64,000 nt of DNA, taken from NCBI GenBank assembly GCA_013306675.1, contig JABLUY010000049.1, forward strand, positions 105,125 through 169,124, given 5' to 3'. Each line of letters begins with the position of its first letter. The first letter of the stretch is position 1. Below are positions 1-64,000 of this stretch, in pieces. This DNA comes from Thraustochytrium sp. TN22. Lineage: Eukaryota > Sar > Bigyra > Thraustochytrida > Thraustochytriidae. The position numbers and the translations under genes are program-made. The notes below the pieces were generated by a model that ran no database searches, was not told the DNA's origin, and saw only the letters and a list, made by a program, of their open reading frames with translations.

Positions 1-3000
1 CCGCGCGCTCAAAGGTTCGTAGCGCCAGCGCGCAGGCGCTCTTGTACCGATGGGCGTCCACACGCCGCAGCCAGCCCAGGTTCGCAAACACGTGGCTGCC
101 CAGCATGATGAGACAGTCGTAGATGCTCTCCTCCGGGTTCTCCGGCTCGTGCATACGTTGGCTGCCCGGCGCGAGCGGCTCCACCTCGCTCGCTGGAAGC
201 GCAAAGTCCATCTCGTCGTCATCCTCGTAGCAAACGTCAAAAGTCCCGTCCTCGTTCAGCCGCGTCACGTACGCCTCCATCCACTCGCCCTTGCGGAAGC
301 GCGCCTTGACTCGGTCGTACGCGCGCACGCCGGCGCTCGGCCGCGCCTTCTCCTCCAGCACGCGCTCCGCCACGACGATTGACGCCTCCCACGCCTTGAT
401 GGGCAGCGTGTACGAGGCGCCTGCCATCGCCTGAATGTCGGACTTGGCGTTCTGCGTGCGGAAGCTGCGCGCCGCGTCCGCGTCCGCTTCCTCTGCTCGC
501 CGCGAATACAGATCCAGCATCGCGCTGCAAATCGACGGCGCAGACATTTTGATGCGCTGCGCCTTGGCGCCCGAGCTAGCCAGCGTGAACCACGACAGGA
601 ATCGCCACGGATTGAATCCGAGGTCCACGCGGCGCGCCTCGATGCTTGTCTCCAGGTCACGCAGGTAGCCTGTAAGCTCCTCGTCGCCCTTGGCTGGGTT
701 TAGCCTTGGCAGTTTGGGCAGCAGCTCCTCTACCAGAGCCGCATACGCCGCAGGCAGTCGCTCGTTCATTTCCTTGCTCGAGACAACGTCCGCCGGCCGC
801 TTTGTAGCACGGGCGTCCAGGAACGCTTGCGCCCCGCGCAAAAAGTTCTCCTGCCCTTGCTCATCCGCCTCCATGTCCACGCTGGCCTGCATCGTGCTGG
901 CCTGCATTGCACGGGCTTGCATCGCGCTGGCCTGCATTGCACGGGCTTGCATCGCGCTGGCCTGCATTGCGCGGGCTTGCCCCGCGGGTTCCACTCCCTT
1001 TTCTTGCTCTTGCTCTTGCTTCTGCTCTTGCTCTTGCTCTTGCTCCTGCTCTTGCTCTTGCTCTTGCTCATTCTTCTGCTTCTCCTCATGCTCTTGCTCT
1101 TGCTTCTGCTCTTGCTCTTGCTCTTGCTTCTGCTCTTGCTTCTGCTCTTGCTCTTGCTCTTGCTCTTGAGCATCCTGTGGCATCGGTGCCGTCTCCGTGA
1201 CGGTGCCCGCAGGAGGGTTGCTAGAGGCATCGATCAAAACGGCCGTCACCTTGCCCTCGAACGGCGGACGGCGCTCCGTCTCGACGAAGCTGCGCACAAG
1301 GAGGTAGCGCACAAGCCGCTTCATGCTCTTTGGGCTTTCGTAGTTGCGGTCCTCAGACAGGATGCGACTGTCCAAGTAATTGAGCAGGTAACGCATGAGC
1401 TCGGCGCGCCGCGCCACGGGCCAGTCGGCCAAGCTCGCAGGCCCGCACATCTCCACGGACACGTCATGCACGATGCGGCGAGGAAGCGACTTGGATGCGG
1501 GCGTGGCAAAGACGAAGCGGCCAACCTGTGCGCGAGGGTCCACGGCCTGCGCCGATTCCTTCTCACGGCCATGCGCGTCGCTAAACTCCGAGACGCCGTA
1601 GAGGACCACGATCATGTCCGAGAGCGTCGCCTGCCGCAGCTCCTCGAGCTTCTTGTAAAGGCGCGCGTCCAAGGACTGCAACGCCACGATGGTGCGCCGG
1701 TCGGCCAGCAGCGCGGTCGCAGCCGTTTTGAGCGGCATGCGCACGTCCTCGTCAACGTTCTGTGTGATGTTGTGCACCTCGTAGCCGAGCTTGGCCAGTG
1801 CCACGCCCCGGGCGCGCTCCTCGTGGCCTCCCGGTTCATCTTCTGGGGTCTCGCTGCAAAAGCCCAAAAGACGTGTGATGCTCAAAAGTACCAGCTGGCC
1901 AGACCACGTCGCGTTCCGCTTCGAGCCATGTGCCGTGCTGCGCACAAAGACGAGCAGTGCAGGTTGCACGAGTCGGCTGAAGCAGGCACGCACCACGTCT
2001 CGGCGCGCGTCCTCTGCCGCACGAAAGACATCCGTGAAGGTGTGCCAGACTTCGGCTACCGCGGCTGCGAAGCTGCCTGCCGCGTTGTACTTTGGGTGCG
2101 GCGAGGCCGTCAGGTTCACGTCGCTCAGTTCCACGAGCAGGTCCTGGAGCTCTTTCGCGCTCAGGCACAGGGCGTCCACCAGCACCTCGCACGTCTGGTT
2201 GGCGCAAGAATCCTCGTAGGAGGCAGCCATGCACAGCCTGCGCACCAAGGTGCCACTGTCGATGCCGAACGACGGGGCACTCGCCACCACGGCACGCACC
2301 ACCTCGGTCCAGCCAGCGCCAGAACCGACCCACGGCTCTGGTGACCAGGTGCCGTCATGCTTCGCGAGCACGTCCAGGCAGTTCTCCACGAGCGCGCTGT
2401 GGGTCTCATGCGTCGGTGACGACTCGTCGCGGATCTCGCGCACCAACGCGTCAAGTAGCCTGGCCGCCAGATCGTAGAAGCGCTTGCGCGCCTCCGGGTC
2501 CACGTCGGGCAGGCAGGCGCGTAACATGACGAGCGTCTCAACGCGGCGCAGGACCTCTTCGTCGTCCTCGCCGATAGCCACGCCTGCATTCGCGCCCGCG
2601 ACGGCCGGGCCCGCTGCCGCGCCAACAGGATCAGCAGCACCAGCGGCAGCACCAGCACCCGCAGCGCCCGAAGAGCCACTCGCGGGCGGGAGAGCCGCAG
2701 TGGCAAGAGCAGGCGCACCACTTCGTTCCTCGTACTGGCGCTTTTGATCGGTTTCTGCGACGAACTCGGACCACTGCGCGAGGCCGCGCGAGTTTGGGTC
2801 CGCGGTGGACAGGTAGTGCTCCAGGACCTGATCGAAGCGCTTGCGCAGAAGTTCCTTGTTGCGCTGCAGCCTACCGCTCAGATACTCGACCTTGACCTGC
2901 GCGATAGTGCGCCGCCAGGCGAGATAGGACCGTTTGGTCGCGACAGCCTCGAGCGAGATGACGGCGTCATGATGCACGTGCGGCAGTCGGACTTCATCGG

Positions 3001-5527
3001 CGCCGCACGCATGCAGCGAGCGCTCGCAGCGATCCAGCGCCCTCTTGGCAACCGCAGCGTCGGCTGGACTGTCAAAGTTCGCGTAAATGCGAGTCGTGAG
3101 CCAGTCCACGCGGCGAGAGAGCCGCGTCGCCTCGCGTAGCGCGCGGTCGCCCGGCGCGAACACCAGCCGCTCGAGCCCTTGCCTGGCGTACGAATAGAGC
3201 GCCGAGGCGAGGCGGCGGCACCGAGCCTGCTCGTGGGAGTCCACGCGCGCGCTCTGCGACCAATCAGCCAAGAGCTCCGAAAGGATGGTCGCGGACTCGA
3301 TGCGCATGACAGCCTCCGGCTCAGTCGCGAGCCAATCTACGCTCGCCGAGGCAAACACGTCCAGCACCTTGCACACCGCGCCGGCCAGCGTGTCCACAGC
3401 GACAAGGTCGTCGCCGGCGTTGAGCATCGCCGGCGGCAGCTTGCTCACCGCATGCAGCACGTGGCAAAGCGCGACCTCCGGCGTTGCGCCGCGCGTGGCT
3501 AGCGCCACGTCCTGCAGCCACGTGTGCGCAGCCGCTGCCGAGCTTAGAGCGCTGCTAGATCGGCCCAGGCGGGCGCGCTTGGACCGTGCCGCAAAGGGCT
3601 GATCCCAACGCGGCGCGCGGGAGGCACGCTCGTCGAGCTCCTGCTCGCTGACGCTGGCCGCCTGGGCACCAGTGACGCCCTGCTTGGCCGTACCGTTCCC
3701 GTCATCTCTTGAGTCGTCCTCCGAATCGGACTCGCTCTCCGAGTCCGAGTCCGGCGACATGACCTTGGCGATCTGGGCCAGGTCGCCCTGGACCGCAGCG
3801 AGCGCCTCAGTCTCCAGCTTCTTGCTCGCGTCCGATTTTGTGTCGCGCCGGCGTCGCGTCTTCTCCTCCTCCTTGCCGCCCAGCGAGCGCCTGCTGCTCT
3901 TGCGGAAGGGGGCTGCCTTGCCTCGGTCCGCATTCTTCCTTCGCCCTCCCTTTTTGGCTTCGGCCTCCACACCCGCTTGCGCTTCGGACTCGTTGGACGC
4001 AGGATCACTGTCCGCCGCCGCCACAGATGCGGGCGCGGGCGCGGGCGCAGCATCCGAGGCCTCCTCTGCGTGGCTCGAAGCACCAGCGGCATTCGATGCT
4101 GCTGGCTGAGCTGCACTAGGCTGGGCCTCCTCGCCAGTTGCAGTGCCTTCTGACGCCGCAGACTGCTCGGCGTCCTCGACCAAGGCTGCCACGCCTGCGC
4201 TCGGCTCCGGGCAGCGGATTGTCAGCGCCACGCGGATGCCGGGACGCAGAGTGAGTTGGCGAAAAAACTCCTCGAGAAGGCCCTCCAGGAGCTCAAAGAG
4301 CGCCTTGGGGTTGCCCTGAACCATGCGCATCTGTGTCGCCTCGCGCGATGACTGAAGCGCGACGGTCCCGCGCGCCTGGAGGCTGGCGCGCCGGAACTGC
4401 ATCGCCTCGTGGAGCCGCTTGCGCTCCGCCGGGCGCAAGGCCGCGTCCACCACATCCGACCAAGGGCGCTTCTTCTCCTCGGCCATGCTGTCATCTTCTG
4501 GCGAGGCGAGCAGCGTGCGGAAGAGGTGCGCCCACGCAAAAGCTGGCTCTCGCGCGGCCACCGCGTGCGCGAGGGCGGCACAGGCCGCGTCGTCCGCGAG
4601 CGCAAAGGTGGCGTGCATGAGGCCGACCCAGAGGTCGTGCGGCACGAAGGTCCACTCGCCGCGGAGCGCCTCTTCGTACGCAAGGCGCGTCAGCCGCAGG
4701 TTGCCCAACCTCCACGCCAGGCGCGCCAGGTGCTCCCACAGGGCCGGGTCCGAGTCGTCGAGGCGGACGGCATCTACGAGGAGACGCAGCGCCTTGTCGT
4801 CGGCGCCCGTTTGCTCATCCATGGTGGCGAGATTAGCGAGCGCGCAGCGCTTGATCTTGCGGCCGAGCTTGAGCTGGCGACTCTCCAGCACATCCATCTT
4901 GGCCAGCTTCTCGTACAGGCCACGCGCCTTGGACCAAGCCTCTGACCCGGGCCCGCCCTCCACCTGCAGGCCGAGCGCCGTCTCGTACTCTCGTGCGGCC
5001 CTTGCCTCCTGAATTTCCACGTTCTCCGGGCCCTTGCGCACTTTTGTGCGCCGCGGCGCCGGCTCAGCCTCCTCCTTTGACGGCTCCATCATCGGCTTGG
5101 GGCCCGCCTCGAGGCTCATGCTGCTGTCCTGCGAGTCCGTTCGCGAGCGCTTGCGCGAGCTGCGCCGCCGCAGCAGCTTGCCTGGCTGCGGAGGGCCATC
5201 TGCGGCAGCCTCGCCCTCGGACGCCGATGTGCTTGGATCCTGCGCCACGTTGGCCGCCGCCTCACCCGTCCCGGCTTCGGCCTCAACCTCGGCCTCGACC
5301 TCGGCCATCGCCGCCCCTGCACTTGCCTCGCCTTCGGCGTCCTTGGACGGCGCGCCTTCCTCGTCGCGCTCCTCCTTCATGGCCACGTCGCCGTCCTCGG
5401 CCTGGACCGCCTGCGCCACCTCCACCTCTTCAATGCTGCCGTCCTCATCCTCGTGCTCCTCGAGTAGCTCCACGACCGGGCCCACGGGGACGGGATCGTT
5501 CACGGCGGACCACTTGGACCGCAGCAT
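1..5527 (-). CDS. HIR3/CABIN1-like histone chaperone subunit, 3' end outside window
   Basis: The reverse-strand frame beginning at the ATG at 5525-5527 stays open to the window edge, giving at least 1842 residues without a stop. An in-frame TAA lies upstream, with no other ATG between it and this start. Residues 1-110 are very acidic, followed by a basic patch (RRRSSRKRSR). Residues about 165-320 read as TPR-type helical repeats; the part around 'ALANLATMDE', 'DPALWEHLARLAWRLGNL' and 'RLAYEEAL' follows the N-terminal TPR block of CABIN1/Hir3, the scaffold of the HIRA H3.3 deposition complex. A Glu-Gln repeat lies at about 1450-1510 (plus-strand 1001-1170), then several MQAS/MQAR repeats. At about 1730-1780 a Tudor-like stretch is visible (GEWMEAYVTRL, EDGTFDVCYEDDDE). 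The length suits CABIN1 (about 2200 residues). The HIR3 call is by remembered similarity; the long open frame itself is certain. Confidence 0.68.
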   Translation of the reverse strand, partial: MLRSKWSAVNDPVPVGPVVELLEEHEDEDGSIEEVEVAQAVQAEDGDVAMKEERDEEGAPSKDAEGEASAGAAMAEVEAEVEAEAGTGEAAANVAQDPSTSASEGEAAADGPPQPGKLLRRRSSRKRSRTDSQDSSMSLEAGPKPMMEPSKEEAEPAPRRTKVRKGPENVEIQEARAAREYETALGLQVEGGPGSEAWSKARGLYEKLAKMDVLESRQLKLGRKIKRCALANLATMDEQTGADDKALRLLVDAVRLDDSDPALWEHLARLAWRLGNLRLTRLAYEEALRGEWTFVPHDLWVGLMHATFALADDAACAALAHAVAAREPAFAWAHLFRTLLASPEDDSMAEEKKRPWSDVVDAALRPAERKRLHEAMQFRRASLQARGTVALQSSREATQMRMVQGNPKALFELLEGLLEEFFRQLTLRPGIRVALTIRCPEPSAGVAALVEDAEQSAASEGTATGEEAQPSAAQPAASNAAGASSHAEEASDAAPAPAPASVAAADSDPASNESEAQAGVEAEAKKGGRRKNADRGKAAPFRKSSRRSLGGKEEEKTRRRRDTKSDASKKLETEALAAVQGDLAQIAKVMSPDSDSESESDSEDDSRDDGNGTAKQGVTGAQAASVSEQELDERASRAPRWDQPFAARSKRARLGRSSSALSSAAAAHTWLQDVALATRGATPEVALCHVLHAVSKLPPAMLNAGDDLVAVDTLAGAVCKVLDVFASASVDWLATEPEAVMRIESATILSELLADWSQSARVDSHEQARCRRLASALYSYARQGLERLVFAPGDRALREATRLSRRVDWLTTRIYANFDSPADAAVAKRALDRCERSLHACGADEVRLPHVHHDAVISLEAVATKRSYLAWRRTIAQVKVEYLSGRLQRNKELLRKRFDQVLEHYLSTADPNSRGLAQWSEFVAETDQKRQYEERSGAPALATAALPPASGSSGAAGAGAAAGAADPVGAAAGPAVAGANAGVAIGEDDEEVLRRVETLVMLRACLPDVDPEARKRFYDLAARLLDALVREIRDESSPTHETHSALVENCLDVLAKHDGTWSPEPWVGSGAGWTEVVRAVVASAPSFGIDSGTLVRRLCMAASYEDSCANQTCEVLVDALCLSAKELQDLLVELSDVNLTASPHPKYNAAGSFAAAVAEVWHTFTDVFRAAEDARRDVVRACFSRLVQPALLVFVRSTAHGSKRNATWSGQLVLLSITRLLGFCSETPEDEPGGHEERARGVALAKLGYEVHNITQNVDEDVRMPLKTAATALLADRRTIVALQSLDARLYKKLEELRQATLSDMIVVLYGVSEFSDAHGREKESAQAVDPRAQVGRFVFATPASKSLPRRIVHDVSVEMCGPASLADWPVARRAELMRYLLNYLDSRILSEDRNYESPKSMKRLVRYLLVRSFVETERRPPFEGKVTAVLIDASSNPPAGTVTETAPMPQDAQEQEQEQEQKQEQKQEQEQEQKQEQEHEEKQKNEQEQEQEQEQEQEQEQKQEQEQEKGVEPAGQARAMQASAMQARAMQASAMQARAMQASTMQASVDMEADEQGQENFLRGAQAFLDARATKRPADVVSSKEMNERLPAAYAALVEELLPKLPRLNPAKGDEELTGYLRDLETSIEARRVDLGFNPWRFLSWFTLASSGAKAQRIKMSAPSICSAMLDLYSRRAEEADADAARSFRTQNAKSDIQAMAGASYTLPIKAWEASIVVAERVLEEKARPSAGVRAYDRVKARFRKGEWMEAYVTRLNEDGTFDVCYEDDDEMDFALPASEVEPLAPGSQRMHEPENPEESIYDCLIMLGSHVFANLGWLRRVDAHRYKSACALALRTFERA

Positions 5528-6255
5528 CGCGCCCAGCACGTCCCAAGGCGCCCGTCGCGCGTCCACGCGGAGAGGATAGCTCGGCCGTGCAGCAGACGAT
5601 GTCGATGGTGGTTAGCCCTCGAGGTCGACCACGATGCCCCAGGCCAGCGCGGCCGGCGCCGCCTCCGCCGCGACGGAGCCGCGGAGCCGCAGCGCTGCCG
5701 GCCCTGCCCGCCGTCCCGCCCGCGCCTGCGCAGCGCGGCACAGCGCAGCGCAGCGCGGCGCGGCGCAGCGCGGCGAAGTCGAGGCCGTTTGGCTCTGCGC
5801 TGTAGCGAGCGAGCGAGAGAGGCCGGCCAGACCAGACCAACCAGACCAACCACGACGCGGACTCGGACTCGGACCCCGTCGTGATCTGTGCCATGGGCAG
5901 GACGACGACCCGTGGAGGGCGGGCGCTGGCCGGCAGGAGCTCGACGCGCTGCGAGCGTCTTTAGAAGGCCGAGCGTGTGGCATTTGCTCATCTGCAAGCT
6001 CCGAACCGAGCGAGCGAGCGAAAACGACGCCACGGAGCTCGCTCGCGTCTGTCAAGGTCAGCGACGCAAGGACGACTGTTCGGAAGGAGTTGAACTTGAC
6101 GCAACGCAAGCGACTTGTGGCGCGAGAGCGGCGTTTCCAGGGACGCGAGGTTCTGACGCAAGGTCATGACGCGAACTTTTCAGAGGCGTGCGGCGCGATC
6201 CTGTGTGCAGACCTGCTTCTTTCTCTGGCTAGCTAGCAGTAGGCCTAGCTCTCTC

Positions 6256-6281
6256 GTAGTTAGAGAGAGCTCTCTAACTAC
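6256..6281. repeat. 26-bp near-perfect inverted repeat
   Basis: Two 12-bp arms (GTAGTTAGAGAG and its reverse complement) flank a 2-base centre inside the CTAG-rich island. It could be a protein-binding palindrome or a cruciform. No adjacent T-run suggests termination. Confidence 0.7.
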
Positions 6282-7670
6282 TAGCTACCTTAGGCTAAGC
6301 TTAGTGCTAACTTAGGGAGAGTGCCCCTGATGAAAGCTGGGCTAACCTTGCAGAGATGTGGTCAAAGCGTTTGGCGCTCGAGGATGGCCAAAGCCGACGG
6401 AGCACGACGAGCGAGGTGAGCTAAGGAGACGGCCGTGAGCTGCGAAAGATGATGCCTTTGTTGCACCTACGCGTCCAGACCATCGAACGCGCAAGCGCGG
6501 CAAGGGGAAGCGACAGAAACAAGAACAAGGGAGAAGGCGCGCATTAGGGCAAGGCCAAAACAGAACCAAAGATGGATGGAGAGAGAGAGGTGGGCCGCCA
6601 TGTGGCGCAAAGGCACACACAGCACATGCGCTTCACGTGTAGCAAGCCGAGATTCTTCACCGTGGCGGCGCCCGTGACATCAGAACAAAATCGACGCGAA
6701 CGTGAGCGCCTCGGGCGTAATTGCGCAACGACGGACTTTCCACCTTGACGTGACTCGCCTGGACGGAGTTTGTTGTCTTCGCACCGGTTCGTTTTCCTCT
6801 CGCATTTTCAACGACAGACAAATGGCAATCTTCCTTCTTTTCTTTTTGGTCTGACGGCCTCGAAGGAATCTCGCGAAACCCAAGCGAGCAACGCGGCGCT
6901 TCGTCAGGGCCCAATCAGAAAGGTTTTCTCAATCGAGAGGCAAAGTTCAAGCTTCGCGGCACGACACCTTGTCCATTTCACTGAACGAGTGAGAGTCAGT
7001 CAGGAGAGAACTTCTGATCACGCTTCTCTGTACAAATGCGTTCACCAAAGGCTTCCAGGCATGCTGGGTAGCGGCCGTTACTTGCACTGTTGCCGGAGAC
7101 TGCACTCTACGTCTGCACGCCGGCCCTTGGATTGTGCATCACCAATCCAAAAGCTCCAAATAAGGTCATCCACAGACCCGGCTCCGCAACTCGATCGCAG
7201 CTGTTGCGCCCGGAGAAGAGAGTCTCTGGCGTGCTTGTTTGAAGTGTCGGAGGCCGCCACGGTCAAGTTGGAGGGGTGCACCACGGTCGGGCGCCGGCAC
7301 GGCCGCGGCCCGGCCGCGGCCCCGGCTGCGGCCCGGCCGGCCCGCCTGGGGCCAGGCGGCACGAACTCCAACGGCTCTCCGGAAGAGGCAGGCGCTGGAA
7401 ACGTTGCCTTCTATTTCCACGGCCCTAAAAAGTAACCGTGAACCTGGAGATCGACAGGGGCCAGCGGCCGGCGGATTGAAGGGGGCGCACCCAGCCATGG
7501 GCTCGCACCTGTGCTGCAAAGTTGGCGGATTTTGGTCTCAATGGTCTCGATATAACGCCAGCGGCGCCTGGTTGTGATGCTGCGGGGAGAACTGTGCTCT
7601 GAGAAAAAGAGCTTGCTGACAACGGCCAGTTCGTAGGGCGAGTGCTCATGATCTTGCAACGTTGTGAGGC

Positions 7671-7728
7671 AGCAGGCAGGCAGGCAGGCAGGCAGGCAGG
7701 AAGGCAGGAAGGCAGGAAGGGAGGCAGG
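7671..7728. repeat. GCAG-type tetranucleotide microsatellite
   Basis: Tandem GGCA/GCAG units grade into GGAAGGCA units just upstream of the first polycystin gene. The reading frame is open through it, which produces a spurious Arg/Gln/Gly-rich N-terminal extension; the ATG at 7832 is preferred. Confidence 0.8.
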
Positions 7729-7831
7729 GCGACTCGGCTCGCCCCTGTCATCTCCGTTCCGCCCCAGCTCGCAGTCGCACGTCAATTCTGAATCACCGCT
7801 ACGCGCGCGCGCGCGGCGCGCCATCGCCAAC

Positions 7832-10800
7832 ATGGCGACGGCTGCCGTGGCAGCAGCGCTCGCGAACGTGGACGATGGCGTGGTGATGGAGCAGCCATTT
7901 GCGGGCAGAAAAAGGCCACGCGTAAGCGCTGGAGCGCCGCGGTCGCCGAGTAACCTGTACAAGGAGAACCGCAAAGGCGAGGTGGACATGCTGCCGGGCC
8001 GCGTGCTGGTGGAGAACATTCACGAGCAGTTAGTACTCAACAGGGAGAATCGCGCCAACTATTGCAACGTGTTCATGTTCATCTTCTACGTGATTTTGTA
8101 TGTAAGCATCCTCGGGCTGCAGCGAGCGCCCGCTGAATCCTTCAAAGTCGAGGAGGCTATCAAGACGGCACTCTTTAGTGAGACAACGGGAACTTTGGAG
8201 TGGTCGACGGGCGAGATCGTCACCAACATGAACAGCGTCTCGCACATCTGGAGTTGGTTTGACACAAACGTGGTAAGCGCCATCTTTCTTGACCCGACGT
8301 GCGGCGACGGCATCTGCGAGAAGCCACTCGAGTACAGCCAGTGGCTGCACAACGGCTGTAGCGACGACTGTGGCGCCTATCCGTCCTCCAAGACGAGTAA
8401 GGTGGTAGTCAACGTGACAGCCGACTTCGAGGACGCCGACGAGCTGGCCGCAGCGAGTTGGAACCTGTGCTCTACAACACATGATGTGTGCTACTTTGAG
8501 GAGAACCAGGTCTTTACTTCGTACAACGAGTCGCAGGTGTACTCTCTTAGCCTGTTGGACGGCGTCTGGGAGGTGCAACTCACTGCTCTGCGCGGAGGCA
8601 TCATTGGAGGGGTGTACCTCGAGACGTCGGAGACGACGTACTATCTGGTCAACGCAACGGACGATGAGGCTGACAATGTGACCGATGGCAACGCAACGTC
8701 ATCAGGTGTTAGATACGTTGCAGAGGTGTCGACGGTGCGCACGTATCTCGCGGAATGGTCCAAGTGCGTGAGCGCCGACAGCAGCGGGGTCTCTGCCAGC
8801 GATCTGGCGGCCATCGCGACGCAGTGCGAGGCAGCCACCGGCCAAGCAAAGGCTATTTGCAGCAGTGAGGATTGCAGTGCCTGCAGCGAGTCGAAGTGCT
8901 ATGCAACCGACGGTTGCGACTTTGACACCGAATCTTCAAGTTGTGTGGTGGCCGTGTGCGGTAACGAACCCTTGCAATGCCTCTACTGCAGCACGGCGGC
9001 AGCGTGCCAAGCCAACTCGGGCTGTACGTGGAGCAGCACCGACGCATCGTGCTCCGCGTACTGCTCTGCGTCAGCGTGCTCCTCTGCTGCGTGCGCCCTG
9101 TCAGAGGATGCCTGCGTCGGGCAGACAGGCTCGTACTGCGTCTGGGATGCAGCAGCAGAGATAGCGTGCAGGTCGCCCACAGCTGATGAGTTGTGCGCAC
9201 GGGATTGTTCCGTGTGTACCTCAACACAGTGTTCCGCGCAGAGCGGCTGCTCCTGGGACAAGGGCTCGTGTGTCGCGGACAGCGGCTCCTCAGACTCTGG
9301 CGGGAGCGGGGAGTCCTCCACCTCCGAGGACATGAGTGCATACACGTGCGCAGATGATGCGTGCTTTGCGTGCACAAACAAGAACCAGTGCACAACGACT
9401 CGGAGCGGCTGTATCTGGGAAAGCACGTACTGCGTTCCAGACACCAGCTTGTGTGCAAACGTTTGCAGCCAATGCATCGACGAAGCAGACTGCGCTGCGC
9501 AGACATACTGCAGCTGGAACTCAACCACGAGTGTTTGCGACGACTTGGGCCTCTGCCTGAACGGCTGCGAGTATTGCACATCGCAAACCAACTGTGAGAC
9601 AAACACGCTTTGCACATGGGACTCGAGCACTCTCACGTGCAGCACCGCGCCGACGTGTGAGTCTGAGTGCTCCATGTGCGCGGACAAGGGATCATGCGAT
9701 ACCAATGGCGCTTGCAGCTGGAGTGCAGGCTCGTGCGTCACGAGCGATCGGCGCCAGCTTCTGGAACTGCCCCGAAGGCTGGCCGACTCGTGCGGCATCA
9801 CAAGCTCTTGCGATGCGTGTAGCGATGACCAGACCATGTGCGAGAAGAAGTCCAACTGCGACTTCGACTACCAGTTCTGGTCGTGTGATGACAATGGTGA
9901 TGCCGCGGAAGTGACCTCAGCCTGCGACGAGGCCTCGGGCGGCTCATGCACCTTCGCGCTCGAGTCCAACGGCATCTGTGACGAGGAGTGCAACATCGGC
10001 GAATGCTACTACGACGACGGCGCGTGCGCGGACACCGCTAGCCTGCTCACGTACATGTGCGAGGACCTCTGTTATTGCGACATGCTCGGAGATGGCGTGT
10101 GCAACGCGGCGTGCAACAATGCTGCATGCGGGCTGGACCTAGGCGACTGCTGCGAGCGCGTCTTCACGGACGAGCTCGCAGTTGAATTCCAACTGTGGAA
10201 TTTCTACACCCCGGACACCATTGAGCGCCTCACACCGGACCCACTCACGCCCCGCAAGCGATACCTGGCATCGACAAATCGTCTTGTGGGCGGCGTTCTG
10301 CTCATGCAGGAGCGCCACAGTCGTGGCGACTGCCCGAGCCAGCGCTTTGCTGAACTTGGGGAAGAGTGCTCGTCCGGAGAGGCCTCGGAGGAGCCGTTTG
10401 GCGCGGACCCGGTATTCATGCGCAACAGCTCGCTCAACACCGACCCCGCCGTGTACAAGGCGAAGAACTCCTACTACAACCTGTCGGACCTGACCGAGGT
10501 GAGCGAGCTGGGCTTGCCGTATGGGTTCCAGCACTATGCTACGGCGGACGGTAGTCTGGCCGGCTTCCCGGTGTACATGGACGTGAACCTAGGCTACGAC
10601 CGTGCCCAGCAGTACCTGGCATACATGCGTGAAGGCTTCTACCTGGACAGTGACACGGACACCATGTCCGTCAACATGATCACTTACAACGCTGAGGTTC
10701 GCATGTTCGCCAGCACCAAGATCACCTTCACCTTTGAGGATGGCGGACGCATTGGCATGTCCTACCTGGTACAGACATTGCGGGTCGAGTCGTACGCAAC

Positions 10801-12556
10801 AAGTCAGGACGTCACGCGGTCCCGTCTGGAAGCGTTGTTCTTGCTCCTCACGGCGCTCAACCTGCTCACGGAGCTGCGCGACCTGTGGCTCGACTTCCGG
10901 CGCACGGGCAACCCGCTCGCGTACTTTGAGTCAGCGTGGAACTACATTGACCTGCTCAATATCTTTCTGCTTGCGTCGAACGCCATGACCTGGATCAGCT
11001 TCTATTCCTTCTATGCAGCCAAGTACAGCCCGCAGCAGCGCTACAACGTGTATTTGGATCTGGAAGCAAAGGCCCGTTACCTGGCCGTGAATGCCACCGG
11101 CATGGAAGAGATGCTCGAGATCTTCGTCTTCACCGACACCATGTCCAGTCTCATGCTCGCCTACATGGCCAGTAGTGGCGGTTCGCTCGTGCTCGTCGTG
11201 CTGCGCGTCCTCAAGGTGCTCGACTTCCAGAAGCGCATGGGCCTCGTCACGCGCACCATCTCCAACGCCGCCACGGACCTTGCGCACTTTGCCATCCTCT
11301 TCACCATGATCTTCTCCTGCTACGCCTGCCTGGCGTACATCATCTTCGGGTCGAGTATCGTCGGCTTCTCCACTGTCGCGCGCTCTTTCAATACTTGCTT
11401 CTCCATTCTCCTGGGCGACATTGAGGTCAGCGAAGAGCTCTTTATGCACCCGAGCCTGGGCGCCGCCGTCATGTTCTACTACACCTTCATCTTCCTGGCA
11501 TACTTTATCCTCATGAACATCCTCCTGGCCATCCTCGTGGAGGCCTTCGTGGAGGTGAAAAAGTCGGCCGAGTATAGCCAGAGCCTCCCGGCGGAGCTCG
11601 CGCAGATGGCGTCTGCCGTCGTCAAGACGCTCCCAGGCTTTAGACTTGACCCCAAGGCGCATCTGCCCGATGAGCAGATCATCGACCTGACATCGGACTG
11701 GATGATGGAGAACCGCATCCTCCAGGAGGAGAGCAAGATCGGCCGCCGCACGTACCATACGGAGGGGTTTGAAGCAAACCGGGACCAGCTCATTGCTATC
11801 TTGGAGTCGGAACTCGAGCGCGTACGGCACCAGCGCAAGACATCCACCTCGGCGGAAGCCGCAAATGTGCTGGGTCACAAGACCGCCAGCCCTCTCAGCG
11901 CGCTGCTTGCGAATGAGGCGGCCACCACTGGGCGTCTCGCATCGCAGATTGCAGACAACATCCTCCATCGCTATGGCCGGGGCAAGGACGTCATCCATTC
12001 TTCCGACGTGCGACGAGTTGTTCCTGTAGACCGAACTCCGAGCACCGCCATGCAGCAGCGCGCCGCGCTTGCCATGCGCCGCATGACCATGTCCGCCGTG
12101 GCCCGTCTCAAGGGCATGGCACGTGATGCCGCGGCTGACACGGTTCAGTCGCGCGCTCTGCAGGAGCGCAAGCCTTCGAATGAACGCGCCCAAGCAGCGG
12201 AGAAGGACGAAGGCATCGAGAGCGTGCTAGGAGGAGGAGGGGCAGCAGGCGCACAGGTCGACCGGACGCATATCGAATCTAAGCGGGCGCAAGCCGACGG
12301 TCAGCAAGCCGGCGGTCAATCCCTGAAATTCTTCTCCGTGGGAAAGCGGCCTTTTGTCAACCTCAGCATTCCGCGGGCCTCGCAGGTCAAGTATAGCGCT
12401 CGGGAAAAGACCCGAGGCCAGGAGCAAGACGAGGAGGATTCCTTTGAGGATGAAGTGAAGCCCCTCCCAGAGTTCGCACCAACACCAAGCCGTCGGACCA
12501 CGGCCTTCATCCCGCAGCCCAAAGACCTTCGCGAGCCACGTGGACCTTCACCGTGA
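7832..12556 (+). CDS. PKD2: Polycystin-2-like (TRPP) channel with LNR and cysteine-rich modules, copy 1
   Basis: A predicted cation channel of 1574 residues. The order is: a cytosolic N-terminus with NLYKENRKGEVD; a first membrane helix at about 78-98; an extracellular loop; about nine six-cysteine modules at 343-685; two LNR (Lin12/Notch) modules at about 707-775 ending in GLDLGDCC; a polycystin (TOP-like) domain around 865-985; then five more helices. Pore features match PKD2: 'FSTVARSFNTCFSILLGD' has the LGD filter, followed by S6 'YFILMNILLAILVEAF'. The cytosolic tail is helical and charged. The ATG at 7832 was chosen because the paralogue downstream starts comparably and the upstream in-frame extension is microsatellite. 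No intron is apparent. The next gene is its tandem duplicate, so the pair may form homo- or heteromers. A ciliary membrane location is inferred from the family. Confidence 0.9.
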   Translation: MATAAVAAALANVDDGVVMEQPFAGRKRPRVSAGAPRSPSNLYKENRKGEVDMLPGRVLVENIHEQLVLNRENRANYCNVFMFIFYVILYVSILGLQRAPAESFKVEEAIKTALFSETTGTLEWSTGEIVTNMNSVSHIWSWFDTNVVSAIFLDPTCGDGICEKPLEYSQWLHNGCSDDCGAYPSSKTSKVVVNVTADFEDADELAAASWNLCSTTHDVCYFEENQVFTSYNESQVYSLSLLDGVWEVQLTALRGGIIGGVYLETSETTYYLVNATDDEADNVTDGNATSSGVRYVAEVSTVRTYLAEWSKCVSADSSGVSASDLAAIATQCEAATGQAKAICSSEDCSACSESKCYATDGCDFDTESSSCVVAVCGNEPLQCLYCSTAAACQANSGCTWSSTDASCSAYCSASACSSAACALSEDACVGQTGSYCVWDAAAEIACRSPTADELCARDCSVCTSTQCSAQSGCSWDKGSCVADSGSSDSGGSGESSTSEDMSAYTCADDACFACTNKNQCTTTRSGCIWESTYCVPDTSLCANVCSQCIDEADCAAQTYCSWNSTTSVCDDLGLCLNGCEYCTSQTNCETNTLCTWDSSTLTCSTAPTCESECSMCADKGSCDTNGACSWSAGSCVTSDRRQLLELPRRLADSCGITSSCDACSDDQTMCEKKSNCDFDYQFWSCDDNGDAAEVTSACDEASGGSCTFALESNGICDEECNIGECYYDDGACADTASLLTYMCEDLCYCDMLGDGVCNAACNNAACGLDLGDCCERVFTDELAVEFQLWNFYTPDTIERLTPDPLTPRKRYLASTNRLVGGVLLMQERHSRGDCPSQRFAELGEECSSGEASEEPFGADPVFMRNSSLNTDPAVYKAKNSYYNLSDLTEVSELGLPYGFQHYATADGSLAGFPVYMDVNLGYDRAQQYLAYMREGFYLDSDTDTMSVNMITYNAEVRMFASTKITFTFEDGGRIGMSYLVQTLRVESYATSQDVTRSRLEALFLLLTALNLLTELRDLWLDFRRTGNPLAYFESAWNYIDLLNIFLLASNAMTWISFYSFYAAKYSPQQRYNVYLDLEAKARYLAVNATGMEEMLEIFVFTDTMSSLMLAYMASSGGSLVLVVLRVLKVLDFQKRMGLVTRTISNAATDLAHFAILFTMIFSCYACLAYIIFGSSIVGFSTVARSFNTCFSILLGDIEVSEELFMHPSLGAAVMFYYTFIFLAYFILMNILLAILVEAFVEVKKSAEYSQSLPAELAQMASAVVKTLPGFRLDPKAHLPDEQIIDLTSDWMMENRILQEESKIGRRTYHTEGFEANRDQLIAILESELERVRHQRKTSTSAEAANVLGHKTASPLSALLANEAATTGRLASQIADNILHRYGRGKDVIHSSDVRRVVPVDRTPSTAMQQRAALAMRRMTMSAVARLKGMARDAAADTVQSRALQERKPSNERAQAAEKDEGIESVLGGGGAAGAQVDRTHIESKRAQADGQQAGGQSLKFFSVGKRPFVNLSIPRASQVKYSAREKTRGQEQDEEDSFEDEVKPLPEFAPTPSRRTTAFIPQPKDLREPRGPSP
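8858..9890 (+). repeat. Cysteine-rich module array in polycystin copy 1 (about 9 units)
   Basis: Residues 343-685 of the protein contain about nine units of 30-45 residues with the pattern C-x3-C-x2-C-x4/5-C-x4/6-C-x-W-x4/7-C. The last unit is preceded by an Arg-Arg-Gln-Leu sequence. The layout superficially resembles PSI or furin-like modules, but I do not recognise a named family. Confidence 0.8.
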
Positions 12557-13152
12557 AAGCATCCCGAGCTGCTTACCTGCCTTGTTCACTGTTCACATCA
12601 TCTTTGTAATTTATGATTTCAGCCCGCCGCCTTGGACGGTTAGCAAGATGATTGCCAAGATCAGCCCAAGCATCAAGATGCAGCATGGACCAGCATGAGG
12701 TCGCCTCAGCCAACACCATGATCTGGCCATTGCCAAAAGCCGCCACTGCAGGCTTTCAGTTGTGCTTGCTTGGGACGTCCGATTCATGCACTTCAAGCAC
12801 TCACTCAGCCTCTCGAGGTGAGCCTGAGAGGTCAGTGATTGATGCCAGCGCTGACTGCAAATGCGTGCGCGCGCACGTGCATGCATGGACCCTCGGGGGC
12901 CAATAACACGCGACCTTGTGCCGGGTCTTGTGCCGCCACGTGCCAAAAGGCGCCAAAAGAGAGAATCACTGATGATGACCAGCGCGACGGTTGGGGCCGG
13001 GCCGCGCGCGCATTCGGCAGGCGGCTTCGGCGTGCAGAGCTGTCCGAGCGCTGCGCAGCGTGCATGCACAGGCGCGAGCGCGACCCAGAGCCACGGGTCG
13101 AGCGCGCCCTGGGCTGACCGCCGGGCGCGTCCCAGCCCAGCACAGGCCCAGC
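12557..13152. other. Intergenic region between the tandem polycystins
   Basis: About 600 bp of 3' flank and promoter. A CCAAT sequence lies at about 12900, following an alternating CGCACGTGCATGCATGG stretch. No convincing gene is seen. Confidence 0.6.
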
Positions 13153-16100
13153 ATGCAGACGGGCGGCGTCGTGTCGGCCGCCCTGGCCGCCATGGAAGAG
13201 CAGGAGGCGCAGGACAGGGTGCTGCGCGGCAAGCGGATAGGAAGCCCGGGCGCGCAGCGGCTGAGCTCCGTGATGTCACCGGGCGGCGTGCAGCGGCCGC
13301 CCAACAACCTGTACAAGGAGGACCGCAAAGGCGAGGTGGACATCTTGCCGGGCCGCGTGCTGGTGGAGAACATCCACGAGCAGCTCGTGCAGAACCGGGA
13401 GAACCGAGCCAACTACTGCAATCTGTTCTGGTTCATGCTATACGTGATTCTCTACGTAGCCATCCTCGGCATGCAGCGCGCCCCCGCCGAGTCCTTCATG
13501 GTGGAGGAGGCCATCAAAACGGCGCTCTTCAGCGAACACACCAACACACTGGAATGGTCAAGCGGCGAGATCGTCATCAACATGGATAGCATCTCGCACA
13601 TCTGGAGCTGGTTCGAGAACGCCTTCGTGGGTCGGATCTTCGTCGACCCGACCTGCGGCGACGGCATCTGCGACAGTCCACTTGAGTACCGCCAGTGGCT
13701 GCATCACGGCTGCAGCGACGACTGCGGCACCTACCCTTCGTCCAAGACGACCAAGGTTGTGGTCAATGTGACGGCAGATTTTGAGGATGACGACGAGCTG
13801 GCCGCGGCAAGCTGGAACCTCTGCTCCTTGACGCACGACGTGTGCTACTTCGAGGCAGACCAGGTCTTCGAGTCGTACAACGAGTCGCAAGTGCATGAGG
13901 TCAGCCTGCTCGATGGCGCCTGGGAGATCCAGCTCACCGCGCTGCGCGGCGGCATTGTGGGCCAGGTGTACACCGAGACTTCCGAGATTGTGAGCGTCCT
14001 AACCAACTCCACGGAAGACTCCAACTCGACTGAGGACGCTGGCAACGCGACCTCCACCGCCACTTACACAAGCGAGGTGCAAATCACGCGTACATACATG
14101 GTGGAGTGGACCAAGTGCGCAAATGGCGACGAGAGCGGCAGCCGGTCCGCGACGATCGAGTCCATCAAGGAGGAGTGCGAAGCCGCGACCGGTGAGGTAA
14201 AGCGCGCTTGCAGCAGCGACGACTGTGGCGCATGCGGTGAAACGCGATGCTATGAGCTGGCCGCGTGCGACTACGATACCGACACCGAGACCTGCGTGGA
14301 GGCTACCTGTGGCAACGAGCCACTCCAGTGCCTCTACTGCACGTCGGCGGCCGCGTGCACCGTCAACACGAACTGTGGCTGGGACCCGCTCTACGCGTAC
14401 TGCTTTGCGCGCTGCTCTCCCGACGACTGCTCCTCTGCCACGTGCGGTGCATCTAGGGAGGCCTGCGTGGAGGGGACCGACGGCTACTGCGTGTGGGACT
14501 CCACGGCAGCGGTCTCGTGCATGACGCCAACGCAGGCGCAGCTGTGCGCACGAGACTGCGCCCTGTGCAACCAGAACCAATGCACGGGTCTCGCAGCCTG
14601 CTATTGGGAGGATGGAGAGTGCCTCACGAGCAGCGACTCTTACTCGTCCTGGCAAGAGGAGGACATGTCTGCATACACCTGCGAAGACGCCTGTTTTGCC
14701 TGTACCACGGCCACCAAGTGCAGCACCGTGCGCAGCGGCTGCTTTTGGGACAGCGGCTCGGGGTCTTGCATGCCAGACACCAACCTTTGCGTGAATGTCT
14801 GCAGCCTGTGCTCAACTGCGACTTCATGTGAAGCGCAACCGTACTGCTGGTGGAGCGAGGACACCACCTCATGCGAGAATTACGGCATGTGCATCAATGG
14901 CTGCGACTACTGTTACACACAGGCAGACTGCACGCGCAACACCCTGTGTGCTTGGGACGTCAATGCATACGAGTGCAAGACCAAGACCTCTTCGTGCGCC
15001 ACCACATGCTCCACTTGCGCAGATGAGACTGCCTGCGTCGGAAGCGACCAGGGGTGCGCCTGGACTGCAGACAACGGCTGCGAAGACGCGGTCGTCGAAG
15101 ACGTCTCCAGCTACACGTGCTCACAGACGTGCTTCGCGTGCGACGAGACTCAGTGTGGCGCCGTGCGCGCTCCCTGCTACTGGGACGGCGAAGCGTGCTA
15201 CGCGGACGAAATCTGCGCGAATGACTGCACACTCTGCATCGACTCGGGCCCGTGCCTCAATGCGCGGCCGGGCTTCTGCTCGTGGGATCCTGAACTTCTC
15301 TCGTGCAGCAACCTGGAGCTCTGTGCCAATGAGTGCCAGTACTGTGCAGACGAGGACGCCTGCGCCTTCAACCCAACCTGCTTCTGGGATGCAACCGGAC
15401 TCGCGTGCAAGCTCGATGACTGTGACGAGACATGCGGCAGCTGCTCGACCGGAACAGAGTGCGACGGCAGCGCGGCCGGCTGCTCCTGGGACGGCTCCGC
15501 TTGCGTCGCCGCGATGTCTGCCTGCGACTCGGATTGCGCGACCTGCGTCGATTCAGCTGAGTGCGGAGCCAGTGCGCATGGCTGCGCCTGGGATGGAAGC
15601 GCCTGCGCCTCAGCGGACTGCGGCAACACGTGTAGCATCTGCGTGGATAGTGCCGCGTGCGCGGAGAACGCCGCCTGTGCGTGGGATGGGAGCGCTTGTA
15701 TAGTTGCGGACTGCAGCAATTTGTGCAGCAAGTGCACCAACAGTACTGCCTGCACAAGCAACGCAGCCTGCGCGTGGGACGGATCTCTCTGCGATGCAGC
15801 AGACTGCGAAGCAGACTGCGCGCTCTGCAGCGACTCCACGACCTGCAGCGGAAGTGGCGCCAGCTGCTTCTGGACCGGAAGCACTTGCACCCTCGCGGAT
15901 TGTGGCAACACGTGCGGTGCATGCACCAGCAGTCCCGCGTGTGCCGAGAACGCAGCCTGTGCATGGGACGGCAGCGCATGCATTGTTGCGAGTTGCTCGT
16001 CAGATTGCTCTCTCTGCAGCGAGTCCACAGCCTGTAGCGGCAGCGAGGCCAACTGCCTCTGGACCGGGTCGACGTGCACGGCGAGGACCTGTGAAAACAC

Positions 16101-19083
16101 ATGCGGCGAGTGCGCTGACTCCACCGCATGCGAAAGCAATACAGCTTGCACATGGAGCGCCTCATCCTGCTACGCTGCATCAACCTGCGCATCTAACTGC
16201 GCGTTGTGTGGCCTGCAGACGGGTTGCTTGAGCAGTCCCGCGGGGTGCTATTGGAGCGGCTCTGCGTGCACGACAGCATCCTGCAGTAACACGTGCGCGA
16301 TGTGCGCTGACGGTGTCGCGTGCGCCAACAATGCGGCCTGCACTTGGGACGGCAGCTCTTGCACGGCCTCAAGACGTCGCCAGCTCGCAACGGCATGCAG
16401 CTCGACGAGTTCCTGCGAAGCCTGCAGTGACAATCCGACAACGTGCGAGAAGAAGTCCAACTGCGAATTCGACTATCAGTTTTGGGAGTGTTATGACACT
16501 GGCGCCGGGCAAGACGTGAGCGAGGAGTGCGAGACGGCCTCAGGAGGCGCTTGCACATATGCTCTCATGTACAACAGCATTTGCGACGATGCGTGCAACA
16601 TCGGCGCGTGCTACTACGACAATGGCTCTTGCGAGGACACGGCCGACCTGCTCACATTTATGTGCTCGGACCTGTGCTACTGCGACATGTTGGCGAACGA
16701 CGAGTGCGACACGGAATGCAACAACGCGGCATGCGGGCTGGACCTGGGAGACTGCTGCGAGCGCGTCTTCACGGACGCGCTTGCGGTGGAGTTCGAGCTG
16801 TGGAACTACTTCACTCCGGAGACCATTGAGCGGCTGACGCCGGACCCACTCATCCCCCGCAAGCGGTACCTGGCGTCTTCGAACCGTATCGTGGGCGGCG
16901 TCCTGCTCATGCAGGAACGTCTCGAGCGCGGGACGTGTCCCGGAAATCGGTTCGCGAGGCTGGGTGACCAGTGCGCGACTGGAAACGCCGCCAAGAACCC
17001 GTACGGCGCAGACCCGGTCTTCTTGCGCAATAGCTCACTTAACACGGACGCCACCGTGTACAAGGCCAAAAACCTGTACTACAACCTATCGGACCTGAAC
17101 GAAGTGAGCGCGCTAGGCATGCCGTACGGCTTCCATTACTTCCAGGTCGGGGATGACGACACCATGGGCGGTTATCCAGTCTATCTGGATGTAAATTTGG
17201 GCTACGACCGCGCTCGAAAGTACCTTGCATACATGCGCGAGGGCTTTTACCTGGACAGCGATACCAACGCCATGTCCGTGAATGTGATCACGTACAATGC
17301 AGAGGTGCGCATGTTTGCCAACACCAAAGTGAGCTACACCTTTGAGGAAGGCGGCCGCATCTCCATGTCCTACCTGGTGCAGACGTTCCGCGTGGAGTCG
17401 TACACGACGGAGCAGGACGCGGTGCGTTTTAAGCTGGAGATTGTCTTTCTCATTCTCACGGCGCTCAACCTACTGACCGAGGTGCGTGACCTGGTGCTGG
17501 ACTTTCATCGCACGGGTAACCCGCTGGCGTATTTCCAGTCCATTTGGAACTACATCGACATGATCAACATCTTCTTGCTCGCCTACAACGCCATGAACTG
17601 GGTGACCTTTTACAACTCATGGGCGGCCGAGTATGAGCCACAGGAGCGGTACAACGTGTACCTGGACCTGGAGGCCGAGGCCCGCTACCTAGGTGTCAAC
17701 CGCACTGGCATGAGCGAGATGCTCGATGCTTTCGCCCTCACCAACAAGATGTCGGACCTCATCCTGCAGTACATGGCATACAACGGCGTGGCGCTCATCC
17801 TGGTTGTGCTGCGCATTCTCAAGGTGCTCGATTTTCAGAAACGCATGGGCCTCGTCACACGCACGATCACCAACGCAGCTACAGACCTGGCGCACTTTGC
17901 CATCCTCTTCACCATGATCTTCTCCTGCTACGCCGGCCTGGCGTACATCATCTTTGGGTCCAGCATCATCGGCTTTTCCACCGTCGCCCGTTCCTTCAAC
18001 ACGTGCTTCTCCATCCTTCTCGGCGACATTGCCGTCAGCGAGGAGCTCTTCATGCACCCGAGCCTGGGAGCCGCCGTCATGTTCTACTACACCTTCATCT
18101 TCCTGGCGTACTTCATTCTCATGAACATCCTGCTGGCCATTCTCGTGGAGGCCTTTGTTGAAGTGAAGAAGTCGGCCGAGTTCAGCCAGAGCCTGCCGGC
18201 GGAGATGGCGCAGATGGTGATTGCGGTTGTCAAAGCGCTGCCAGGATTCCGGCTCGATGCCAAGGCACACCTGCCCGATTCCAAGATCATCGATCTCACG
18301 GCCGACTGGGTCATGGAGAATCGCATTTTGCAGGAGGAGCACAAGATCGGCCGCCGCACGTACCAGTCCGAGGGCTTCGAGGCGAACCGCGACCAGCTCA
18401 TAGCCATTCTCGAGTCCGAGCTGGAGCGCGTGCGCGAGCAAAAGAAGAACCCTAACGCCGCCGAAGCGGCCAGTGTGCTCGGCCACAAGGCGCTCAGCCC
18501 GCTCAACGCAATTCTCGAAAACGAGGCGGAAACCGTCTCGCACCTCGCCACGCAGATTGCAGAAAACATCCTCCATCGCTACGGCCATGGGAAGGACGTC
18601 GCAAGGACATCCCTTGCGCGCCGCGTCATCCCCGTGGACCTCCTGACCAACTCCGTTGCGCAGCAGCGCGCCTCGCAGGCCATTCAGATGATGCGCCGAA
18701 AGACCGCGTCGCGCTACAAGCTCGACGTGAAGCCCGACGGCGCGGACACAGCAGCAGAAGAAGAAGACAAGAGGAAACTGAAGGCCGAAGAGGAGGCCGG
18801 GGAGACAACGTCGAGGGCGCACGCGGACGCCGCGGCTGCACAAACAAGCCCGACTGGCGCCCTTGCGAAACGGACGCTCGTCAATCTCTTGGTCCCGCGG
18901 CCTTCAGGTCTCACATTAGCCAGTGATCGTCCTGCCGGAGCTCAGGGAGAGAAAGACAGCTCCGCCGAAGAGCTCAATACGTTGCTGGAGCTCGTGCGTA
19001 CGCCCACGGAACCTGTCCAGCCAGATGCGCCCGATGCGCCCTCCGAAAACCTCTCCGCCGCGCACTCCAAAAAATCCGACTGA
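13153..19083 (+). CDS. PKD2: Polycystin-2-like (TRPP) channel with LNR and expanded cysteine-rich modules, copy 2
   Basis: The tandem paralogue of the preceding gene, 1976 residues, with the same architecture. Near-identical segments include the N-terminal NLYKEDRKGEVD, the first helix (YVILYVAILGMQRAP), both LNR modules (GLDLGDCCERVFTD), the polycystin domain, the LGD pore loop and S6 (YFILMNILLAILVEAF). It differs mainly in the extracellular cysteine array, which spans residues about 353-1113 and has about 22 modules instead of 9. The 402-residue length difference equals about 13 modules of 31 residues. The most similar neighbouring modules (CAWDGSAC, CxWTGSTC) lie in the C-terminal half of the array, which suggests recent internal duplication. 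The ATG at 13153 is preferred; the in-frame upstream extension is Arg/Ala-rich and looks non-coding. Ciliary or plasma-membrane location is inferred. Confidence 0.9.
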   Translation: MQTGGVVSAALAAMEEQEAQDRVLRGKRIGSPGAQRLSSVMSPGGVQRPPNNLYKEDRKGEVDILPGRVLVENIHEQLVQNRENRANYCNLFWFMLYVILYVAILGMQRAPAESFMVEEAIKTALFSEHTNTLEWSSGEIVINMDSISHIWSWFENAFVGRIFVDPTCGDGICDSPLEYRQWLHHGCSDDCGTYPSSKTTKVVVNVTADFEDDDELAAASWNLCSLTHDVCYFEADQVFESYNESQVHEVSLLDGAWEIQLTALRGGIVGQVYTETSEIVSVLTNSTEDSNSTEDAGNATSTATYTSEVQITRTYMVEWTKCANGDESGSRSATIESIKEECEAATGEVKRACSSDDCGACGETRCYELAACDYDTDTETCVEATCGNEPLQCLYCTSAAACTVNTNCGWDPLYAYCFARCSPDDCSSATCGASREACVEGTDGYCVWDSTAAVSCMTPTQAQLCARDCALCNQNQCTGLAACYWEDGECLTSSDSYSSWQEEDMSAYTCEDACFACTTATKCSTVRSGCFWDSGSGSCMPDTNLCVNVCSLCSTATSCEAQPYCWWSEDTTSCENYGMCINGCDYCYTQADCTRNTLCAWDVNAYECKTKTSSCATTCSTCADETACVGSDQGCAWTADNGCEDAVVEDVSSYTCSQTCFACDETQCGAVRAPCYWDGEACYADEICANDCTLCIDSGPCLNARPGFCSWDPELLSCSNLELCANECQYCADEDACAFNPTCFWDATGLACKLDDCDETCGSCSTGTECDGSAAGCSWDGSACVAAMSACDSDCATCVDSAECGASAHGCAWDGSACASADCGNTCSICVDSAACAENAACAWDGSACIVADCSNLCSKCTNSTACTSNAACAWDGSLCDAADCEADCALCSDSTTCSGSGASCFWTGSTCTLADCGNTCGACTSSPACAENAACAWDGSACIVASCSSDCSLCSESTACSGSEANCLWTGSTCTARTCENTCGECADSTACESNTACTWSASSCYAASTCASNCALCGLQTGCLSSPAGCYWSGSACTTASCSNTCAMCADGVACANNAACTWDGSSCTASRRRQLATACSSTSSCEACSDNPTTCEKKSNCEFDYQFWECYDTGAGQDVSEECETASGGACTYALMYNSICDDACNIGACYYDNGSCEDTADLLTFMCSDLCYCDMLANDECDTECNNAACGLDLGDCCERVFTDALAVEFELWNYFTPETIERLTPDPLIPRKRYLASSNRIVGGVLLMQERLERGTCPGNRFARLGDQCATGNAAKNPYGADPVFLRNSSLNTDATVYKAKNLYYNLSDLNEVSALGMPYGFHYFQVGDDDTMGGYPVYLDVNLGYDRARKYLAYMREGFYLDSDTNAMSVNVITYNAEVRMFANTKVSYTFEEGGRISMSYLVQTFRVESYTTEQDAVRFKLEIVFLILTALNLLTEVRDLVLDFHRTGNPLAYFQSIWNYIDMINIFLLAYNAMNWVTFYNSWAAEYEPQERYNVYLDLEAEARYLGVNRTGMSEMLDAFALTNKMSDLILQYMAYNGVALILVVLRILKVLDFQKRMGLVTRTITNAATDLAHFAILFTMIFSCYAGLAYIIFGSSIIGFSTVARSFNTCFSILLGDIAVSEELFMHPSLGAAVMFYYTFIFLAYFILMNILLAILVEAFVEVKKSAEFSQSLPAEMAQMVIAVVKALPGFRLDAKAHLPDSKIIDLTADWVMENRILQEEHKIGRRTYQSEGFEANRDQLIAILESELERVREQKKNPNAAEAASVLGHKALSPLNAILENEAETVSHLATQIAENILHRYGHGKDVARTSLARRVIPVDLLTNSVAQQRASQAIQMMRRKTASRYKLDVKPDGADTAAEEEDKRKLKAEEEAGETTSRAHADAAAAQTSPTGALAKRTLVNLLVPRPSGLTLASDRPAGAQGEKDSSAEELNTLLELVRTPTEPVQPDAPDAPSENLSAAHSKKSD
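14209..16490 (+). repeat. Expanded cysteine-rich module array in polycystin copy 2 (about 22 units)
   Basis: Twenty-one regular modules plus one degenerate module occupy this stretch. Units 13-21 are the most uniform (about 31 residues each, CAWDGSAC or CxWTGSTC endings) and show alternating A/B unit types, consistent with duplication of two-module blocks. An Arg-Arg-Arg-Gln-Leu sequence precedes the last module, as in the first copy. Confidence 0.85.
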
Positions 19084-19555
19084 TGGTTATTTTCCACTGT
19101 GCAGTGGGTGGTGGTCGTAATTAATCTTGGATATCGATACAGTAGCAGAAGACTCGCGAGAGAGCGCCGCCGGAGCTCCGAACGTGCTCCGCTGTCGCGG
19201 CGTCGCCCCCTCAGGCTAGAGTAGCTGGCGCGCTCGTAGCTGAGTCCGCTACGACCAAGCTCCAGCTCATCGTGACTGCTGTGAAGGCTGAAGAGAAGGC
19301 GGCAATGAAGGCGTCCGCTCTCTCCCTTTCTCCTCCGTCAGCCTGAGCGCCAGCTCCTCGATCGCTGCTGGCAGGCACGCCAAGCCAAGGCGAGCGCTGG
19401 AAAGCCGCATTGACTCTTGTCCCATGAGCGCGCGGCGCGACAGCACAAGCCGCACCCCCATGGCGTCGCGGTGACCAGACCTCAATCGGCCCCGAGGCCG
19501 CGGCAGCGCGGCGGCGGCGGCGCGGCTGCGCGGCGGCGCGGCGGCGCGGCCAGGC
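19084..19555. other. Intergenic region upstream of PAM
   Basis: About 470 bp: the 3' flank of polycystin copy 2, then a GC-rich promoter with GCGGCGGCG runs just before the PAM start. No gene is seen. Confidence 0.55.
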
Positions 19556-21919
19556 ATGGAGCCCGGCGGCGCGGAGAGCGGCGGCTGGCGCGTGCCCGCG
19601 CACCTGGTCCGCGGCGCGAGCTGCGAGGATGAGGCCGCCATGAGGGCCGGCCTGGCGCGGAGCGGGTCCATGGAGGCGGAAGGCCTCCGCGCGGCGCGCG
19701 AGGAGGCGCGCAGACTGCGCGATATGGAGGCGCGCGCAGCGCAGGAGGAGGCTCTGGGCGCCGCGGACCTCGACGAGGAGGACTTCATCCTTGAGGATGA
19801 CGACGAGGCGGAAGGGACCGTGATGGAGATGGAGCCCGCGCTCACGGCGGCCCGGCCCGGCCAGGGCCTCTTCCGGCGCTGCGGACAGCTCGTGTTCGCG
19901 CTGGTGCTGGGCGTCCTGGTGCTTTTGCTCAAGCCCGCAACACAGGCCGGTGACGATGGCGGCGACGGGGTGCCGAAGCTTTCGGGCGATGGCCTGCAGG
20001 ACGACGAGGCGATGCGCTACGAGGTGGAGATGTTCACGCCGGCGCTGCAGCGAGCACGCGCTGGCACGAACGAGGCGCTCTTTGGGCCTTTCGAAATGAA
20101 GGCTGGAGGGTTGGTGGAATCCTTCATCCCGCTCGTGGACGAGCGTATCGTACACCACCTGATTGTGTACAAGTCGACCGTCAAGGCGGCGGACGAGCCC
20201 AAGGCAGCGCCGCTCTGGGTCGTGAGCAAGAACCAGAACCTGGACGCAATGATCGTCTTCGCCTGGGCGCGAACCGGACAGGAGGTCCCGACGCCCTTCA
20301 ACATGACGCCGGGCTCTGGCTTCTTTGTGGGGCCTGGCACGGACGCACCGTACCTATACCTGAACGTGCACTTTGAGGTGCCGGAGGACGTCATTCGCTC
20401 GCGCGAGCCCATCGTCGCTGGTGTGCAGCTGCGCGTGAAGGAGCTCGATGCCGGTGTCGTGGAGCGCTGGAATTCCTGCGCCGGCTCGCGCAGCAACTGC
20501 CCGCGCGAGCAGGGCGTGGCGGTGGCACTCCTGCACAATTCAACCTTTAAGCTTGCGCCGCAGTCGCCTGACATTGACGTGGTGGCCGCCTGCGAGGTGA
20601 CCCAGGACGGCGTCGTGTCCGCGTACCGCAATCACGGGCATGGCGAGGGCCGGCAGTGGGTCACGGAGCTCTTCCGCGACGGCCTCCTGGTGGGCACGGT
20701 GTTCAACAGCTCCGTCCAGGAGCCGCAGGTCTTCAAGTACATCTCGGACAATGGCCTCACGCTGCGCAAGGGCGACGTGCTCAAGCTGCACTGCCACTAC
20801 AATACGTCGCAGGCGACCTGGGTCACCCGGGTCGGCCCCTCGCTTACGCGCCACGAGGAAATGTGCAACCAGTACTACATGTACTACCCTCACTTCCCGG
20901 CCGGGAATCGTGACACGCCGCTGTGCAGAATTATGGACAACCTCACAGCCTTCTCGCCCTCGGTGTACGCGGAGCGGCCCTTCGCCGAGGCCGCCGCGGA
21001 CGACCTGCCAGGCCCGGCGTCGCTGGGCCAGGTTTCCGCGACGGCCGTGTCTGCGGACGGCCGCACGGTGTACGTCTTGTCCCGCCGAAGCAACGACTAC
21101 TTCCGGACTCCGCTGATCCAGTCCGAGACAATCTTTGTCTTCCAGCGGACCACAGGCCGCCTCTTGCGGTCCCTGGGCGCCGGTCTCTTTCGCGGGCCGC
21201 ATGGGCTCTCGTGCGACCCCAAAGGGTACCTCTGGGTCACGGACACGGCGTCGCAAGAGGTATTTAAGCTTGATGCCAAGACAGGCGCCGTCCTGCTCAA
21301 GATTGGCACTTTTCAGGAGACTGAGGCAGGGCCCGGGTCCTTCAACAAGCCCACCGACGTGGCCGTGGACGTCGCCCGCTCGGAGGTCTACGTCTCGGAT
21401 GGTTACCTTCACACGCGCGTGGCGGTCTTCGACTCGGAGACGGGCGCCTTCATCAGAGACTGGGACCGGGGAACGGGTACTGCCCCGGGTCAATTCCAGG
21501 TGCTCCATTCCTTGGCGTACGACACGACGCGCGAGCGCATCTACGTCGCAGATCGCGAAAATTGTCGCGTTCAAGTATTCTCTCGTACCGGCGATATTCT
21601 CGACGTCTGGCCCTCGGGGGGCATCTGCGGGACGCGCTCAAGCGTGGAGCTGGGCGCGATGCCTTGGCTTACGCACATGTCGGCCGTGGCCTACTCGCAA
21701 CGCCTCGACGTGGTCTTTACTGTGGAGGCCGATGCTGTCGTGATGCGACGCGCGGAGACCGGAGAGGTGATTCGCGTCTTGGCCCATGACCTGCGCTGGC
21801 CACACGACGTTGACGTAGCACTGCATGCGACGCGGCCGGCCATCTTTGTGGCGGAGCTCTTTGGTAACCGAACCGTGCAGCTCTCGCCGGTAGGAGAGTG
21901 GCCCCTAATGCTGTTCTGA
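19556..21919 (+). CDS. PAM: Bifunctional peptidylglycine alpha-amidating monooxygenase (PHM-PAL), membrane-anchored
   Basis: 787 residues. PAM converts glycine-extended peptides to amidated peptides: the copper PHM domain hydroxylates the glycine and the zinc PAL domain cleaves the product. Residues 1-100 are acidic and cytosolic, a type-II signal anchor lies at about 105-128, then PHM (about 150-470) and the NHL-propeller PAL (about 480-780). All six copper ligands of rat PHM have apparent equivalents: His200-His201 (VHHLIVY), His272 (LNVHFEV), His360 and His362 (HGHGEG), Met436 (EEMCNQYYMYY). The PAL zinc histidines align as His549 (GPHGLS), His651 (LHSLAY) and His750 (WPHDVD), and the catalytic Tyr as Tyr617 (SDGYLHTR). 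Animal PAM carries its anchor at the C-terminus, so an N-terminal anchor is different. Both domains are expected to be active in the Golgi or secretory lumen. PAM has been linked to cilia in Chlamydomonas, which suits the adjacent polycystins. Confidence 0.88.
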   Translation: MEPGGAESGGWRVPAHLVRGASCEDEAAMRAGLARSGSMEAEGLRAAREEARRLRDMEARAAQEEALGAADLDEEDFILEDDDEAEGTVMEMEPALTAARPGQGLFRRCGQLVFALVLGVLVLLLKPATQAGDDGGDGVPKLSGDGLQDDEAMRYEVEMFTPALQRARAGTNEALFGPFEMKAGGLVESFIPLVDERIVHHLIVYKSTVKAADEPKAAPLWVVSKNQNLDAMIVFAWARTGQEVPTPFNMTPGSGFFVGPGTDAPYLYLNVHFEVPEDVIRSREPIVAGVQLRVKELDAGVVERWNSCAGSRSNCPREQGVAVALLHNSTFKLAPQSPDIDVVAACEVTQDGVVSAYRNHGHGEGRQWVTELFRDGLLVGTVFNSSVQEPQVFKYISDNGLTLRKGDVLKLHCHYNTSQATWVTRVGPSLTRHEEMCNQYYMYYPHFPAGNRDTPLCRIMDNLTAFSPSVYAERPFAEAAADDLPGPASLGQVSATAVSADGRTVYVLSRRSNDYFRTPLIQSETIFVFQRTTGRLLRSLGAGLFRGPHGLSCDPKGYLWVTDTASQEVFKLDAKTGAVLLKIGTFQETEAGPGSFNKPTDVAVDVARSEVYVSDGYLHTRVAVFDSETGAFIRDWDRGTGTAPGQFQVLHSLAYDTTRERIYVADRENCRVQVFSRTGDILDVWPSGGICGTRSSVELGAMPWLTHMSAVAYSQRLDVVFTVEADAVVMRRAETGEVIRVLAHDLRWPHDVDVALHATRPAIFVAELFGNRTVQLSPVGEWPLMLF

Positions 21920-22405
21920 TACGATGTGTATGTAAGCAAAAAAGGATGGGAGAAGCTGGCTGGCTTGTGCATGTGCGATCAACACAACTTCTTGTCCCTT
22001 TTTCTTTCTCCTCTTCTTCTTGGGATGATTTCTTGGCCGGCCTGCAAGTGGGAGTGCTCGCTGCCGATAGGCAGAGCGGGGTTTTGACGAGGAAGGAATA
22101 GAAAGCAAAATGGCGCACATCATCATCACATCTTCTTTTCTCCTTGTTGTTGTTGTCGTTCTTCTTTTTCTTCTTCTTCTTCTTCTCTGTTTCTTCTTGT
22201 TGTTGCTGGGAAGGGGTACGTGGCAGGCAGGCGCAGAGGCATGCAAGCCGGGAGCAGGCTAAGTTCTAAAAGGCTGCGCACCTGGTGAGGTTGATCTCGC
22301 CAGGGGCAGATTGGAACTGTGGATAGTTAGAGACAGGAATACGACTTCGTGCGAGGTATGCGTGCGCGCGCCATGCAGGCATGCATGGTGTGCCCGAAGA
22401 AGCGT
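21920..22405. other. Convergent intergenic gap with a pyrimidine microsatellite
   Basis: The gap separates the stop codons of PAM and the helicase. A CTT/GTT-rich pyrimidine tract occupies about 22127-22206. No gene is supported. Confidence 0.6.
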
Positions 22406-22439
22406 TTACCAAGAGTCGGAGCCGCCTCCGCCGCCGCCG

Positions 22440-22470
<31 letters not shown>

Positions 22471-24275
22471 GGCCGCCGCGACCACCCCCACGGCCGCCGC
22501 CGCGGCCACCACGGCCACCGCCACGGCCGCCACTGCGGCCACCGCCACCGCCGCCGCCAATGTTACGGTAGTCGCGACCGCCGAAGCTGCCACCACCGCG
22601 ACCACCCCTGCCGCCGCGGCCGCCGCCGCCGCCGCCGAGCTCGGCCTGGCTCGCGAGGCCCTTAAGCCAGCTGGGCACCTCCTGCTGGGTCTCCTCGAGC
22701 AAGCGAACGAGCTCGGCGGCGACATGGAGGTTCTTCTCGTTGATGAAGCTGATGGCCTCACCCTTGTTGCCGGCGCGGCCAGTACGGCCGATGCGGTGCA
22801 CGTAGGAGTCGATCTCCGAAGGCATGTCGTAGTTGATGACGAGCATGACGTTGGGAATGTCGAGACCACGCGCGGCAACCTCGGTGGCAATGAGCACATT
22901 GACGCGGCCGGTGGTGAACTCCCAAAGCGCCTGCTCACGCTCGCGCTGCGAGCGGTCGCCGTGGATGGAGGTACATGGGATGCCCTCGTGGCGGTAAAGG
23001 TCCATATGCAGCATGTCAGCGTTGCGCTTGGTTTCGACGAAGACGAGCGTGAGCCCCTTGCTCTCGCGGAGCTTCTCGACGAGCTTGATCTTCTTCCGGG
23101 CGTCCTCGACCCAGACGAAGTTCTGGGTGATGCTGGAGTTGGTGGAGCCGACGCGACCGACCGTGACGAAGATGTAGTCGGCCATAAAGTCGCCAGCGAG
23201 CTGCTGGATGTCGCGCGGGAAGGTCGCCGAGAACATGGCCGTCTGGCGACCGCCCTGCGAGGTGTCAACCTGCGGCATATCGTACTGCTGCACAATCTTG
23301 CGGATCTGCGGCTCGAAACCCATGTCGAGCATGCGATCGGCCTCGTCGAGCACGAGAAACTTGATGCCGCGCAGCGAGACGCGGCGGCGCTCGATCAGAT
23401 CAACCAGGCGGCCGGGCGTGGCCACGATGATGCCGCAGCCGCGCGAGATCTCGTCCATCTGCATGCGGATGTCGGCACCACCGTAGGCGACGATGCAGCG
23501 CACGGGCGTCTGGTAGGTGAAGCGCTGCGCCTCGTCGTGAATCTGCGAGGCCAGCTCGCGCGTGGGCGCCAGCACCAGGGCGGCCGGCGTCCCGGTGCGG
23601 CCGTAGCCGCCGCGGCCGCCGCGGCCACCCATGCCCGAGGAGCCGAGACCCTGCACGATGATGGCGTTGATGATGGGAAACAGAAAGGCGGCCGTCTTGC
23701 CGGAGCCGGTCTGCGCGCAGGCCATCACGTCGCGGCCGTTCATGGCCATGGGGATGGCGTGCTTCTGGATGGGCGTGGGCCGCGAGTACTTGGCGCGCTG
23801 AATGTTGTCCATGAGCGGCTTGCAAAAGCCGGCGTCCGTAAACACGTCCAGCGGATCCGGGATGCCGTGGCCGGACGACTCCACCGGGATGTCGTCGTAC
23901 TTGTCGAAGTCGAGGCCGGCGCTCATGTGCCGCTCCTCGCCGAAGAGCTCGCGCTCCATGGCCTCGCGCGCCTCCTTCTTGTCCTTGTTGCGATACATCC
24001 AGCCCTGCTTGTCGGACTTGGTCACGAAGTTGTCCGCGGTCGAGTTGGGGTCGCCGTACGGCAGGTCGTCCTCGGCCTCTTCCTTGTCGTCCTGCTCCGC
24101 GACCCAGGTCTTGGGCCGCGCCCAAGCGCTCGACCCGCCGGGCCCGCGCGGCTGCGTCGCCGCCGGCGCCGGCGCGTTCGCCTCCTGCGCGTCCGTCACG
24201 CGCACGTCCTGCGTCTGCGGCGGCGGCAAACGCGGGCCTCCCTTGCGCGGCTGGTACGGCTTGGCCTGCGCCCGC

Positions 24276-24308
<33 letters not shown>

Positions 24309-24946
24309 GGCGGCGCCTGCTGCTGCATCTTGAGCGCATTTAACTGCGCCTGCAGCGCCTCGATCTGCGCCTGCTGCTGCTGGTGCACCTGCATCATATC
24401 CGGCGCCATCTGCATCGGCTGCTGCATCTGAAGCTGCATCTGCATCTGCGCAATCTGTTGCTGCTGCTGTGCCAGAAGGCTCATATCCGGCATCATGCCC
24501 TGCTGCATATAGTGCTGCTGCTGGGCATACTGGCCCATGTCGCCCATGCCCATTTGCTGCATCGGCTGCTGGTGCATTTGGTGCATGGGCTGGTGCATGG
24601 GCTGCACCGGCTGCTGCTGCACCGGCTGCTGCACCGGCTGCTGCTGCTGCTGCGCGGGCTGCTGCTGCGCGGGCTGCTGCTGCGCGAGCCCGCCCGTCGC
24701 GGACGGCGGCGCCCGCGGCAGCTGCGGCTTGGGCAGCTGCGGCTGCTGCTGCTGCTGCTGCTGCGGCTGCTTGGCCGCCTCGGCCGCCGGCGCCGCCGGC
24801 GCCGCCGGCGCCGGCGCCGCCGGCGCCTTGCTCGCCGCCGCCAGCCCGCCCAGCACCTGGTTGTAGTTCTTCGCCTTGCCCTTGCGCTTGGACTTGAACT
24901 TGAGCGGCGCGAAGCCGCCCTCGCCGCCGTTGCCCGCGTCGCCCAT
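22406..24946 (-). CDS. DED1: DEAD-box ATP-dependent RNA helicase, DED1/DDX3 type
   Basis: 846 residues from the ATG at 24946 (MGDAGNGGEGG...). An in-frame upstream ATG adds only an Arg/Ala-rich leader and is not preferred. Residues about 45-300 are low-complexity, rich in Gln, Met and Pro, with several polyglutamine runs. The helicase core carries all motifs: Q-motif (PTPIQKHAIP), Walker A (AQTGSGKT), PTRELA, TPGRL, DEAD (VLDEADRMLDMGF), SAT (MFSATFP) and HRIGRTGRAG. The C-terminus is a long RGG/Gly-rich tail ending GSDSW. DED1/DDX3 proteins unwind mRNA leaders during translation initiation and enter RNP granules; the glycine- and glutamine-rich tails suit that. The gene converges with PAM and diverges from the next gene across about 1.06 kb. 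Confidence 0.95.
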
Positions 24947-26008
24947 CCTTGCCGCCGAGGCCCGCGCCGCGCCCTCCGAGTCCGCGCCGCGCCGCGCCGT
25001 GCCCGCCGCGCCGCCGCGCCTCCGTGCGCGCCGTCCGCCGGCCGCGCTCCCGCTCTGCCGCGCGCCGCGCGCGATTCGAACGCGCGCGCCGCCGCGAGGA
25101 GCGGGAGGAGGCGGCCGCCAGCCGCGGCGCCAGGCAGCCGCGCAAGTCGGCTTCGCGCGCCCCAAACAGCGCCAAAGCCCGCCGCAAACCAGGCAACTGC
25201 CGCGCCCAAGTCGGGGAGAACAGCGCCAGTCGAGGCCGCGCAGCCACGGATCAACGGGCCTATCGCCCGCCCTATCGGCTTCCCGTTCCCGCGTGCGCGG
25301 ACCCGGTGCGCGCGGAGCCGAGCTGCCGAGCTGCCCTGGGTCATCATCGGCAACATTAGCCTAGTAGGCCTAGTGGGACTTGGACTCGGGCGATGAGCCT
25401 GATGAGAGCCTGGGCAGGAGGATGCGAAGCGGGAGAAGGTGTTTGGGATGCGAAGCGACTCGGAGGCGTGCAAGGCTGCGAAAACATGGCGGGCGAGGCA
25501 AGGGCTCAGGTGGCGAAGACGCTGACGGAAGGTCGCGAACTGCACTGCGCGGCGTGCTTCTCGCGTGCGTGCAATGCGCGCCCAATGGACGCACAGCGAG
25601 GAGCTGTCTGGTTCCAATGCGCAGCGGCGTGCGTCTCCGTGCTCGAAATGCTTCTTCTTGACTGTGATGATGAGTAGTGCAACGCACAAACATGCGCTGC
25701 TGCAAAAGGCTTCTGCAAAAGGGACAGCGACGTGCTTCTGCAAGACACGGCGATGGACCTTTACAAGGCACAACGACGTGCTTTCGTAGGTCATCGTGAT
25801 GGGCTCCTTCTCGCTTCGGCCCCGGCTTCGAGCGAAGAAACCTGCCCCCTCTTGTGCCTGTCCTGCACCGCCGAGCACAGCGACGAGCAAAAGCCTTGAG
25901 CGCGCGAGCAAAGCAAAAGTCATTGAGAAAGCGAGGCTCGCGGAGGGCGGCGGGCGGCGGCCACGCGGAGGGCCCACGCAGAGGGCGGGCGGCTTGCGCC
26001 CGGCCAGC
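24947..26008. other. Divergent intergenic region
   Basis: About 1.06 kb between the helicase start and the next forward start. It holds the GC-rich helicase 5' flank, a TAGGCCTAG island at 25365-25373, and short imperfect repeats around 25690-25790 (GACGTGCTT words). Frames are open through parts of it on both strands, but none has family signal. Confidence 0.5.
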
Positions 26009-27400
26009 ATGGCGCAGGCGGTGGAAGTGGCATGGGAGCCGCCGCAGCCTGCGCACGAGCTTGGCCCCGCTGGAATGGACGACCCGAGCGCGGGCTCGTC
26101 GACGGCCTTTTCGCGCGAGGCCGGGGCGACGAGGCGCCGCCGACAGCGGCAAGGCGCGGCGCCGCCCGTCGTGCCGGGCCCGGAAGCCGGGAGCTGGGCG
26201 TCGGAGGACACGGCGCAGGGGCTGTACGAGTTCGAGGGCGCCACACGCACTGCGCGCGCCCCGAGCGTGCCGCTGTCAGCAATTGCGGCACCGCCCGGGC
26301 GCAAGGGCGTGCGGGCGCGCTTCAGCGAGCGTGCGGACGCGCGCCGTCGCCGTGAGCGCAAGCGCCGGCGTCGTCGACGTGAGCGCGGCGAGGAGGACTC
26401 CGAGGAGGACTCCGAGGAGGACTCCGACGAGGAGGACCGGCCGCGGCGGCGGGGCTTTTGCGCGCGCTTGTTGCGCACGCTGTCGCTCTTCCTCTTTGGC
26501 GCCCTCTTCGTACTGGGCCCCATCATGCTCATTCTCGCGGCGAGGACCGGCCAGGTGGACCGGCGCGTCTTCGAGGGCGTGGGCGTGGGCTCCGTGCTTG
26601 AGGAGATTGGCATCATGCGCAAGGCGGCGCCGCCGCCCGCAGTGGAGGCACCCAAGGGCTTCGTTGCCAGGCTCTTTGCGGCCGCGCAGGGCATCGATCT
26701 GAGCGCCTTTTCCGCAGCCGGGGAGAGCGGCAGCGGCTCCACCCCAAAGGCCGCTCCGCGCGGCGGCGCCGGACGGGCCCAGCCTAAGGCTGCCTCGGCT
26801 CCGGCGACCGGTCGCCGCAGCCGCCGCCGGGAGGAGGCCGCGACGGAGGGCGGGGCCGGAACGGAGCCGGTGGAAGAGCCCAACGCGCTCGCCGTGGCGC
26901 AGGACTGGATTGTAGGCGCCGTAAAGCGCGTCCAGGGTGCGTGGCAAGGCCATGGCGGCAGCGGACCCGGGGCCGACGGCGCGCCAGGTCTGGATGGCGC
27001 TGAGGACGAGGACGGCCCCGAGGAGATCGGCGTGGAGCAGGTGCGCGAGGAGCTCGCCGCGCTGTGGAAGTCGCAGCAGGCCATGTTCGAGGCCTTCCGC
27101 GAGCAACTCTCGCAGGTGTCCATGTCTGGCGTCTTCCGCGACCTCGCGCAACACCGCTCCGAGCCTGCCGACATCATCGACGACGAGGAGGAGGAGCTCG
27201 AGCGTGCGCGCGCACGCGCCGCGTCGCGCACCGCCATGCGCGATCCGCACGAGATGCGCACCGCCATCGAGCGTCAGCGCGCCGCCGAGGAGATGGGCAA
27301 GCTCTCCGTCAAGTCCGGCGGCCCCGTCGACGGCGTGCGTCGCATGATCAACGGCGACGGCCTGCCGTACGACCCGGACGTGCCCTGGGCCTCTCTCTGA
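26009..27400 (+). CDS. Unknown single-pass membrane protein with acidic/basic N-terminus
   Basis: 463 residues from the ATG at 26009 (MAQAVEVAWE). The frame is open upstream to 25796, but that part is not protein-like. Residues about 110-150 are strongly basic (RRRRERKRRRRRR), then an EEDSEEDSEEDS acidic repeat, then one hydrophobic helix at about 157-180 (LSLFLFGALFVLGPIMLILAA). The rest is Ala/Gly/Glu-rich with a helical C-terminal third (about 340-430) that may form a coiled coil, ending DPDVPWASL. I do not recognise the family. Third-position GC and the conserved-looking tail support a real gene. Function unknown. Confidence 0.7.
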   Translation: MAQAVEVAWEPPQPAHELGPAGMDDPSAGSSTAFSREAGATRRRRQRQGAAPPVVPGPEAGSWASEDTAQGLYEFEGATRTARAPSVPLSAIAAPPGRKGVRARFSERADARRRRERKRRRRRRERGEEDSEEDSEEDSDEEDRPRRRGFCARLLRTLSLFLFGALFVLGPIMLILAARTGQVDRRVFEGVGVGSVLEEIGIMRKAAPPPAVEAPKGFVARLFAAAQGIDLSAFSAAGESGSGSTPKAAPRGGAGRAQPKAASAPATGRRSRRREEAATEGGAGTEPVEEPNALAVAQDWIVGAVKRVQGAWQGHGGSGPGADGAPGLDGAEDEDGPEEIGVEQVREELAALWKSQQAMFEAFREQLSQVSMSGVFRDLAQHRSEPADIIDDEEEELERARARAASRTAMRDPHEMRTAIERQRAAEEMGKLSVKSGGPVDGVRRMINGDGLPYDPDVPWASL

Positions 27401-27757
27401 CAGGTTGCCGCCGGGCCGACTAAAATCAGCAAGAGCGAGTAAATTCTGAGCAACGTAGATTCTGATGCAAGGCCTCGCCTCGGTCGAGCCTACGCGTCTG
27501 CCCCTGTCAAATTTGGCGCGGCTCCGAGCCGTGCCCGTGCCCGTGCTCGTGCCCGTGCCCGTGCCCGGCGAGCGCGAGCAGCAGGTCCGCCGCGCCCGCG
27601 ACGGCCAACCGCCACGAGTTCACAGTCGCCGAGGTGAACTCTTTCGAGAAAGAAGAAGGCGGGGCGCGCGCGCGCCGCGGCGGCAGAGCGCGAAGGAGGC
27701 GAGGCGGGCGGCGCGCGGCGGGCGGGCGGGCGGGCGGCGCGCGGGCGGGCGGGCAGG
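27401..27757. other. Short intergenic region upstream of NudC
   Basis: About 360 bp with CCCGTGCCCGTG tandem words (27533-27570) and a GGCGGGCGGGCGG run directly before the NudC start. No gene is seen. Confidence 0.5.
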
Positions 27758-28855
27758 ATGACGGACGAGGAGCAGTTCGACGGCGTGCTGCTGGGGCTGG
27801 CGCAGCAGGTGTCGCGCACGCGCGGGCCGGGCATCGAGCCGCTGCTGGACGTCATGCTGGGCTTCCTCCGGCGCAAGACGGACTTCTTCACGGGCGCGCC
27901 CGAGGACCAGGTCAAGGGAGCCATGGCCAAGGCCGTGGAGGAGCAGATCATGCGCGCGCAGCAGGCCAAGGCCGAGGAGGAGCGGAAACGCGCCGCCCTG
28001 GAGGCCCAGCGCGCGCAGCGCGCCGCAGAGAAGGCCGCCGCCGAGCAGCAGGCGCAGGCACAGGCGCAGACCACCAAGGCGCGCACCGCGTCCGGCAAGG
28101 AGACCGAGGTGGAGATCGAGATGCTCGACGACGACGACGATATCAACAATGGCCAGGCGGCGGCCGCCGCCCCCACGCTCAAAAAGGTTGCCCAGTTCGA
28201 GGCGCCCAGCACGGGCGGCGACGCGGCCGCCGCAGCTGCTGCCGCCGCCGCTGCCGCCGGCGGCAACACTGGCGCCGCCAAGATGGACGAGGACGAGGAC
28301 GAGGAGGACGAGGACGCCAAGGGCAAGCTAAAGCCCAACGCTGGCAACGGCGCCGACATGGACACCTACAGCTGGACGCAGACGCTCAGCGAGGTGAACA
28401 TCAGCGTGCCGGTGCCCGCCGGCATCAAGTCGCGCGACGTGGTCTGCGAGTTCTCCAAGAAGCACATCAAGGTGGGCCTGCGCAATCAGCCGCCCGTCAT
28501 CGAAGGCGAGCTCAACGACACCATCCGCACGGAGGACGCCACTTGGACCCTCGAGGATCGCAAGGATGGCGGCCGCCTCATTGCCGTCTACTTCGAGAAG
28601 ACCAACACCATGGGCTGGTGGGACTGCGTCGTCAAGGGCGGGCCCGTCATCAACACGCGCAAGGTCGAGCCCGAGAACTCCAAGCTTTCCGACCTCGATG
28701 GCGAGACGCGCAAGACCGTCGAGAAAATGATGTACGACCAGCGCCAGAAGCAGATGGGCCTCCCCACCTCCGACGAGCAGCAAAAGCAGGAGATGCTCGC
28801 CAAGTTTGCCAAAATGCACCCTGAGCTTGACCTCTCCAACGCCAAAATCAATTGA
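27758..28855 (+). CDS. NUDC: NudC nuclear distribution protein
   Basis: 365 residues. NudC is a co-chaperone that works with Hsp90 and stabilises LIS1 and other dynein regulators in cytoplasmic transport and mitosis. The N-terminal 60 residues match the NudC N-domain (FDGVLLGLAQQ, FFTGAPEDQVKGAM). A charged Ala/Glu/Lys coiled coil follows (about 65-125), then an acidic linker with a polyalanine run. The CS domain starts near 200 (YSWTQTLSEVNISVPVP) with the hallmark TNTMGWWDCVVKGGP. The C-terminus (QKQMGLPTSDEQQKQEML...) is the usual NudC tail. Length is typical for the family. It converges with the PX gene across about 390 bp. Confidence 0.96.
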   Translation: MTDEEQFDGVLLGLAQQVSRTRGPGIEPLLDVMLGFLRRKTDFFTGAPEDQVKGAMAKAVEEQIMRAQQAKAEEERKRAALEAQRAQRAAEKAAAEQQAQAQAQTTKARTASGKETEVEIEMLDDDDDINNGQAAAAAPTLKKVAQFEAPSTGGDAAAAAAAAAAAAGGNTGAAKMDEDEDEEDEDAKGKLKPNAGNGADMDTYSWTQTLSEVNISVPVPAGIKSRDVVCEFSKKHIKVGLRNQPPVIEGELNDTIRTEDATWTLEDRKDGGRLIAVYFEKTNTMGWWDCVVKGGPVINTRKVEPENSKLSDLDGETRKTVEKMMYDQRQKQMGLPTSDEQQKQEMLAKFAKMHPELDLSNAKIN

Positions 28856-29247
28856 GAAGCTACGCTGTTTGGGTTTTCTGGCTGCAAAGACGGTCTCAGC
28901 GACGGGATTGGCCAAGCCCTTTTGCCAAGGCCGGGTTCCTGACAGTGAGTACTTCTTCAGAGCTCTGCAAAGGCCGGGCCCTTTTGGGGTCGTGAGTACA
29001 CTTTCCGAGCTTTTGTTTCCAAAGGCCGAGCCTGAGTGTCCGAGCTTGAGGAAGTGGGGCGCCTGGATCTCCCTTTGGCTCTAGCTAGAGCAGCCAGCTG
29101 GTAGCTAGAGCCTTTTAAAACCCTGTATCACCGGCCCGAGCGACTCTGGCCCTAGCGATTCGAGAGAAAATCAGTGTTTCGTGCGTGCCACGACGAACGA
29201 TACTTTGCTGCTCTCTAGTTTACTTGGGGTGCTCTTTTCGCTGGAAT
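28856..29247. other. Convergent intergenic gap with degenerate triplicated unit
   Basis: Between the NudC and PX stop codons. About three degenerate units of 40-55 bp run from about 28914 to 29055, each with AAGGCCGRG and the first two with GTGAGTAC. Further downstream are CTAGCTAGAG words at 29081-29110. No gene is seen. Confidence 0.6.
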
Positions 29248-30720
29248 TCAGTTTCGATCGGTGGAGCGCCTTGCTTGAGGCGGTGTCTGGGCCACGAGGC
29301 CAATGGACAAGGTACCAGTGGGCTCAGAAGGCTGCTTCTCGGCGTCACCCTCGTCCTTGATCTCTGCCGGCTCGACAAACTGGCCAGTGATCTCGAGGTG
29401 AAAGCCGTCGATCCAGGCGCGGCCGCAAAGGCGGCCGCGTTCGTCGATATCGGCCTCGTAGAGGTCGAGGTCGACGGTAGGCTGGTCGATGTGCACGATG
29501 AGGGTGCGCGCGGAGCGCGCGTCGTCGAGGGAGCTGCAGCCGGGCAACGAGACCTTGAGCACGACGCCGCGTGTCTGCGCGACGAGAGGGTGGGTGACGT
29601 TGGCGCGCCAGGGCAGCTCGATGAGGGCCGGCGCGTCGTTGGGGTCGCCCCCACGCCGGAGCGCATCGAGGAGGTCCTCGTCCATGTCGGACTCGTCGCT
29701 GCTGACCGAATCGGCGCTGTTGAAGAGGTCCTCCTGAGCGAAGAAGTCGACGGAGGGCTGGCGGCGCTGCGGCTGGGCCACGGCGGGCAGCTGGCCCGGT
29801 GCGGCGGGCGGCTGCGGGGGCGTGCCCTGGCGCCGCGGGGAGTGCGGGTATTGCTGGAGAGAGTCGAAGGAGTCCTGCGGGTGGGGCTGCGGCGCCGAGG
29901 CCTGGCGCGCCGTGAGAGGCGGGGGCGGCGCGGGACCATGGTCTTCGGAGTGGTGACGCGCGATGGCATAGAGTACGGTCTTGGCTGACTTACTGGCGGC
30001 CTCGCGCGGCTTGTGTAGCATCGAGATCCTGGGCGCGTTCATGACGAAGCTAAGGAACTCGGGCGAGCAGCGTATGGCGGGAATGGCCGCCAGCGCCGCC
30101 AGGTAGTCGTTGAGTAGGGCGCCCTTGGACATGACGTACTCGCGGTCGAGCGTGCGGCGCGAGAAGAGTTTGAAGCGACGTGAGATGTCGGGCAGCGGCG
30201 GCAGCGTGAAGCCCGGAAAGCGGCTGTGCAGGAGCGCGTCGAGCTGCTTGAACTCGGTGTAGCGGCGCGAGAAGCCGGTCACGCGCATGTTACACTCGAT
30301 GTCGTACTCGACGTGCCGGTCGCCGCTGTCCTCGTCGCCCTGAATGGCCGCGGCCACCACGCAGGCCTCGAGCTGCGTGGCGCGCGCCTGCGAGGCTTCG
30401 CGCAGGATGCGGCCCAGCTTGCTATGCAGCCATGCCTCCGCGGTCTCGGCGGGCGACCGCTGCCGCATGCGCCTGCGCTCCTGCGCCGCGCCCTGCTGCG
30501 CCACGCGCAGCTCGCCCGCGCGGATCGTCCCCGTCGTGCCGCGCCGCCGCGACCCGCGCCCGGACCCGTCGCTGTCGCCGCCCTCGGCCTCGCCCCCCGG
30601 CTGCCCGTGCCCATGCGCATGCGCTCCGTGCCCGTGCCCGTGCCCGTGCCCGTGCGCCGGCGACGACCGCCCGCCGCCGCGCCGCCGCAGCAGCGACTCC
30701 GTCGCGTGCGCGTGCAGCAT
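29248..30720 (-). CDS. PX (phox homology) domain protein
   Basis: 490 residues from the ATG at 30720. The in-frame ATG at 30894 would add a polyserine leader and is not preferred. The N-terminus is rich in His-Gly repeats and Arg/Ser. The PX domain spans about 100-235: VEYDIECNMR, FSRRYTEFKQLDALL (the Arg-Arg-Tyr basic patch that contacts phosphoinositide in PI3P-binding PX domains), a PPLP proline turn, and the KGALLNDYLAAL helix. A Pro/Gln-rich linker follows, then an unrecognised C-terminal region from about 385 (LIVHIDQPTVDLDLY) that looks like a beta-rich domain. Endosomal membrane targeting is inferred from the PX domain. The exact family is not recognised. Confidence 0.8.
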   Translation of the reverse strand: MLHAHATESLLRRRGGGRSSPAHGHGHGHGHGAHAHGHGQPGGEAEGGDSDGSGRGSRRRGTTGTIRAGELRVAQQGAAQERRRMRQRSPAETAEAWLHSKLGRILREASQARATQLEACVVAAAIQGDEDSGDRHVEYDIECNMRVTGFSRRYTEFKQLDALLHSRFPGFTLPPLPDISRRFKLFSRRTLDREYVMSKGALLNDYLAALAAIPAIRCSPEFLSFVMNAPRISMLHKPREAASKSAKTVLYAIARHHSEDHGPAPPPPLTARQASAPQPHPQDSFDSLQQYPHSPRRQGTPPQPPAAPGQLPAVAQPQRRQPSVDFFAQEDLFNSADSVSSDESDMDEDLLDALRRGGDPNDAPALIELPWRANVTHPLVAQTRGVVLKVSLPGCSSLDDARSARTLIVHIDQPTVDLDLYEADIDERGRLCGRAWIDGFHLEITGQFVEPAEIKDEGDAEKQPSEPTGTLSIGLVAQTPPQARRSTDRN

Positions 30721-31192
30721 CCTCCGCGCGCGCGCGCGCCTGCGACCCGGCGCGACGCCGCCTCGGGCTCCGGTTCGGGCTCTGCCGCCGCCGCGGTCGC
30801 GCTGCCGACGACACCAGGACGAGGACGAGGAAGAGGACGAGGACGAGGACGAGGAGAGGGCCTCGCGCGAGGCCGTCACGGCGCCGGCGTGCAACCACCT
30901 GCTGCTGCTGCTGCTGCTGATGATGATGATGTGGGGCTGGCTGCCAGCGCGACGGCGTCATGCATGTGGCATCCGAGCCTGACGCAGGTCGCTCGCGGAT
31001 CGTGCTGACGAGGTGCCATGTCGGCCTTGCGCGCGAGCCGCGCGAGGCGATGGCGGCTGTGCTCGAGCCAAGGGTCGCTCTCGTACTGGGCCTCAGGCTC
31101 TCTCTTTGTCTCTCTCTCTCTCTCGTTTGGTCATGGTCGCTCTCAAGCACACACATGTCATACACACAGGACGGATGATTTGAGTATAGCCT
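30721..31192. other. Intergenic region with several microsatellites
   Basis: Between the PX start and the folate synthase stop. It holds a GAGGAC-type tract (about 30820-30860), a CTG/ATG trinucleotide run (30898-30930) and a CT dinucleotide run (about 31098-31125). No gene is supported. Confidence 0.55.
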
Positions 31193-32626
31193 CTAGAGAC
31201 CCTTGTGCGCGACCGGGTCGACGGGAAAGTCCATCTTGAGGTGCTGGCGGACCTGGGTCATCATGAAGATGCTGCCGCAAGCGACGGTAACGGCCGGGCG
31301 ACCGGAGGCGATGGCATCGGCGTCCGCGAGGTTGAGCGCATCCTCGAGAGACGGGGCGGCCTGCAGCGGGGTGGTGGCGCCAACGCGGTCAAAGGCAGCG
31401 CGCAGGCTGTCGTGGATGGCGTCGGAAGTCTGGGCGCGAACAGTGGCGGCCTGCGTGCAGACGACGCCGTCGAAGAGGTGCGCGGAGGCAGCGACGGCCT
31501 CGGCGCAGGCGTCGAGGTCCTTGTCCGAGGAGAGCGCGAGCACGAGCTGGCGGTGCAGGTGGTCGGTGGGCTCGGCCTGAGTCTGGGCGCGCAGGTCGGC
31601 GTCGCGGACGTCGAGCGAGCGAAAGAGGTTGCGCAGCGCCGGCTCGTTGTGGCCGGCGTCGAGCACGTAGGCGGCGCCGGGGCGCTGCGGCACGATCTCG
31701 AAGCGGCAGGGCGGGCGCTTGCGGAGCGCGGCCTCCACGGCCGGGCTGGAGGCGTCGCGGCCGAGCAGGTTGAGCGCGGCGCGCACCATGGCGACGTTCT
31801 CAACGTCGTAGTCACCCTCGGGCGCGGCCGGGTCGGTGGGCGGCGGCGGCGCAAGCACGTGCAGCGGCGCGCCGAGGTCGGCGCAGATGCGCTCCACCGG
31901 GCCGCGCGGCACGTGCGGGCCAATGAGCATGGGGCGGCCGGCCTTGGCGATGGAGCCCTTCTCCCAGGCGATCTCCTCGACGGTGTTGCCCAGCACGCGG
32001 GTATGCTCGAGGCCGACGTTGGTGACGACGGTGAGCGCGGGCGACTTGATGATGTTGGTGGAGTCGAGGCGGCCGCCCAAGCCGACCTCGAGCACGACCA
32101 TGTCGGTGTTCTTGGACGCGAAGTAGTGCATGCCGAGCGCCGTGATGAACTCGAAGAAGGTGGCCGGGATGCCCTCGGCCGCGGCGCGCGTCATAATGTA
32201 CGACAGGTGCTTGACCACCTCCTCCTCGGTGATGAGCTCGCCGTCCACGCGCACGCGCTCGCGAAAGCACGACACGTGCGGCGACACGAAGAGCCCGGTG
32301 CGCGACCCGGTCGCCTGCAGCGCCTCCGCCAGCTTCCAGCACACCGACCCCTTGCCGTTCGTGCCCGTCACATGCACCGCGTTGATGGCGCTCGCCGGAT
32401 CGCCAATGGCCATGTTGAGCGCCTGGATGTTATGCAGCCCCTGCTTCACGTGCATGCGCTCGTTCACCGTGAACACCTCGCGGATCAGGTCGCTGTAGCC
32501 CATGCGCGAGTAGTCCACGGCCTGCTGCGCCGCGGCCACCGCCGGCCCGCCCAGCCCGGGCGCCGCCGCCTGCGTCGACTTGCCGCGCCGCGCGGCGGCC
32601 GCCACCACCGACCTCGTGCGCCGCAT
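31193..32626 (-). CDS. Folylpolyglutamate synthase / dihydrofolate synthase (Mur ligase family)
   Basis: 477 residues from the ATG at 32626; the frame is open far upstream, but that part is a GC-repeat promoter. The enzyme adds glutamate to dihydropteroate or folates using ATP. Residues about 1-25 are Arg/Ala/Ser-rich without acids and may be a mitochondrial presequence. Motifs: P-loop HVTGTNGKGS, the substrate loop GLFVSPHVSCFRERV, VLEVGLGGRLDSTN, the lysine segment EKGSIAKAG, and the C-terminal DAGHNEPALR that replaces the common DGAHNP. Whether it makes dihydrofolate, polyglutamates or both cannot be decided by eye; the substrate loop resembles DHFS-capable FolC. It is divergent from CCDC113. 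Confidence 0.9.
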   Translation of the reverse strand: MRRTRSVVAAAARRGKSTQAAAPGLGGPAVAAAQQAVDYSRMGYSDLIREVFTVNERMHVKQGLHNIQALNMAIGDPASAINAVHVTGTNGKGSVCWKLAEALQATGSRTGLFVSPHVSCFRERVRVDGELITEEEVVKHLSYIMTRAAAEGIPATFFEFITALGMHYFASKNTDMVVLEVGLGGRLDSTNIIKSPALTVVTNVGLEHTRVLGNTVEEIAWEKGSIAKAGRPMLIGPHVPRGPVERICADLGAPLHVLAPPPPTDPAAPEGDYDVENVAMVRAALNLLGRDASSPAVEAALRKRPPCRFEIVPQRPGAAYVLDAGHNEPALRNLFRSLDVRDADLRAQTQAEPTDHLHRQLVLALSSDKDLDACAEAVAASAHLFDGVVCTQAATVRAQTSDAIHDSLRAAFDRVGATTPLQAAPSLEDALNLADADAIASGRPAVTVACGSIFMMTQVRQHLKMDFPVDPVAHKGL

Positions 32627-33391
32627 CCTCCCGCCCTCCCGCCCGCGCCGCGCCGCGCCGCGCCGCGCCGCGCCGCGCCGCTCCGCGCAGCCGCGTCCGC
32701 GATTTGAAAATGTCTCAAATGGCGCCCGAGAGCGATGGGCTGGCGGGGCTGGCCGCTCGTCGTCTGCCGCCGCGCGCCTCTGGCTGCCGCGCTCCGCTGC
32801 GCCGCGCTCCGCCGCGCTCCACCCCACTCCGCGCGGGCGAAGGCGTTCTGCTGCGTGCCTCCGCCCGCCCGCGCCGCGCCGCGCCGCGCCCTTTCTCTGC
32901 TCTCTCCTCCAAGTCGTCCTCGTCCTCGGCGCCCGCCTCGTCCGTGAAGTCGACGGCGGCCGGGTTGCGCACGCCGCGGGTGGTCTACTTGGCGGCGGGC
33001 GCCGCCCTTGCCGGGCCGCCCTCGGCGCTTTGCGCGCGCCGGCGCAAGTGGGCCTTTCGCTTTTCCGCTGCTTGCGGCCGCCGCAGGCCGGGGTGGCGGC
33101 GCTTGCGGCGCTTGCGGCACTTGCGGCGCGCGCGGGGAAAGGGCGCCAAGCCGGATGCCGCCCTTGCGGCGCGGAATAGCGCACTGGCGCAACAAGCGTG
33201 GTTTCAGGGTTCCGGCCCGTTCCGGGGGACGCGGCGCGCGCGTCCCGGTGCGGCGCAACGGATCGATTTGGGTTCTGGCGGCACGGCGCGGCGCTGCATT
33301 TTCTCTCTCTCGCTCTGTGTCGCGCGCGCGCGCTCGGGCGAGACGCGGGTTGGAGCGCGCTGCGAGGCGCGGCGCGGCGCGAGCGGCGAGC
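32627..33391. other. Divergent promoter region, folate synthase / CCDC113
   Basis: 765 bp between two divergent starts. It is extremely GC-rich, with CGCCG tandem words (32640-32690), TTGCGGC repeats (about 33095-33170), and CT-rich and CGCG runs just before CCDC113. No gene is seen; 5' UTRs of both neighbours are expected here. Confidence 0.55.
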
Positions 33392-34420
33392 ATGGCGCGC
33401 CCGGGCGGCGGGTCGGCGGCGGAGCGCGAGCTGGAGGCGCTGCTGCGCGAGAACAAGAAGCTGCAGCAGGAGAATGACCTGCTGGAGGCGCACAAGGCGC
33501 GGCTCGAGGGCGAGCTCAAGGACAAGGAGGACGCGGCGGGCGCCGGAAAGAGGCGGCGCGGGCGCGGGCGGGCGACGCTGACGATGGACGAGAAGCTGGG
33601 CATCGCCAACGCCGAGTTCGAGGAGGTGCAGAAGCACATCGAGAACACCAAGGTGAACTCGGAGAAGCTCATTGACTCGCTGCGCGCCGTGCTCGAGGAG
33701 ACCGACCTGCGCATCGCCGACCTCAAGAAGGAGGCCTATGAGTTCAAGCGTGACATTGTCGTCGGCGCAGAGAACTTCCGCACCGGCAAGACCATGGCCG
33801 AGAAGGTCGTCAAGTACATGGAGGAGAAGCTCAAGCAAAAGGATGCCGTCATCGAGAAGCTGCGTCTCAAGAACGTCACCATCAAGTCGCTCAGCCAAAA
33901 GGTCGAGACGCAGCTCAAGCAGAAGGAGGAGATGGGCGACGTCCTGCACTATATCGACTTCCATCAGCTCCAGATCGAGAACAAGCAGTACATCGCGAAG
34001 ATCGAGGAGCGCAACCAGGACCTGCTCAAGCTCAAGCGCACCACGGGCAACACCGTGCAGGTGCTCAACAACCTCAAGAAGAAGCTCAACACCATCCTCT
34101 CCGAGACCGAGTGGCTGCGCAAGGAGATCCAGGCGCGCAAGGATCTCCTCGAGAAGATCCGCGTCGACATCAACAAGGTCGGCGCAGAGATCGTCAAGGA
34201 GGAGCGCGTCTCGCGCAAGCTTTCCGAGTCAGACGACTCCGCCGCTGAGATGCCGCACGTGCGTGACTACGTCGCGCAAAAGGCGCACATGTACGAGCTG
34301 CGCAGCAATCTCAAGGACTGGACGCGCAAGGTTGAAATTGCCGCCATTTCCGCGGGTGGACGTCGCGCCAAGGCCGTCTCGCCATCGAACCAGCTCAACT
34401 CGCCTAGTTTGCTGGGGTGA
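33392..34420 (+). CDS. CCDC113: CCDC113 (CFAP263) ciliary coiled-coil protein
   Basis: 342 residues from the ATG at 33392; the longer open frame upstream is promoter-like. It is nearly all coiled coil: a first heptad stretch at about 10-45, a basic break (KRRRGRGR), then the CCDC113/CCDC96 family domain. Matches to the remembered family consensus include AVLEETDLRIADLKKEAYEF, RTGKTMAEKVVKYMEEKL, IEKLRLKN, QKEEMGDVLHYIDFHQLQIEN, RNQDLLKLK and GNTVQVLNNLKKKL. CCDC113 sits on the axoneme and the base of cilia, with CCDC96. The length agrees with animal CCDC113 (about 377). Confidence 0.88.
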   Translation: MARPGGGSAAERELEALLRENKKLQQENDLLEAHKARLEGELKDKEDAAGAGKRRRGRGRATLTMDEKLGIANAEFEEVQKHIENTKVNSEKLIDSLRAVLEETDLRIADLKKEAYEFKRDIVVGAENFRTGKTMAEKVVKYMEEKLKQKDAVIEKLRLKNVTIKSLSQKVETQLKQKEEMGDVLHYIDFHQLQIENKQYIAKIEERNQDLLKLKRTTGNTVQVLNNLKKKLNTILSETEWLRKEIQARKDLLEKIRVDINKVGAEIVKEERVSRKLSESDDSAAEMPHVRDYVAQKAHMYELRSNLKDWTRKVEIAAISAGGRRAKAVSPSNQLNSPSLLG

Positions 34421-34736
34421 GAGAAGAGAAGGGAAAGAGAGTGAGAGAAGAAGAGAGAGAGATTGTGTGTGGCAGCGAGAGTGCGTGAGCAAGCGAGCAG
34501 AAGTGTATGAGCCAGCGCAAAGTGCTTGAAGAAGCAAACGCAAGTTCGTGAACAAGCGGACGCATGTGCATGGGAGAGTACGTGCATGAGAGTGTACAAG
34601 TAGTAACATCCAATCAAATTACAGGTGGTAGGAGGCGACATGGAGGAAATCACCGAGAAACACTTGCAGAAGGGTCACCGTCGCACATTTGGAAGGGCAG
34701 GCCGAGACGAGACGCAAAGCAAGAGCTCATGAACAC
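34421..34736. other. Convergent gap with degenerate about 22-bp tandem units
   Basis: After a purine-rich stretch (34421-34470), about four degenerate units of 19-22 bp lie at 34480-34564, each of the form AGTGCGTGARCAAGCG...GCA. No gene is seen. Confidence 0.6.
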
Positions 34737-35336
34737 TCACTTCTTCGAAAGCTGAAGACGCGGCACCTGGTGCGGCGAAGGATACACACGAGTTGCCTCG
34801 GGCGGCCCTGCGGCACGCCACTCGAGATCATCCTCGTCGGCTGCCACCGTGTGGCTGAGGGGCGGCGCACCGTTTACGGACGTGTGCCAAGCAGTGCCAA
34901 AGAGCTCGGCGCCGCGCGTGTCGATCAGTCTTCGCAGGCCTTCACGGTCTGTGCCGCCCGTGGCAAGCTCTCGGCGCGTGTGCTGCAGCTTGCGCTCGAG
35001 ATCTTCGACCTCACGCTCAAGCGAGCCGAGCTGGTCGAGGTCCTTGCCGTGCGCTGCCGTGAGCAGTTGTAGCCTCCGTGCCGTCGCTGCCTCCAAATAG
35101 TCGACCACGTTGAACTTCTGCTGCAGGTCGCCGTCCGCCACGTGGTCGATCATGACGGCATCATAGCCAAAGTCTCCACCGCGTTGTGCCCTGCGCCGCC
35201 GCCGCGCCTGCAGTGACTGCGCGTGCCTGCGCCGGCTGCCTCCGTCCGAATACACAATCACCACCAGCGCCACGCAGAGCACGCTCAGGCCCACGAGCAG
35301 GCCGAGCTCCACGCCGCTGAGCGTTGGCGGCGCCAT
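34737..35336 (-). CDS. Unknown signal-anchor protein with a coiled coil
   Basis: 199 residues from the ATG at 35336 (MAPPTLSGVE). An upstream in-frame ATG at 35525 would place the hydrophobic helix internally and overlaps the G-rich promoter, so I prefer the shorter form. A single helix lies at about 8-28 (VELGLLVGLSVLCVALVVIVY), followed by basic residues (RRRHAQSLQARRRRR) that predict the C-terminus in the cytosol. A coiled coil lies at about 95-130 (DQLGSLEREVEDLERKLQHT). The family is not recognised. It is divergent from ARL6 across 351 bp. Confidence 0.7.
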   Translation of the reverse strand: MAPPTLSGVELGLLVGLSVLCVALVVIVYSDGGSRRRHAQSLQARRRRRAQRGGDFGYDAVMIDHVADGDLQQKFNVVDYLEAATARRLQLLTAAHGKDLDQLGSLEREVEDLERKLQHTRRELATGGTDREGLRRLIDTRGAELFGTAWHTSVNGAPPLSHTVAADEDDLEWRAAGPPEATRVYPSPHQVPRLQLSKK

Positions 35337-35687
35337 CCGAGTCCGAGGCGTCCTTCGTCGCCCAGCGTCGTCCTGCGCCGTCCTCCGCTCCACAACGTCG
35401 GGTTCTACGAACGAGGACGGAGAGGACGCTTCACAAGGTAGGGCGCCGCGGGGGGGGGCGGGGGGGCGGGGTGGACAAATTCGCGCACCGATTGGTGCCT
35501 GAAAACAACAACAACTTTCCGCCATTTCTCGATGATCTTCCTATCCTGCCCCGGTGCGCGGCAACGGATTCGCCACGCGGAGAGCAGCAGAATCAGCAGT
35601 CACGAGTCATCGCTGGCCGGCCACCGCGCGCGAGCGCGAAAGACTCGAGCGAGCGGACGGCTGCGCGGACGGCTGCGCGTGGGAAGC
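35337..35687. promoter_or_regulatory. Divergent promoter with G-quadruplex-type G-runs
   Basis: 351 bp between the membrane-protein start and ARL6. At 35450-35474 there are plus-strand runs of 9, 7 and 4 Gs plus a final GG, separated by single bases, so a G-quadruplex could form. Promoter function is inferred from the divergent layout. Confidence 0.45.
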
Positions 35688-36299
35688 ATGTCGCGGCTGC
35701 TGCGGCGGCTGTCGACGTCGCTGCGGTCGCTGTCGATGCGGCTCGGCAAGCACGAGGAGTGCAACGTTGTGGTGCTGGGCTTGGACAATGCCGGCAAGAG
35801 CACGATGATCAACTACCTGCAGCGCGAGGCGAACTCGGAGGACCAGGAGCCCGAGGAGACGGCGCCAACCGTGGGCTTTCGCGTGGAGAGCTTTCGGCGC
35901 AAGAACGTGAGCTTCACGGCGTACGACATGTCGGGCCAGGGCCGGTACCGGAACCTGTGGGCGCAGCACTTTGGCGAGGTGCACGCGGTGGTCTTTGTGG
36001 TGGACGCGACGGACCGCATGCGGCTTTGCGTGGCCAAGGACGAGCTCAACACGATGCTGTCGGACCCAGCCGTGCGCTCGCGACCCGTGCCGGTGCTCTT
36101 TCTGTGCAATAAGATGGACTGCCCCGACGCCATGAGCCCCGCCGAGTGCGTCGCCAAGATGGGCCTGGAGCACATCCACGAGCGGCCGTGGTCAATCGTG
36201 AGCACCAACGCGCGCACCGGCGAGGGCATTGAGCAGGCGGTCGACTGGCTCGCCGACTCCATCTCCTTTGCCGCCAGCGAGGGCAAGCACCACAAGTGA
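35688..36299 (+). CDS. ARL6: ARL6/BBS3 small GTPase
   Basis: 203 residues from the ATG at 35688; the open frame starting at 35532 is upstream leader. ARL6 recruits the BBSome coat for ciliary membrane traffic when bound to GTP. Motifs: P-loop GLDNAGKST (about 30), switch I with TAPTVGF, G3 DMSGQGRYRNLW (about 80), G4 NKMDCPDAM (about 142), and STNARTGEGIEQAVDWL. The DMSGQGRYRNLW sequence and the GEG-VDWL end are diagnostic of ARL6 over other ARF-like proteins. The N-terminus is a longer basic amphipathic stretch (MSRLLRRLSTSLRSLSMRL) and lacks the Met-Gly start of human ARL6. It converges with the FAM135 gene. Confidence 0.93.
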   Translation: MSRLLRRLSTSLRSLSMRLGKHEECNVVVLGLDNAGKSTMINYLQREANSEDQEPEETAPTVGFRVESFRRKNVSFTAYDMSGQGRYRNLWAQHFGEVHAVVFVVDATDRMRLCVAKDELNTMLSDPAVRSRPVPVLFLCNKMDCPDAMSPAECVAKMGLEHIHERPWSIVSTNARTGEGIEQAVDWLADSISFAASEGKHHK

Positions 36300-36608
36300 T
36301 ACACGCAAGTCAAAAGTGCGCACGCACGCGCACGGGTCACGGTCAGCTGCTACTTGATGTATTATGATGACAAATTTCCATACCTTGTGAGACCACTGAT
36401 GTGTGGGTGAGTCTGGGTCTGGGGTCACAGTCTCTCAGTCTCTGTGAGGCGACCAGGCGGCGCCAGCGACCTTGGGTCAGTCGCTGCGCCGATTCGAGGG
36501 CTCGAAGAAGTCGCGATAGTGCAGCAGAAGCGCCAGAAAGAGAGCAGGGGAGTCGAGGATCTTGATATGATCACTGTGGGGCGATCAGGCGGCGCCATCG
36601 ACCTTGGG
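36300..36608. other. Convergent gap containing an extra copy of the FAM135 coding tail
   Basis: Between the ARL6 and FAM135 stop codons. The first unit of a 132-bp tandem duplication lies here (about 36442-36573). The rest shows no gene. Confidence 0.7.
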
Positions 36609-36705
36609 TCAGTCGCTGCGCCGATTCGAGGGCTCGAAGAAGTCGCGATAGTGCAGTAGAAGCGCCAGAGAGAGAGCCGGGGAGTCGAGGATCTTGATGT
36701 GAGCG
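36442..36705 (-). repeat. 132-bp tandem duplication covering the end of the FAM135 reading frame
   Basis: Unit 1 (about 36442-36573) and unit 2 (about 36574-36705) differ at only a few bases. Unit 2 holds the last codons and stop of the FAM135 gene. Unit 1 still encodes the same last residues and stop on the reverse strand (HIKILDSPAL...LHYRDFFEPSNRRSD, with one Ser to Phe change). The period equals exactly 44 codons. Confidence 0.9.
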
Positions 36706-37591
36706 GCGCGGCCGATGAACTTGTCTATGCGGCTCGTGCGCAGCGAATCGAAGCGAAAGGCGATGTCGACGCGGACGAGGTGCGAAGGGTCGACGCCCTC
36801 GAGCAGGCTGTCGCACATGTCGGCGGCGAGGTCGATGTCAACCTTGGCAATGGACGGGTTCGGCGCGAGGTGCTCAAGGCGCGCGCTGTGGTACGGCACG
36901 TACTGGTCCTGGTGCGAAGAGATGAGCACGATGTGACGAAAGTTCCGCAGGCCAACCTTGCTCTGGCTCAGCGCGTACATGAAGGTGTCGCGCAGCGTTT
37001 CGCCCTTTTCTACGTCGCCGAGCGAGAGCTGCGCGAGCGCAGAGGCCTTGCGCCAGTGACGCATCGCCCAGAGTCCGTATCGCACGAGCGAGGAGCGCAT
37101 GGCGCGCGAGCCAAGGTGCGGCGACGACATGGAGAAGAAGGTGTGCAGGTTCTCCAAGTATGACTCGAGCTCCGGGCGCTGCAGCGCGCTGCGCAGAATC
37201 ACGGACCCAATGGAGTGGCAGACAAAGGACAGCCTGCCGAGCACAAAGGGCTGGCCGGTGAAGGTGCGGCGCAGGAAAGCGCGCACCTCCACGGCGAGGC
37301 GCTGCCCGAGCACGTCAATGGCCGAGTCCGTGTCCTCCTCGTTGGCCTTGCTCAGCAGCGTGATAAGGTCCGGCTCCACCATGACCAGATAGTTGCGAAA
37401 GGGCCGCAGGTCCCAGGAGCTGCCGAGGAAGCCGTGCACGAAGACCACGACGTCGCGCTCATCCTTGGCGGCCGGGCGCAGATTAAGTGCGCCGCCGGAC
37501 GAGCGGCCGAGTCGGCGCGAGGGTGCCTGTGGCGCCGGCTCGGCCGCCGCCTTCGGGACGCTCGGATCCACGGGACGAGTGCTGCCGCTGC

Positions 37592-37623
<32 letters not shown>

Positions 37624-39440
37624 GTGGTGGCAGGGCTGCCTGCGCCCACCAAGGCCGCCTTGGTAGCTACAGCCGGCGACGCCGGCGCAGCGGCCTCGAC
37701 GCTGGCCTCCTCGACGCTGGCCGCGGTCTCCGTCTCCGGCTGCACGAAGCGCTGCTCAAAGAGGATAGGCTGCGAGGAGTCGTCCTGGAACATGTCAAAG
37801 TCCTCGATCTGCTCGCGCTGATGGTCGCGGATCTGCGCCGAGCACTGGCGGATCTTGGCGGCCACCTCTTCGCGCTGGCGGCAGACAGAGGCGCTCGTGG
37901 GCCGCTTGAGGTCCGCGACCGGCAGGCGCTCGCGAATGACGCCCTCGCCGACCTTCTCGGTGGCCTTGGCGAGCCAGGCGGCCTTGAGGTCGCGGCGCAC
38001 CTGGGGCGCACTGGACTGCAGGCACTCGAGGAAGTCGTGCCAGGCGAGCGAGAGCGTGGCGGACCAGGTTTCCAGCTCGGCGCTAAAGGCCGCGGCGAAG
38101 GCCTCCATGGTGCGCGCCGCGGGTGTGCCGGCCAGCGTGGGCGTGAGCTCGATGCGCGCGAGCGGCGTGAGCGAGGCGCCGCGCGCGCCCAGCACGCGCG
38201 TGTCGGCGACCGTGAGCTTGCTCAGCAGCAGGTCGATGCAGGCGGCCAGCGAGCCGTGCGAGGACCGCAGCGGGAAGAGGCAGGCACGCCGCGCCGCCTC
38301 CATGTCCTGCGCCTTGCTGTCGCTCAGGACCCGCTGCCCCGCCTCGGCCAGCGCTGGCGGCTCTGGCTCGTCGTGCTCCTGTTTGGCGTCCTCGTCCACT
38401 TCGGCGCCCGCATCGTCCTCTTGCTCGTCGTTGCCCTTGATGGGCTTTGGAGGCAAGCCCGCGTCGCGGCCGCTGTTTGGGCTGGCGAGGTCCGCCTCGG
38501 CGGTGGGGTCGCCATACAGGTACTGCGCGAGCGAGAGGCCGGAGGCGTCCGGCTCGTAGTGCAGGCCGGTGACGCAGGTGTGCACGGTGGTCTCAAGCAG
38601 CGCGAAGCCGGACTTGTAAAAGTCGTCGAAGATGACCGGCACGTACTCGTGCAGGCCTTCGCCGGGGCGATTGAGCTGCACGCAGCGCGAGGCGAGCACC
38701 TCAAAGTCGGAGGGCTGCAGCTCCTCGTCGTGGCCGGGCGCGGGCGCGCGCTCGAGGCAGAAGCAGAGGCGCAGCGCGACGTTGCGTTCGCGCAGCGCAT
38801 CCAGCTCCAGACGGAAGCGCACGCCGTCGTTGAGCTGGCGCTTCTCGTCCACGTAGCGCACCATGAAGCCCTTGCTGTAGAAGACGTCGTGCACGCCGGA
38901 GATGGTGGCGTCGGAGCGGTGGCGCAAGCTGTCCAGCACGCGGCGGCCCTCCACCTCGGAGAGCTCCAGGTCGGCGGCGTCGAAGCTCGCGTACGGCGTG
39001 GCGCGGTCCGCGGGCGGCGCCTCGGCGTGGGCGCCCAAGACCAGGCGCGGGTCCTTGGGGCCACCTGCCGCCTGCGGCTGCTGCGCCCGCTTCTGCTGCG
39101 CCTGTGCGCCCTCCTTGGCCCGCGCCTCGCGCGCCGCCTTGCGCAGCTGGTCCGCGCCCTTGGCCAGCGACACCGATATCCTGTACATGCTGTGTCCGTG
39201 CAAAAGACGAAAGCGATCAAGAGCGCCGCAGCGTCCGTCAGTCCTCCATCCTCGCGTCCGTCGCGCCCTTGGCGCCTCGCAAGTGCGCGCGGCCGAGCCG
39301 AGCCGAGCCGAGCCGAGTCGGGCTGGCAAGAGACGACAAGAAGCGTCGCGGCAAGCGACCTACCCCTGCTGGTTCAGGTCCACGTTGTTGAAGGCCATGA
39401 GGCAGACGCCGACCTCGACGGCCGCGTGCAGGCCGGCCAT
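36609..39440 (-). CDS. FAM135: FAM135-type lipase-like protein (two exons)
   Basis: Exons at 39364-39440 and 36609-39189, 885 residues. Exon 1 encodes MAGLHAAVEVGVCLMAFNNV and ends NVDLNQQG, matching the FAM135 N-terminus (remembered human form: VEFSVEL-FYNVDLFQRG). The 174-nt intron starts GTAGGT and ends ACACAG, and splicing joins GG to C to give Gly-Met-Tyr-Arg-Ile-Ser, again as in FAM135. Starting at the ATG at 39188 alone would lose this domain. An N-terminal FAM135 domain is followed by a low-complexity linker (about 530-620) and a DUF676-like alpha/beta hydrolase: VVVFVHGFLGSSWDLR, nucleophile CHSIGS (Cys replaces the first Gly of GxSxG), MSSPHLGS, and the Asp/His region SHQDQYVPYHSARLE. 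A serine esterase role is inferred; the substrate is unknown. Confidence 0.88.
39190..39363 (-). other. Spliceosomal intron in the FAM135 gene
   Basis: 174 nt with GTAGGT donor and CACAG acceptor, phase 2. It contains a CGGCT/GCCGA pentamer repeat (about 39296-39320). Support comes from restoration of the family N-terminus and the reading frame. Confidence 0.82.
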
Positions 39441-39757
39441 GGCGCCGCGCCCGGCCGCGCCCGCCGCCCGCGCCGGCCGGGTCCGCGGCGGCGGCGGCGA
39501 CGACAGCGGCGACTGCGCGGCGGCGGCCTGGTCCGAGGCGGGCGCGCCGCGGCGAGGGGCTTGGGCCCCTTTCTGCGTCCCGTTGGGCCCCTTGCGCGAG
39601 AGGCGCGAGAGCGTCGCGCGCGGCGGCGTCACAGTCAGAGCCGCGTGGCGCGCGGCTCGGGGCGGCTTGGAGCGCCTGGATGCCGACGCGGTCGCCTTGG
39701 CCTCGGCCGCGGTCGCCTCCGGCGGCGTCGGCGGCGTCGAGATCGCCATCGGCGAGG
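39441..39757. other. Divergent intergenic region
   Basis: 317 bp between the FAM135 start and the next forward start; GC-rich, no gene recognised. The FAM135 frame stays open upstream of its ATG, so a longer N-terminus cannot be excluded. Confidence 0.5.
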
Positions 39758-40330
39758 ATGGACGCCCAGAAAGGACCCGAGACGAACGAGAGCGAGGGCG
39801 CCGACCGGCTAAAACCGGGCGGCGTCGAGGAGGATGGCGCGGCGCTGGCGCTGCAGCAACTGCTGACGCGAGTGCGCAGCGCAAAGGCGATGCTGCAGGA
39901 GGAGGACGAGCGCGTGGAAGCGGACTTGCGGCGCCACGAAGCCAAGATCGGCGACGAGGCCACCTCGTACGAGGTGGCGGGCCTCTCCGACCCGGCGCTC
40001 TATTACGCGGGCGCCGGCGCCTCTGCAGCCGCCGGCGCCTCTGCGGCTGCGGCCGAGGCCAAGTGCCGGGACGAGGACCTGCTTTGTGTGCCGCCCACTC
40101 CGCGACCGCCGCCGGAGCTGGCCGGCCTTTTAGCCGGCTGCCACCTTGAGAGCTTTCCCCGCGACGTGAGCGAGGACGACGTGAGCGGTACTACTGACGA
40201 CAGCGATGGCGTGCGCCACAACGAGAGCAAGTACGAGCCCCTCAAGGTTGACAGGCGTCTAGGAGCGGACTTGGACCGCCTCGACGTCGACGAGGCCAAG
40301 ACCCGAGACGCCGAGGCGAAGCTCTCTTGA
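39758..40330 (+). CDS. Small acidic protein of unknown function
   Basis: 190 residues from the ATG at 39758 (MDAQKGPETNESEG). A helical segment at about 25-65 (LQQLLTRVRSAKAMLQEEDERVEADLRRHEAK) could form a coiled coil. It is followed by an Ala/Gly spacer and an acidic, Asp/Ser-rich C-terminal half (SEDDVSGTTDDSDG, DVDEAKTRDAEAK). No domain is recognised. Codon use matches the neighbours, but composition alone is weak support. Confidence 0.5.
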   Translation: MDAQKGPETNESEGADRLKPGGVEEDGAALALQQLLTRVRSAKAMLQEEDERVEADLRRHEAKIGDEATSYEVAGLSDPALYYAGAGASAAAGASAAAAEAKCRDEDLLCVPPTPRPPPELAGLLAGCHLESFPRDVSEDDVSGTTDDSDGVRHNESKYEPLKVDRRLGADLDRLDVDEAKTRDAEAKLS

Positions 40331-40918
40331 TCGGCGTCTGCCTTCCGGGCTGCCGGGCTGTGACTGGTCGGCCTCAGGCTGGGCCGCCACGCGGTTGGGC
40401 TGGCCGCCGCCATTATCACTTTTGGGTGAAGATCGCTGTGCTGACCGCGCCGAACATTCCCCCAGGACCCCGCTACGAGGCGGCGATGATTGGTGGTAAG
40501 CTAGCTACACTGCTACAGGCCCGGCCCCTGGGCAGTAGGAGATAGTTAGTTACCAGCAAGAAAAAATCCAGATGCATGACTTTTTGCCCTCAGCTGAGAC
40601 TCCGCTTGGCACTGCAGGCTACAGCGAAGAGATAAAGAAGTCGGCCACCCAGGCCTGCACAACGCAACGCAAAGCCTCTCACAACTTCCCACCGCTCGGA
40701 GACTGCGCAGGCGGCCAGGTCGGCCACTGCGCGCGGGCGGCGCGGCCGCCTTTTCAGCGTGGCGGCAGAGATCTGGCAGTGCCCTCCCTGCACTGTGCGC
40801 CCAGGAAGCGTCATCTGCGAATCACTCTTGGCAGATGATGCAGTGCCTCCGACTCCGAGTCGCGCCTGCTCGTGCTTGGCTGCGTCGCAGTTCGCGTTCT
40901 GGCAGAATCTGACTGTCA
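40331..40918. other. Intergenic region upstream of the retrotransposon
   Basis: About 590 bp with a CTAGCTAC word near 40501 and GCAGTG/CACTGC words around 40778-40845. No gene is supported. The insertion site shows no broken reading frame. Confidence 0.5.
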
Positions 40919-40923
40919 CCAGT
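40919..40923. repeat. Target-site duplication, left copy (CCAGT)
   Basis: Five bases, CCAGT, lie directly before the left LTR and recur directly after the right LTR at 46382-46386. Confidence 0.9.
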
Positions 40924-41339
40924 TGTTGGACAGATGGCATGAGCCGGCCGAGATCAGCACGCACAGAGACACCGACGTCGAGATGAAGCCGGCCGGCAGC
41001 CTGCTCTGAGCAGCCTGGCCTGAGCAGCCTGGCACCCCGACCGAATACATGGACCGAGCACACCGGCCGATCACATCGGCCGATCTCATGAAAAAAGACC
41101 GAAGCCTCGCGCCAGCGAGCATGCCAACCAAGCAGATCTCCAACCCCGGCTACACGGGGGAAGGAATCGCACGCGGTGGCAGTACAGGAGCGACGAGCAG
41201 CAACGTACGCTCCCCATATCACTCTCTCCCCGCGTCCTCGGTTTGCCCACACGGGCGAACTGAGGCGCGGGGCTTTTTATTCATCTACATTCGCCGTCTA
41301 CGAGTTACTTGAGTTGCAGCCAGCGTATTGCACGCAAAA
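40924..41339 (+). repeat. Left LTR (416 bp)
   Basis: Begins TGTTGG and ends GCAAAA. Internally it has a short duplicated GAGCAGCCTGG unit and a T-run at about 41275. It should contain the promoter, but I see no clear TATA box. Confidence 0.93.
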
Positions 41340-41353
41340 GGTTGTGGGCCTCT
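41340..41353 (+). promoter_or_regulatory. Probable primer-binding site for half-tRNA(iMet)
   Basis: GGTTGTGGGCC follows the LTR directly. It differs by one base from GGTTATGGGCC, the site complementary to the anticodon region of initiator tRNA-Met in Drosophila copia; the change still allows a G-U pair. tRNA identity is inferred. Confidence 0.65.
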
Positions 41354-41405
41354 GGATTACTCTCAACGCGAGCTAGCCAGATTCGAGTAACCACGAATCG
41401 GTACG

Positions 41406-44400
41406 ATGAGTGACAACGAGAGCGAGAGTGAGAATGGGCATGGGTTCAAGCCCAGGCTCCCGATTCTCAAAGGCGTCCTCCGGGACGTGTACCCCGCGTG
41501 GAAGGAGCGACTCGACACGTTCCTGCGCACGACTCGATGTCATCCGCTTCAGATCAAGGCATCGATCAAGGCGAACAAGATGAAGGTCGCAAGGCGTCAG
41601 GACGACAAGCTGTACCAAGTTCTGATGGATGCTCTGGGCAACGAGCACTACAACATGATCTCAGGCTACCAAAACCCCCACAAGCAGGGCATGAAGGCAT
41701 ACGACCTGATCAAGGAGCGCATGGAGCCTGACACCGCCGCCCATATCCTGGACCTTATGGACCAATTTATGGCCCAGCTGCAGGGGGCGACGGTAAAACA
41801 CGCCGTGAGGTCGCACTCATCCAAGGACACCTGGTACCGGAACCTCGAGCGAATGATCACCGTCTTCACGGAGACTCATGAACTCGAGGCGGCGGACCCT
41901 TTCTACTACCTTATCATGCTGGCGCTCCAACAGCATACCCATGAGCATATCGGCACCTTTCTACTCAACCTGCACGACAAGAAGCGCCTGTCCAACACGG
42001 ACGTCGACCGGGCTCTCATTCTCAACGTCCAGGCGCACGAAGCCAGGGCGCTGGAGACTGGACCCACCCCGTCTCGCACGAGCTCGCAAGCCATGGTGGC
42101 CACCCGGGACCTTACCTGTTGGAAATGCGGCGGCAACGGCCACATCAGCAGGGAGTGCACCCGAAAGGACCTTTACTGCAGCTTCCACAAGACGAACACG
42201 CACGACACCAGCTGCTGCCAGGCACGCACGAACGGCAAGCAGAAGCGTGGTCACGCCAACCACAACGACCGTCACGCCAAGAAGAAGAAGAGGACTGACA
42301 ACAGTAAGCAATCTGACAACGCTTACTGCAGCATGCTTGATGGCCCTATCGAGGAAGAGTACGCTTTCATGGCGCAGACACAGGCCAAGAACCTGGACGT
42401 CTCGGACGCTCTTCTCGACACCGGATGCACTCGCACGCTCACCTCGGACATGCAACTTCTGTCGGGCTACAAAGCTGTCAACGGCCGCAAGATCATGCTG
42501 GCCAACGGAGATTATATTCAGGCGTACGGCACCGGCGTGCTCACCCTCAGCGCGCGCGACACGATGGGTGTTATGCAAAGCATCCAAGTGGAGTCTGACT
42601 ACGTCCCCGCTGCCGCGCGCACGCTGATCGCCGTGCAAGACATCACCAAGAAGGGCATCACCTTCGCCATGGGCAAGACCTTGTGCACCCTCACGACGTC
42701 GGAGGGCGCCACGATTAAGCTCCGCAACAACAACGGCACACCTACCATCAAGGTGCAAGTCCCTACAAGTGAACAGGAGCCCGCACATGCTTTGGTCGCT
42801 CATGGCTACGCTGTAAACCCGGAGCACCTCCGCGCACATCTGCTGTATGGTCATGCAGGGCCGCGCCGTCTTGCAGCCACACTCGGCATCAAGGAGAAGA
42901 GGATCACGTACATTTGCTCCACCTGCTCCATTGCAAACAAGAAGTGGTCGCCAAGTCACCGAGGCCCTCACGCACCACGGGCGACGGCACCACGCGAGGC
43001 TGTGACCACGGACGTCATTGGTCCCTTCCCAACGCCTAGCTATGGCAAGCGGTACCGCTACGCCGTGGTATACAGGGACCTGTTTTCCGGCTACGTCTAC
43101 ATCTATTTCAAGACGGACTTGAAGAACATGGTGGACACCCTGCACCGTTTTCGCGCCGTGTGGCACGGCAACAAGGAGCGCCACGCCACCATCTACGTGG
43201 ACGCAGCAAAATACTACACGGAGGGCGACTTCGAACAAGCATGCTCCGACTGGGGCTGGCCACAGCGCATCGCGCATCCATTCCAGCACTCCAGCCACCC
43301 TGCTGAGGGCGTCTTGCGGCCACTCCAAGAAGCCATGCGCGCTTTTCTCGTTACCGCAAACCTGACCGATGACCTCTGGCCTGCGGCACTCGCCATGGCT
43401 GTACAGACGAGAAATGTCATCAAGCCCAAGCAGGGCAAGCTGAGCCCTCACGAGCTTCACTTCGGCAAGGCCCCAGACACCTCTCATCTGCACGTGTTTG
43501 GATCCCCGGCCACGGCCAAGCGTCCCGTGGCGGGACGCAAAGAGCCAACCCGAGGCATCAAGTGCATCTACCTGGGGCCATCGATGTCCCACGCGTTTGG
43601 CACTCACACGCTGCTGAACCTGGAAACCGGCGCGATTATGCACTCCAACAGCGCCGACATCCATGAAGAAGCCATCCTTACTCGCGCTACGCAGTACTGG
43701 AACATCTACGACTTCACGGATCATCTGCCACAGCATCACAAGGACCACGTGGCAACGCTCGGCAAACGCACTGCCGACGACGCAGAACTCAACTCTGCTA
43801 CGCTGCAGCCACGCAAGAGACGCGAGGCGGCACGGGAAACGACAACCGCGGCCGAGGGACAACAGGATCTTCACATGGGGCAACACCCAGCCAGCGCTTC
43901 CGACCTCGAGGACCGCCGCGACCAGGAGGAGGATGCCGACGACGCGCTCCTTCACCCTGACAACCACCACAGCTCAAGCCCCGGGGGCGACGCCGCCAGT
44001 GCGGGCAGCTACTACGACAGCGACGACGACGCGTCGGCTAACACGACGCCACCACCGCCGCAGCCAACAACTTCACGCTCAGGCCGCACGGTGCGACCAC
44101 CGGATCGGATTAACGCCGGGCCCGAGGCGCTTGGCGCAGCACGGCGCCACTCGTACATCGCCTTCTTCGCTGGCCAATTCGGCTACATCTGCGAGAGACC
44201 AGTCAACACTCGCGGGGGCGCGTCAGACCAAGATACGCTAAACGCGTTCCTGGCTGCAAATACGAGTGATGACGGTCTCGCCAGGCCGCCACCGCAAGCA
44301 AAGCGGGTAGCCGGCATTGAAGCAGCCGCGAAGAGCGAGCCGGAGCCAAAGACGCTGAACGAGATCAAGAACCTTCCGCCGTCGCTACGCGAGGAGTGGG

Positions 44401-46049
44401 AGGAGTCCATGCAGATCGAGTTCAGTGGCCTCATGCGGGCAGGCACGTTCAGGGAGGTCCCAGAGGACTTCAAGCTTCCTCGCGGCATCAGGGCGATGCC
44501 ACTCAAGTGGGTCTTTCGCAGGAAGGACACCGGCCGCAAGAAGTCAAGGCTCGTGGCCATCGGCACGAACGAGACGATCGTGAACGAGTTCGATATCTAC
44601 GCGTCCACGGTTGAGAAGACCAGTCTCCGGATCGTCACCATCATCGCGCTGACCATGGGCTTTCGGTTCTGCCAGCTTGACGTGCCCCAGGCGTACGTCA
44701 TCGCAAAGATCCCTCCTAGCGAGGAGCACTACGTGATAGCGCCAAAGGGCATCGCGGGCGTCAGACCAGGCCACGTTTGGAGGCTGGGCGCTAGTCTTTA
44801 CGGACTACGTTCAGCAGGCGCGCGATTCAAGACCCACCTGACCAAAGTGCTCACCGAGCTCGGCTTCCGCCAGAGCGAGGCGGACGCGTCGATATACCTC
44901 GAGACGGACACTGAGACTGGGGCGATCATCACCTACATCGTGGCACACGTGGACGACCTGCGGGTCGCCGCGGCACCGGAACGACTTGACGGTGTCGTCG
45001 CGCGCATCAACAAGCTCATGAAGGTCACCAAGGAATCGGGAGAGGACCTCAAGTACCTGGGCGTCAGGATGGTGCACGACCTCGACCGCAACGTGGTGAC
45101 ACTGGATCAGGAGAGCCATGCGCTGTCGATCCTGCGCAGCGCGGGCGAGAGCGGGCGCAGCTACGAGCGCTGCAACGGGTCCCGCACGCCCATGACACCC
45201 AAGTCTGAACTACCGGAGCATGACACGGAGGAGCACGGGGAAACCTACCGCAAAGACGTGGGAGGCATCATGTACCTGCTCAACACTCGACCGGACCTGG
45301 CCTACACGATGCACGAGTTATCACGACACGCTCATCGGAACGGAGCCATTCACCAACAAGCTGTCATTCGGGCGATCAGATACATCGCAAAGACACGGGA
45401 CCAGAAGATAGTACTACGACCGGTCGATCCCAAACAGGGGTTCGAGATACGTATCTTCTGCGACGCGAGTCATGCCCAGAGGCTCGACTCGCACCGCAAA
45501 GGCACAACCGGGTACATCATCGCTTTGGGCTCGTCAGCAGTGGCTTGGCGGTCAACACGCCAACCAGTTATCGCAGCGTCGACACAGCACGCTGAGCTTC
45601 TCGCAATGTACGAAGCATACCAGGCAGGCCTCGCTACACGGCACCTGCTGGAGGATCTAGGCATTTTCGTGCCAATCATCCGCATGTTCTCGGACTCGGA
45701 GTCGGCTATCAAGGCCATAGGTAAGCGGGCTTACTCCAAGGTGTCGCGTCATCTGGCAATTCGCTTTCTGCGACTCGCATTCGAGATCGACATGGGACGT
45801 CTCGTGATTAGCCACATGGCTGGCGAGGAACTACCGGCTGATCTGCTGACCAAGGCCCTCACTGGTGATAAGCATGAGCAACACATGCATGCCATCCTCA
45901 ATGGAGCTCTCTACCCTCCCGAGCAGTCAACCATCTCGGTACGGGCAAGGAGCTCCGGGGGCGTGTTGGACAGATGGCATGAGCCGGCCGAGATCAGCAC
46001 GCACAGAGACACCGACGTCGAGATGAAGCCGGCCGGCAGCCTGCTCTGA
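41406..46049 (+). CDS. Ty1/copia gag-pol polyprotein
   Basis: 1547 residues in one frame. Gag (about 1-230) ends in a zinc knuckle at about 239-252 (CWKCGGNGHISREC). The aspartic protease site is DTGC at 338. Integrase has an HHCC zinc motif (about 475-510) and catalytic Asp536, Asp599 and Glu634, a DD(35)E spacing. Reverse transcriptase covers about 1030-1190 with QLDVPQAYV and HVDDL near 1181; His replaces Tyr of the usual YVDD box. RNase H starts at about 1350 (FCDASH; QHAELLAM; FSDSESAI; PADLLTKAL). The last 29 codons lie inside the right LTR, so U3 also encodes protein. There is no frameshift between gag and pol; copia-type elements regulate the Gag:Pol ratio in other ways. Confidence 0.95.
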   Translation: MSDNESESENGHGFKPRLPILKGVLRDVYPAWKERLDTFLRTTRCHPLQIKASIKANKMKVARRQDDKLYQVLMDALGNEHYNMISGYQNPHKQGMKAYDLIKERMEPDTAAHILDLMDQFMAQLQGATVKHAVRSHSSKDTWYRNLERMITVFTETHELEAADPFYYLIMLALQQHTHEHIGTFLLNLHDKKRLSNTDVDRALILNVQAHEARALETGPTPSRTSSQAMVATRDLTCWKCGGNGHISRECTRKDLYCSFHKTNTHDTSCCQARTNGKQKRGHANHNDRHAKKKKRTDNSKQSDNAYCSMLDGPIEEEYAFMAQTQAKNLDVSDALLDTGCTRTLTSDMQLLSGYKAVNGRKIMLANGDYIQAYGTGVLTLSARDTMGVMQSIQVESDYVPAAARTLIAVQDITKKGITFAMGKTLCTLTTSEGATIKLRNNNGTPTIKVQVPTSEQEPAHALVAHGYAVNPEHLRAHLLYGHAGPRRLAATLGIKEKRITYICSTCSIANKKWSPSHRGPHAPRATAPREAVTTDVIGPFPTPSYGKRYRYAVVYRDLFSGYVYIYFKTDLKNMVDTLHRFRAVWHGNKERHATIYVDAAKYYTEGDFEQACSDWGWPQRIAHPFQHSSHPAEGVLRPLQEAMRAFLVTANLTDDLWPAALAMAVQTRNVIKPKQGKLSPHELHFGKAPDTSHLHVFGSPATAKRPVAGRKEPTRGIKCIYLGPSMSHAFGTHTLLNLETGAIMHSNSADIHEEAILTRATQYWNIYDFTDHLPQHHKDHVATLGKRTADDAELNSATLQPRKRREAARETTTAAEGQQDLHMGQHPASASDLEDRRDQEEDADDALLHPDNHHSSSPGGDAASAGSYYDSDDDASANTTPPPPQPTTSRSGRTVRPPDRINAGPEALGAARRHSYIAFFAGQFGYICERPVNTRGGASDQDTLNAFLAANTSDDGLARPPPQAKRVAGIEAAAKSEPEPKTLNEIKNLPPSLREEWEESMQIEFSGLMRAGTFREVPEDFKLPRGIRAMPLKWVFRRKDTGRKKSRLVAIGTNETIVNEFDIYASTVEKTSLRIVTIIALTMGFRFCQLDVPQAYVIAKIPPSEEHYVIAPKGIAGVRPGHVWRLGASLYGLRSAGARFKTHLTKVLTELGFRQSEADASIYLETDTETGAIITYIVAHVDDLRVAAAPERLDGVVARINKLMKVTKESGEDLKYLGVRMVHDLDRNVVTLDQESHALSILRSAGESGRSYERCNGSRTPMTPKSELPEHDTEEHGETYRKDVGGIMYLLNTRPDLAYTMHELSRHAHRNGAIHQQAVIRAIRYIAKTRDQKIVLRPVDPKQGFEIRIFCDASHAQRLDSHRKGTTGYIIALGSSAVAWRSTRQPVIAASTQHAELLAMYEAYQAGLATRHLLEDLGIFVPIIRMFSDSESAIKAIGKRAYSKVSRHLAIRFLRLAFEIDMGRLVISHMAGEELPADLLTKALTGDKHEQHMHAILNGALYPPEQSTISVRARSSGGVLDRWHEPAEISTHRDTDVEMKPAGSLL

Positions 46050-46381
46050 GCAGCCTGGCCTGAGCAGCCTGGCACCCCGACCGAATACATGGACCGAGCA
46101 CACCGGCCGATCACATCGGCCGATCTCATGAAAAAAGACCGAAGCCTCGCGCCAGCGAGCATGCCAACCAAGCAGATCTCCAACCCCGGCTACACGGGGG
46201 AAGGAATCGCACGCGGTGGCAGTACAGGAGCGACGAGCAGCAACGTACGCTCCCCATATCACTCTCTCCCCGCGTCCTCGGTTTGCCCACACGGGCGAAC
46301 TGAGGCGCGGGGCTTTTTTTATTCATCTACATTCGCCGTCTACGAGTTACTTGAGTTGCAGCCAGCGTATTGCACGCAAAA
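45964..46381 (+). repeat. Right LTR (418 bp)
   Basis: Identical by eye to the left LTR except for two extra Ts in one T-run (about 46314-46320). A purine-rich AAGGAGCTCCGGGGG-type tract before it may be the plus-strand primer site. Confidence 0.93.
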
Positions 46382-46386
46382 CCAGT
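46382..46386. repeat. Target-site duplication, right copy (CCAGT)
   Basis: Matches 40919-40923. Confidence 0.9.
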
Positions 46387-46894
46387 CAACAACTTGAAGC
46401 AGATGACATGCTCGCGGCCACGGCGGCGAGCGCCCGTGCCCCTGGTCAACGAGCAGCCAGGTGCAGTGGTTGGTTCGCCAGTGTCCGCTGGCAGCCAGCT
46501 CGGAGTTACGAGCAGCGTCTTGAACTCTGGTCCAGCCCGCCTCAGCTCAGCTGGCTGATCTGACAGGCTCAGGCTCTTGCACTGGCAGTGCGGCCTCGTT
46601 GCACTGGCAGTGCGGCCTCGGGCGTGCAGGGCTCTGCAGGCAAGGTCGGTTGTTGAAAAGAAGCTGGCCGCGGGGATGATCGCCTTGCACTGTCGATGCC
46701 AGGACCTGGCCTAGTTTGCCCCGTGCGCCCCCGTGTCCGGCGGACGAGTTTGCCCACGGCGCTTTCCGCGAAGGCGCCTTGGCCACCAGCTTGCGCGCGA
46801 CTCGTACCACGGCGCGCGAGGGCCAGGCGCGCGCAGACGCGCAAGAGGGCACGGGCGAGGCGGCGAGGCGGGCGAGGGCTGCCGAGCGAGCAAG
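46387..46894. other. Region upstream of aspartate-semialdehyde dehydrogenase
   Basis: About 510 bp. A 22-bp unit containing the small palindrome GCACTGGCAGTGC is repeated exactly twice at 46577-46620. The frame is open from 46733, but the leader is Arg/Gly-rich and not conserved in style. Confidence 0.55.
46577..46620. repeat. Two exact tandem copies of a 22-bp palindromic unit
   Basis: Copies at 46577-46598 and 46599-46620. Each includes GCACT-GGC-AGTGC, suggesting a possible paired binding site upstream of the amino-acid biosynthesis gene. Confidence 0.85.
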
Positions 46895-47524
46895 ATGCGC
46901 GTCGGCGTGATCGGGTGCACGGGCGCCGTGGGCGAGGAGCTCATCAAGGTGCTGGGCGCGCGGCAGGACCGCCTGGGCGGCGTGACGCAGCTGCGGCTGC
47001 TGGCGAGCGCCAAGTCGGCCGGCAAGGAGGTGGACGCCGGCGTGTTCGGGCATATCACCGTGGAGGAGTTCTCCCTGGACAAGGTGGAGCGGCTGGATGT
47101 GGTGTTCATGGCCGTGTCCGGGGACTTCGCCAAGAAGTACGCGCCGGAGATCGCCAAGCGCGGGCCGGTGGTGATTGACAACTCCTCGGCGTTCCGCTAC
47201 GACGCTGACGTGCCGCTGGTCGTGCCGGAGATCAACGCGCACGCCGCCAAGGGCGCCAAGATCATCGCCAACCCGAACTGCACCACGGCCATCGCCGCCA
47301 TGGCGCTCTGGCCGCTGCACCGCGCCTTTGGCATCAAGCGCGTCATCGTGTCCACGTACCAGGCGGCCAGCGGCGCCGGCGCGGAGGGCATGGCGGAGCT
47401 GGAGGATCAGACGCGCGCGCACGTCAAGGGCCAGGCCATGGAGGTGTCCACCTTTGCCTACCCGCTCGCCTTCAACGTCATCCCGCAGATCGACTCCTTC
47501 CAGGCCAACGACTACACGCGCGAG

Positions 47525-47556
<32 letters not shown>

Positions 47557-48055
47557 CTTTGAGGAGCCCAACATGGAGGTCTCCTGCACCGCCGTGCGCA
47601 TCCCCACGCTGCGCGCGCACGCCGAGGCCATCACCATTGAGACCTGGGCGCCCTGCAGCCCGGCCACCGCCAAGCAGCTGCTCGCCGACGCCGTCGGTGT
47701 CGAGCTCGTCGACGACCCGGCCAATAAGGCCTACCCCATGCCCATGAACGCCACCAGCAAGTACGACGTTGAGGCCGGCCGCGTGCGCCAGAGCCTCGTC
47801 TTTGGCGACTACGGCCTCGACCTCTTCGTCTGCGGCGACCAGCTGCTGCGCGGCGCCGCGCTCAACGCCGTGCTCATCGCCGAGCTCCTGCACGAGGACC
47901 GCTTCGACTCTGCCAAGGGCTTTCGCCCCTCGCCGCTGCAGCGCATCACCAGCGTCTCCCTCAAGGGCCCGGCCCTGTGGTTCGCGCTCGGCGCTGTCGC
48001 CGCCGTCGCCGCCGCCGCCACCTCCTTTGTCGGCTCTCAGCAGCGCTCTGCTTAA
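46895..48055 (+). CDS. asd: Aspartate-semialdehyde dehydrogenase with hydrophobic C-terminal tail
   Basis: 386 residues from the ATG at 46895. It reduces aspartyl-phosphate to aspartate semialdehyde with NADPH, the branch point to Lys, Thr, Met and Ile. The NADP motif GCTGAVGEEL is at 7-16; the nucleophile is Cys129 (NPNCTTAIA); SSAFR, GAGAEG and the substrate-binding segment CTAVRIPTLRAHAE follow. The core ends near residue 350. After it come about 35 residues with a hydrophobic helix (ALWFALGAVAAVAAAATSFV) and a short polar end (GSQQRSA), the form of a tail anchor. That part is not usual for this family. There is no obvious N-terminal targeting peptide. Confidence 0.92.
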
Positions 48056-48369
48056 TTTTCTCCATGGTCTCGTCATCGATCATACCACACACACGCACGC
48101 ACGCAAAGTATTAGTTTCCCTCCATTTGTCGCGTGAGAACATCATTCATCATTCACCGAGGTTCATCGCCTCGTCCGCCCTGCGACTTCGCGTCCGCGCT
48201 CAGCACTGCACACAAATCGTCCAACACTTGCAGCGCTAGTCCAGCACCGACCGCGGCCATCGCGCAGCGCTGTTTTCTAATCATTCTGTGTCGTCAAGGT
48301 CACCGGCGAAGGCGCGTCCGAGATCTGCGCTGCGCTCACATCGCAACATCGCAGCCAGCGCTCTTCGCA
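48056..48369. other. Convergent gap with decayed copies of the neighbouring coding tail
   Basis: Between the dehydrogenase and CEP72-like stop codons. Stretches at about 48275-48340 and, more weakly, 48150-48220 resemble the last about 90 bp of the CEP72-like gene (shared words GCGTCCGAG and CACCGGCGA; CATCGCCTCGTCC-type). Confidence 0.6.
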
Positions 48370-49800
48370 TCATTCGTCGTCGCCAAGGCTTGTCGCCTCG
48401 TCCAAGAGAGGCACCGGCGAGGGCGCGTCCGAGCTCAGCGCTGCGCGCAGACGCTCAAAGTTGCGACGCCACTGCGCCTCGTCCGCCGCGTACTCGGCCT
48501 TGAGCTCCCGGACCTGCTCGCGTAGCGTCTCGTTCGTCGCAACCAACGCCTCGTGCGACTCTCGCAGCATCGAGGCGAGAGCGCGGCTGTTCTCGTCCTC
48601 GCGCGCGCGGCCCTCCGCAGCGACCGAGGACACCAACCTCTGCTCCAAGGCGGCCTTGTCCTCCTCCAGAGAGGTGCACCGGTCCGTCAAAAGCTCCAGC
48701 TGATCGCGCAGTGTGCGCTCCGCCGCGACCTGCGCGCGCCGCTCTCGCGCGTCCAGGTCCGCCTGCAAGGCGCGCTCCTTCTCTGCCACGTCCGCCGACT
48801 GCTTTTCTGCCTTGCGCGCATGCACCAAGCGCACAAGCCGCTCGTTCACGGACGCGACCGTGTCCTCCCACGCTGGCTTGCTCATGGGCATGCGCAGCGA
48901 CCGCATGTGGCGCAGCAGCTCTAGCAGAACCTGGTCCGTCGTAGCTGGCGCCGCCGCCTCATCCTCGTCCTCGTCCTCGTCCTCGTTGACTACCGCAGCC
49001 TGTGGCTTGGTGGCGCGAGGCGCAGCCACGACCACGCGCGAGTTCTCCTTGTTGTCGTACGCAACGGCGCGCTCCGCGAGCAGCGGCACCGCACCTGCCG
49101 CCACCGCCGACACGAGGCGGTCCAGCTGGTCGCCTGAGACTGCTGCGGCCTGCTCGAGGTCGTCACCGTCCGTCTCCTCGTCCGTGGCGACGCTGCCCTC
49201 CTCGGCCTCCTCCTCCTCCTCCTCCTCCTCCTCCTCCTCCTCCTCGCCCTCTTCTTCGTCGCTCTCGCTGTCAAGAGCGGGGCGAAGGTCGCTGGGCGCA
49301 ATGGGCGGCAGGTCAGAGGCCTTTCGGCGCTCAAAGGCCATGAGCGGCTGCTCATCGAGCGTGTCGAGCGTGTCGAGGTGCTGCAGCACGAAGCTGCGGT
49401 AGAGCCGCGAGCGCACGAGCGGGTTGAGGCGCAAGTCCAGCGTGCGCAGCTCAGTGTTTCGCCGCAGGCGCAGCAACTCGCGCGCGTCCTCGAGCCGGTT
49501 CAGGTACACGTTGAGCGAGGCAAGGCGCGAGAGGTGCTCGAGCCCTGCCAGCGAGACAAGCCGGTTGCGCGAGAGGTCGAGGCGCACGAGCCCAGTCAGG
49601 GGCAGGAGAGCGCGCCCCAGCGTCGCCAGCCCGTGCCGCTGCAGCACGACGGCCTCCACGGCCGCCATGGGCTGGCCGTCCTCGCGCTCGCCCTCGCCCT
49701 CGCGGGCCCAGCCGTTGCGCGCGGCCAGCGCGTCCACGGCCGCCTCGGCCGCGTCCGGGCCGGCGGCCGCCAGGGCGACGGCCTCCTGGGCGGCCTCCAT
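48370..49800 (-). CDS. CEP72/LRRC36-like leucine-rich repeat and coiled-coil protein
   Basis: 476 residues. Residues 50-130 form SDS22-type leucine-rich repeats (LVRLDLSRNRLVSLAGLEHL, LASLNVYLNRL) capped by LRTLDLRLNPLV...LYRSFVLQHL...LDTLDEQPLMAFERRKAS. The 'LDLRLNP' and 'ER-KAS' cap is close to the remembered CEP72 sequence. A polyglutamate run follows (about 185-195), then acidic/Ala linkers and a C-terminal coiled coil (about 330-455). CEP72 localises to centriolar satellites and spindle poles; a basal-body role here is inferred. The start is only 68 bp from the start of the divergent cyclophilin gene. Confidence 0.68.
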   Translation of the reverse strand: MEAAQEAVALAAAGPDAAEAAVDALAARNGWAREGEGEREDGQPMAAVEAVVLQRHGLATLGRALLPLTGLVRLDLSRNRLVSLAGLEHLSRLASLNVYLNRLEDARELLRLRRNTELRTLDLRLNPLVRSRLYRSFVLQHLDTLDTLDEQPLMAFERRKASDLPPIAPSDLRPALDSESDEEEGEEEEEEEEEEEEEAEEGSVATDEETDGDDLEQAAAVSGDQLDRLVSAVAAGAVPLLAERAVAYDNKENSRVVVAAPRATKPQAAVVNEDEDEDEDEAAAPATTDQVLLELLRHMRSLRMPMSKPAWEDTVASVNERLVRLVHARKAEKQSADVAEKERALQADLDARERRAQVAAERTLRDQLELLTDRCTSLEEDKAALEQRLVSSVAAEGRAREDENSRALASMLRESHEALVATNETLREQVRELKAEYAADEAQWRRNFERLRAALSSDAPSPVPLLDEATSLGDDE

Positions 49801-49868
49801 CGCCGCCGCGGCCGCGCTCGCTCCCGGCGCCGCCGCGCGCGGTGGTTGGGACGTTGTCTGTCTGCGCC

Positions 49869-51011
49869 ATGATGGATGAGCAGATCCCCTCCGCCGCCGC
49901 CGCCGCCGCTGCCGCCGCCATGCTCGGGCCGCGACGGCGCGAGGCGGCCGCCAGCGGCGCGGGCGGCGGCCCCTGCGCCTACGCGCACGCGCTCGCGACG
50001 CTGCTGCTGCTGCTGGCGTGCGTGGCGCTGTACCAGCGCGGGCTGGAGCAGGAGCTGCTCGCGCTCGAGAGCCGCACGGAGCTGCAGGCGCTGCGCCTGG
50101 CGCACGGCGGCAGGCCCCTCGGGGCCGGCGGCGGCGGCGGCGGCGGCGCGCAGCAGAGCGAGGACGGCGCGCCGCCGGGCTACTTTCTGCGGCCCACAGA
50201 GCCGGCCGAGCTCGTGCAGGTGCGCCTGGACCGCAAGAGCGCCGAGCTCGAGGAGCAGCGGACGCTGCTGGCCGCCGCCGAGCGCGACCTGCGCAAGTGC
50301 CAGGCCAAGCTCGAGGACCGCAGCGAGGAGCATGACTGGGCTGCCGAAAAGGCGCGCCTGCAGAAGCGCGACCACGCCATGCAGAAGCAGATCGACCGCC
50401 TGCAGGCCGCTGTAACCAAGTACTCGCTGTACTCGCTGCGCGAGCGCTTCGGCGAGACGACCGAGCGCCGCGTGCGCATGACCGTGCGCTTCCCGGCGTC
50501 CATGGGCGCGCCCGAGACCGCCGAGATCATGCTCGAGTTGGCACCCGACGACCTCGTGCCCACGGCCGTGCTCTACTTTCTCAACCAGGTCGACGCCGGC
50601 CTCTGGAACGGCTGCTCCTTTATCCGCAACGCGCACCACGTGCTGCAGGCCAGCCCGCAGTCCCCTGATCGCCGCGGCTTGCACCGCCGCTTCAAGCAGT
50701 TGCCCATGCAGCCCGAGTCCATCCCGTTCCAAGAGTACAGTGACGAATACAAGCACGTCAAGTACACCATTGGCCTGGCCGGGCGCCCCGGCGGGCCCGA
50801 CTTTTACATCTCCACCGTCGACAACACCCGCAACCATGGGCCCGGCGGCCAGTCCAACTATGACCTGCCGGCCGAGGCCGACTCGTGCTTCGGCAAGGTC
50901 GTTGACGGCCTTGATGTTGTGGACCGCATGCACCGCGCGCCCAAGGCCGGCGATCACTACGAATCTCTCGCCGAGTTCATTGAGATCGTCTCCTTGGAGA
51001 TTGTCAGCTAG
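49869..51011 (+). CDS. Membrane-anchored cyclophilin-like peptidyl-prolyl isomerase
   Basis: 380 residues from the ATG at 49869 (the frame extends upstream only through a GTG). A polyalanine stretch precedes one hydrophobic helix at about 37-55 (YAHALATLLLLLACVALY), giving a type-II or signal-anchor layout. A coiled coil at about 105-175 leads to a divergent cyclophilin domain from about 195. The active-site segment reads CSFIRNAHHVLQ, where the Arg and Gln may match Arg55 and Gln63 of human cyclophilin A; FYISTVDN and CFGKVVDGLDVVDRM are the better conserved parts. The GG of the usual MxQGG is missing, so isomerase activity is uncertain. Secretory-pathway location is inferred. Confidence 0.82.
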   Translation: MMDEQIPSAAAAAAAAAMLGPRRREAAASGAGGGPCAYAHALATLLLLLACVALYQRGLEQELLALESRTELQALRLAHGGRPLGAGGGGGGGAQQSEDGAPPGYFLRPTEPAELVQVRLDRKSAELEEQRTLLAAAERDLRKCQAKLEDRSEEHDWAAEKARLQKRDHAMQKQIDRLQAAVTKYSLYSLRERFGETTERRVRMTVRFPASMGAPETAEIMLELAPDDLVPTAVLYFLNQVDAGLWNGCSFIRNAHHVLQASPQSPDRRGLHRRFKQLPMQPESIPFQEYSDEYKHVKYTIGLAGRPGGPDFYISTVDNTRNHGPGGQSNYDLPAEADSCFGKVVDGLDVVDRMHRAPKAGDHYESLAEFIEIVSLEIVS

Positions 51012-51235
51012 GCGACGAGCGATCAAGCACACACAGACAAAAGCATGGAAACGCCCAACGAGCAGCAAAAGCCAGCAAGCAAGCCAGCGAAACGAAACTT
51101 GAAGGCAAGCAGGACGCGCGCCTTGCCTTTTTGGGGGAAAAGACATTGGTCATGCGCCGGCTCCTCGAGCAAGGGGTGATCAACACCAACGAAACGTTCT
51201 GCTTTCTCCTTGGCCAAAATACTTGTACAGCTCAC
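51012..51235. other. Short convergent gap
   Basis: About 220 bp between the cyclophilin and AKTIP-like stop codons, with an AAGCARGC-rich stretch (51030-51110). Nothing else is visible. Confidence 0.5.
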
Positions 51236-52153
51236 TCACACGAGAGCGTCCTCCTGGGCAGCAGGAGGCGGACGCGCCGCGAGACTGCCAGGCTCCAACG
51301 GGCCCGCCTGGGCGCCCGTCTGCCCGTCGGCCATGTTCTCTTCGTCCTCACTAGCGGCAGCCGCGGCCACCGCCGCCAGCTCCTCCGCGGCAGCATGCGT
51401 CGGCGTGCCCTGCCGCGCCCCGCGGCGGACGATCTCGTCCCGGATCACGTCGTGGTGCGCGCTGTGCTCCGTGAAGCGAATCGTAGAGTCCGCGTCGTTC
51501 ACGTACTGACGCTCAATGGAGAGCGACACAGAGGCCTCCACGCGCGTGAGGAAGGAGTTGCGGTTGCGCTCCCAAAGCTGCGCCGCTTGGATGTTGGTCG
51601 CGTCCGCAACCGCGTAGTCCTGAAGGTAGAAGATGCGCTTGATGAACTCCAGCACCGACGTCAGCGAGTGGTCCGGCGTGCGCCACATCGGGAAACCGGG
51701 CGTCATGTCCAGCTCGCCGCTCGTCGGGTGCACACACGGGTGGAAGACGCGCGACACAAAGGTCACCTTGGGCACCGCGCCCGCCGCCGGGTACGTGCGC
51801 GGCAGCTCGATGCGGAAGCGGAAGACCGCGCCGCGGTACAGCCCCGCCTCCACGAAGATCACGCCAAAGTACAGCCGCAGGTTGTCCTGCGCCGGCAGCA
51901 GGTACACGCCGCGCGGCGCCTCCTCGCGCAGCATCTTGTACTCCACCATGATGTTGTAGTCCTTGAGATTCTGTGACCGGTAGTTGCGCAGCGTCGTCAC
52001 CGTCGCCGACGTGCGTGCCGCCCCGTCCGCCGCCGACCGCGGCGACCCGGGCCCCGCGCCGCCGCCGCCCGCCGCCGCCGTCGCGCCGCCGCCCACCGCG
52101 CGCCGCATCGACCCCACCGTCCGCACCCCGCGCTTCGGCGTCGACGACGACAT
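51236..52153 (-). CDS. AKTIP: AKTIP/FTS-like inactive E2 (UEV) protein
   Basis: 305 residues. The UBC fold starts at about 60: NIMVEYKMLREEAPRGVYLLP, FGVIFVEAGLYRGAVFRF, PRTYPAAG, VFHPCVHPTSGELDM, FIKRIFYLQD, AAQLWERNRNSF. The 'FHP-V-PTSGELD' segment and the long helix after it match AKTIP (Fused Toes), a member of the FTS-Hook-FHIP complex that links dynein to vesicles. As in AKTIP, the HPN motif and catalytic cysteine of true E2 enzymes are absent; the Cys in HPCV is not at the catalytic position. The N-terminal 50 residues and the C-terminal Ala-rich 70 residues are low-complexity. Confidence 0.82.
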   Translation of the reverse strand: MSSSTPKRGVRTVGSMRRAVGGGATAAAGGGGAGPGSPRSAADGAARTSATVTTLRNYRSQNLKDYNIMVEYKMLREEAPRGVYLLPAQDNLRLYFGVIFVEAGLYRGAVFRFRIELPRTYPAAGAVPKVTFVSRVFHPCVHPTSGELDMTPGFPMWRTPDHSLTSVLEFIKRIFYLQDYAVADATNIQAAQLWERNRNSFLTRVEASVSLSIERQYVNDADSTIRFTEHSAHHDVIRDEIVRRGARQGTPTHAAAEELAAVAAAAASEDEENMADGQTGAQAGPLEPGSLAARPPPAAQEDALV

Positions 52154-53031
52154 GGCCGCCGCGGCCGCCGCCGCCCCGCCCGCTCCGCCGCCGCCGCCAC
52201 CGCCGCCGCGCCCCCGCCGCCGCCTCTCCGCGCGCGAGAGAGACCCGGCGCGAAGCGGTCTTGGCGCAGCGTAGGCTGCTTCTCAGCACAGCGGCTCCAA
52301 AGGCACACGCAACGACAGCGACGAGGAGGACGAGGACGAGGAGGAGGACCAGGATGAGGACGAGGACGGGGACGGGGACGATGAAGAAGACGAGGACGAG
52401 GACCAGGATGAGGACGAGGACCAGGACGAGGACGAGGACGAGGACGAGGACCAGGACCAGGACGAGGACGGGGTGCGCCTTTACCGCGACGAGGCGGACG
52501 ACAACCATGAGAAGGGCCTCAGCATGGAAGGCGGAGGCTCTCTCGGTGGAAGTGCAGCAGAAGGCCGCGACAAGGACGAATTCGATGGCACTCGGTGACG
52601 GTGGGTGCGTAAACGAGCGTGACGCTAGCTTACGACGAAGGCCGGGGATCTGAGGAAGGTCTGACGATTGACGATGGGGAGAAGTGGGAATGGATAAGAG
52701 TCAAGCGCGAGATCGAGCGCAACCTTTTGCGAGCGCAAGGACGATGATCGGACGTGCAAGTTAGCGAGACGTAGCTGACGATCAAGAGTATGCCTAGATT
52801 GAGCGCGGCCGAGCAGATGCCGAGATCAGGGATAGTCGAGCTTGATGCTATGGAACAGGTGTTTGTTCAGAATGGAGAAGGTCGCGGCAGAGCCTGCGAG
52901 GATCACTGGCAAACCTTGGCAAAGGTAGGGCCTTGGGTATCCGTGACTTGCGCATACATGCAGCTAATCGCTGTGACAGCATCTATAGGGCGAGGGCACG
53001 CCAATGCGAGAACAATACAGTCAAAAGATGC
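52154..53031. other. Gap with GAGGAC minisatellite and an acidic open frame
   Basis: About 880 bp between the AKTIP-like start and the dynamin-like stop. A GAGGAC-type tract spans about 52317-52468. On the plus strand one frame is open from about 52275 to the TGA at 52596-52598 and encodes a Glu/Asp/Gln-rich peptide ending KDEFDGTR, without an ATG. From 52600 to 53031 nothing is recognised. Confidence 0.5.
52317..52468. repeat. GAGGAC/CAGGAC hexamer minisatellite
   Basis: About 150 bp of tandem GAGGAC units with CAGGAC, GGGGAC and GATGAG variants, a purine-rich plus strand. Confidence 0.85.
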
Positions 53032-56000
53032 TTACTCATTGTCACGCCACTGCCAAGGGGGGAGATGATCCGGGTCGCCAATGAATGCGAGTCGCTCTGA
53101 GACGTTCGCCAATTCGTGGTACCAACGGTCAATGATGGCACGCTGAAGACGAGGCGACTCCGTGTCTGCTAGGTGCTCAAGGCGATGAACAACGAGGTTC
53201 ACGGTTTGTGCCAATTCGGTGCCCACATGGCTCAGAGGCTCTTGGTAGAAAGTGGCGAGTTTGCGCGCCTGCCCTTTGGGGTAAACGTGCTCTGCAATGC
53301 GACCCGATCCGTAGCCTACAGCCGCGGAGCTGGTCGCCACAGTACTGACGCCTGTTGCGATTGCGCCAGCCGTGCCAAGCACGGCCGCAGCTGCAGCGCC
53401 TACGGGAGTGGCCAAAACAACGATTCCCGCGATGCTGAGGACAGTAGCACTCCCTGCGAACCTAGCGATCGACGTTTCTCTCTCCTGCTCTCCTGGATAA
53501 AGCATCGCGTCCAAAGATGCGCTCGTGGCGTTTACATCAGCGCGCATTCTGCCAGCGTCGGAGCTCTGTGAAATACGTGCAAAGATAGGTCGCCTGATCA
53601 AGGCCGCGGCCTGCTCCCTGACCCGCGAGTGGAGGAGCGTGTCGATCCGTGATGAGTCAAACCCTAGGCCGATGCTCATCAGCTCCGTCTGGAACGTATT
53701 GATGCCGTCGCGGTACCAGATCGTCCACTCGACGGCGGCAGGGTAGAGGAACCTGGCGAAATCCCGCATGCTCTCATTTGATTCGAACCATGTTCCGAGA
53801 ACTCGGCAGCTCAACTCAAAAGACCGGCAAGCGTCCCACCAGCCTTCTTGATCGAGATCGGAGTCTCTCGGAGTCGCCCGGTCCTCTTTGATCCGATCCT
53901 TGATGCCCTCGAAGAGGGCGAAAGCACAAATCGGCACCTTCTCGAGCCCAGGCCAAAACCAGGTATCTTCCCTTTCGAAAGGAGAGGTGTCGTTCAGAAT
54001 ACTGACCCCTTCAAAGTGCGGCGATCGGCGCCAAGCTCCGTCGTCCAAGGTCATGGCTGAGGCGAGAAGGAGGCCGAGAAGATCCACCTCGAGAACGCCG
54101 CAAATGCTTGCCGTCATCATGTTGCGCAGAGTCTCACAAGAGCCCTCATTCCCCGCTGCCGTCGCACGAGGCATCGCGTGCGGCGCGCCTGAGCACCTTG
54201 ATGCCTCCCTGAGGAGAGTCTCGTTCGCTTCAGGCCAGAAAGCATCGAGGTCGAGGGCTGCAAAGAGTGCCTGACCCTTCTCCTGGAGCTCCCGAACACG
54301 TGCACTTAGGCAAAGCACCTCGTAGAGCCGCCGAAAGCGCCGCTCGCCACGCCCATACTGACACACGAGCCTCTCGAGTTTGGTCGTGACAGGTCCAACG
54401 CTCGATTTGGGGAGGAGGCTCTTCACCTCATCCAGCGAAGCGGCATCTCTGGCAGTCGAATAGCCTGAGCTCGCCGCTTCAGCGAGGATACGCGCTAGGC
54501 TGGCTGCGATTGCAGCTTGGAGAGGCTCTGCGCTCTCCTGACAGGGCTCGAGACCAAACGTCCAATAGACGACTTGCATCTGGGCTTCAACCCAAGACGG
54601 TTCCCACAGGGCCTCAATCCCGTGAAAGTGGTTCTCCGCATGCTGTGCAAAGCCGTGAAGCGACTCAAGAAGCATCTGCCAGCCACGCACACGCCCTGTG
54701 GCGGCTTGGCTGAGACGCAAATCCTTGATGCAATCTCGGTCAGGAGTCGGTGACTCGGAAGATGTGCTGTGGCGGTCACCATGGACAGGGCGCGGAATCT
54801 GGACGGGAAAGAAAGCGTGGAAACGCGGCAGCCCGGAAGCCGGATCGAGTTCTCGGCTGACCTGCTGAAGCACTGCTAAAGCGTGATCGCGAACGCAGCT
54901 GCGTGCCAAGCGCGCAGCAACCTCGTCGATGATATTGCAGAGCTCAGAGGCAGACGTGCATCTGGTTGGCTGATGCATGTCCGGGACTCTGGCATGCAGG
55001 TGCTCCTCGACGGTGCGAAGCACCGTCATCATGTCACCTTCCTCGCCAAGCCCAATCTCTGCGCACAGCCGCGTTGGCAGCCCTTGAAGCTGCTCGTGGT
55101 CCCTAAGCCCGGCGCTGGCGTTGACGAGCGCGCGAACAATGTTGAGCTCCGCGGAGAGTGACGAGGCGTTGTCCAAGGAAGCGGAGGCAAACATCCCGTC
55201 GCAAATTTTCCACGTGAGACTTCGAGACGCGCGCGCTGTGAGGACACGCTTCGCCCAGCACAGCACATAGGACATTGACTTCGAGGCGTCGTCCGGCATG
55301 ACGGGTGGGCAGGGAGGACCAGTGTAATCCACGTCCTGACACACGTGCTGCACGATGTAGTCGTGGAGAAACCTTGCAGCTCCGTCCAGAAGCAGCGTTG
55401 CGTCGGCTTCGCCGCGAAGGAGATGGTGCAGAGACATCTGCAGACGCTGCGCGAGACCCTGCTTTAAAAGGATGCACACCTCCTCCAGAGCGAGCAATTG
55501 GGCGGCCAGAGCAAAGACGTGCGGATCCAGGCGCTCGACCTTGGCCCACCACGCGCGAGCCCTGAGAAGTGATGAAGTCGCCGTGAAGTGTGGGCTCTCA
55601 GAGACGCCCGCCACCTGAACAAAAGCGCCCACAGCGTGGATTGCGAGAGCGCGAGCTGCAAGACACAGCAAGCCGGCCACCGATACTTCGGACCAAAGCT
55701 CGATGGATGCTTCCCCACAGCAGACAGCCTGGCGAATCGTAAGTTTGATCTCGTCGTCCAGCGTCTGCAGGACTTCTTGCACGAGCTCCTTGTCAAGGTG
55801 CTCCCTCATGGCTGCCTCAATGTCAGTCTTGATCTCCTCAACGCGTGCAACGAGGTTGAGCGCGACATCGAGGCGGCGCACGAAGTCTGGAACCGCCGCC
55901 CGGATCTCGTCCCAGCTGCCGGAGAGGCGGGAGCCTGCAGGCAGGCCTTCGGGCGACCCAGGATGCAGCGGTGAGCATAAAGCCCTTGCGAAGTTGCGCA

Positions 56001-57678
56001 CCGCCCTGGTGGCGTACGCCAGCTTCGCGACGCGAATGATGTCGCTCAACGAACTACCCAACTCGGGCAGCTGCACTCCGTCAGTGCTCGCCTCAGCAAC
56101 CAGCAGGCGCACGATGGCAGCGGCGCCATCTTCCAGAGCCTCTCCCAGCGGCTCGACGTACAGGGGGGCGTTCGCCCCACGCCCTGCCCGCTCCGCCAGT
56201 TCGTGGTAGAGCTGCATGGATTCGGCGATCTGGTCAAGCCGATAAACCTCGCACCTCGATGCGCGGTGAATGCCTCGCCAAAGAGCGCCGTTGAGAACGA
56301 CTAACTGACCGTCATCCGGACGCTCGAGAGGCCGGGCAACCCGCGCGCCAGCTGCTCTTGCAAGGTTGCGAATGAGGTCGCTCCAGAACTGAGCGAGTCC
56401 TGCACGATCGCGAACGGTGGCCGCGAGTCGGTCATGAAGCGCGCGCGCCTGGCGCTCCGCATCGGAGAGGACATCAGGAGCATCCAGGAAAGGTCCCACG
56501 TTTCCTTGCTGTTCCGCGGCAACAGCTGTAGTCAGGTTCATGAACTCCGTGAGCAGCTGGAGGTGCTGCATCATCGCCTCAGGAGTCAGCTCTGTGCCCA
56601 GTTTTAAAGAGCTGTCTTTGACTTTGCACGTGGCGAGATCGCACCCGCGACAGCAGCCATGCAAGGCATCCCGCCCGCGCGTGAAGTACACACTTGTGCT
56701 GCGGCCCTGAAAGAGCTCATGGAGCGCCTCCTGCGAATAGTGGCGCTCGAGCGTCGCAACGCGGAGATCGTGTGCTTCGTGCGGGGGGAGGTCATCCATC
56801 TTGTTCACCATCATTGCCACCCTGCACGAGATGGTGGTGTGCTGTCGCACGAGTTCTGCGAGGCGCAGCAGCTCATCGGAGCCCACCCTGTCCCGATGCA
56901 GGACGAGAAGAACCAGGTCCGCGTCACCAAGGACTTGTCCGATGCGATGCAGACGGTCCTCATGCCCGTCAACCTCGTCTGTGCCAGGCAGGTCGACGAG
57001 AGTGAGGCCTTCGACCAGCCCGAGGGACAGGAAGTCATCCAGCGTGGTCAACTTGGCAGCGATCTGGCTCAGAGGCGTGCCTTGCCTCTTGTTTTGAGCC
57101 TCGATCCAGTCGCGCGTGCGATTATGGGAGAACTTTCGCTGGTACGGCTCCGCTCCTTTGATCTCCGTGTTGCCTGAATCATCGGCGCATCTGAACACGC
57201 CTGGCTCCAGGTCTGGGTCGTGTTGGACCTCCGTGATGCACTCCGTTGCGATCTGGGCAGCAGATGGCAGGAGCTCAGCACCCAGAATGGCGTTGAGCAG
57301 TGTAGACTTCCCAGCGTTGATGGTACCGAGAGCCACGATGCGTAGTGTTACGGGCTGGCCCGGCTCCGCTGGCGCTTCCTCGACCACAGGAGCAGCGCCG
57401 GGGCCCGTCGCTGTCTCGTGGTCATCCAGGCCACCTGGCCACTGGAGCGCCTGGGCGGAGGTATTGGGGGTGCCCTCGAGGTTGGCCGCCCCAATGCTGT
57501 CCGAGTTGTTGAGGGGCTGGGCACGCACCGCCTCGTCGGTTCCGTCCTCCATGTCCAGAGCCGCTTGTTCGTCCTCCGCCTCCACGTGCTGCGTAGTCTC
57601 ACGTGTGCCTTGCACGTCGTCGGTCTCAGCGGCACCCTCGTCGCCTCTCGGGCTGTCGGGCGGCTCCGAGATGTCCAT
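53032..57678 (-). CDS. Giant dynamin-superfamily GTPase with C-terminal hydrophobic hairpin
   Basis: 1548 residues from the ATG at 57678 (MDISEPPDSPRGDEG). A 79-residue upstream extension in frame is Cys-rich and unlikely. Residues 1-105 are acidic. The GTPase domain follows: G1 GTINAGKSTLLNAILG (about 116-131), G2 probably ATECITEV, G3 VDLPGTDEVDG (about 226), G4 VNKMDD (about 290). The NAGKST P-loop and the size recall bacterial dynamin-like proteins and the mitofusin branch rather than classical dynamin. The long middle (about 450-1390) is helical with no recognised domain. At about 1403-1450 two hydrophobic stretches (VLSIAGIVVLATPVGAAAAA; AAVLGTAGAIATGVSTVATS) could form a membrane hairpin or paddle. 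A membrane-remodelling GTPase is inferred; the target membrane is unknown. It is divergent from a second dynamin-like gene. Confidence 0.82.
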   Translation of the reverse strand: MDISEPPDSPRGDEGAAETDDVQGTRETTQHVEAEDEQAALDMEDGTDEAVRAQPLNNSDSIGAANLEGTPNTSAQALQWPGGLDDHETATGPGAAPVVEEAPAEPGQPVTLRIVALGTINAGKSTLLNAILGAELLPSAAQIATECITEVQHDPDLEPGVFRCADDSGNTEIKGAEPYQRKFSHNRTRDWIEAQNKRQGTPLSQIAAKLTTLDDFLSLGLVEGLTLVDLPGTDEVDGHEDRLHRIGQVLGDADLVLLVLHRDRVGSDELLRLAELVRQHTTISCRVAMMVNKMDDLPPHEAHDLRVATLERHYSQEALHELFQGRSTSVYFTRGRDALHGCCRGCDLATCKVKDSSLKLGTELTPEAMMQHLQLLTEFMNLTTAVAAEQQGNVGPFLDAPDVLSDAERQARALHDRLAATVRDRAGLAQFWSDLIRNLARAAGARVARPLERPDDGQLVVLNGALWRGIHRASRCEVYRLDQIAESMQLYHELAERAGRGANAPLYVEPLGEALEDGAAAIVRLLVAEASTDGVQLPELGSSLSDIIRVAKLAYATRAVRNFARALCSPLHPGSPEGLPAGSRLSGSWDEIRAAVPDFVRRLDVALNLVARVEEIKTDIEAAMREHLDKELVQEVLQTLDDEIKLTIRQAVCCGEASIELWSEVSVAGLLCLAARALAIHAVGAFVQVAGVSESPHFTATSSLLRARAWWAKVERLDPHVFALAAQLLALEEVCILLKQGLAQRLQMSLHHLLRGEADATLLLDGAARFLHDYIVQHVCQDVDYTGPPCPPVMPDDASKSMSYVLCWAKRVLTARASRSLTWKICDGMFASASLDNASSLSAELNIVRALVNASAGLRDHEQLQGLPTRLCAEIGLGEEGDMMTVLRTVEEHLHARVPDMHQPTRCTSASELCNIIDEVAARLARSCVRDHALAVLQQVSRELDPASGLPRFHAFFPVQIPRPVHGDRHSTSSESPTPDRDCIKDLRLSQAATGRVRGWQMLLESLHGFAQHAENHFHGIEALWEPSWVEAQMQVVYWTFGLEPCQESAEPLQAAIAASLARILAEAASSGYSTARDAASLDEVKSLLPKSSVGPVTTKLERLVCQYGRGERRFRRLYEVLCLSARVRELQEKGQALFAALDLDAFWPEANETLLREASRCSGAPHAMPRATAAGNEGSCETLRNMMTASICGVLEVDLLGLLLASAMTLDDGAWRRSPHFEGVSILNDTSPFEREDTWFWPGLEKVPICAFALFEGIKDRIKEDRATPRDSDLDQEGWWDACRSFELSCRVLGTWFESNESMRDFARFLYPAAVEWTIWYRDGINTFQTELMSIGLGFDSSRIDTLLHSRVREQAAALIRRPIFARISQSSDAGRMRADVNATSASLDAMLYPGEQERETSIARFAGSATVLSIAGIVVLATPVGAAAAAVLGTAGAIATGVSTVATSSAAVGYGSGRIAEHVYPKGQARKLATFYQEPLSHVGTELAQTVNLVVHRLEHLADTESPRLQRAIIDRWYHELANVSERLAFIGDPDHLPPWQWRDNE

Positions 57679-58428
57679 GGCGGTAAGGAGAACCGCCACG
57701 GGGTGGGAGATGGGGGAGATCGCGTATTGCCGCCTCGCCTCAGCGCGCGTGCTTTCAAAAGGAGACTTCGAGTCCGCTCGGCGGCTCAGGGCCTCAGGCT
57801 GGCAGGTGTGCGATAAATCCCTTTTTCCATCGAATCTGAATTGCGTAGCTTGCTGGCAACTTGACGTCGTGCAGCATGGCTGCACGCGCAAACTGCGCAA
57901 ACACCAGCACTGCACGTAGGTAGACCTTGAGTTCGATTCCCTCCCCTCCGCAGCAGAGCCAGCAGTGGCAGGCGCGCGCCGCCGCGCTCACCAGCCTGGT
58001 TACTGGGCCAGCGCGCGGTGCAAACCTCGCTCGCGACCAGGGCTCGGGGGGCTCGGCAAGGAGCAGCCTGCAGCCGGAAGCGGCCCGCGGCCGTGCCGCT
58101 GCAGGAGCCGCCTGCATCTTCGCTCAAATCAGCCGCGAATCCCGCGATCAGCTGTGATCACAGTCTGTCAGCCTGGGGCACCCCGGCACTCAACTGCGCT
58201 CATTTGCAGCCGCCTCAGCTGCACTGCACTGCACTGGCAAATCTGCAAGCTCTAGGCCTAGGCCTAACGTTAGTAGTAACGTAGCCAACTCACAGTCAGC
58301 ACGTGCGCGCACGTGCCTCATCTGAGGTTAGATTACAGCAGTACCACATACCAGTACCTGGATGGGACTGTGTCACCATTGTCCGAGCAGACATGGAACG
58401 AACTTGAAGCAGCGCGGCGGAGGCAGCA
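57679..58428. promoter_or_regulatory. Shared divergent region of two dynamin-like genes
   Basis: 750 bp between the two starts. It contains CACTGCACTG words (58221-58235), a TAGGCCTAGGCCTA palindrome (58253-58266) and an ACGTTA-GTAG-TAACGT inverted repeat (58267-58282). Bidirectional promoter activity is inferred only from the layout. Confidence 0.45.
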
Positions 58429-60384
58429 ATGGGGTCGCTGGGCGTGGAGGAGGCAGCGTGGATCGGAGGCCCGGCGGTGAGTGAGGTGCTTGACGTGCTA
58501 AATGATGTGCGCCAGGAGCTGGCGGATGTGGAGGAGCTGAACATCCCAGGCATCGTGGTGTGCGGGAACCAGTCGTCGGGCAAGAGCTCCGTGCTGTGCG
58601 CGCTGACGGGCGTGCGGCTGCCGAGTGGTGGCAGCAGGACCGTGACGAAGAGGCCCATCATCGTGCGCACGCGCCCGAGCCGGAATGAATGGGCGGCCAT
58701 GGTGGACGGCGAGCGCGCCATGACGCAGGACGCGCTGGAGCATCTGCTACGAAGCAGGCAGGCTGCCGACGGCGAGATTACCGAGGAGCCCTTGAGGGTT
58801 GAGGTGGCCGGCCCAGAGCTGCCCGACCTGGAGCTCATCGACCTGCCGGGTATCGTGCAGGTCATGCCCGGCGAAGACGCAGGGAGGACGCACGACCTTA
58901 CGGTGCGCCTGGTGCAGCGGTATATCGAAAACCCGGCGGCGGTAATTCTGGTGATTCATCAAAGCGCGATCGACCTGCAAAACTCGGAGGCCTTCCAGCT
59001 GGCGCGCCAGGCGGACCCGAACGGCGATCGCACGCTGGGCGTCCTCACAAAAATGGACCAGCTCCTCTCTGACGAAACCCAAAAGGCATCTGTGGTGGAC
59101 CTCCTCAACGAGCGAGGCCTGGATGGCATCAGGCTGCGGCACGGCTTCGTGGCCGTTCGGACGCGACTTGGCCACGAGACCGGCCTCTCGAACCTTGATG
59201 TGTTGGACCAGGAGACCCGTCTCTTCCAGACTGCGTTTGGCGAGCTTAGACCGGAGCTCTGGGGCGTGCCGTCGCTACGCACGCGTATTCAGGGCATTCA
59301 GGGCCGATTCCTGCGCGAGTTCCAACGAGACTTCGAAGCCAAGCTGCGCGCGCACTCCGCGAGTCTCTCCCGCGAGCTAGAAGCGTTTCGCGCCCTTGAT
59401 CCGGGCGAGGAGCTCGGGCTGGTGCAGTCCTTTTTGCATCGGCTCCGCGACACGTTAAGTGCATCGACCGTGACACGCCAGTACCCGGTTGACGACGAGA
59501 ATGCGAAGCTGGGAAGGAACTTTGATCGGGCGGCACAGAACTTTGCGCGTGACGTGCAGCGGCGAATCTCGCCGGAAGCGAACTCCTTGCTGCAGAATGA
59601 AGTCGCGCAGCGCAGAGCGGAGCAGCTCGTGGCGGACGTTGGCAGCGCCTCGGACCTGGAGCTCATCCACCCCTTCACCACGCTCGTGACCGATTTTGTG
59701 GCTCGCCCGCTGCAGGAAGCGATCGACGGCTTCGCGCTTCAGGCGCTCGCGGACGTGCACCGCGCCATCGACGCGCTGCTGGACGATCCGTCTCAGGTGC
59801 TGCTGGGGCGGGGCTACAACGGGCTCGCGAGCGAGGTGCGTGCGGGCCTGCATATGCGCGCGGACAGAAGTCACGCATCTGTCGAGGCGTTTCTGCGCCG
59901 TTTGTCGGATGCCGAGAGGGACTACGCGCGCTTCGGCGCGGAGGACGACGTCCTTTCGGGCGTGGGGAGCCCCGCGGACGGCTTCGTGAACATCCTCGCG
60001 CGGCTGCCCGGCAACGAGCGCGAGGCGGTGGCCATGGCGGTCCAGTCCGTTACGGGTCAGGCCGGCGCCTTTGCTCTCGAGGCGGTAATGCGTTCCCTCG
60101 CCCCGAGCGAGAACACCTCGGCCGGGCGCCTCGTGAGTCGCGTGCAGAAGCGCGCTCTGCAGGTCATCGCCCACATGCGCGTCCAGGTCCCCCGCGTCGT
60201 TTGGTCCCAGCTCATCCTCGGCACGCTCGCCTCCGTCGACGACCTGATGACTGTCTTCCTCACGGACCGCGAGCTCCTCCAGCGTTGCCTCGCCGCGGAC
60301 GAGGCCCAGGTCGAGCAGCGCCGCGCCCTCGAGTCGCGCCTCTCGCTCGTGGACCGCTGCGCGTCTCGCCTCTCCCGTTCCTGA
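58429..60384 (+). CDS. Dynamin-like GTPase (dynamin/Mx branch)
   Basis: 651 residues from the ATG at 58429. The GTPase domain is close to eukaryotic dynamins: G1 GNQSSGKSSVLCALTG (about 46-61), switch I TVTKRPIIVR, G3 DLPGIVQV (about 138), the dynamin-specific VILVIHQSAIDLQNSEA, G4 TKMDQL (about 208). A helical stalk follows (about 300-645) and ends in a GED-like helix (DRELLQRCLAADEAQVEQRRALESRL). No PH domain or proline-rich tail is present, and no membrane helix, so it resembles Mx or dynamin-related proteins. Length matches Mx (about 650). Role unknown: organelle fission or defence are both possible. Its gene is head to head with the giant dynamin-like gene. Confidence 0.88.
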   Translation: MGSLGVEEAAWIGGPAVSEVLDVLNDVRQELADVEELNIPGIVVCGNQSSGKSSVLCALTGVRLPSGGSRTVTKRPIIVRTRPSRNEWAAMVDGERAMTQDALEHLLRSRQAADGEITEEPLRVEVAGPELPDLELIDLPGIVQVMPGEDAGRTHDLTVRLVQRYIENPAAVILVIHQSAIDLQNSEAFQLARQADPNGDRTLGVLTKMDQLLSDETQKASVVDLLNERGLDGIRLRHGFVAVRTRLGHETGLSNLDVLDQETRLFQTAFGELRPELWGVPSLRTRIQGIQGRFLREFQRDFEAKLRAHSASLSRELEAFRALDPGEELGLVQSFLHRLRDTLSASTVTRQYPVDDENAKLGRNFDRAAQNFARDVQRRISPEANSLLQNEVAQRRAEQLVADVGSASDLELIHPFTTLVTDFVARPLQEAIDGFALQALADVHRAIDALLDDPSQVLLGRGYNGLASEVRAGLHMRADRSHASVEAFLRRLSDAERDYARFGAEDDVLSGVGSPADGFVNILARLPGNEREAVAMAVQSVTGQAGAFALEAVMRSLAPSENTSAGRLVSRVQKRALQVIAHMRVQVPRVVWSQLILGTLASVDDLMTVFLTDRELLQRCLAADEAQVEQRRALESRLSLVDRCASRLSRS

Positions 60385-60790
60385 CCTCTCCCGTAGCTAG
60401 CTAGCTCCTCGCGTAACAAACCATCCGCTCCTCTCCGCCTCGCCCGTTGTCCTCTCCGCGCGCTCTCCGCTCTTCTGCGCTGCTCGTCCCGTCCTCCTGC
60501 ATTTTCCCCTCCCCTCCCCTCCCAGCCACCGCCGCCCCCCTCCCTCCCCGCGTTCCCGCGTCCCCGTTCCCGCGTTCGCGCGGCGCGCACCCGCGGCGGT
60601 TCCGGCGCGTTCCCCGGGGCGCGCGAGCAGGCGCGCGCGGCGGCGTGCCCTAACCCTAGCGCACGCGGGGAACGCGTTGCGTGGCGGCTGGTGGAGAGGA
60701 GCGGGAGGAGGAGGAGGAGGAGGAGGGCCGCGCCGGAGGCAGACTCACTCGACTGGCGGGCTGGCGGCGCTGCACCTCGACTCGGGCACC
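60385..60790 (+). promoter_or_regulatory. RPS5 upstream region with telomere-like box
   Basis: About 400 bp: a CTAGCTAGCTAG island (60395-60406), a CCCCTCCC pyrimidine tract (60505-60550), then CCCTAACCCTAG at 60648-60659, about 130 bp before the RPS5 ATG, and a GGAGGA run (60699-60726). Telomere-like boxes occur in ribosomal-protein promoters of plants and yeasts; function here is inferred. Confidence 0.5.
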
Positions 60791-61563
60791 ATGGCGGCCA
60801 CGGAGATCAAGCTCTTCAACAAGTGGTACGTGGCGACCGCGGCCCCCGCCGCGCTGCCGCCGCGCGGCGGCGGCGGGGGCGCTGGGGATGATGAAGATGA
60901 AGATGATGATGCGGGTGGCGGCGAGACGCGAGGCGACGCGTGTGGGGCGGCGCGGCGCGGTGGAGGAGGAGCGGGAGACTGACGGGATGGTGACGGGTGG
61001 TGATGACGTGACGCAGGTCCTTCGCGGACATCCAGATCGAGGACCTCGGTCTTCAGGACTACATGGCGGCGACGCAGCATGACGCCGTCTTCATGCCGCA
61101 CACGGCTGGCCGCTACCAGAAGAAGCGCTTCCGCAAGGCCAAGTGCCCGCTGGTGGAGCGCCTCGTGGTGGCGCTCATGTTCCACGGCCGCAACGCCGGC
61201 AAGAAGCTGATGGCGGTCCGCATCGTCAAGCACGCGCTGGAGATCATCCACCTGCTGACGGACCAGAACCCGATGCAGGTGCTCGTGACGGCGGTGTCGA
61301 ACGCCGGCCCGCGCGAGGACTCGACCCGCGTCGGCTCGGCCGGTATCGTCCGCCGCCAGGCTGTGGACGTGTCGCCCTTCCGCCGCGTGAACCAGGCCAT
61401 CTACCTCATCACCGTGGGCGCCCGCGAGGCCTCCTTCCGCAACATCAAGACCGTTGCCGAGTGCCTGGCTGATGAGATTATCAACGCCTCCAAGGGCTCC
61501 TCCAACTCGTACGCCATCAAGAAGAAGGACGAGCTCGAGCGCGTCTCCAAGGCCGCTCGGTAA
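60791..61563 (+). CDS. RPS5: Cytosolic small-subunit ribosomal protein S5 (uS7), one intron
   Basis: Exons 60791-60825 and 61017-61563, 193 residues. uS7 binds the 3' major domain of 18S rRNA near the mRNA exit. Exon 1 encodes [11 protein letters not shown] plus two bases; the 191-nt intron begins GTACGT and ends GACGCAG; the joined codon is Trp, giving KLFNKWSFADI as in other RPS5 proteins. Exon 2 contains the conserved core: [25 protein letters not shown]-type [47 protein letters not shown], ending [18 protein letters not shown]. Length agrees with the family (about 190-205). Starting at the internal Met at 61063 would lose the N-terminal part. Confidence 0.95.
60826..61016 (+). other. Spliceosomal intron in RPS5
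   Basis: 191 nt, GTACGT...GCAG, phase 2, with a GATGAAGATGAAGATG run. An intron just after the start region is common in ribosomal-protein genes. Confidence 0.88.
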
Positions 61564-61977
61564 AGCGCGTGCTTGTGGGGGTCTGTACTGCGCTCCTCCG
61601 GTGGCAGAGCGGCGTTCTGCTGCGAGGGGCGTGTGCGCCTTCGGCCGCTGCACCTCTAGCTTTATTGGACGGCCTCGGCCGGCGGCGTTTTCTGCCTGCT
61701 GTGAGAAGCGAGCTTTATCCTCTTTTGGTCTGTCTGTTCATTCATCTTGATGACATGTCGTTCGGCGACGGGTAGTAGGCTTAGGCCTCTAGCTAGACGG
61801 ACTGTGAGAGCAAAGGAGCTTGTTGTTGTGGCGGACGTGACAAGCAGACAGACATGAGATGCTTTCGCGCAGGGTTTCAAATCATCAGGCAGGCAAGGCT
61901 AGCTAGCTAAACGTAGGCTACATACACACCCACAAACGCGTGAGGGAGTGAAGGAGGGAGGGAGGGCGGGCGCGCGA
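61564..61977. other. Convergent gap with CTAG islands
   Basis: About 410 bp between the RPS5 and kinase stop codons, with TAGGCTTAGGCCTCTAGCTAG (61776-61796, read in parts) and GCTAGCTAGCTAA (61898-61910). No gene is recognised. Confidence 0.55.
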
Positions 61978-63777
61978 CTAATACTTGTGTCGGCCGAAGC
62001 CAGTGCCCTGAAAGGACGACTTGAGCAGCGTGGAGGATGTCCCGGTGGGCGCCGGCCCGCGCTTCGCGTAGGCGTGGGACTTGAGCGCGGTGGAGTTTCC
62101 CGCGCGCGCAAGCGAACTGGTGCGCGCGGACGAGCCGAAGCCGCCCGAGGCACCGCCAAAAGACGTGGCAGGCCCTCCTCCTGAGGAGTTGCTTGCGCCG
62201 GTGCCGGACGAGCTCCCAAACCCGGTGAAGGCGCTCGTCGACGTGGACGCGGAGCCCGAGGTGCTGGCGGCCATGCTTGTGCTGCTGGCAACGGCGTTGC
62301 TGCTGCTCGTGGTGCTGGAGACGCCCGGAACGATGGTGTGGAAAGCTGCGGAGGACGGGCCGCCGTAGGCCCCACGCGACACGCGAAAGTGCGAGGAGGC
62401 TCCGCCCGAGCCGCCCGATCCAGACGAGGTGGACGCCGAGGCGCCGACGTGGCCAAAGCCCCGGGAGGAGCCGCCGCTGTTCCCGCCCGAGCCGCCCGGT
62501 ATTGGCGACGTGATGGCGGTGCCGAAACCGTGTGGTGCGCCGGCAAAGGTCTTGCCGCTGGAGCCGAAGGAGGCCGTCGCGTTGGGCGGCAGGCGCGAGG
62601 GCGAGGGCGCCGCGAGCGACGAGGCGGCCGTCGCCGAGGCGCCGGCGCCGCCGCTGCTGCAGTCGACGTCATCGGCCGGGCCAAGGCCGTGACCGTGACC
62701 GTGGCCGAGGCCGGCTGTCAGCCCGCCACCAGCGACGCCCGAGGAGGACGCCGAGGTGGACGATGCGCTCGAGGACGTGCCGGCCGCGAGCCCATGCAGG
62801 CTGTGCAGATGGCTGGCGCTGCCGTTGGCCGAAGCGGAGGTGCCGCTGGGCGGCTGGCGCGCGAGATTCTCCTTGGAGGCGACGAGGTCTGCGTCGGCGA
62901 TGGAGGGCGGGATCTTGACGCTGTTGGCGAAGAAGGGGTGCTGCAGCGCCTGCGAGGCCGTTGGCCGGCGCTTGGGGTCGTAGCGCAATAGCTCGCGGAT
63001 GAGCGAGATGGCGTCCGGGGAGGCCTGCGGGATGAGCTGGTCGAGCGGCGTGGCGACGAACTGCGGAAACTTAAAGTTCATAGCGGCCGCCAGCTTGACG
63101 CCGTCCGGCCAGGACTGCGAGCTGGGCGAGCCGAGCACGCTGCAGATCTTGAAGATTTCGTCCGGCTCGCTGCTTCCGGGGAAGAGCGGGCGCAAGGTGA
63201 AGAGCTCCGCCATAATGCAGCCACAGGCCCACAGGTCGATGGGCGAGTTGTACGCCGTGGAGCGCAGCAGCACCTCTGGCGCGCGGTACCAGCGCGTGGA
63301 GACGTACTCGGTGTACGGTGGCCGCGACCGGATCTCGCGGGCCAACCCAAAGTCCGCGATCTTGACCGCCTCGCCTCGGCAAAGCAGGTTCTCAGGCTTA
63401 ATATCGCGGTGAAAGAAGCCGTGCTTGTGCATGAAGGCGAGCCCCTGCAAAATCTGGTACACGCAGTTGCGAATCGTCGCCTCGGGGAACATTTTGGTGC
63501 GCGCCTTCATGGCCTCGTACAGGTTCTCGGACATGTGCTCGAACACAAAGTAAAGCTCGTCGTTCTCGCGGATCACCTCCTTGAGCTTGACGATGTTGGG
63601 GTGGTTGAGCTTTTTCAGCGACATGACCTCGCGCAGGTTCATGCACTCCTCCCACGTGCGAAAGGCCTTTTTCATCTTTTTAATGGCCACGATCTCGCCC
63701 GTCGACTTGTTCACTGCCTTGAGCACGCTCCCGTACGTGCCGTCGCCCAGCTGGTTGGTCAGCTTGTACCGGTTCAT
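61978..63777 (-). CDS. MAK/ICK (CILK1)-type ciliary protein kinase
   Basis: 599 residues. The kinase domain covers residues 4-285: glycine loop [32 protein letters not shown], the activation loop [18 protein letters not shown], then [36 protein letters not shown], and [17 protein letters not shown]. The sequence after the activation loop matches the RCK family (MAK, CILK1/ICK, MOK), which controls cilium length and intraflagellar transport turnover. The loop reads TEY, where MAK and ICK have TDY. The C-terminal about 310 residues are Ser/Gly/Ala/Thr-rich, low-complexity and end in GFGRHKY. RCK kinases also have long unstructured tails. It is convergent with RPS5. Confidence 0.93.
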
Positions 63778-64000
63778 GGCGGCTGTGACGATTCAAATTG
63801 CGCGCGAGACAAACCAAATCGGCACGAGACGCGAGACGGCACGAGACTGGTCCAGACGAGTCGGGTCGAGACGAGACGAGTCGAGTCGAGTCGAGTCGAG
63901 ACGAGACGAAACGAGACGAGACGAGTCGAGGGTTGTGCGGAGACAAGCCGAGCCGAGCCGAGCCGAGCCGAGCCGAGCCGAGCCGAGCCGAGCCGAGCCG
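63778..64000. repeat. Pentamer repeats: CGAGA/CGAGT and GCCGA arrays
   Basis: Upstream of the kinase start, CGAGA/CGAGT-type units run from about 63853 to 63930, then GCCGA units run from about 63945 to the window end without interruption. The second array continues beyond the window. A short array of the same GCCGA unit lies in the FAM135 intron (about 39296-39320). Confidence 0.9.

Follow-up and report, generated by a model that had tools for sequence, protein, structure and literature searches.

Two polycystin channel genes lie side by side in the 64,000-nucleotide stretch of Thraustochytrium sp. TN22 DNA analyzed here (the window), and they differ mainly in the length of a cysteine-rich array. 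How the difference arose, and what such an array may do in a channel, is the question raised by this locus. Polycystins are generally regarded as sensors of mechanical or chemical cues that act by way of their extracellular parts; what links these parts to the pore is still being asked. The assembly searched is eukaryotic (37.9 Mb in 453 contigs). The two genes, named here channel A and channel B, have the following features:

7832–12556, + strand: channel A, polycystin with 9 modules; intronless ORF of 1574 aa (Pfam)
8054–8134, + strand: first transmembrane segment S1 of A, residues 75–101 (hydropathy)
10193–10777, + strand: Polycystin (TOP) domain of A, residues 788–982 (Pfam)
11123–11557, + strand: PKD_channel match of A, residues 1098–1242 (Pfam)
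13153–19083, + strand: channel B, polycystin with 22 modules; intronless ORF of 1976 aa (Pfam)
13408–13482, + strand: first transmembrane segment S1 of B, residues 86–110 (hydropathy)
16858–17391, + strand: Polycystin (TOP) domain of B, residues 1236–1413 (Pfam)
17752–18165, + strand: PKD_channel match of B, residues 1534–1671 (Pfam)

Both ORFs run uninterrupted from ATG to stop where the first-pass annotation had placed them. The genes are adjacent and in tandem, with 596 bases between them (12557–13152). PKD_channel is matched at 79.2 bits in A (E 4.1e-22) and 79.0 bits in B (E 4.5e-22) against a cut-off of 22.4, and Polycystin_dom at 27.5 bits (E 2.7e-6) and 30.1 bits (E 4.4e-7) against a cut-off of 23.6. 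In both proteins S1 lies upstream of the Polycystin (TOP) domain and the remaining membrane segments lie downstream; a crude hydropathy scan picked up S1 plus three more segments in A and S1 plus four in B. The same two Pfam domains are found in polycystin-2/TRPP channels (human PKD2, PKD2L1). Polycystin-2 is the best PDB sequence match of A (E 1.7e-25) and PKD2 comes first in a Foldseek search with the A model. A and B differ from these channels by 9 or 22 extra six-cysteine modules between S1 and TOP. In the 568 residues compared downstream of the array, B and A share 76% identity. A search of the assembly with these 568 residues found no further close copy of B (the next four matches show 24–26% identity), and the part before the array matches A and B only. 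The assembly contains at least 21 PKD_channel matches, counting A and B. The module-like pattern is absent from seven other channel ORFs of the genome, and among ORFs of at least 200 residues in loci L009–L027 none has two modules; four of six other channel ORFs run through Pfam carry ankyrin repeats. A plasmid collection searched with part of B gave, as one would expect, no match. It was concluded that A and B are tandem paralogues on a common chassis whose main difference is 13 extracellular modules. Cutting both ORFs by the cysteine framework (9 vs 22 modules) bears out the first-pass annotation on this point. Its list of shared parts stands for the polycystin domain and the pore, which Pfam recognizes, but the LNR domain it had named is below detection in A and B (no Pfam match at E up to 1).

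The array was divided into modules by hand from the cysteine framework, with the following result:

8858–9886, + strand: array of A, 9 modules, residues 343–685 (cysteine framework)
14209–16491, + strand: array of B, 22 modules, residues 353–1113 (cysteine framework)
14209–14544, + strand: B modules 1–3, N-terminal cap; A counterpart 8858–9193 (reciprocal best matches, A vs B)
14680–15117, + strand: B modules 5–8, first group of four; B5–7 one-to-one with A 9347–9655
15118–15522, + strand: B modules 9–12, probable second copy of that group, with no equivalent in A (linker, tree)
15523–16395, + strand: B modules 13–21, uniform modules of 31/32 residues, plus the linker after module 21
9791–9886, + strand: A module 9, conserved C-terminal cap, pairing with B22 at 100/99 (module tree)
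16396–16491, + strand: B module 22, conserved C-terminal cap (module tree)

In both channels the array is inserted between S1 and the Polycystin domain, so by the known polycystin topology it is expected to be extracellular with both ends anchored in one subunit. This position changes the idea of an extracellular rod proposed earlier: an array held at both ends could be linear only if the chain is cut, and would otherwise form a looped hairpin. The structure models are poor (mean pLDDT 51.9 and 64.6), and a rod geometry is putative. The array of B is 418 residues longer than that of A (761 vs 343). Outside the array B has a pre-array part that is 10 residues longer and a post-array part that is 26 residues shorter (-16), which leaves a net difference of 402. 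The total of 402 and the 13 extra modules thus agree with the earlier equation of 402 with 13 x 31, but the exact fit is partly luck (418 - 16). An assembly error behind the array difference, a collapse or expansion, is unlikely because the closest module pairs of B are only 73–74% identical in DNA, no stop interrupts the reading frame and 20 modules are present in a homologue of different origin.

The typical module reads C-x3-C-x2-C-x5-C-x5-6-C-x-W-x4-8-C. All 23 aligned middle modules (A4–8, B4–21) have the six Cys and the Trp without exception, far beyond chance; Phe or Tyr replaces Trp in A1, A9, B1, B22 and some homologue modules. Modules 1 to 3 and the last module are irregular and individually recognizable. 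Both arrays are acidic, with 102 D+E vs 19 K+R in 761 residues of B and 47 vs 13 in 343 residues of A. Most modules form a short helix and a beta hairpin in the low-confidence structure model. No Pfam family reached its cut-off with B 5–21, A 1–9 or B 16–21, and the two B stretches gave no Pfam match at all, sub-threshold matches included. A sub-threshold match of Dickkopf_N to the A array (18.6 bits vs cut-off 25) was taken as a cysteine coincidence. A PDB profile search with the module had no match, and phmmer of B modules 9–21 against the PDB returned ribonuclease A alone (E 0.2). The C-x2-C ... C-x-W ... C look of the module resembles what we take to be that of the PSI (plexin-semaphorin-integrin) cysteine-rich domain. 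The only two Foldseek matches of the module model, a semaphorin-plexin-neuropilin entry (E 5.3) and a MET receptor entry (E 9.0), are of this kind and not significant, and Pfam PSI does not match B 5–21, A 1–9 or B 16–21 at E up to 10; kinship with PSI is a lead only. The Cys/Trp invariance in the face of saturated synonymous sites (see below) indicates that the module, as distinct from its number, is under purifying selection.

The first-pass annotation had suggested ongoing unequal exchange among the uniform modules of B. The closest pairs are B14/B17 and B16/B18, with protein likeness of 0.76 and 0.64 and DNA identity of 73% and 74%, respectively. Among B12–B21 the codons agree at 306 of 589 identical residues (0.52), compared with 0.52 expected from the usage of both genes and 0.50 from that of the arrays; the 589 comparisons are not independent, and a module bootstrap gives a range of -0.21 to 0.20 for the relative excess. 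When only five disjoint module pairs from B12–21 are taken, 47 of 82 codons agree (0.57, expected 0.50). The A-B flanks retain a relative codon excess of 0.15 to 0.27 (N flank 129/219 = 0.59, expected 0.47; C flank 321/564 = 0.57, expected 0.46). Positional A-B modules are saturated (67/129 = 0.52, expected 0.55), more so than the flanks. Tandem Repeats Finder (TRF) detected no module-length array in A or B. As a positive control it reported an array of a 330-base unit (score 1544) in S4, another module protein of the same genome, in which two copies of the repeat are 91% identical. An ungapped search of the B array picked up diverged DNA repeats only, at most 77% identical to the reference at module length (e.g., four copies of 77 bases, 69–74% to the reference). 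Recent tandem exchange thus occurs in S4; because its array was found, the tests are able to detect such exchange in this genome, and none was detected in B. We conclude that there has been no recent exchange among the uniform B modules. Near-identical neighboring DNA repeats, by which ongoing exchange would be recognized, are not present in the array, and the suggestion was dropped.

Synonymous sites order neither the uniform modules nor the 13 extra modules as a whole relative to the A/B split, because the positional A-B modules are saturated too. For the direction of change we turned to a module tree (33 columns, in which the bootstrap had not settled). It pairs A5 with B5 (96/90) and places B9 next (94/80), and it pairs A7 with B7 (99/97) and places B11 next (89/19). 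A6+B6 (94/85), A2+B2 (93/89) and A4+B4 (67/87) are also recovered; the pairs A1/B1 and A3/B3 are not, and A8 groups with B19 (88/83) rather than with B8. One-to-one pairing of the two arrays with large losses in A, which would speak against the earlier proposal, is seen in part in this tree: by position for A2 and A4 to A7 and for the last modules (A9 with B22), and not for A1, A3 and A8. Outside the cysteines A5–7 and B5–7 agree at 28 of 71 positions, B5–7 and B9–11 at 16 of 73, and A5–7 and B9–11 at 17 of 72; A5–7/B5–7 is the closest of the three pairs in 98.7% of 5000 column bootstraps. The linker EDMSAYT precedes A5 and B5, and EDVSSYT precedes B9. The similarity of B5–7 to B9–11 (offset 4) is 0.22, compared with 0.12–0.20 at offsets 1–3 and 5–7. 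From the linkers and the tree it is likely, but not firm, that B9–12 is a copy of B5–8. If so, the position of B9 and B11 outside the A/B pairs implies that this duplication predates the gene duplication and was lost in A. The simplest history would then start from an ancestral array that already had two or more groups of four; A would have undergone at least one deletion, and A8 would be a leftover of the distal array end. Rate differences, old conversion or an independent origin of B9–12 would undo this history. A gain in B is no more likely than a loss in A; of the earlier proposal of an expansion from about 9 to 22, the difference of 13 modules stands and the expansion itself is doubtful for at least the second group of four, since A5/B5 and A7/B7 exclude B9 and B11. 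A dimer or tetrad periodicity was also considered and set aside as weak: in B4–21 lags 2, 3 and 4 reached uncorrected p values of 0.042, 0.032 and 0.018 (8 lags), B12–21 gave p 0.055 at lag 2, and in modules 4–19 of the homologue P0001 only lag 5 was below 0.05 (0.030).

A search of 7753 candidates with the channel region found 13 proteins at E up to 0.001, and seven were inspected for modules. P0001 has 20 modules, P0003 seven, P0004 five, P0002 four, and P0005 and P0006 one each; P0007 (Triparma laevis) has none by reading of its sequence. These homologues are gene models, some of which may be incomplete or mis-spliced, P0002 and P0003 foremost. An Ala/Gly/Pro/Ser-rich stretch takes the place of the rest of the array in P0005, and EGF-like domains do so in P0006; in these two proteins Pfam recognizes LNR downstream of the last module. 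The cap modules 1–3 have counterparts in P0003, and in P0002 with the third truncated. P0002, the nearest of the named homologues and annotated in Hondaea fermentalgiana as 'Polycystic kidney disease 2-like 2 protein', shows 62% identity over the 621-residue searched region. Modules 1–2 and the last one are common to it, A and B, but it totals four modules, of which the third is truncated, and the RR linker described below is absent. Its lack of middle modules and RR linker may be real or a gene-model artefact. The middle modules of B and P0001 could not be resolved into orthologous pairs. A and B group as sister genes with weak support (78/86; 71/73 without P0004). Wider trees with distant homologues had long branches and no starred branch and did not resolve the A/B fork; the narrower tree was used instead.

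Shortly upstream of the last module both channels have a linker with Arg-Arg pairs:

9737–9790, + strand: linker of A leading to the last module, with two Arg-Arg pairs (RRQLLELPRRL); candidate cleavage site
16363–16395, + strand: linker of B leading to the last module, with RRRQL; candidate cleavage site

Such a linker is present in seven of the eight module-bearing proteins (P0001 RRVLRRAL, P0003 RRSRRSL, P0004 RRRML, P0005 RRRQL, P0006 RRRTQ); P0002 is the one without it. Among the 17 RR dipeptides in the ectodomains of the eight proteins, 10 are found in the 35 residues that precede the last module, where 0.64 is expected; the eight proteins share ancestry, hence these are not 10 independent events. 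In A and B alone all three ectodomain RR dipeptides are at that position. The site is kept where the upstream sequence has been replaced. Plain basic-residue density is less striking (188 of 1274 windows in B and 257 of 904 in P0006 are equally basic). The RR linker is a plausible cleavage site judging from its sequence and position. If the chain were cut there, the doubly anchored loop would become a free-ended whisker. Kexin/furin was set aside as the protease after no P domain was found in the genome. Site-1-protease (MBTPS1_3rd) had no match in the genome and none in the controls, which makes the search uninformative on absence, and Peptidase_S8 has only five matches in the genome. Cleavage in such a loop has a precedent: Chlamydomonas PKD2 is described in one report as being cleaved within its large S1-S2 extracellular loop (PMC10846610). 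In the Chlamydomonas mastigoneme, according to another, SIP provides S1 and the part of the TOP domain that is missing from MST3 (PMC11015965). The candidate cut in A and B falls in the same large S1-S2 loop, and by rough anatomy it would fit a division like that of SIP and MST3.

The B array also matches ORFs elsewhere in the assembly, which add at least four further module proteins, called S1 to S4 (protein S1 is distinct from the transmembrane segment S1):

G000:C250:21232-28403 and G000:C421:123327-127856: loci L041–L044, proteins S1–S4

They contain 18, 18, 14 and 22 module-like matches in 1142, 1186, 940 and 1426 residues, respectively. The module alternates with longer units made of the module plus extra cysteines, and the bare module accounts for about half or less. 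S2, S3 and S4, the three whose starts were covered, have a signal-peptide-like start and no further hydrophobic segment. In comparisons with the B array all four exceed all 60 shuffles (Cys and Trp fixed), and with the A array two of the four do. None reaches a Pfam cut-off, and a search of 4584 database candidates for relatives of S2 gave none at E up to 0.001. S1–S4 are apparently secreted, and the six-cysteine framework points to an uncatalogued disulfide module common to a channel and to such proteins.

The best explanation overall, which we put forward tentatively, is that the array is a length-tolerant spacer or whisker that is cut at the RR linker and has been shortened in A. A and B are stramenopile polycystin subunits in which a disulfide-rich array, with conserved caps and a variable middle, is inserted into the long extracellular segment from S1 to TOP, and this array would couple the channel to something beyond the cell surface. 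After the cut, one fragment would comprise S1 and the array, now with a free end, and the other the pore together with the last module, the LNR-like part, the TOP domain and S2–S6; the two fragments would stay associated. The ancestral array was probably longer and lost modules in A, so that one cell would have a subunit of short reach and one of long reach, possibly as homo- or heterotetramers.

Other readings were weighed against this one. Array length could be nearly neutral, a tolerated insertion of drifting copy number in which only the caps and the chassis are constrained. We consider this rather unlikely: the same channel part carries 0 to 22 modules, other sequence stands in their place in P0005 and P0006 and the middle modules of B and P0001 lack clear orthology, all of which suits drift, but the 23/23 Cys/Trp invariance despite synonymous saturation speaks for constraint, if on the module and not on its number. 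An uncut array would be no whisker but a disulfide-stiffened loop, or a lid that covers the TOP domain, with a role in stability or ligand binding. Against such a lid stands the RR linker, which holds its position in 7 of 8 proteins despite very different upstream sequence; the two array ends in the same subunit, the lack of a fitting protease among those searched for and the linker-less P0002 speak for it, and on balance we regard it as unlikely.

The same modest standing is given to a tether in which the array binds the secreted same-module proteins S1–S4 and so attaches the channel to an extracellular polymer, in the way that PKD2 anchors mastigonemes in Chlamydomonas (PMC11015965). The four ORFs share the Cys/Trp framework and beat the shuffles against the B array, and three of them have a signal-peptide-like start. 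But against the A array only two of the four beat all shuffles, a module in common is no proof of binding, S1–S4 are encoded on other contigs, and the partnership may not be general since the channels have database relatives and S2 has none. Joining the tether to the preferred reading, a cleaved, disulfide-stiffened whisker of genetically set length would dock onto secreted same-module polymers as a mechanosensor with a built-in ruler, separate from the green-algal mastigoneme-PKD2 system; we think this quite improbable. The least credible reading is the original one, a recent expansion of B from about 9 modules by still-ongoing unequal exchange, with array length setting the sensing range. 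The likeness of B14/B17 and B16/B18, the regular 31/32-residue spacing and the diverged DNA repeats of the ungapped search are what it can claim; the saturated synonymous sites, the lack of a TRF array, the best DNA identity of 73–74% and the A5/B5 and A7/B7 pairs with B9 and B11 outside contradict it.

The favored reading, a cut and length-tolerant whisker, differs from the Chlamydomonas mastigoneme complex (PKD2/SIP/MST1/MST3) in that the array of A and B is encoded within the channel itself, and that cleavage and filament are only putative here. An IFT46 match (E 1.6e-93) makes cilia likely in this organism. Labyrinthulomycete zoospores carry mastigonemes, as stated in one paper (PMC11412368), and an Aurantiochytrium zoospore proteome names a putative mastigoneme protein (PMC12221091); neither 'polycystic' nor 'PKD' is found in the main text of the latter. 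In the open-licence literature no study of thraustochytrid polycystins was found by title. PKD2 appears only in the reference list of a Labyrinthul- paper, and in none of the matches listed for thraustochytrids or zoospores. Aurantiochytrium with 'polycystic kidney disease', and protist polycystin with 'cysteine-rich repeat', returned nothing from the same literature. Since a single chassis bears anything from 0 to 22 modules in one loop, since two array lengths are neighbors in the same genome and since the candidate cut site is conserved, the roles of ectodomain length and loop cleavage could be tested in a stramenopile. Of greater value, in our opinion, are the candidate cut site, by which a loop would become a whisker, and the reuse of the module in apparently secreted proteins, both of which we infer.

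Several other features were noticed in the window. The gene directly downstream of B (19556–21919, + strand) encodes a copper type II monooxygenase followed by NHL repeats; the C-terminal monooxygenase domain is above the Pfam cut-off and the N-terminal one below. The domain order is that of what we take to be a bifunctional peptide-amidating enzyme. A tandem 132-base unit is present in two copies with 94% matches at 36442–36702. A Copia-type LTR retrotransposon is bounded by identical 355-base stretches (40924–41278 and 45964–46318), and its open ORF of 1547 aa (41406–46049) has RVT_2 above and the integrase below the cut-off. The insertion is probably very young because the flanking stretches are identical and the ORF is open. 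Two neighboring dynamin-family GTPase genes are on opposite strands (53032–57678, - strand; 58429–60384, + strand). A protein kinase gene lies at 61978–63777 (- strand). Pfam assigns its product to general kinase families only, and its start presumably recalls the MAK/ICK/MOK ciliary kinases.
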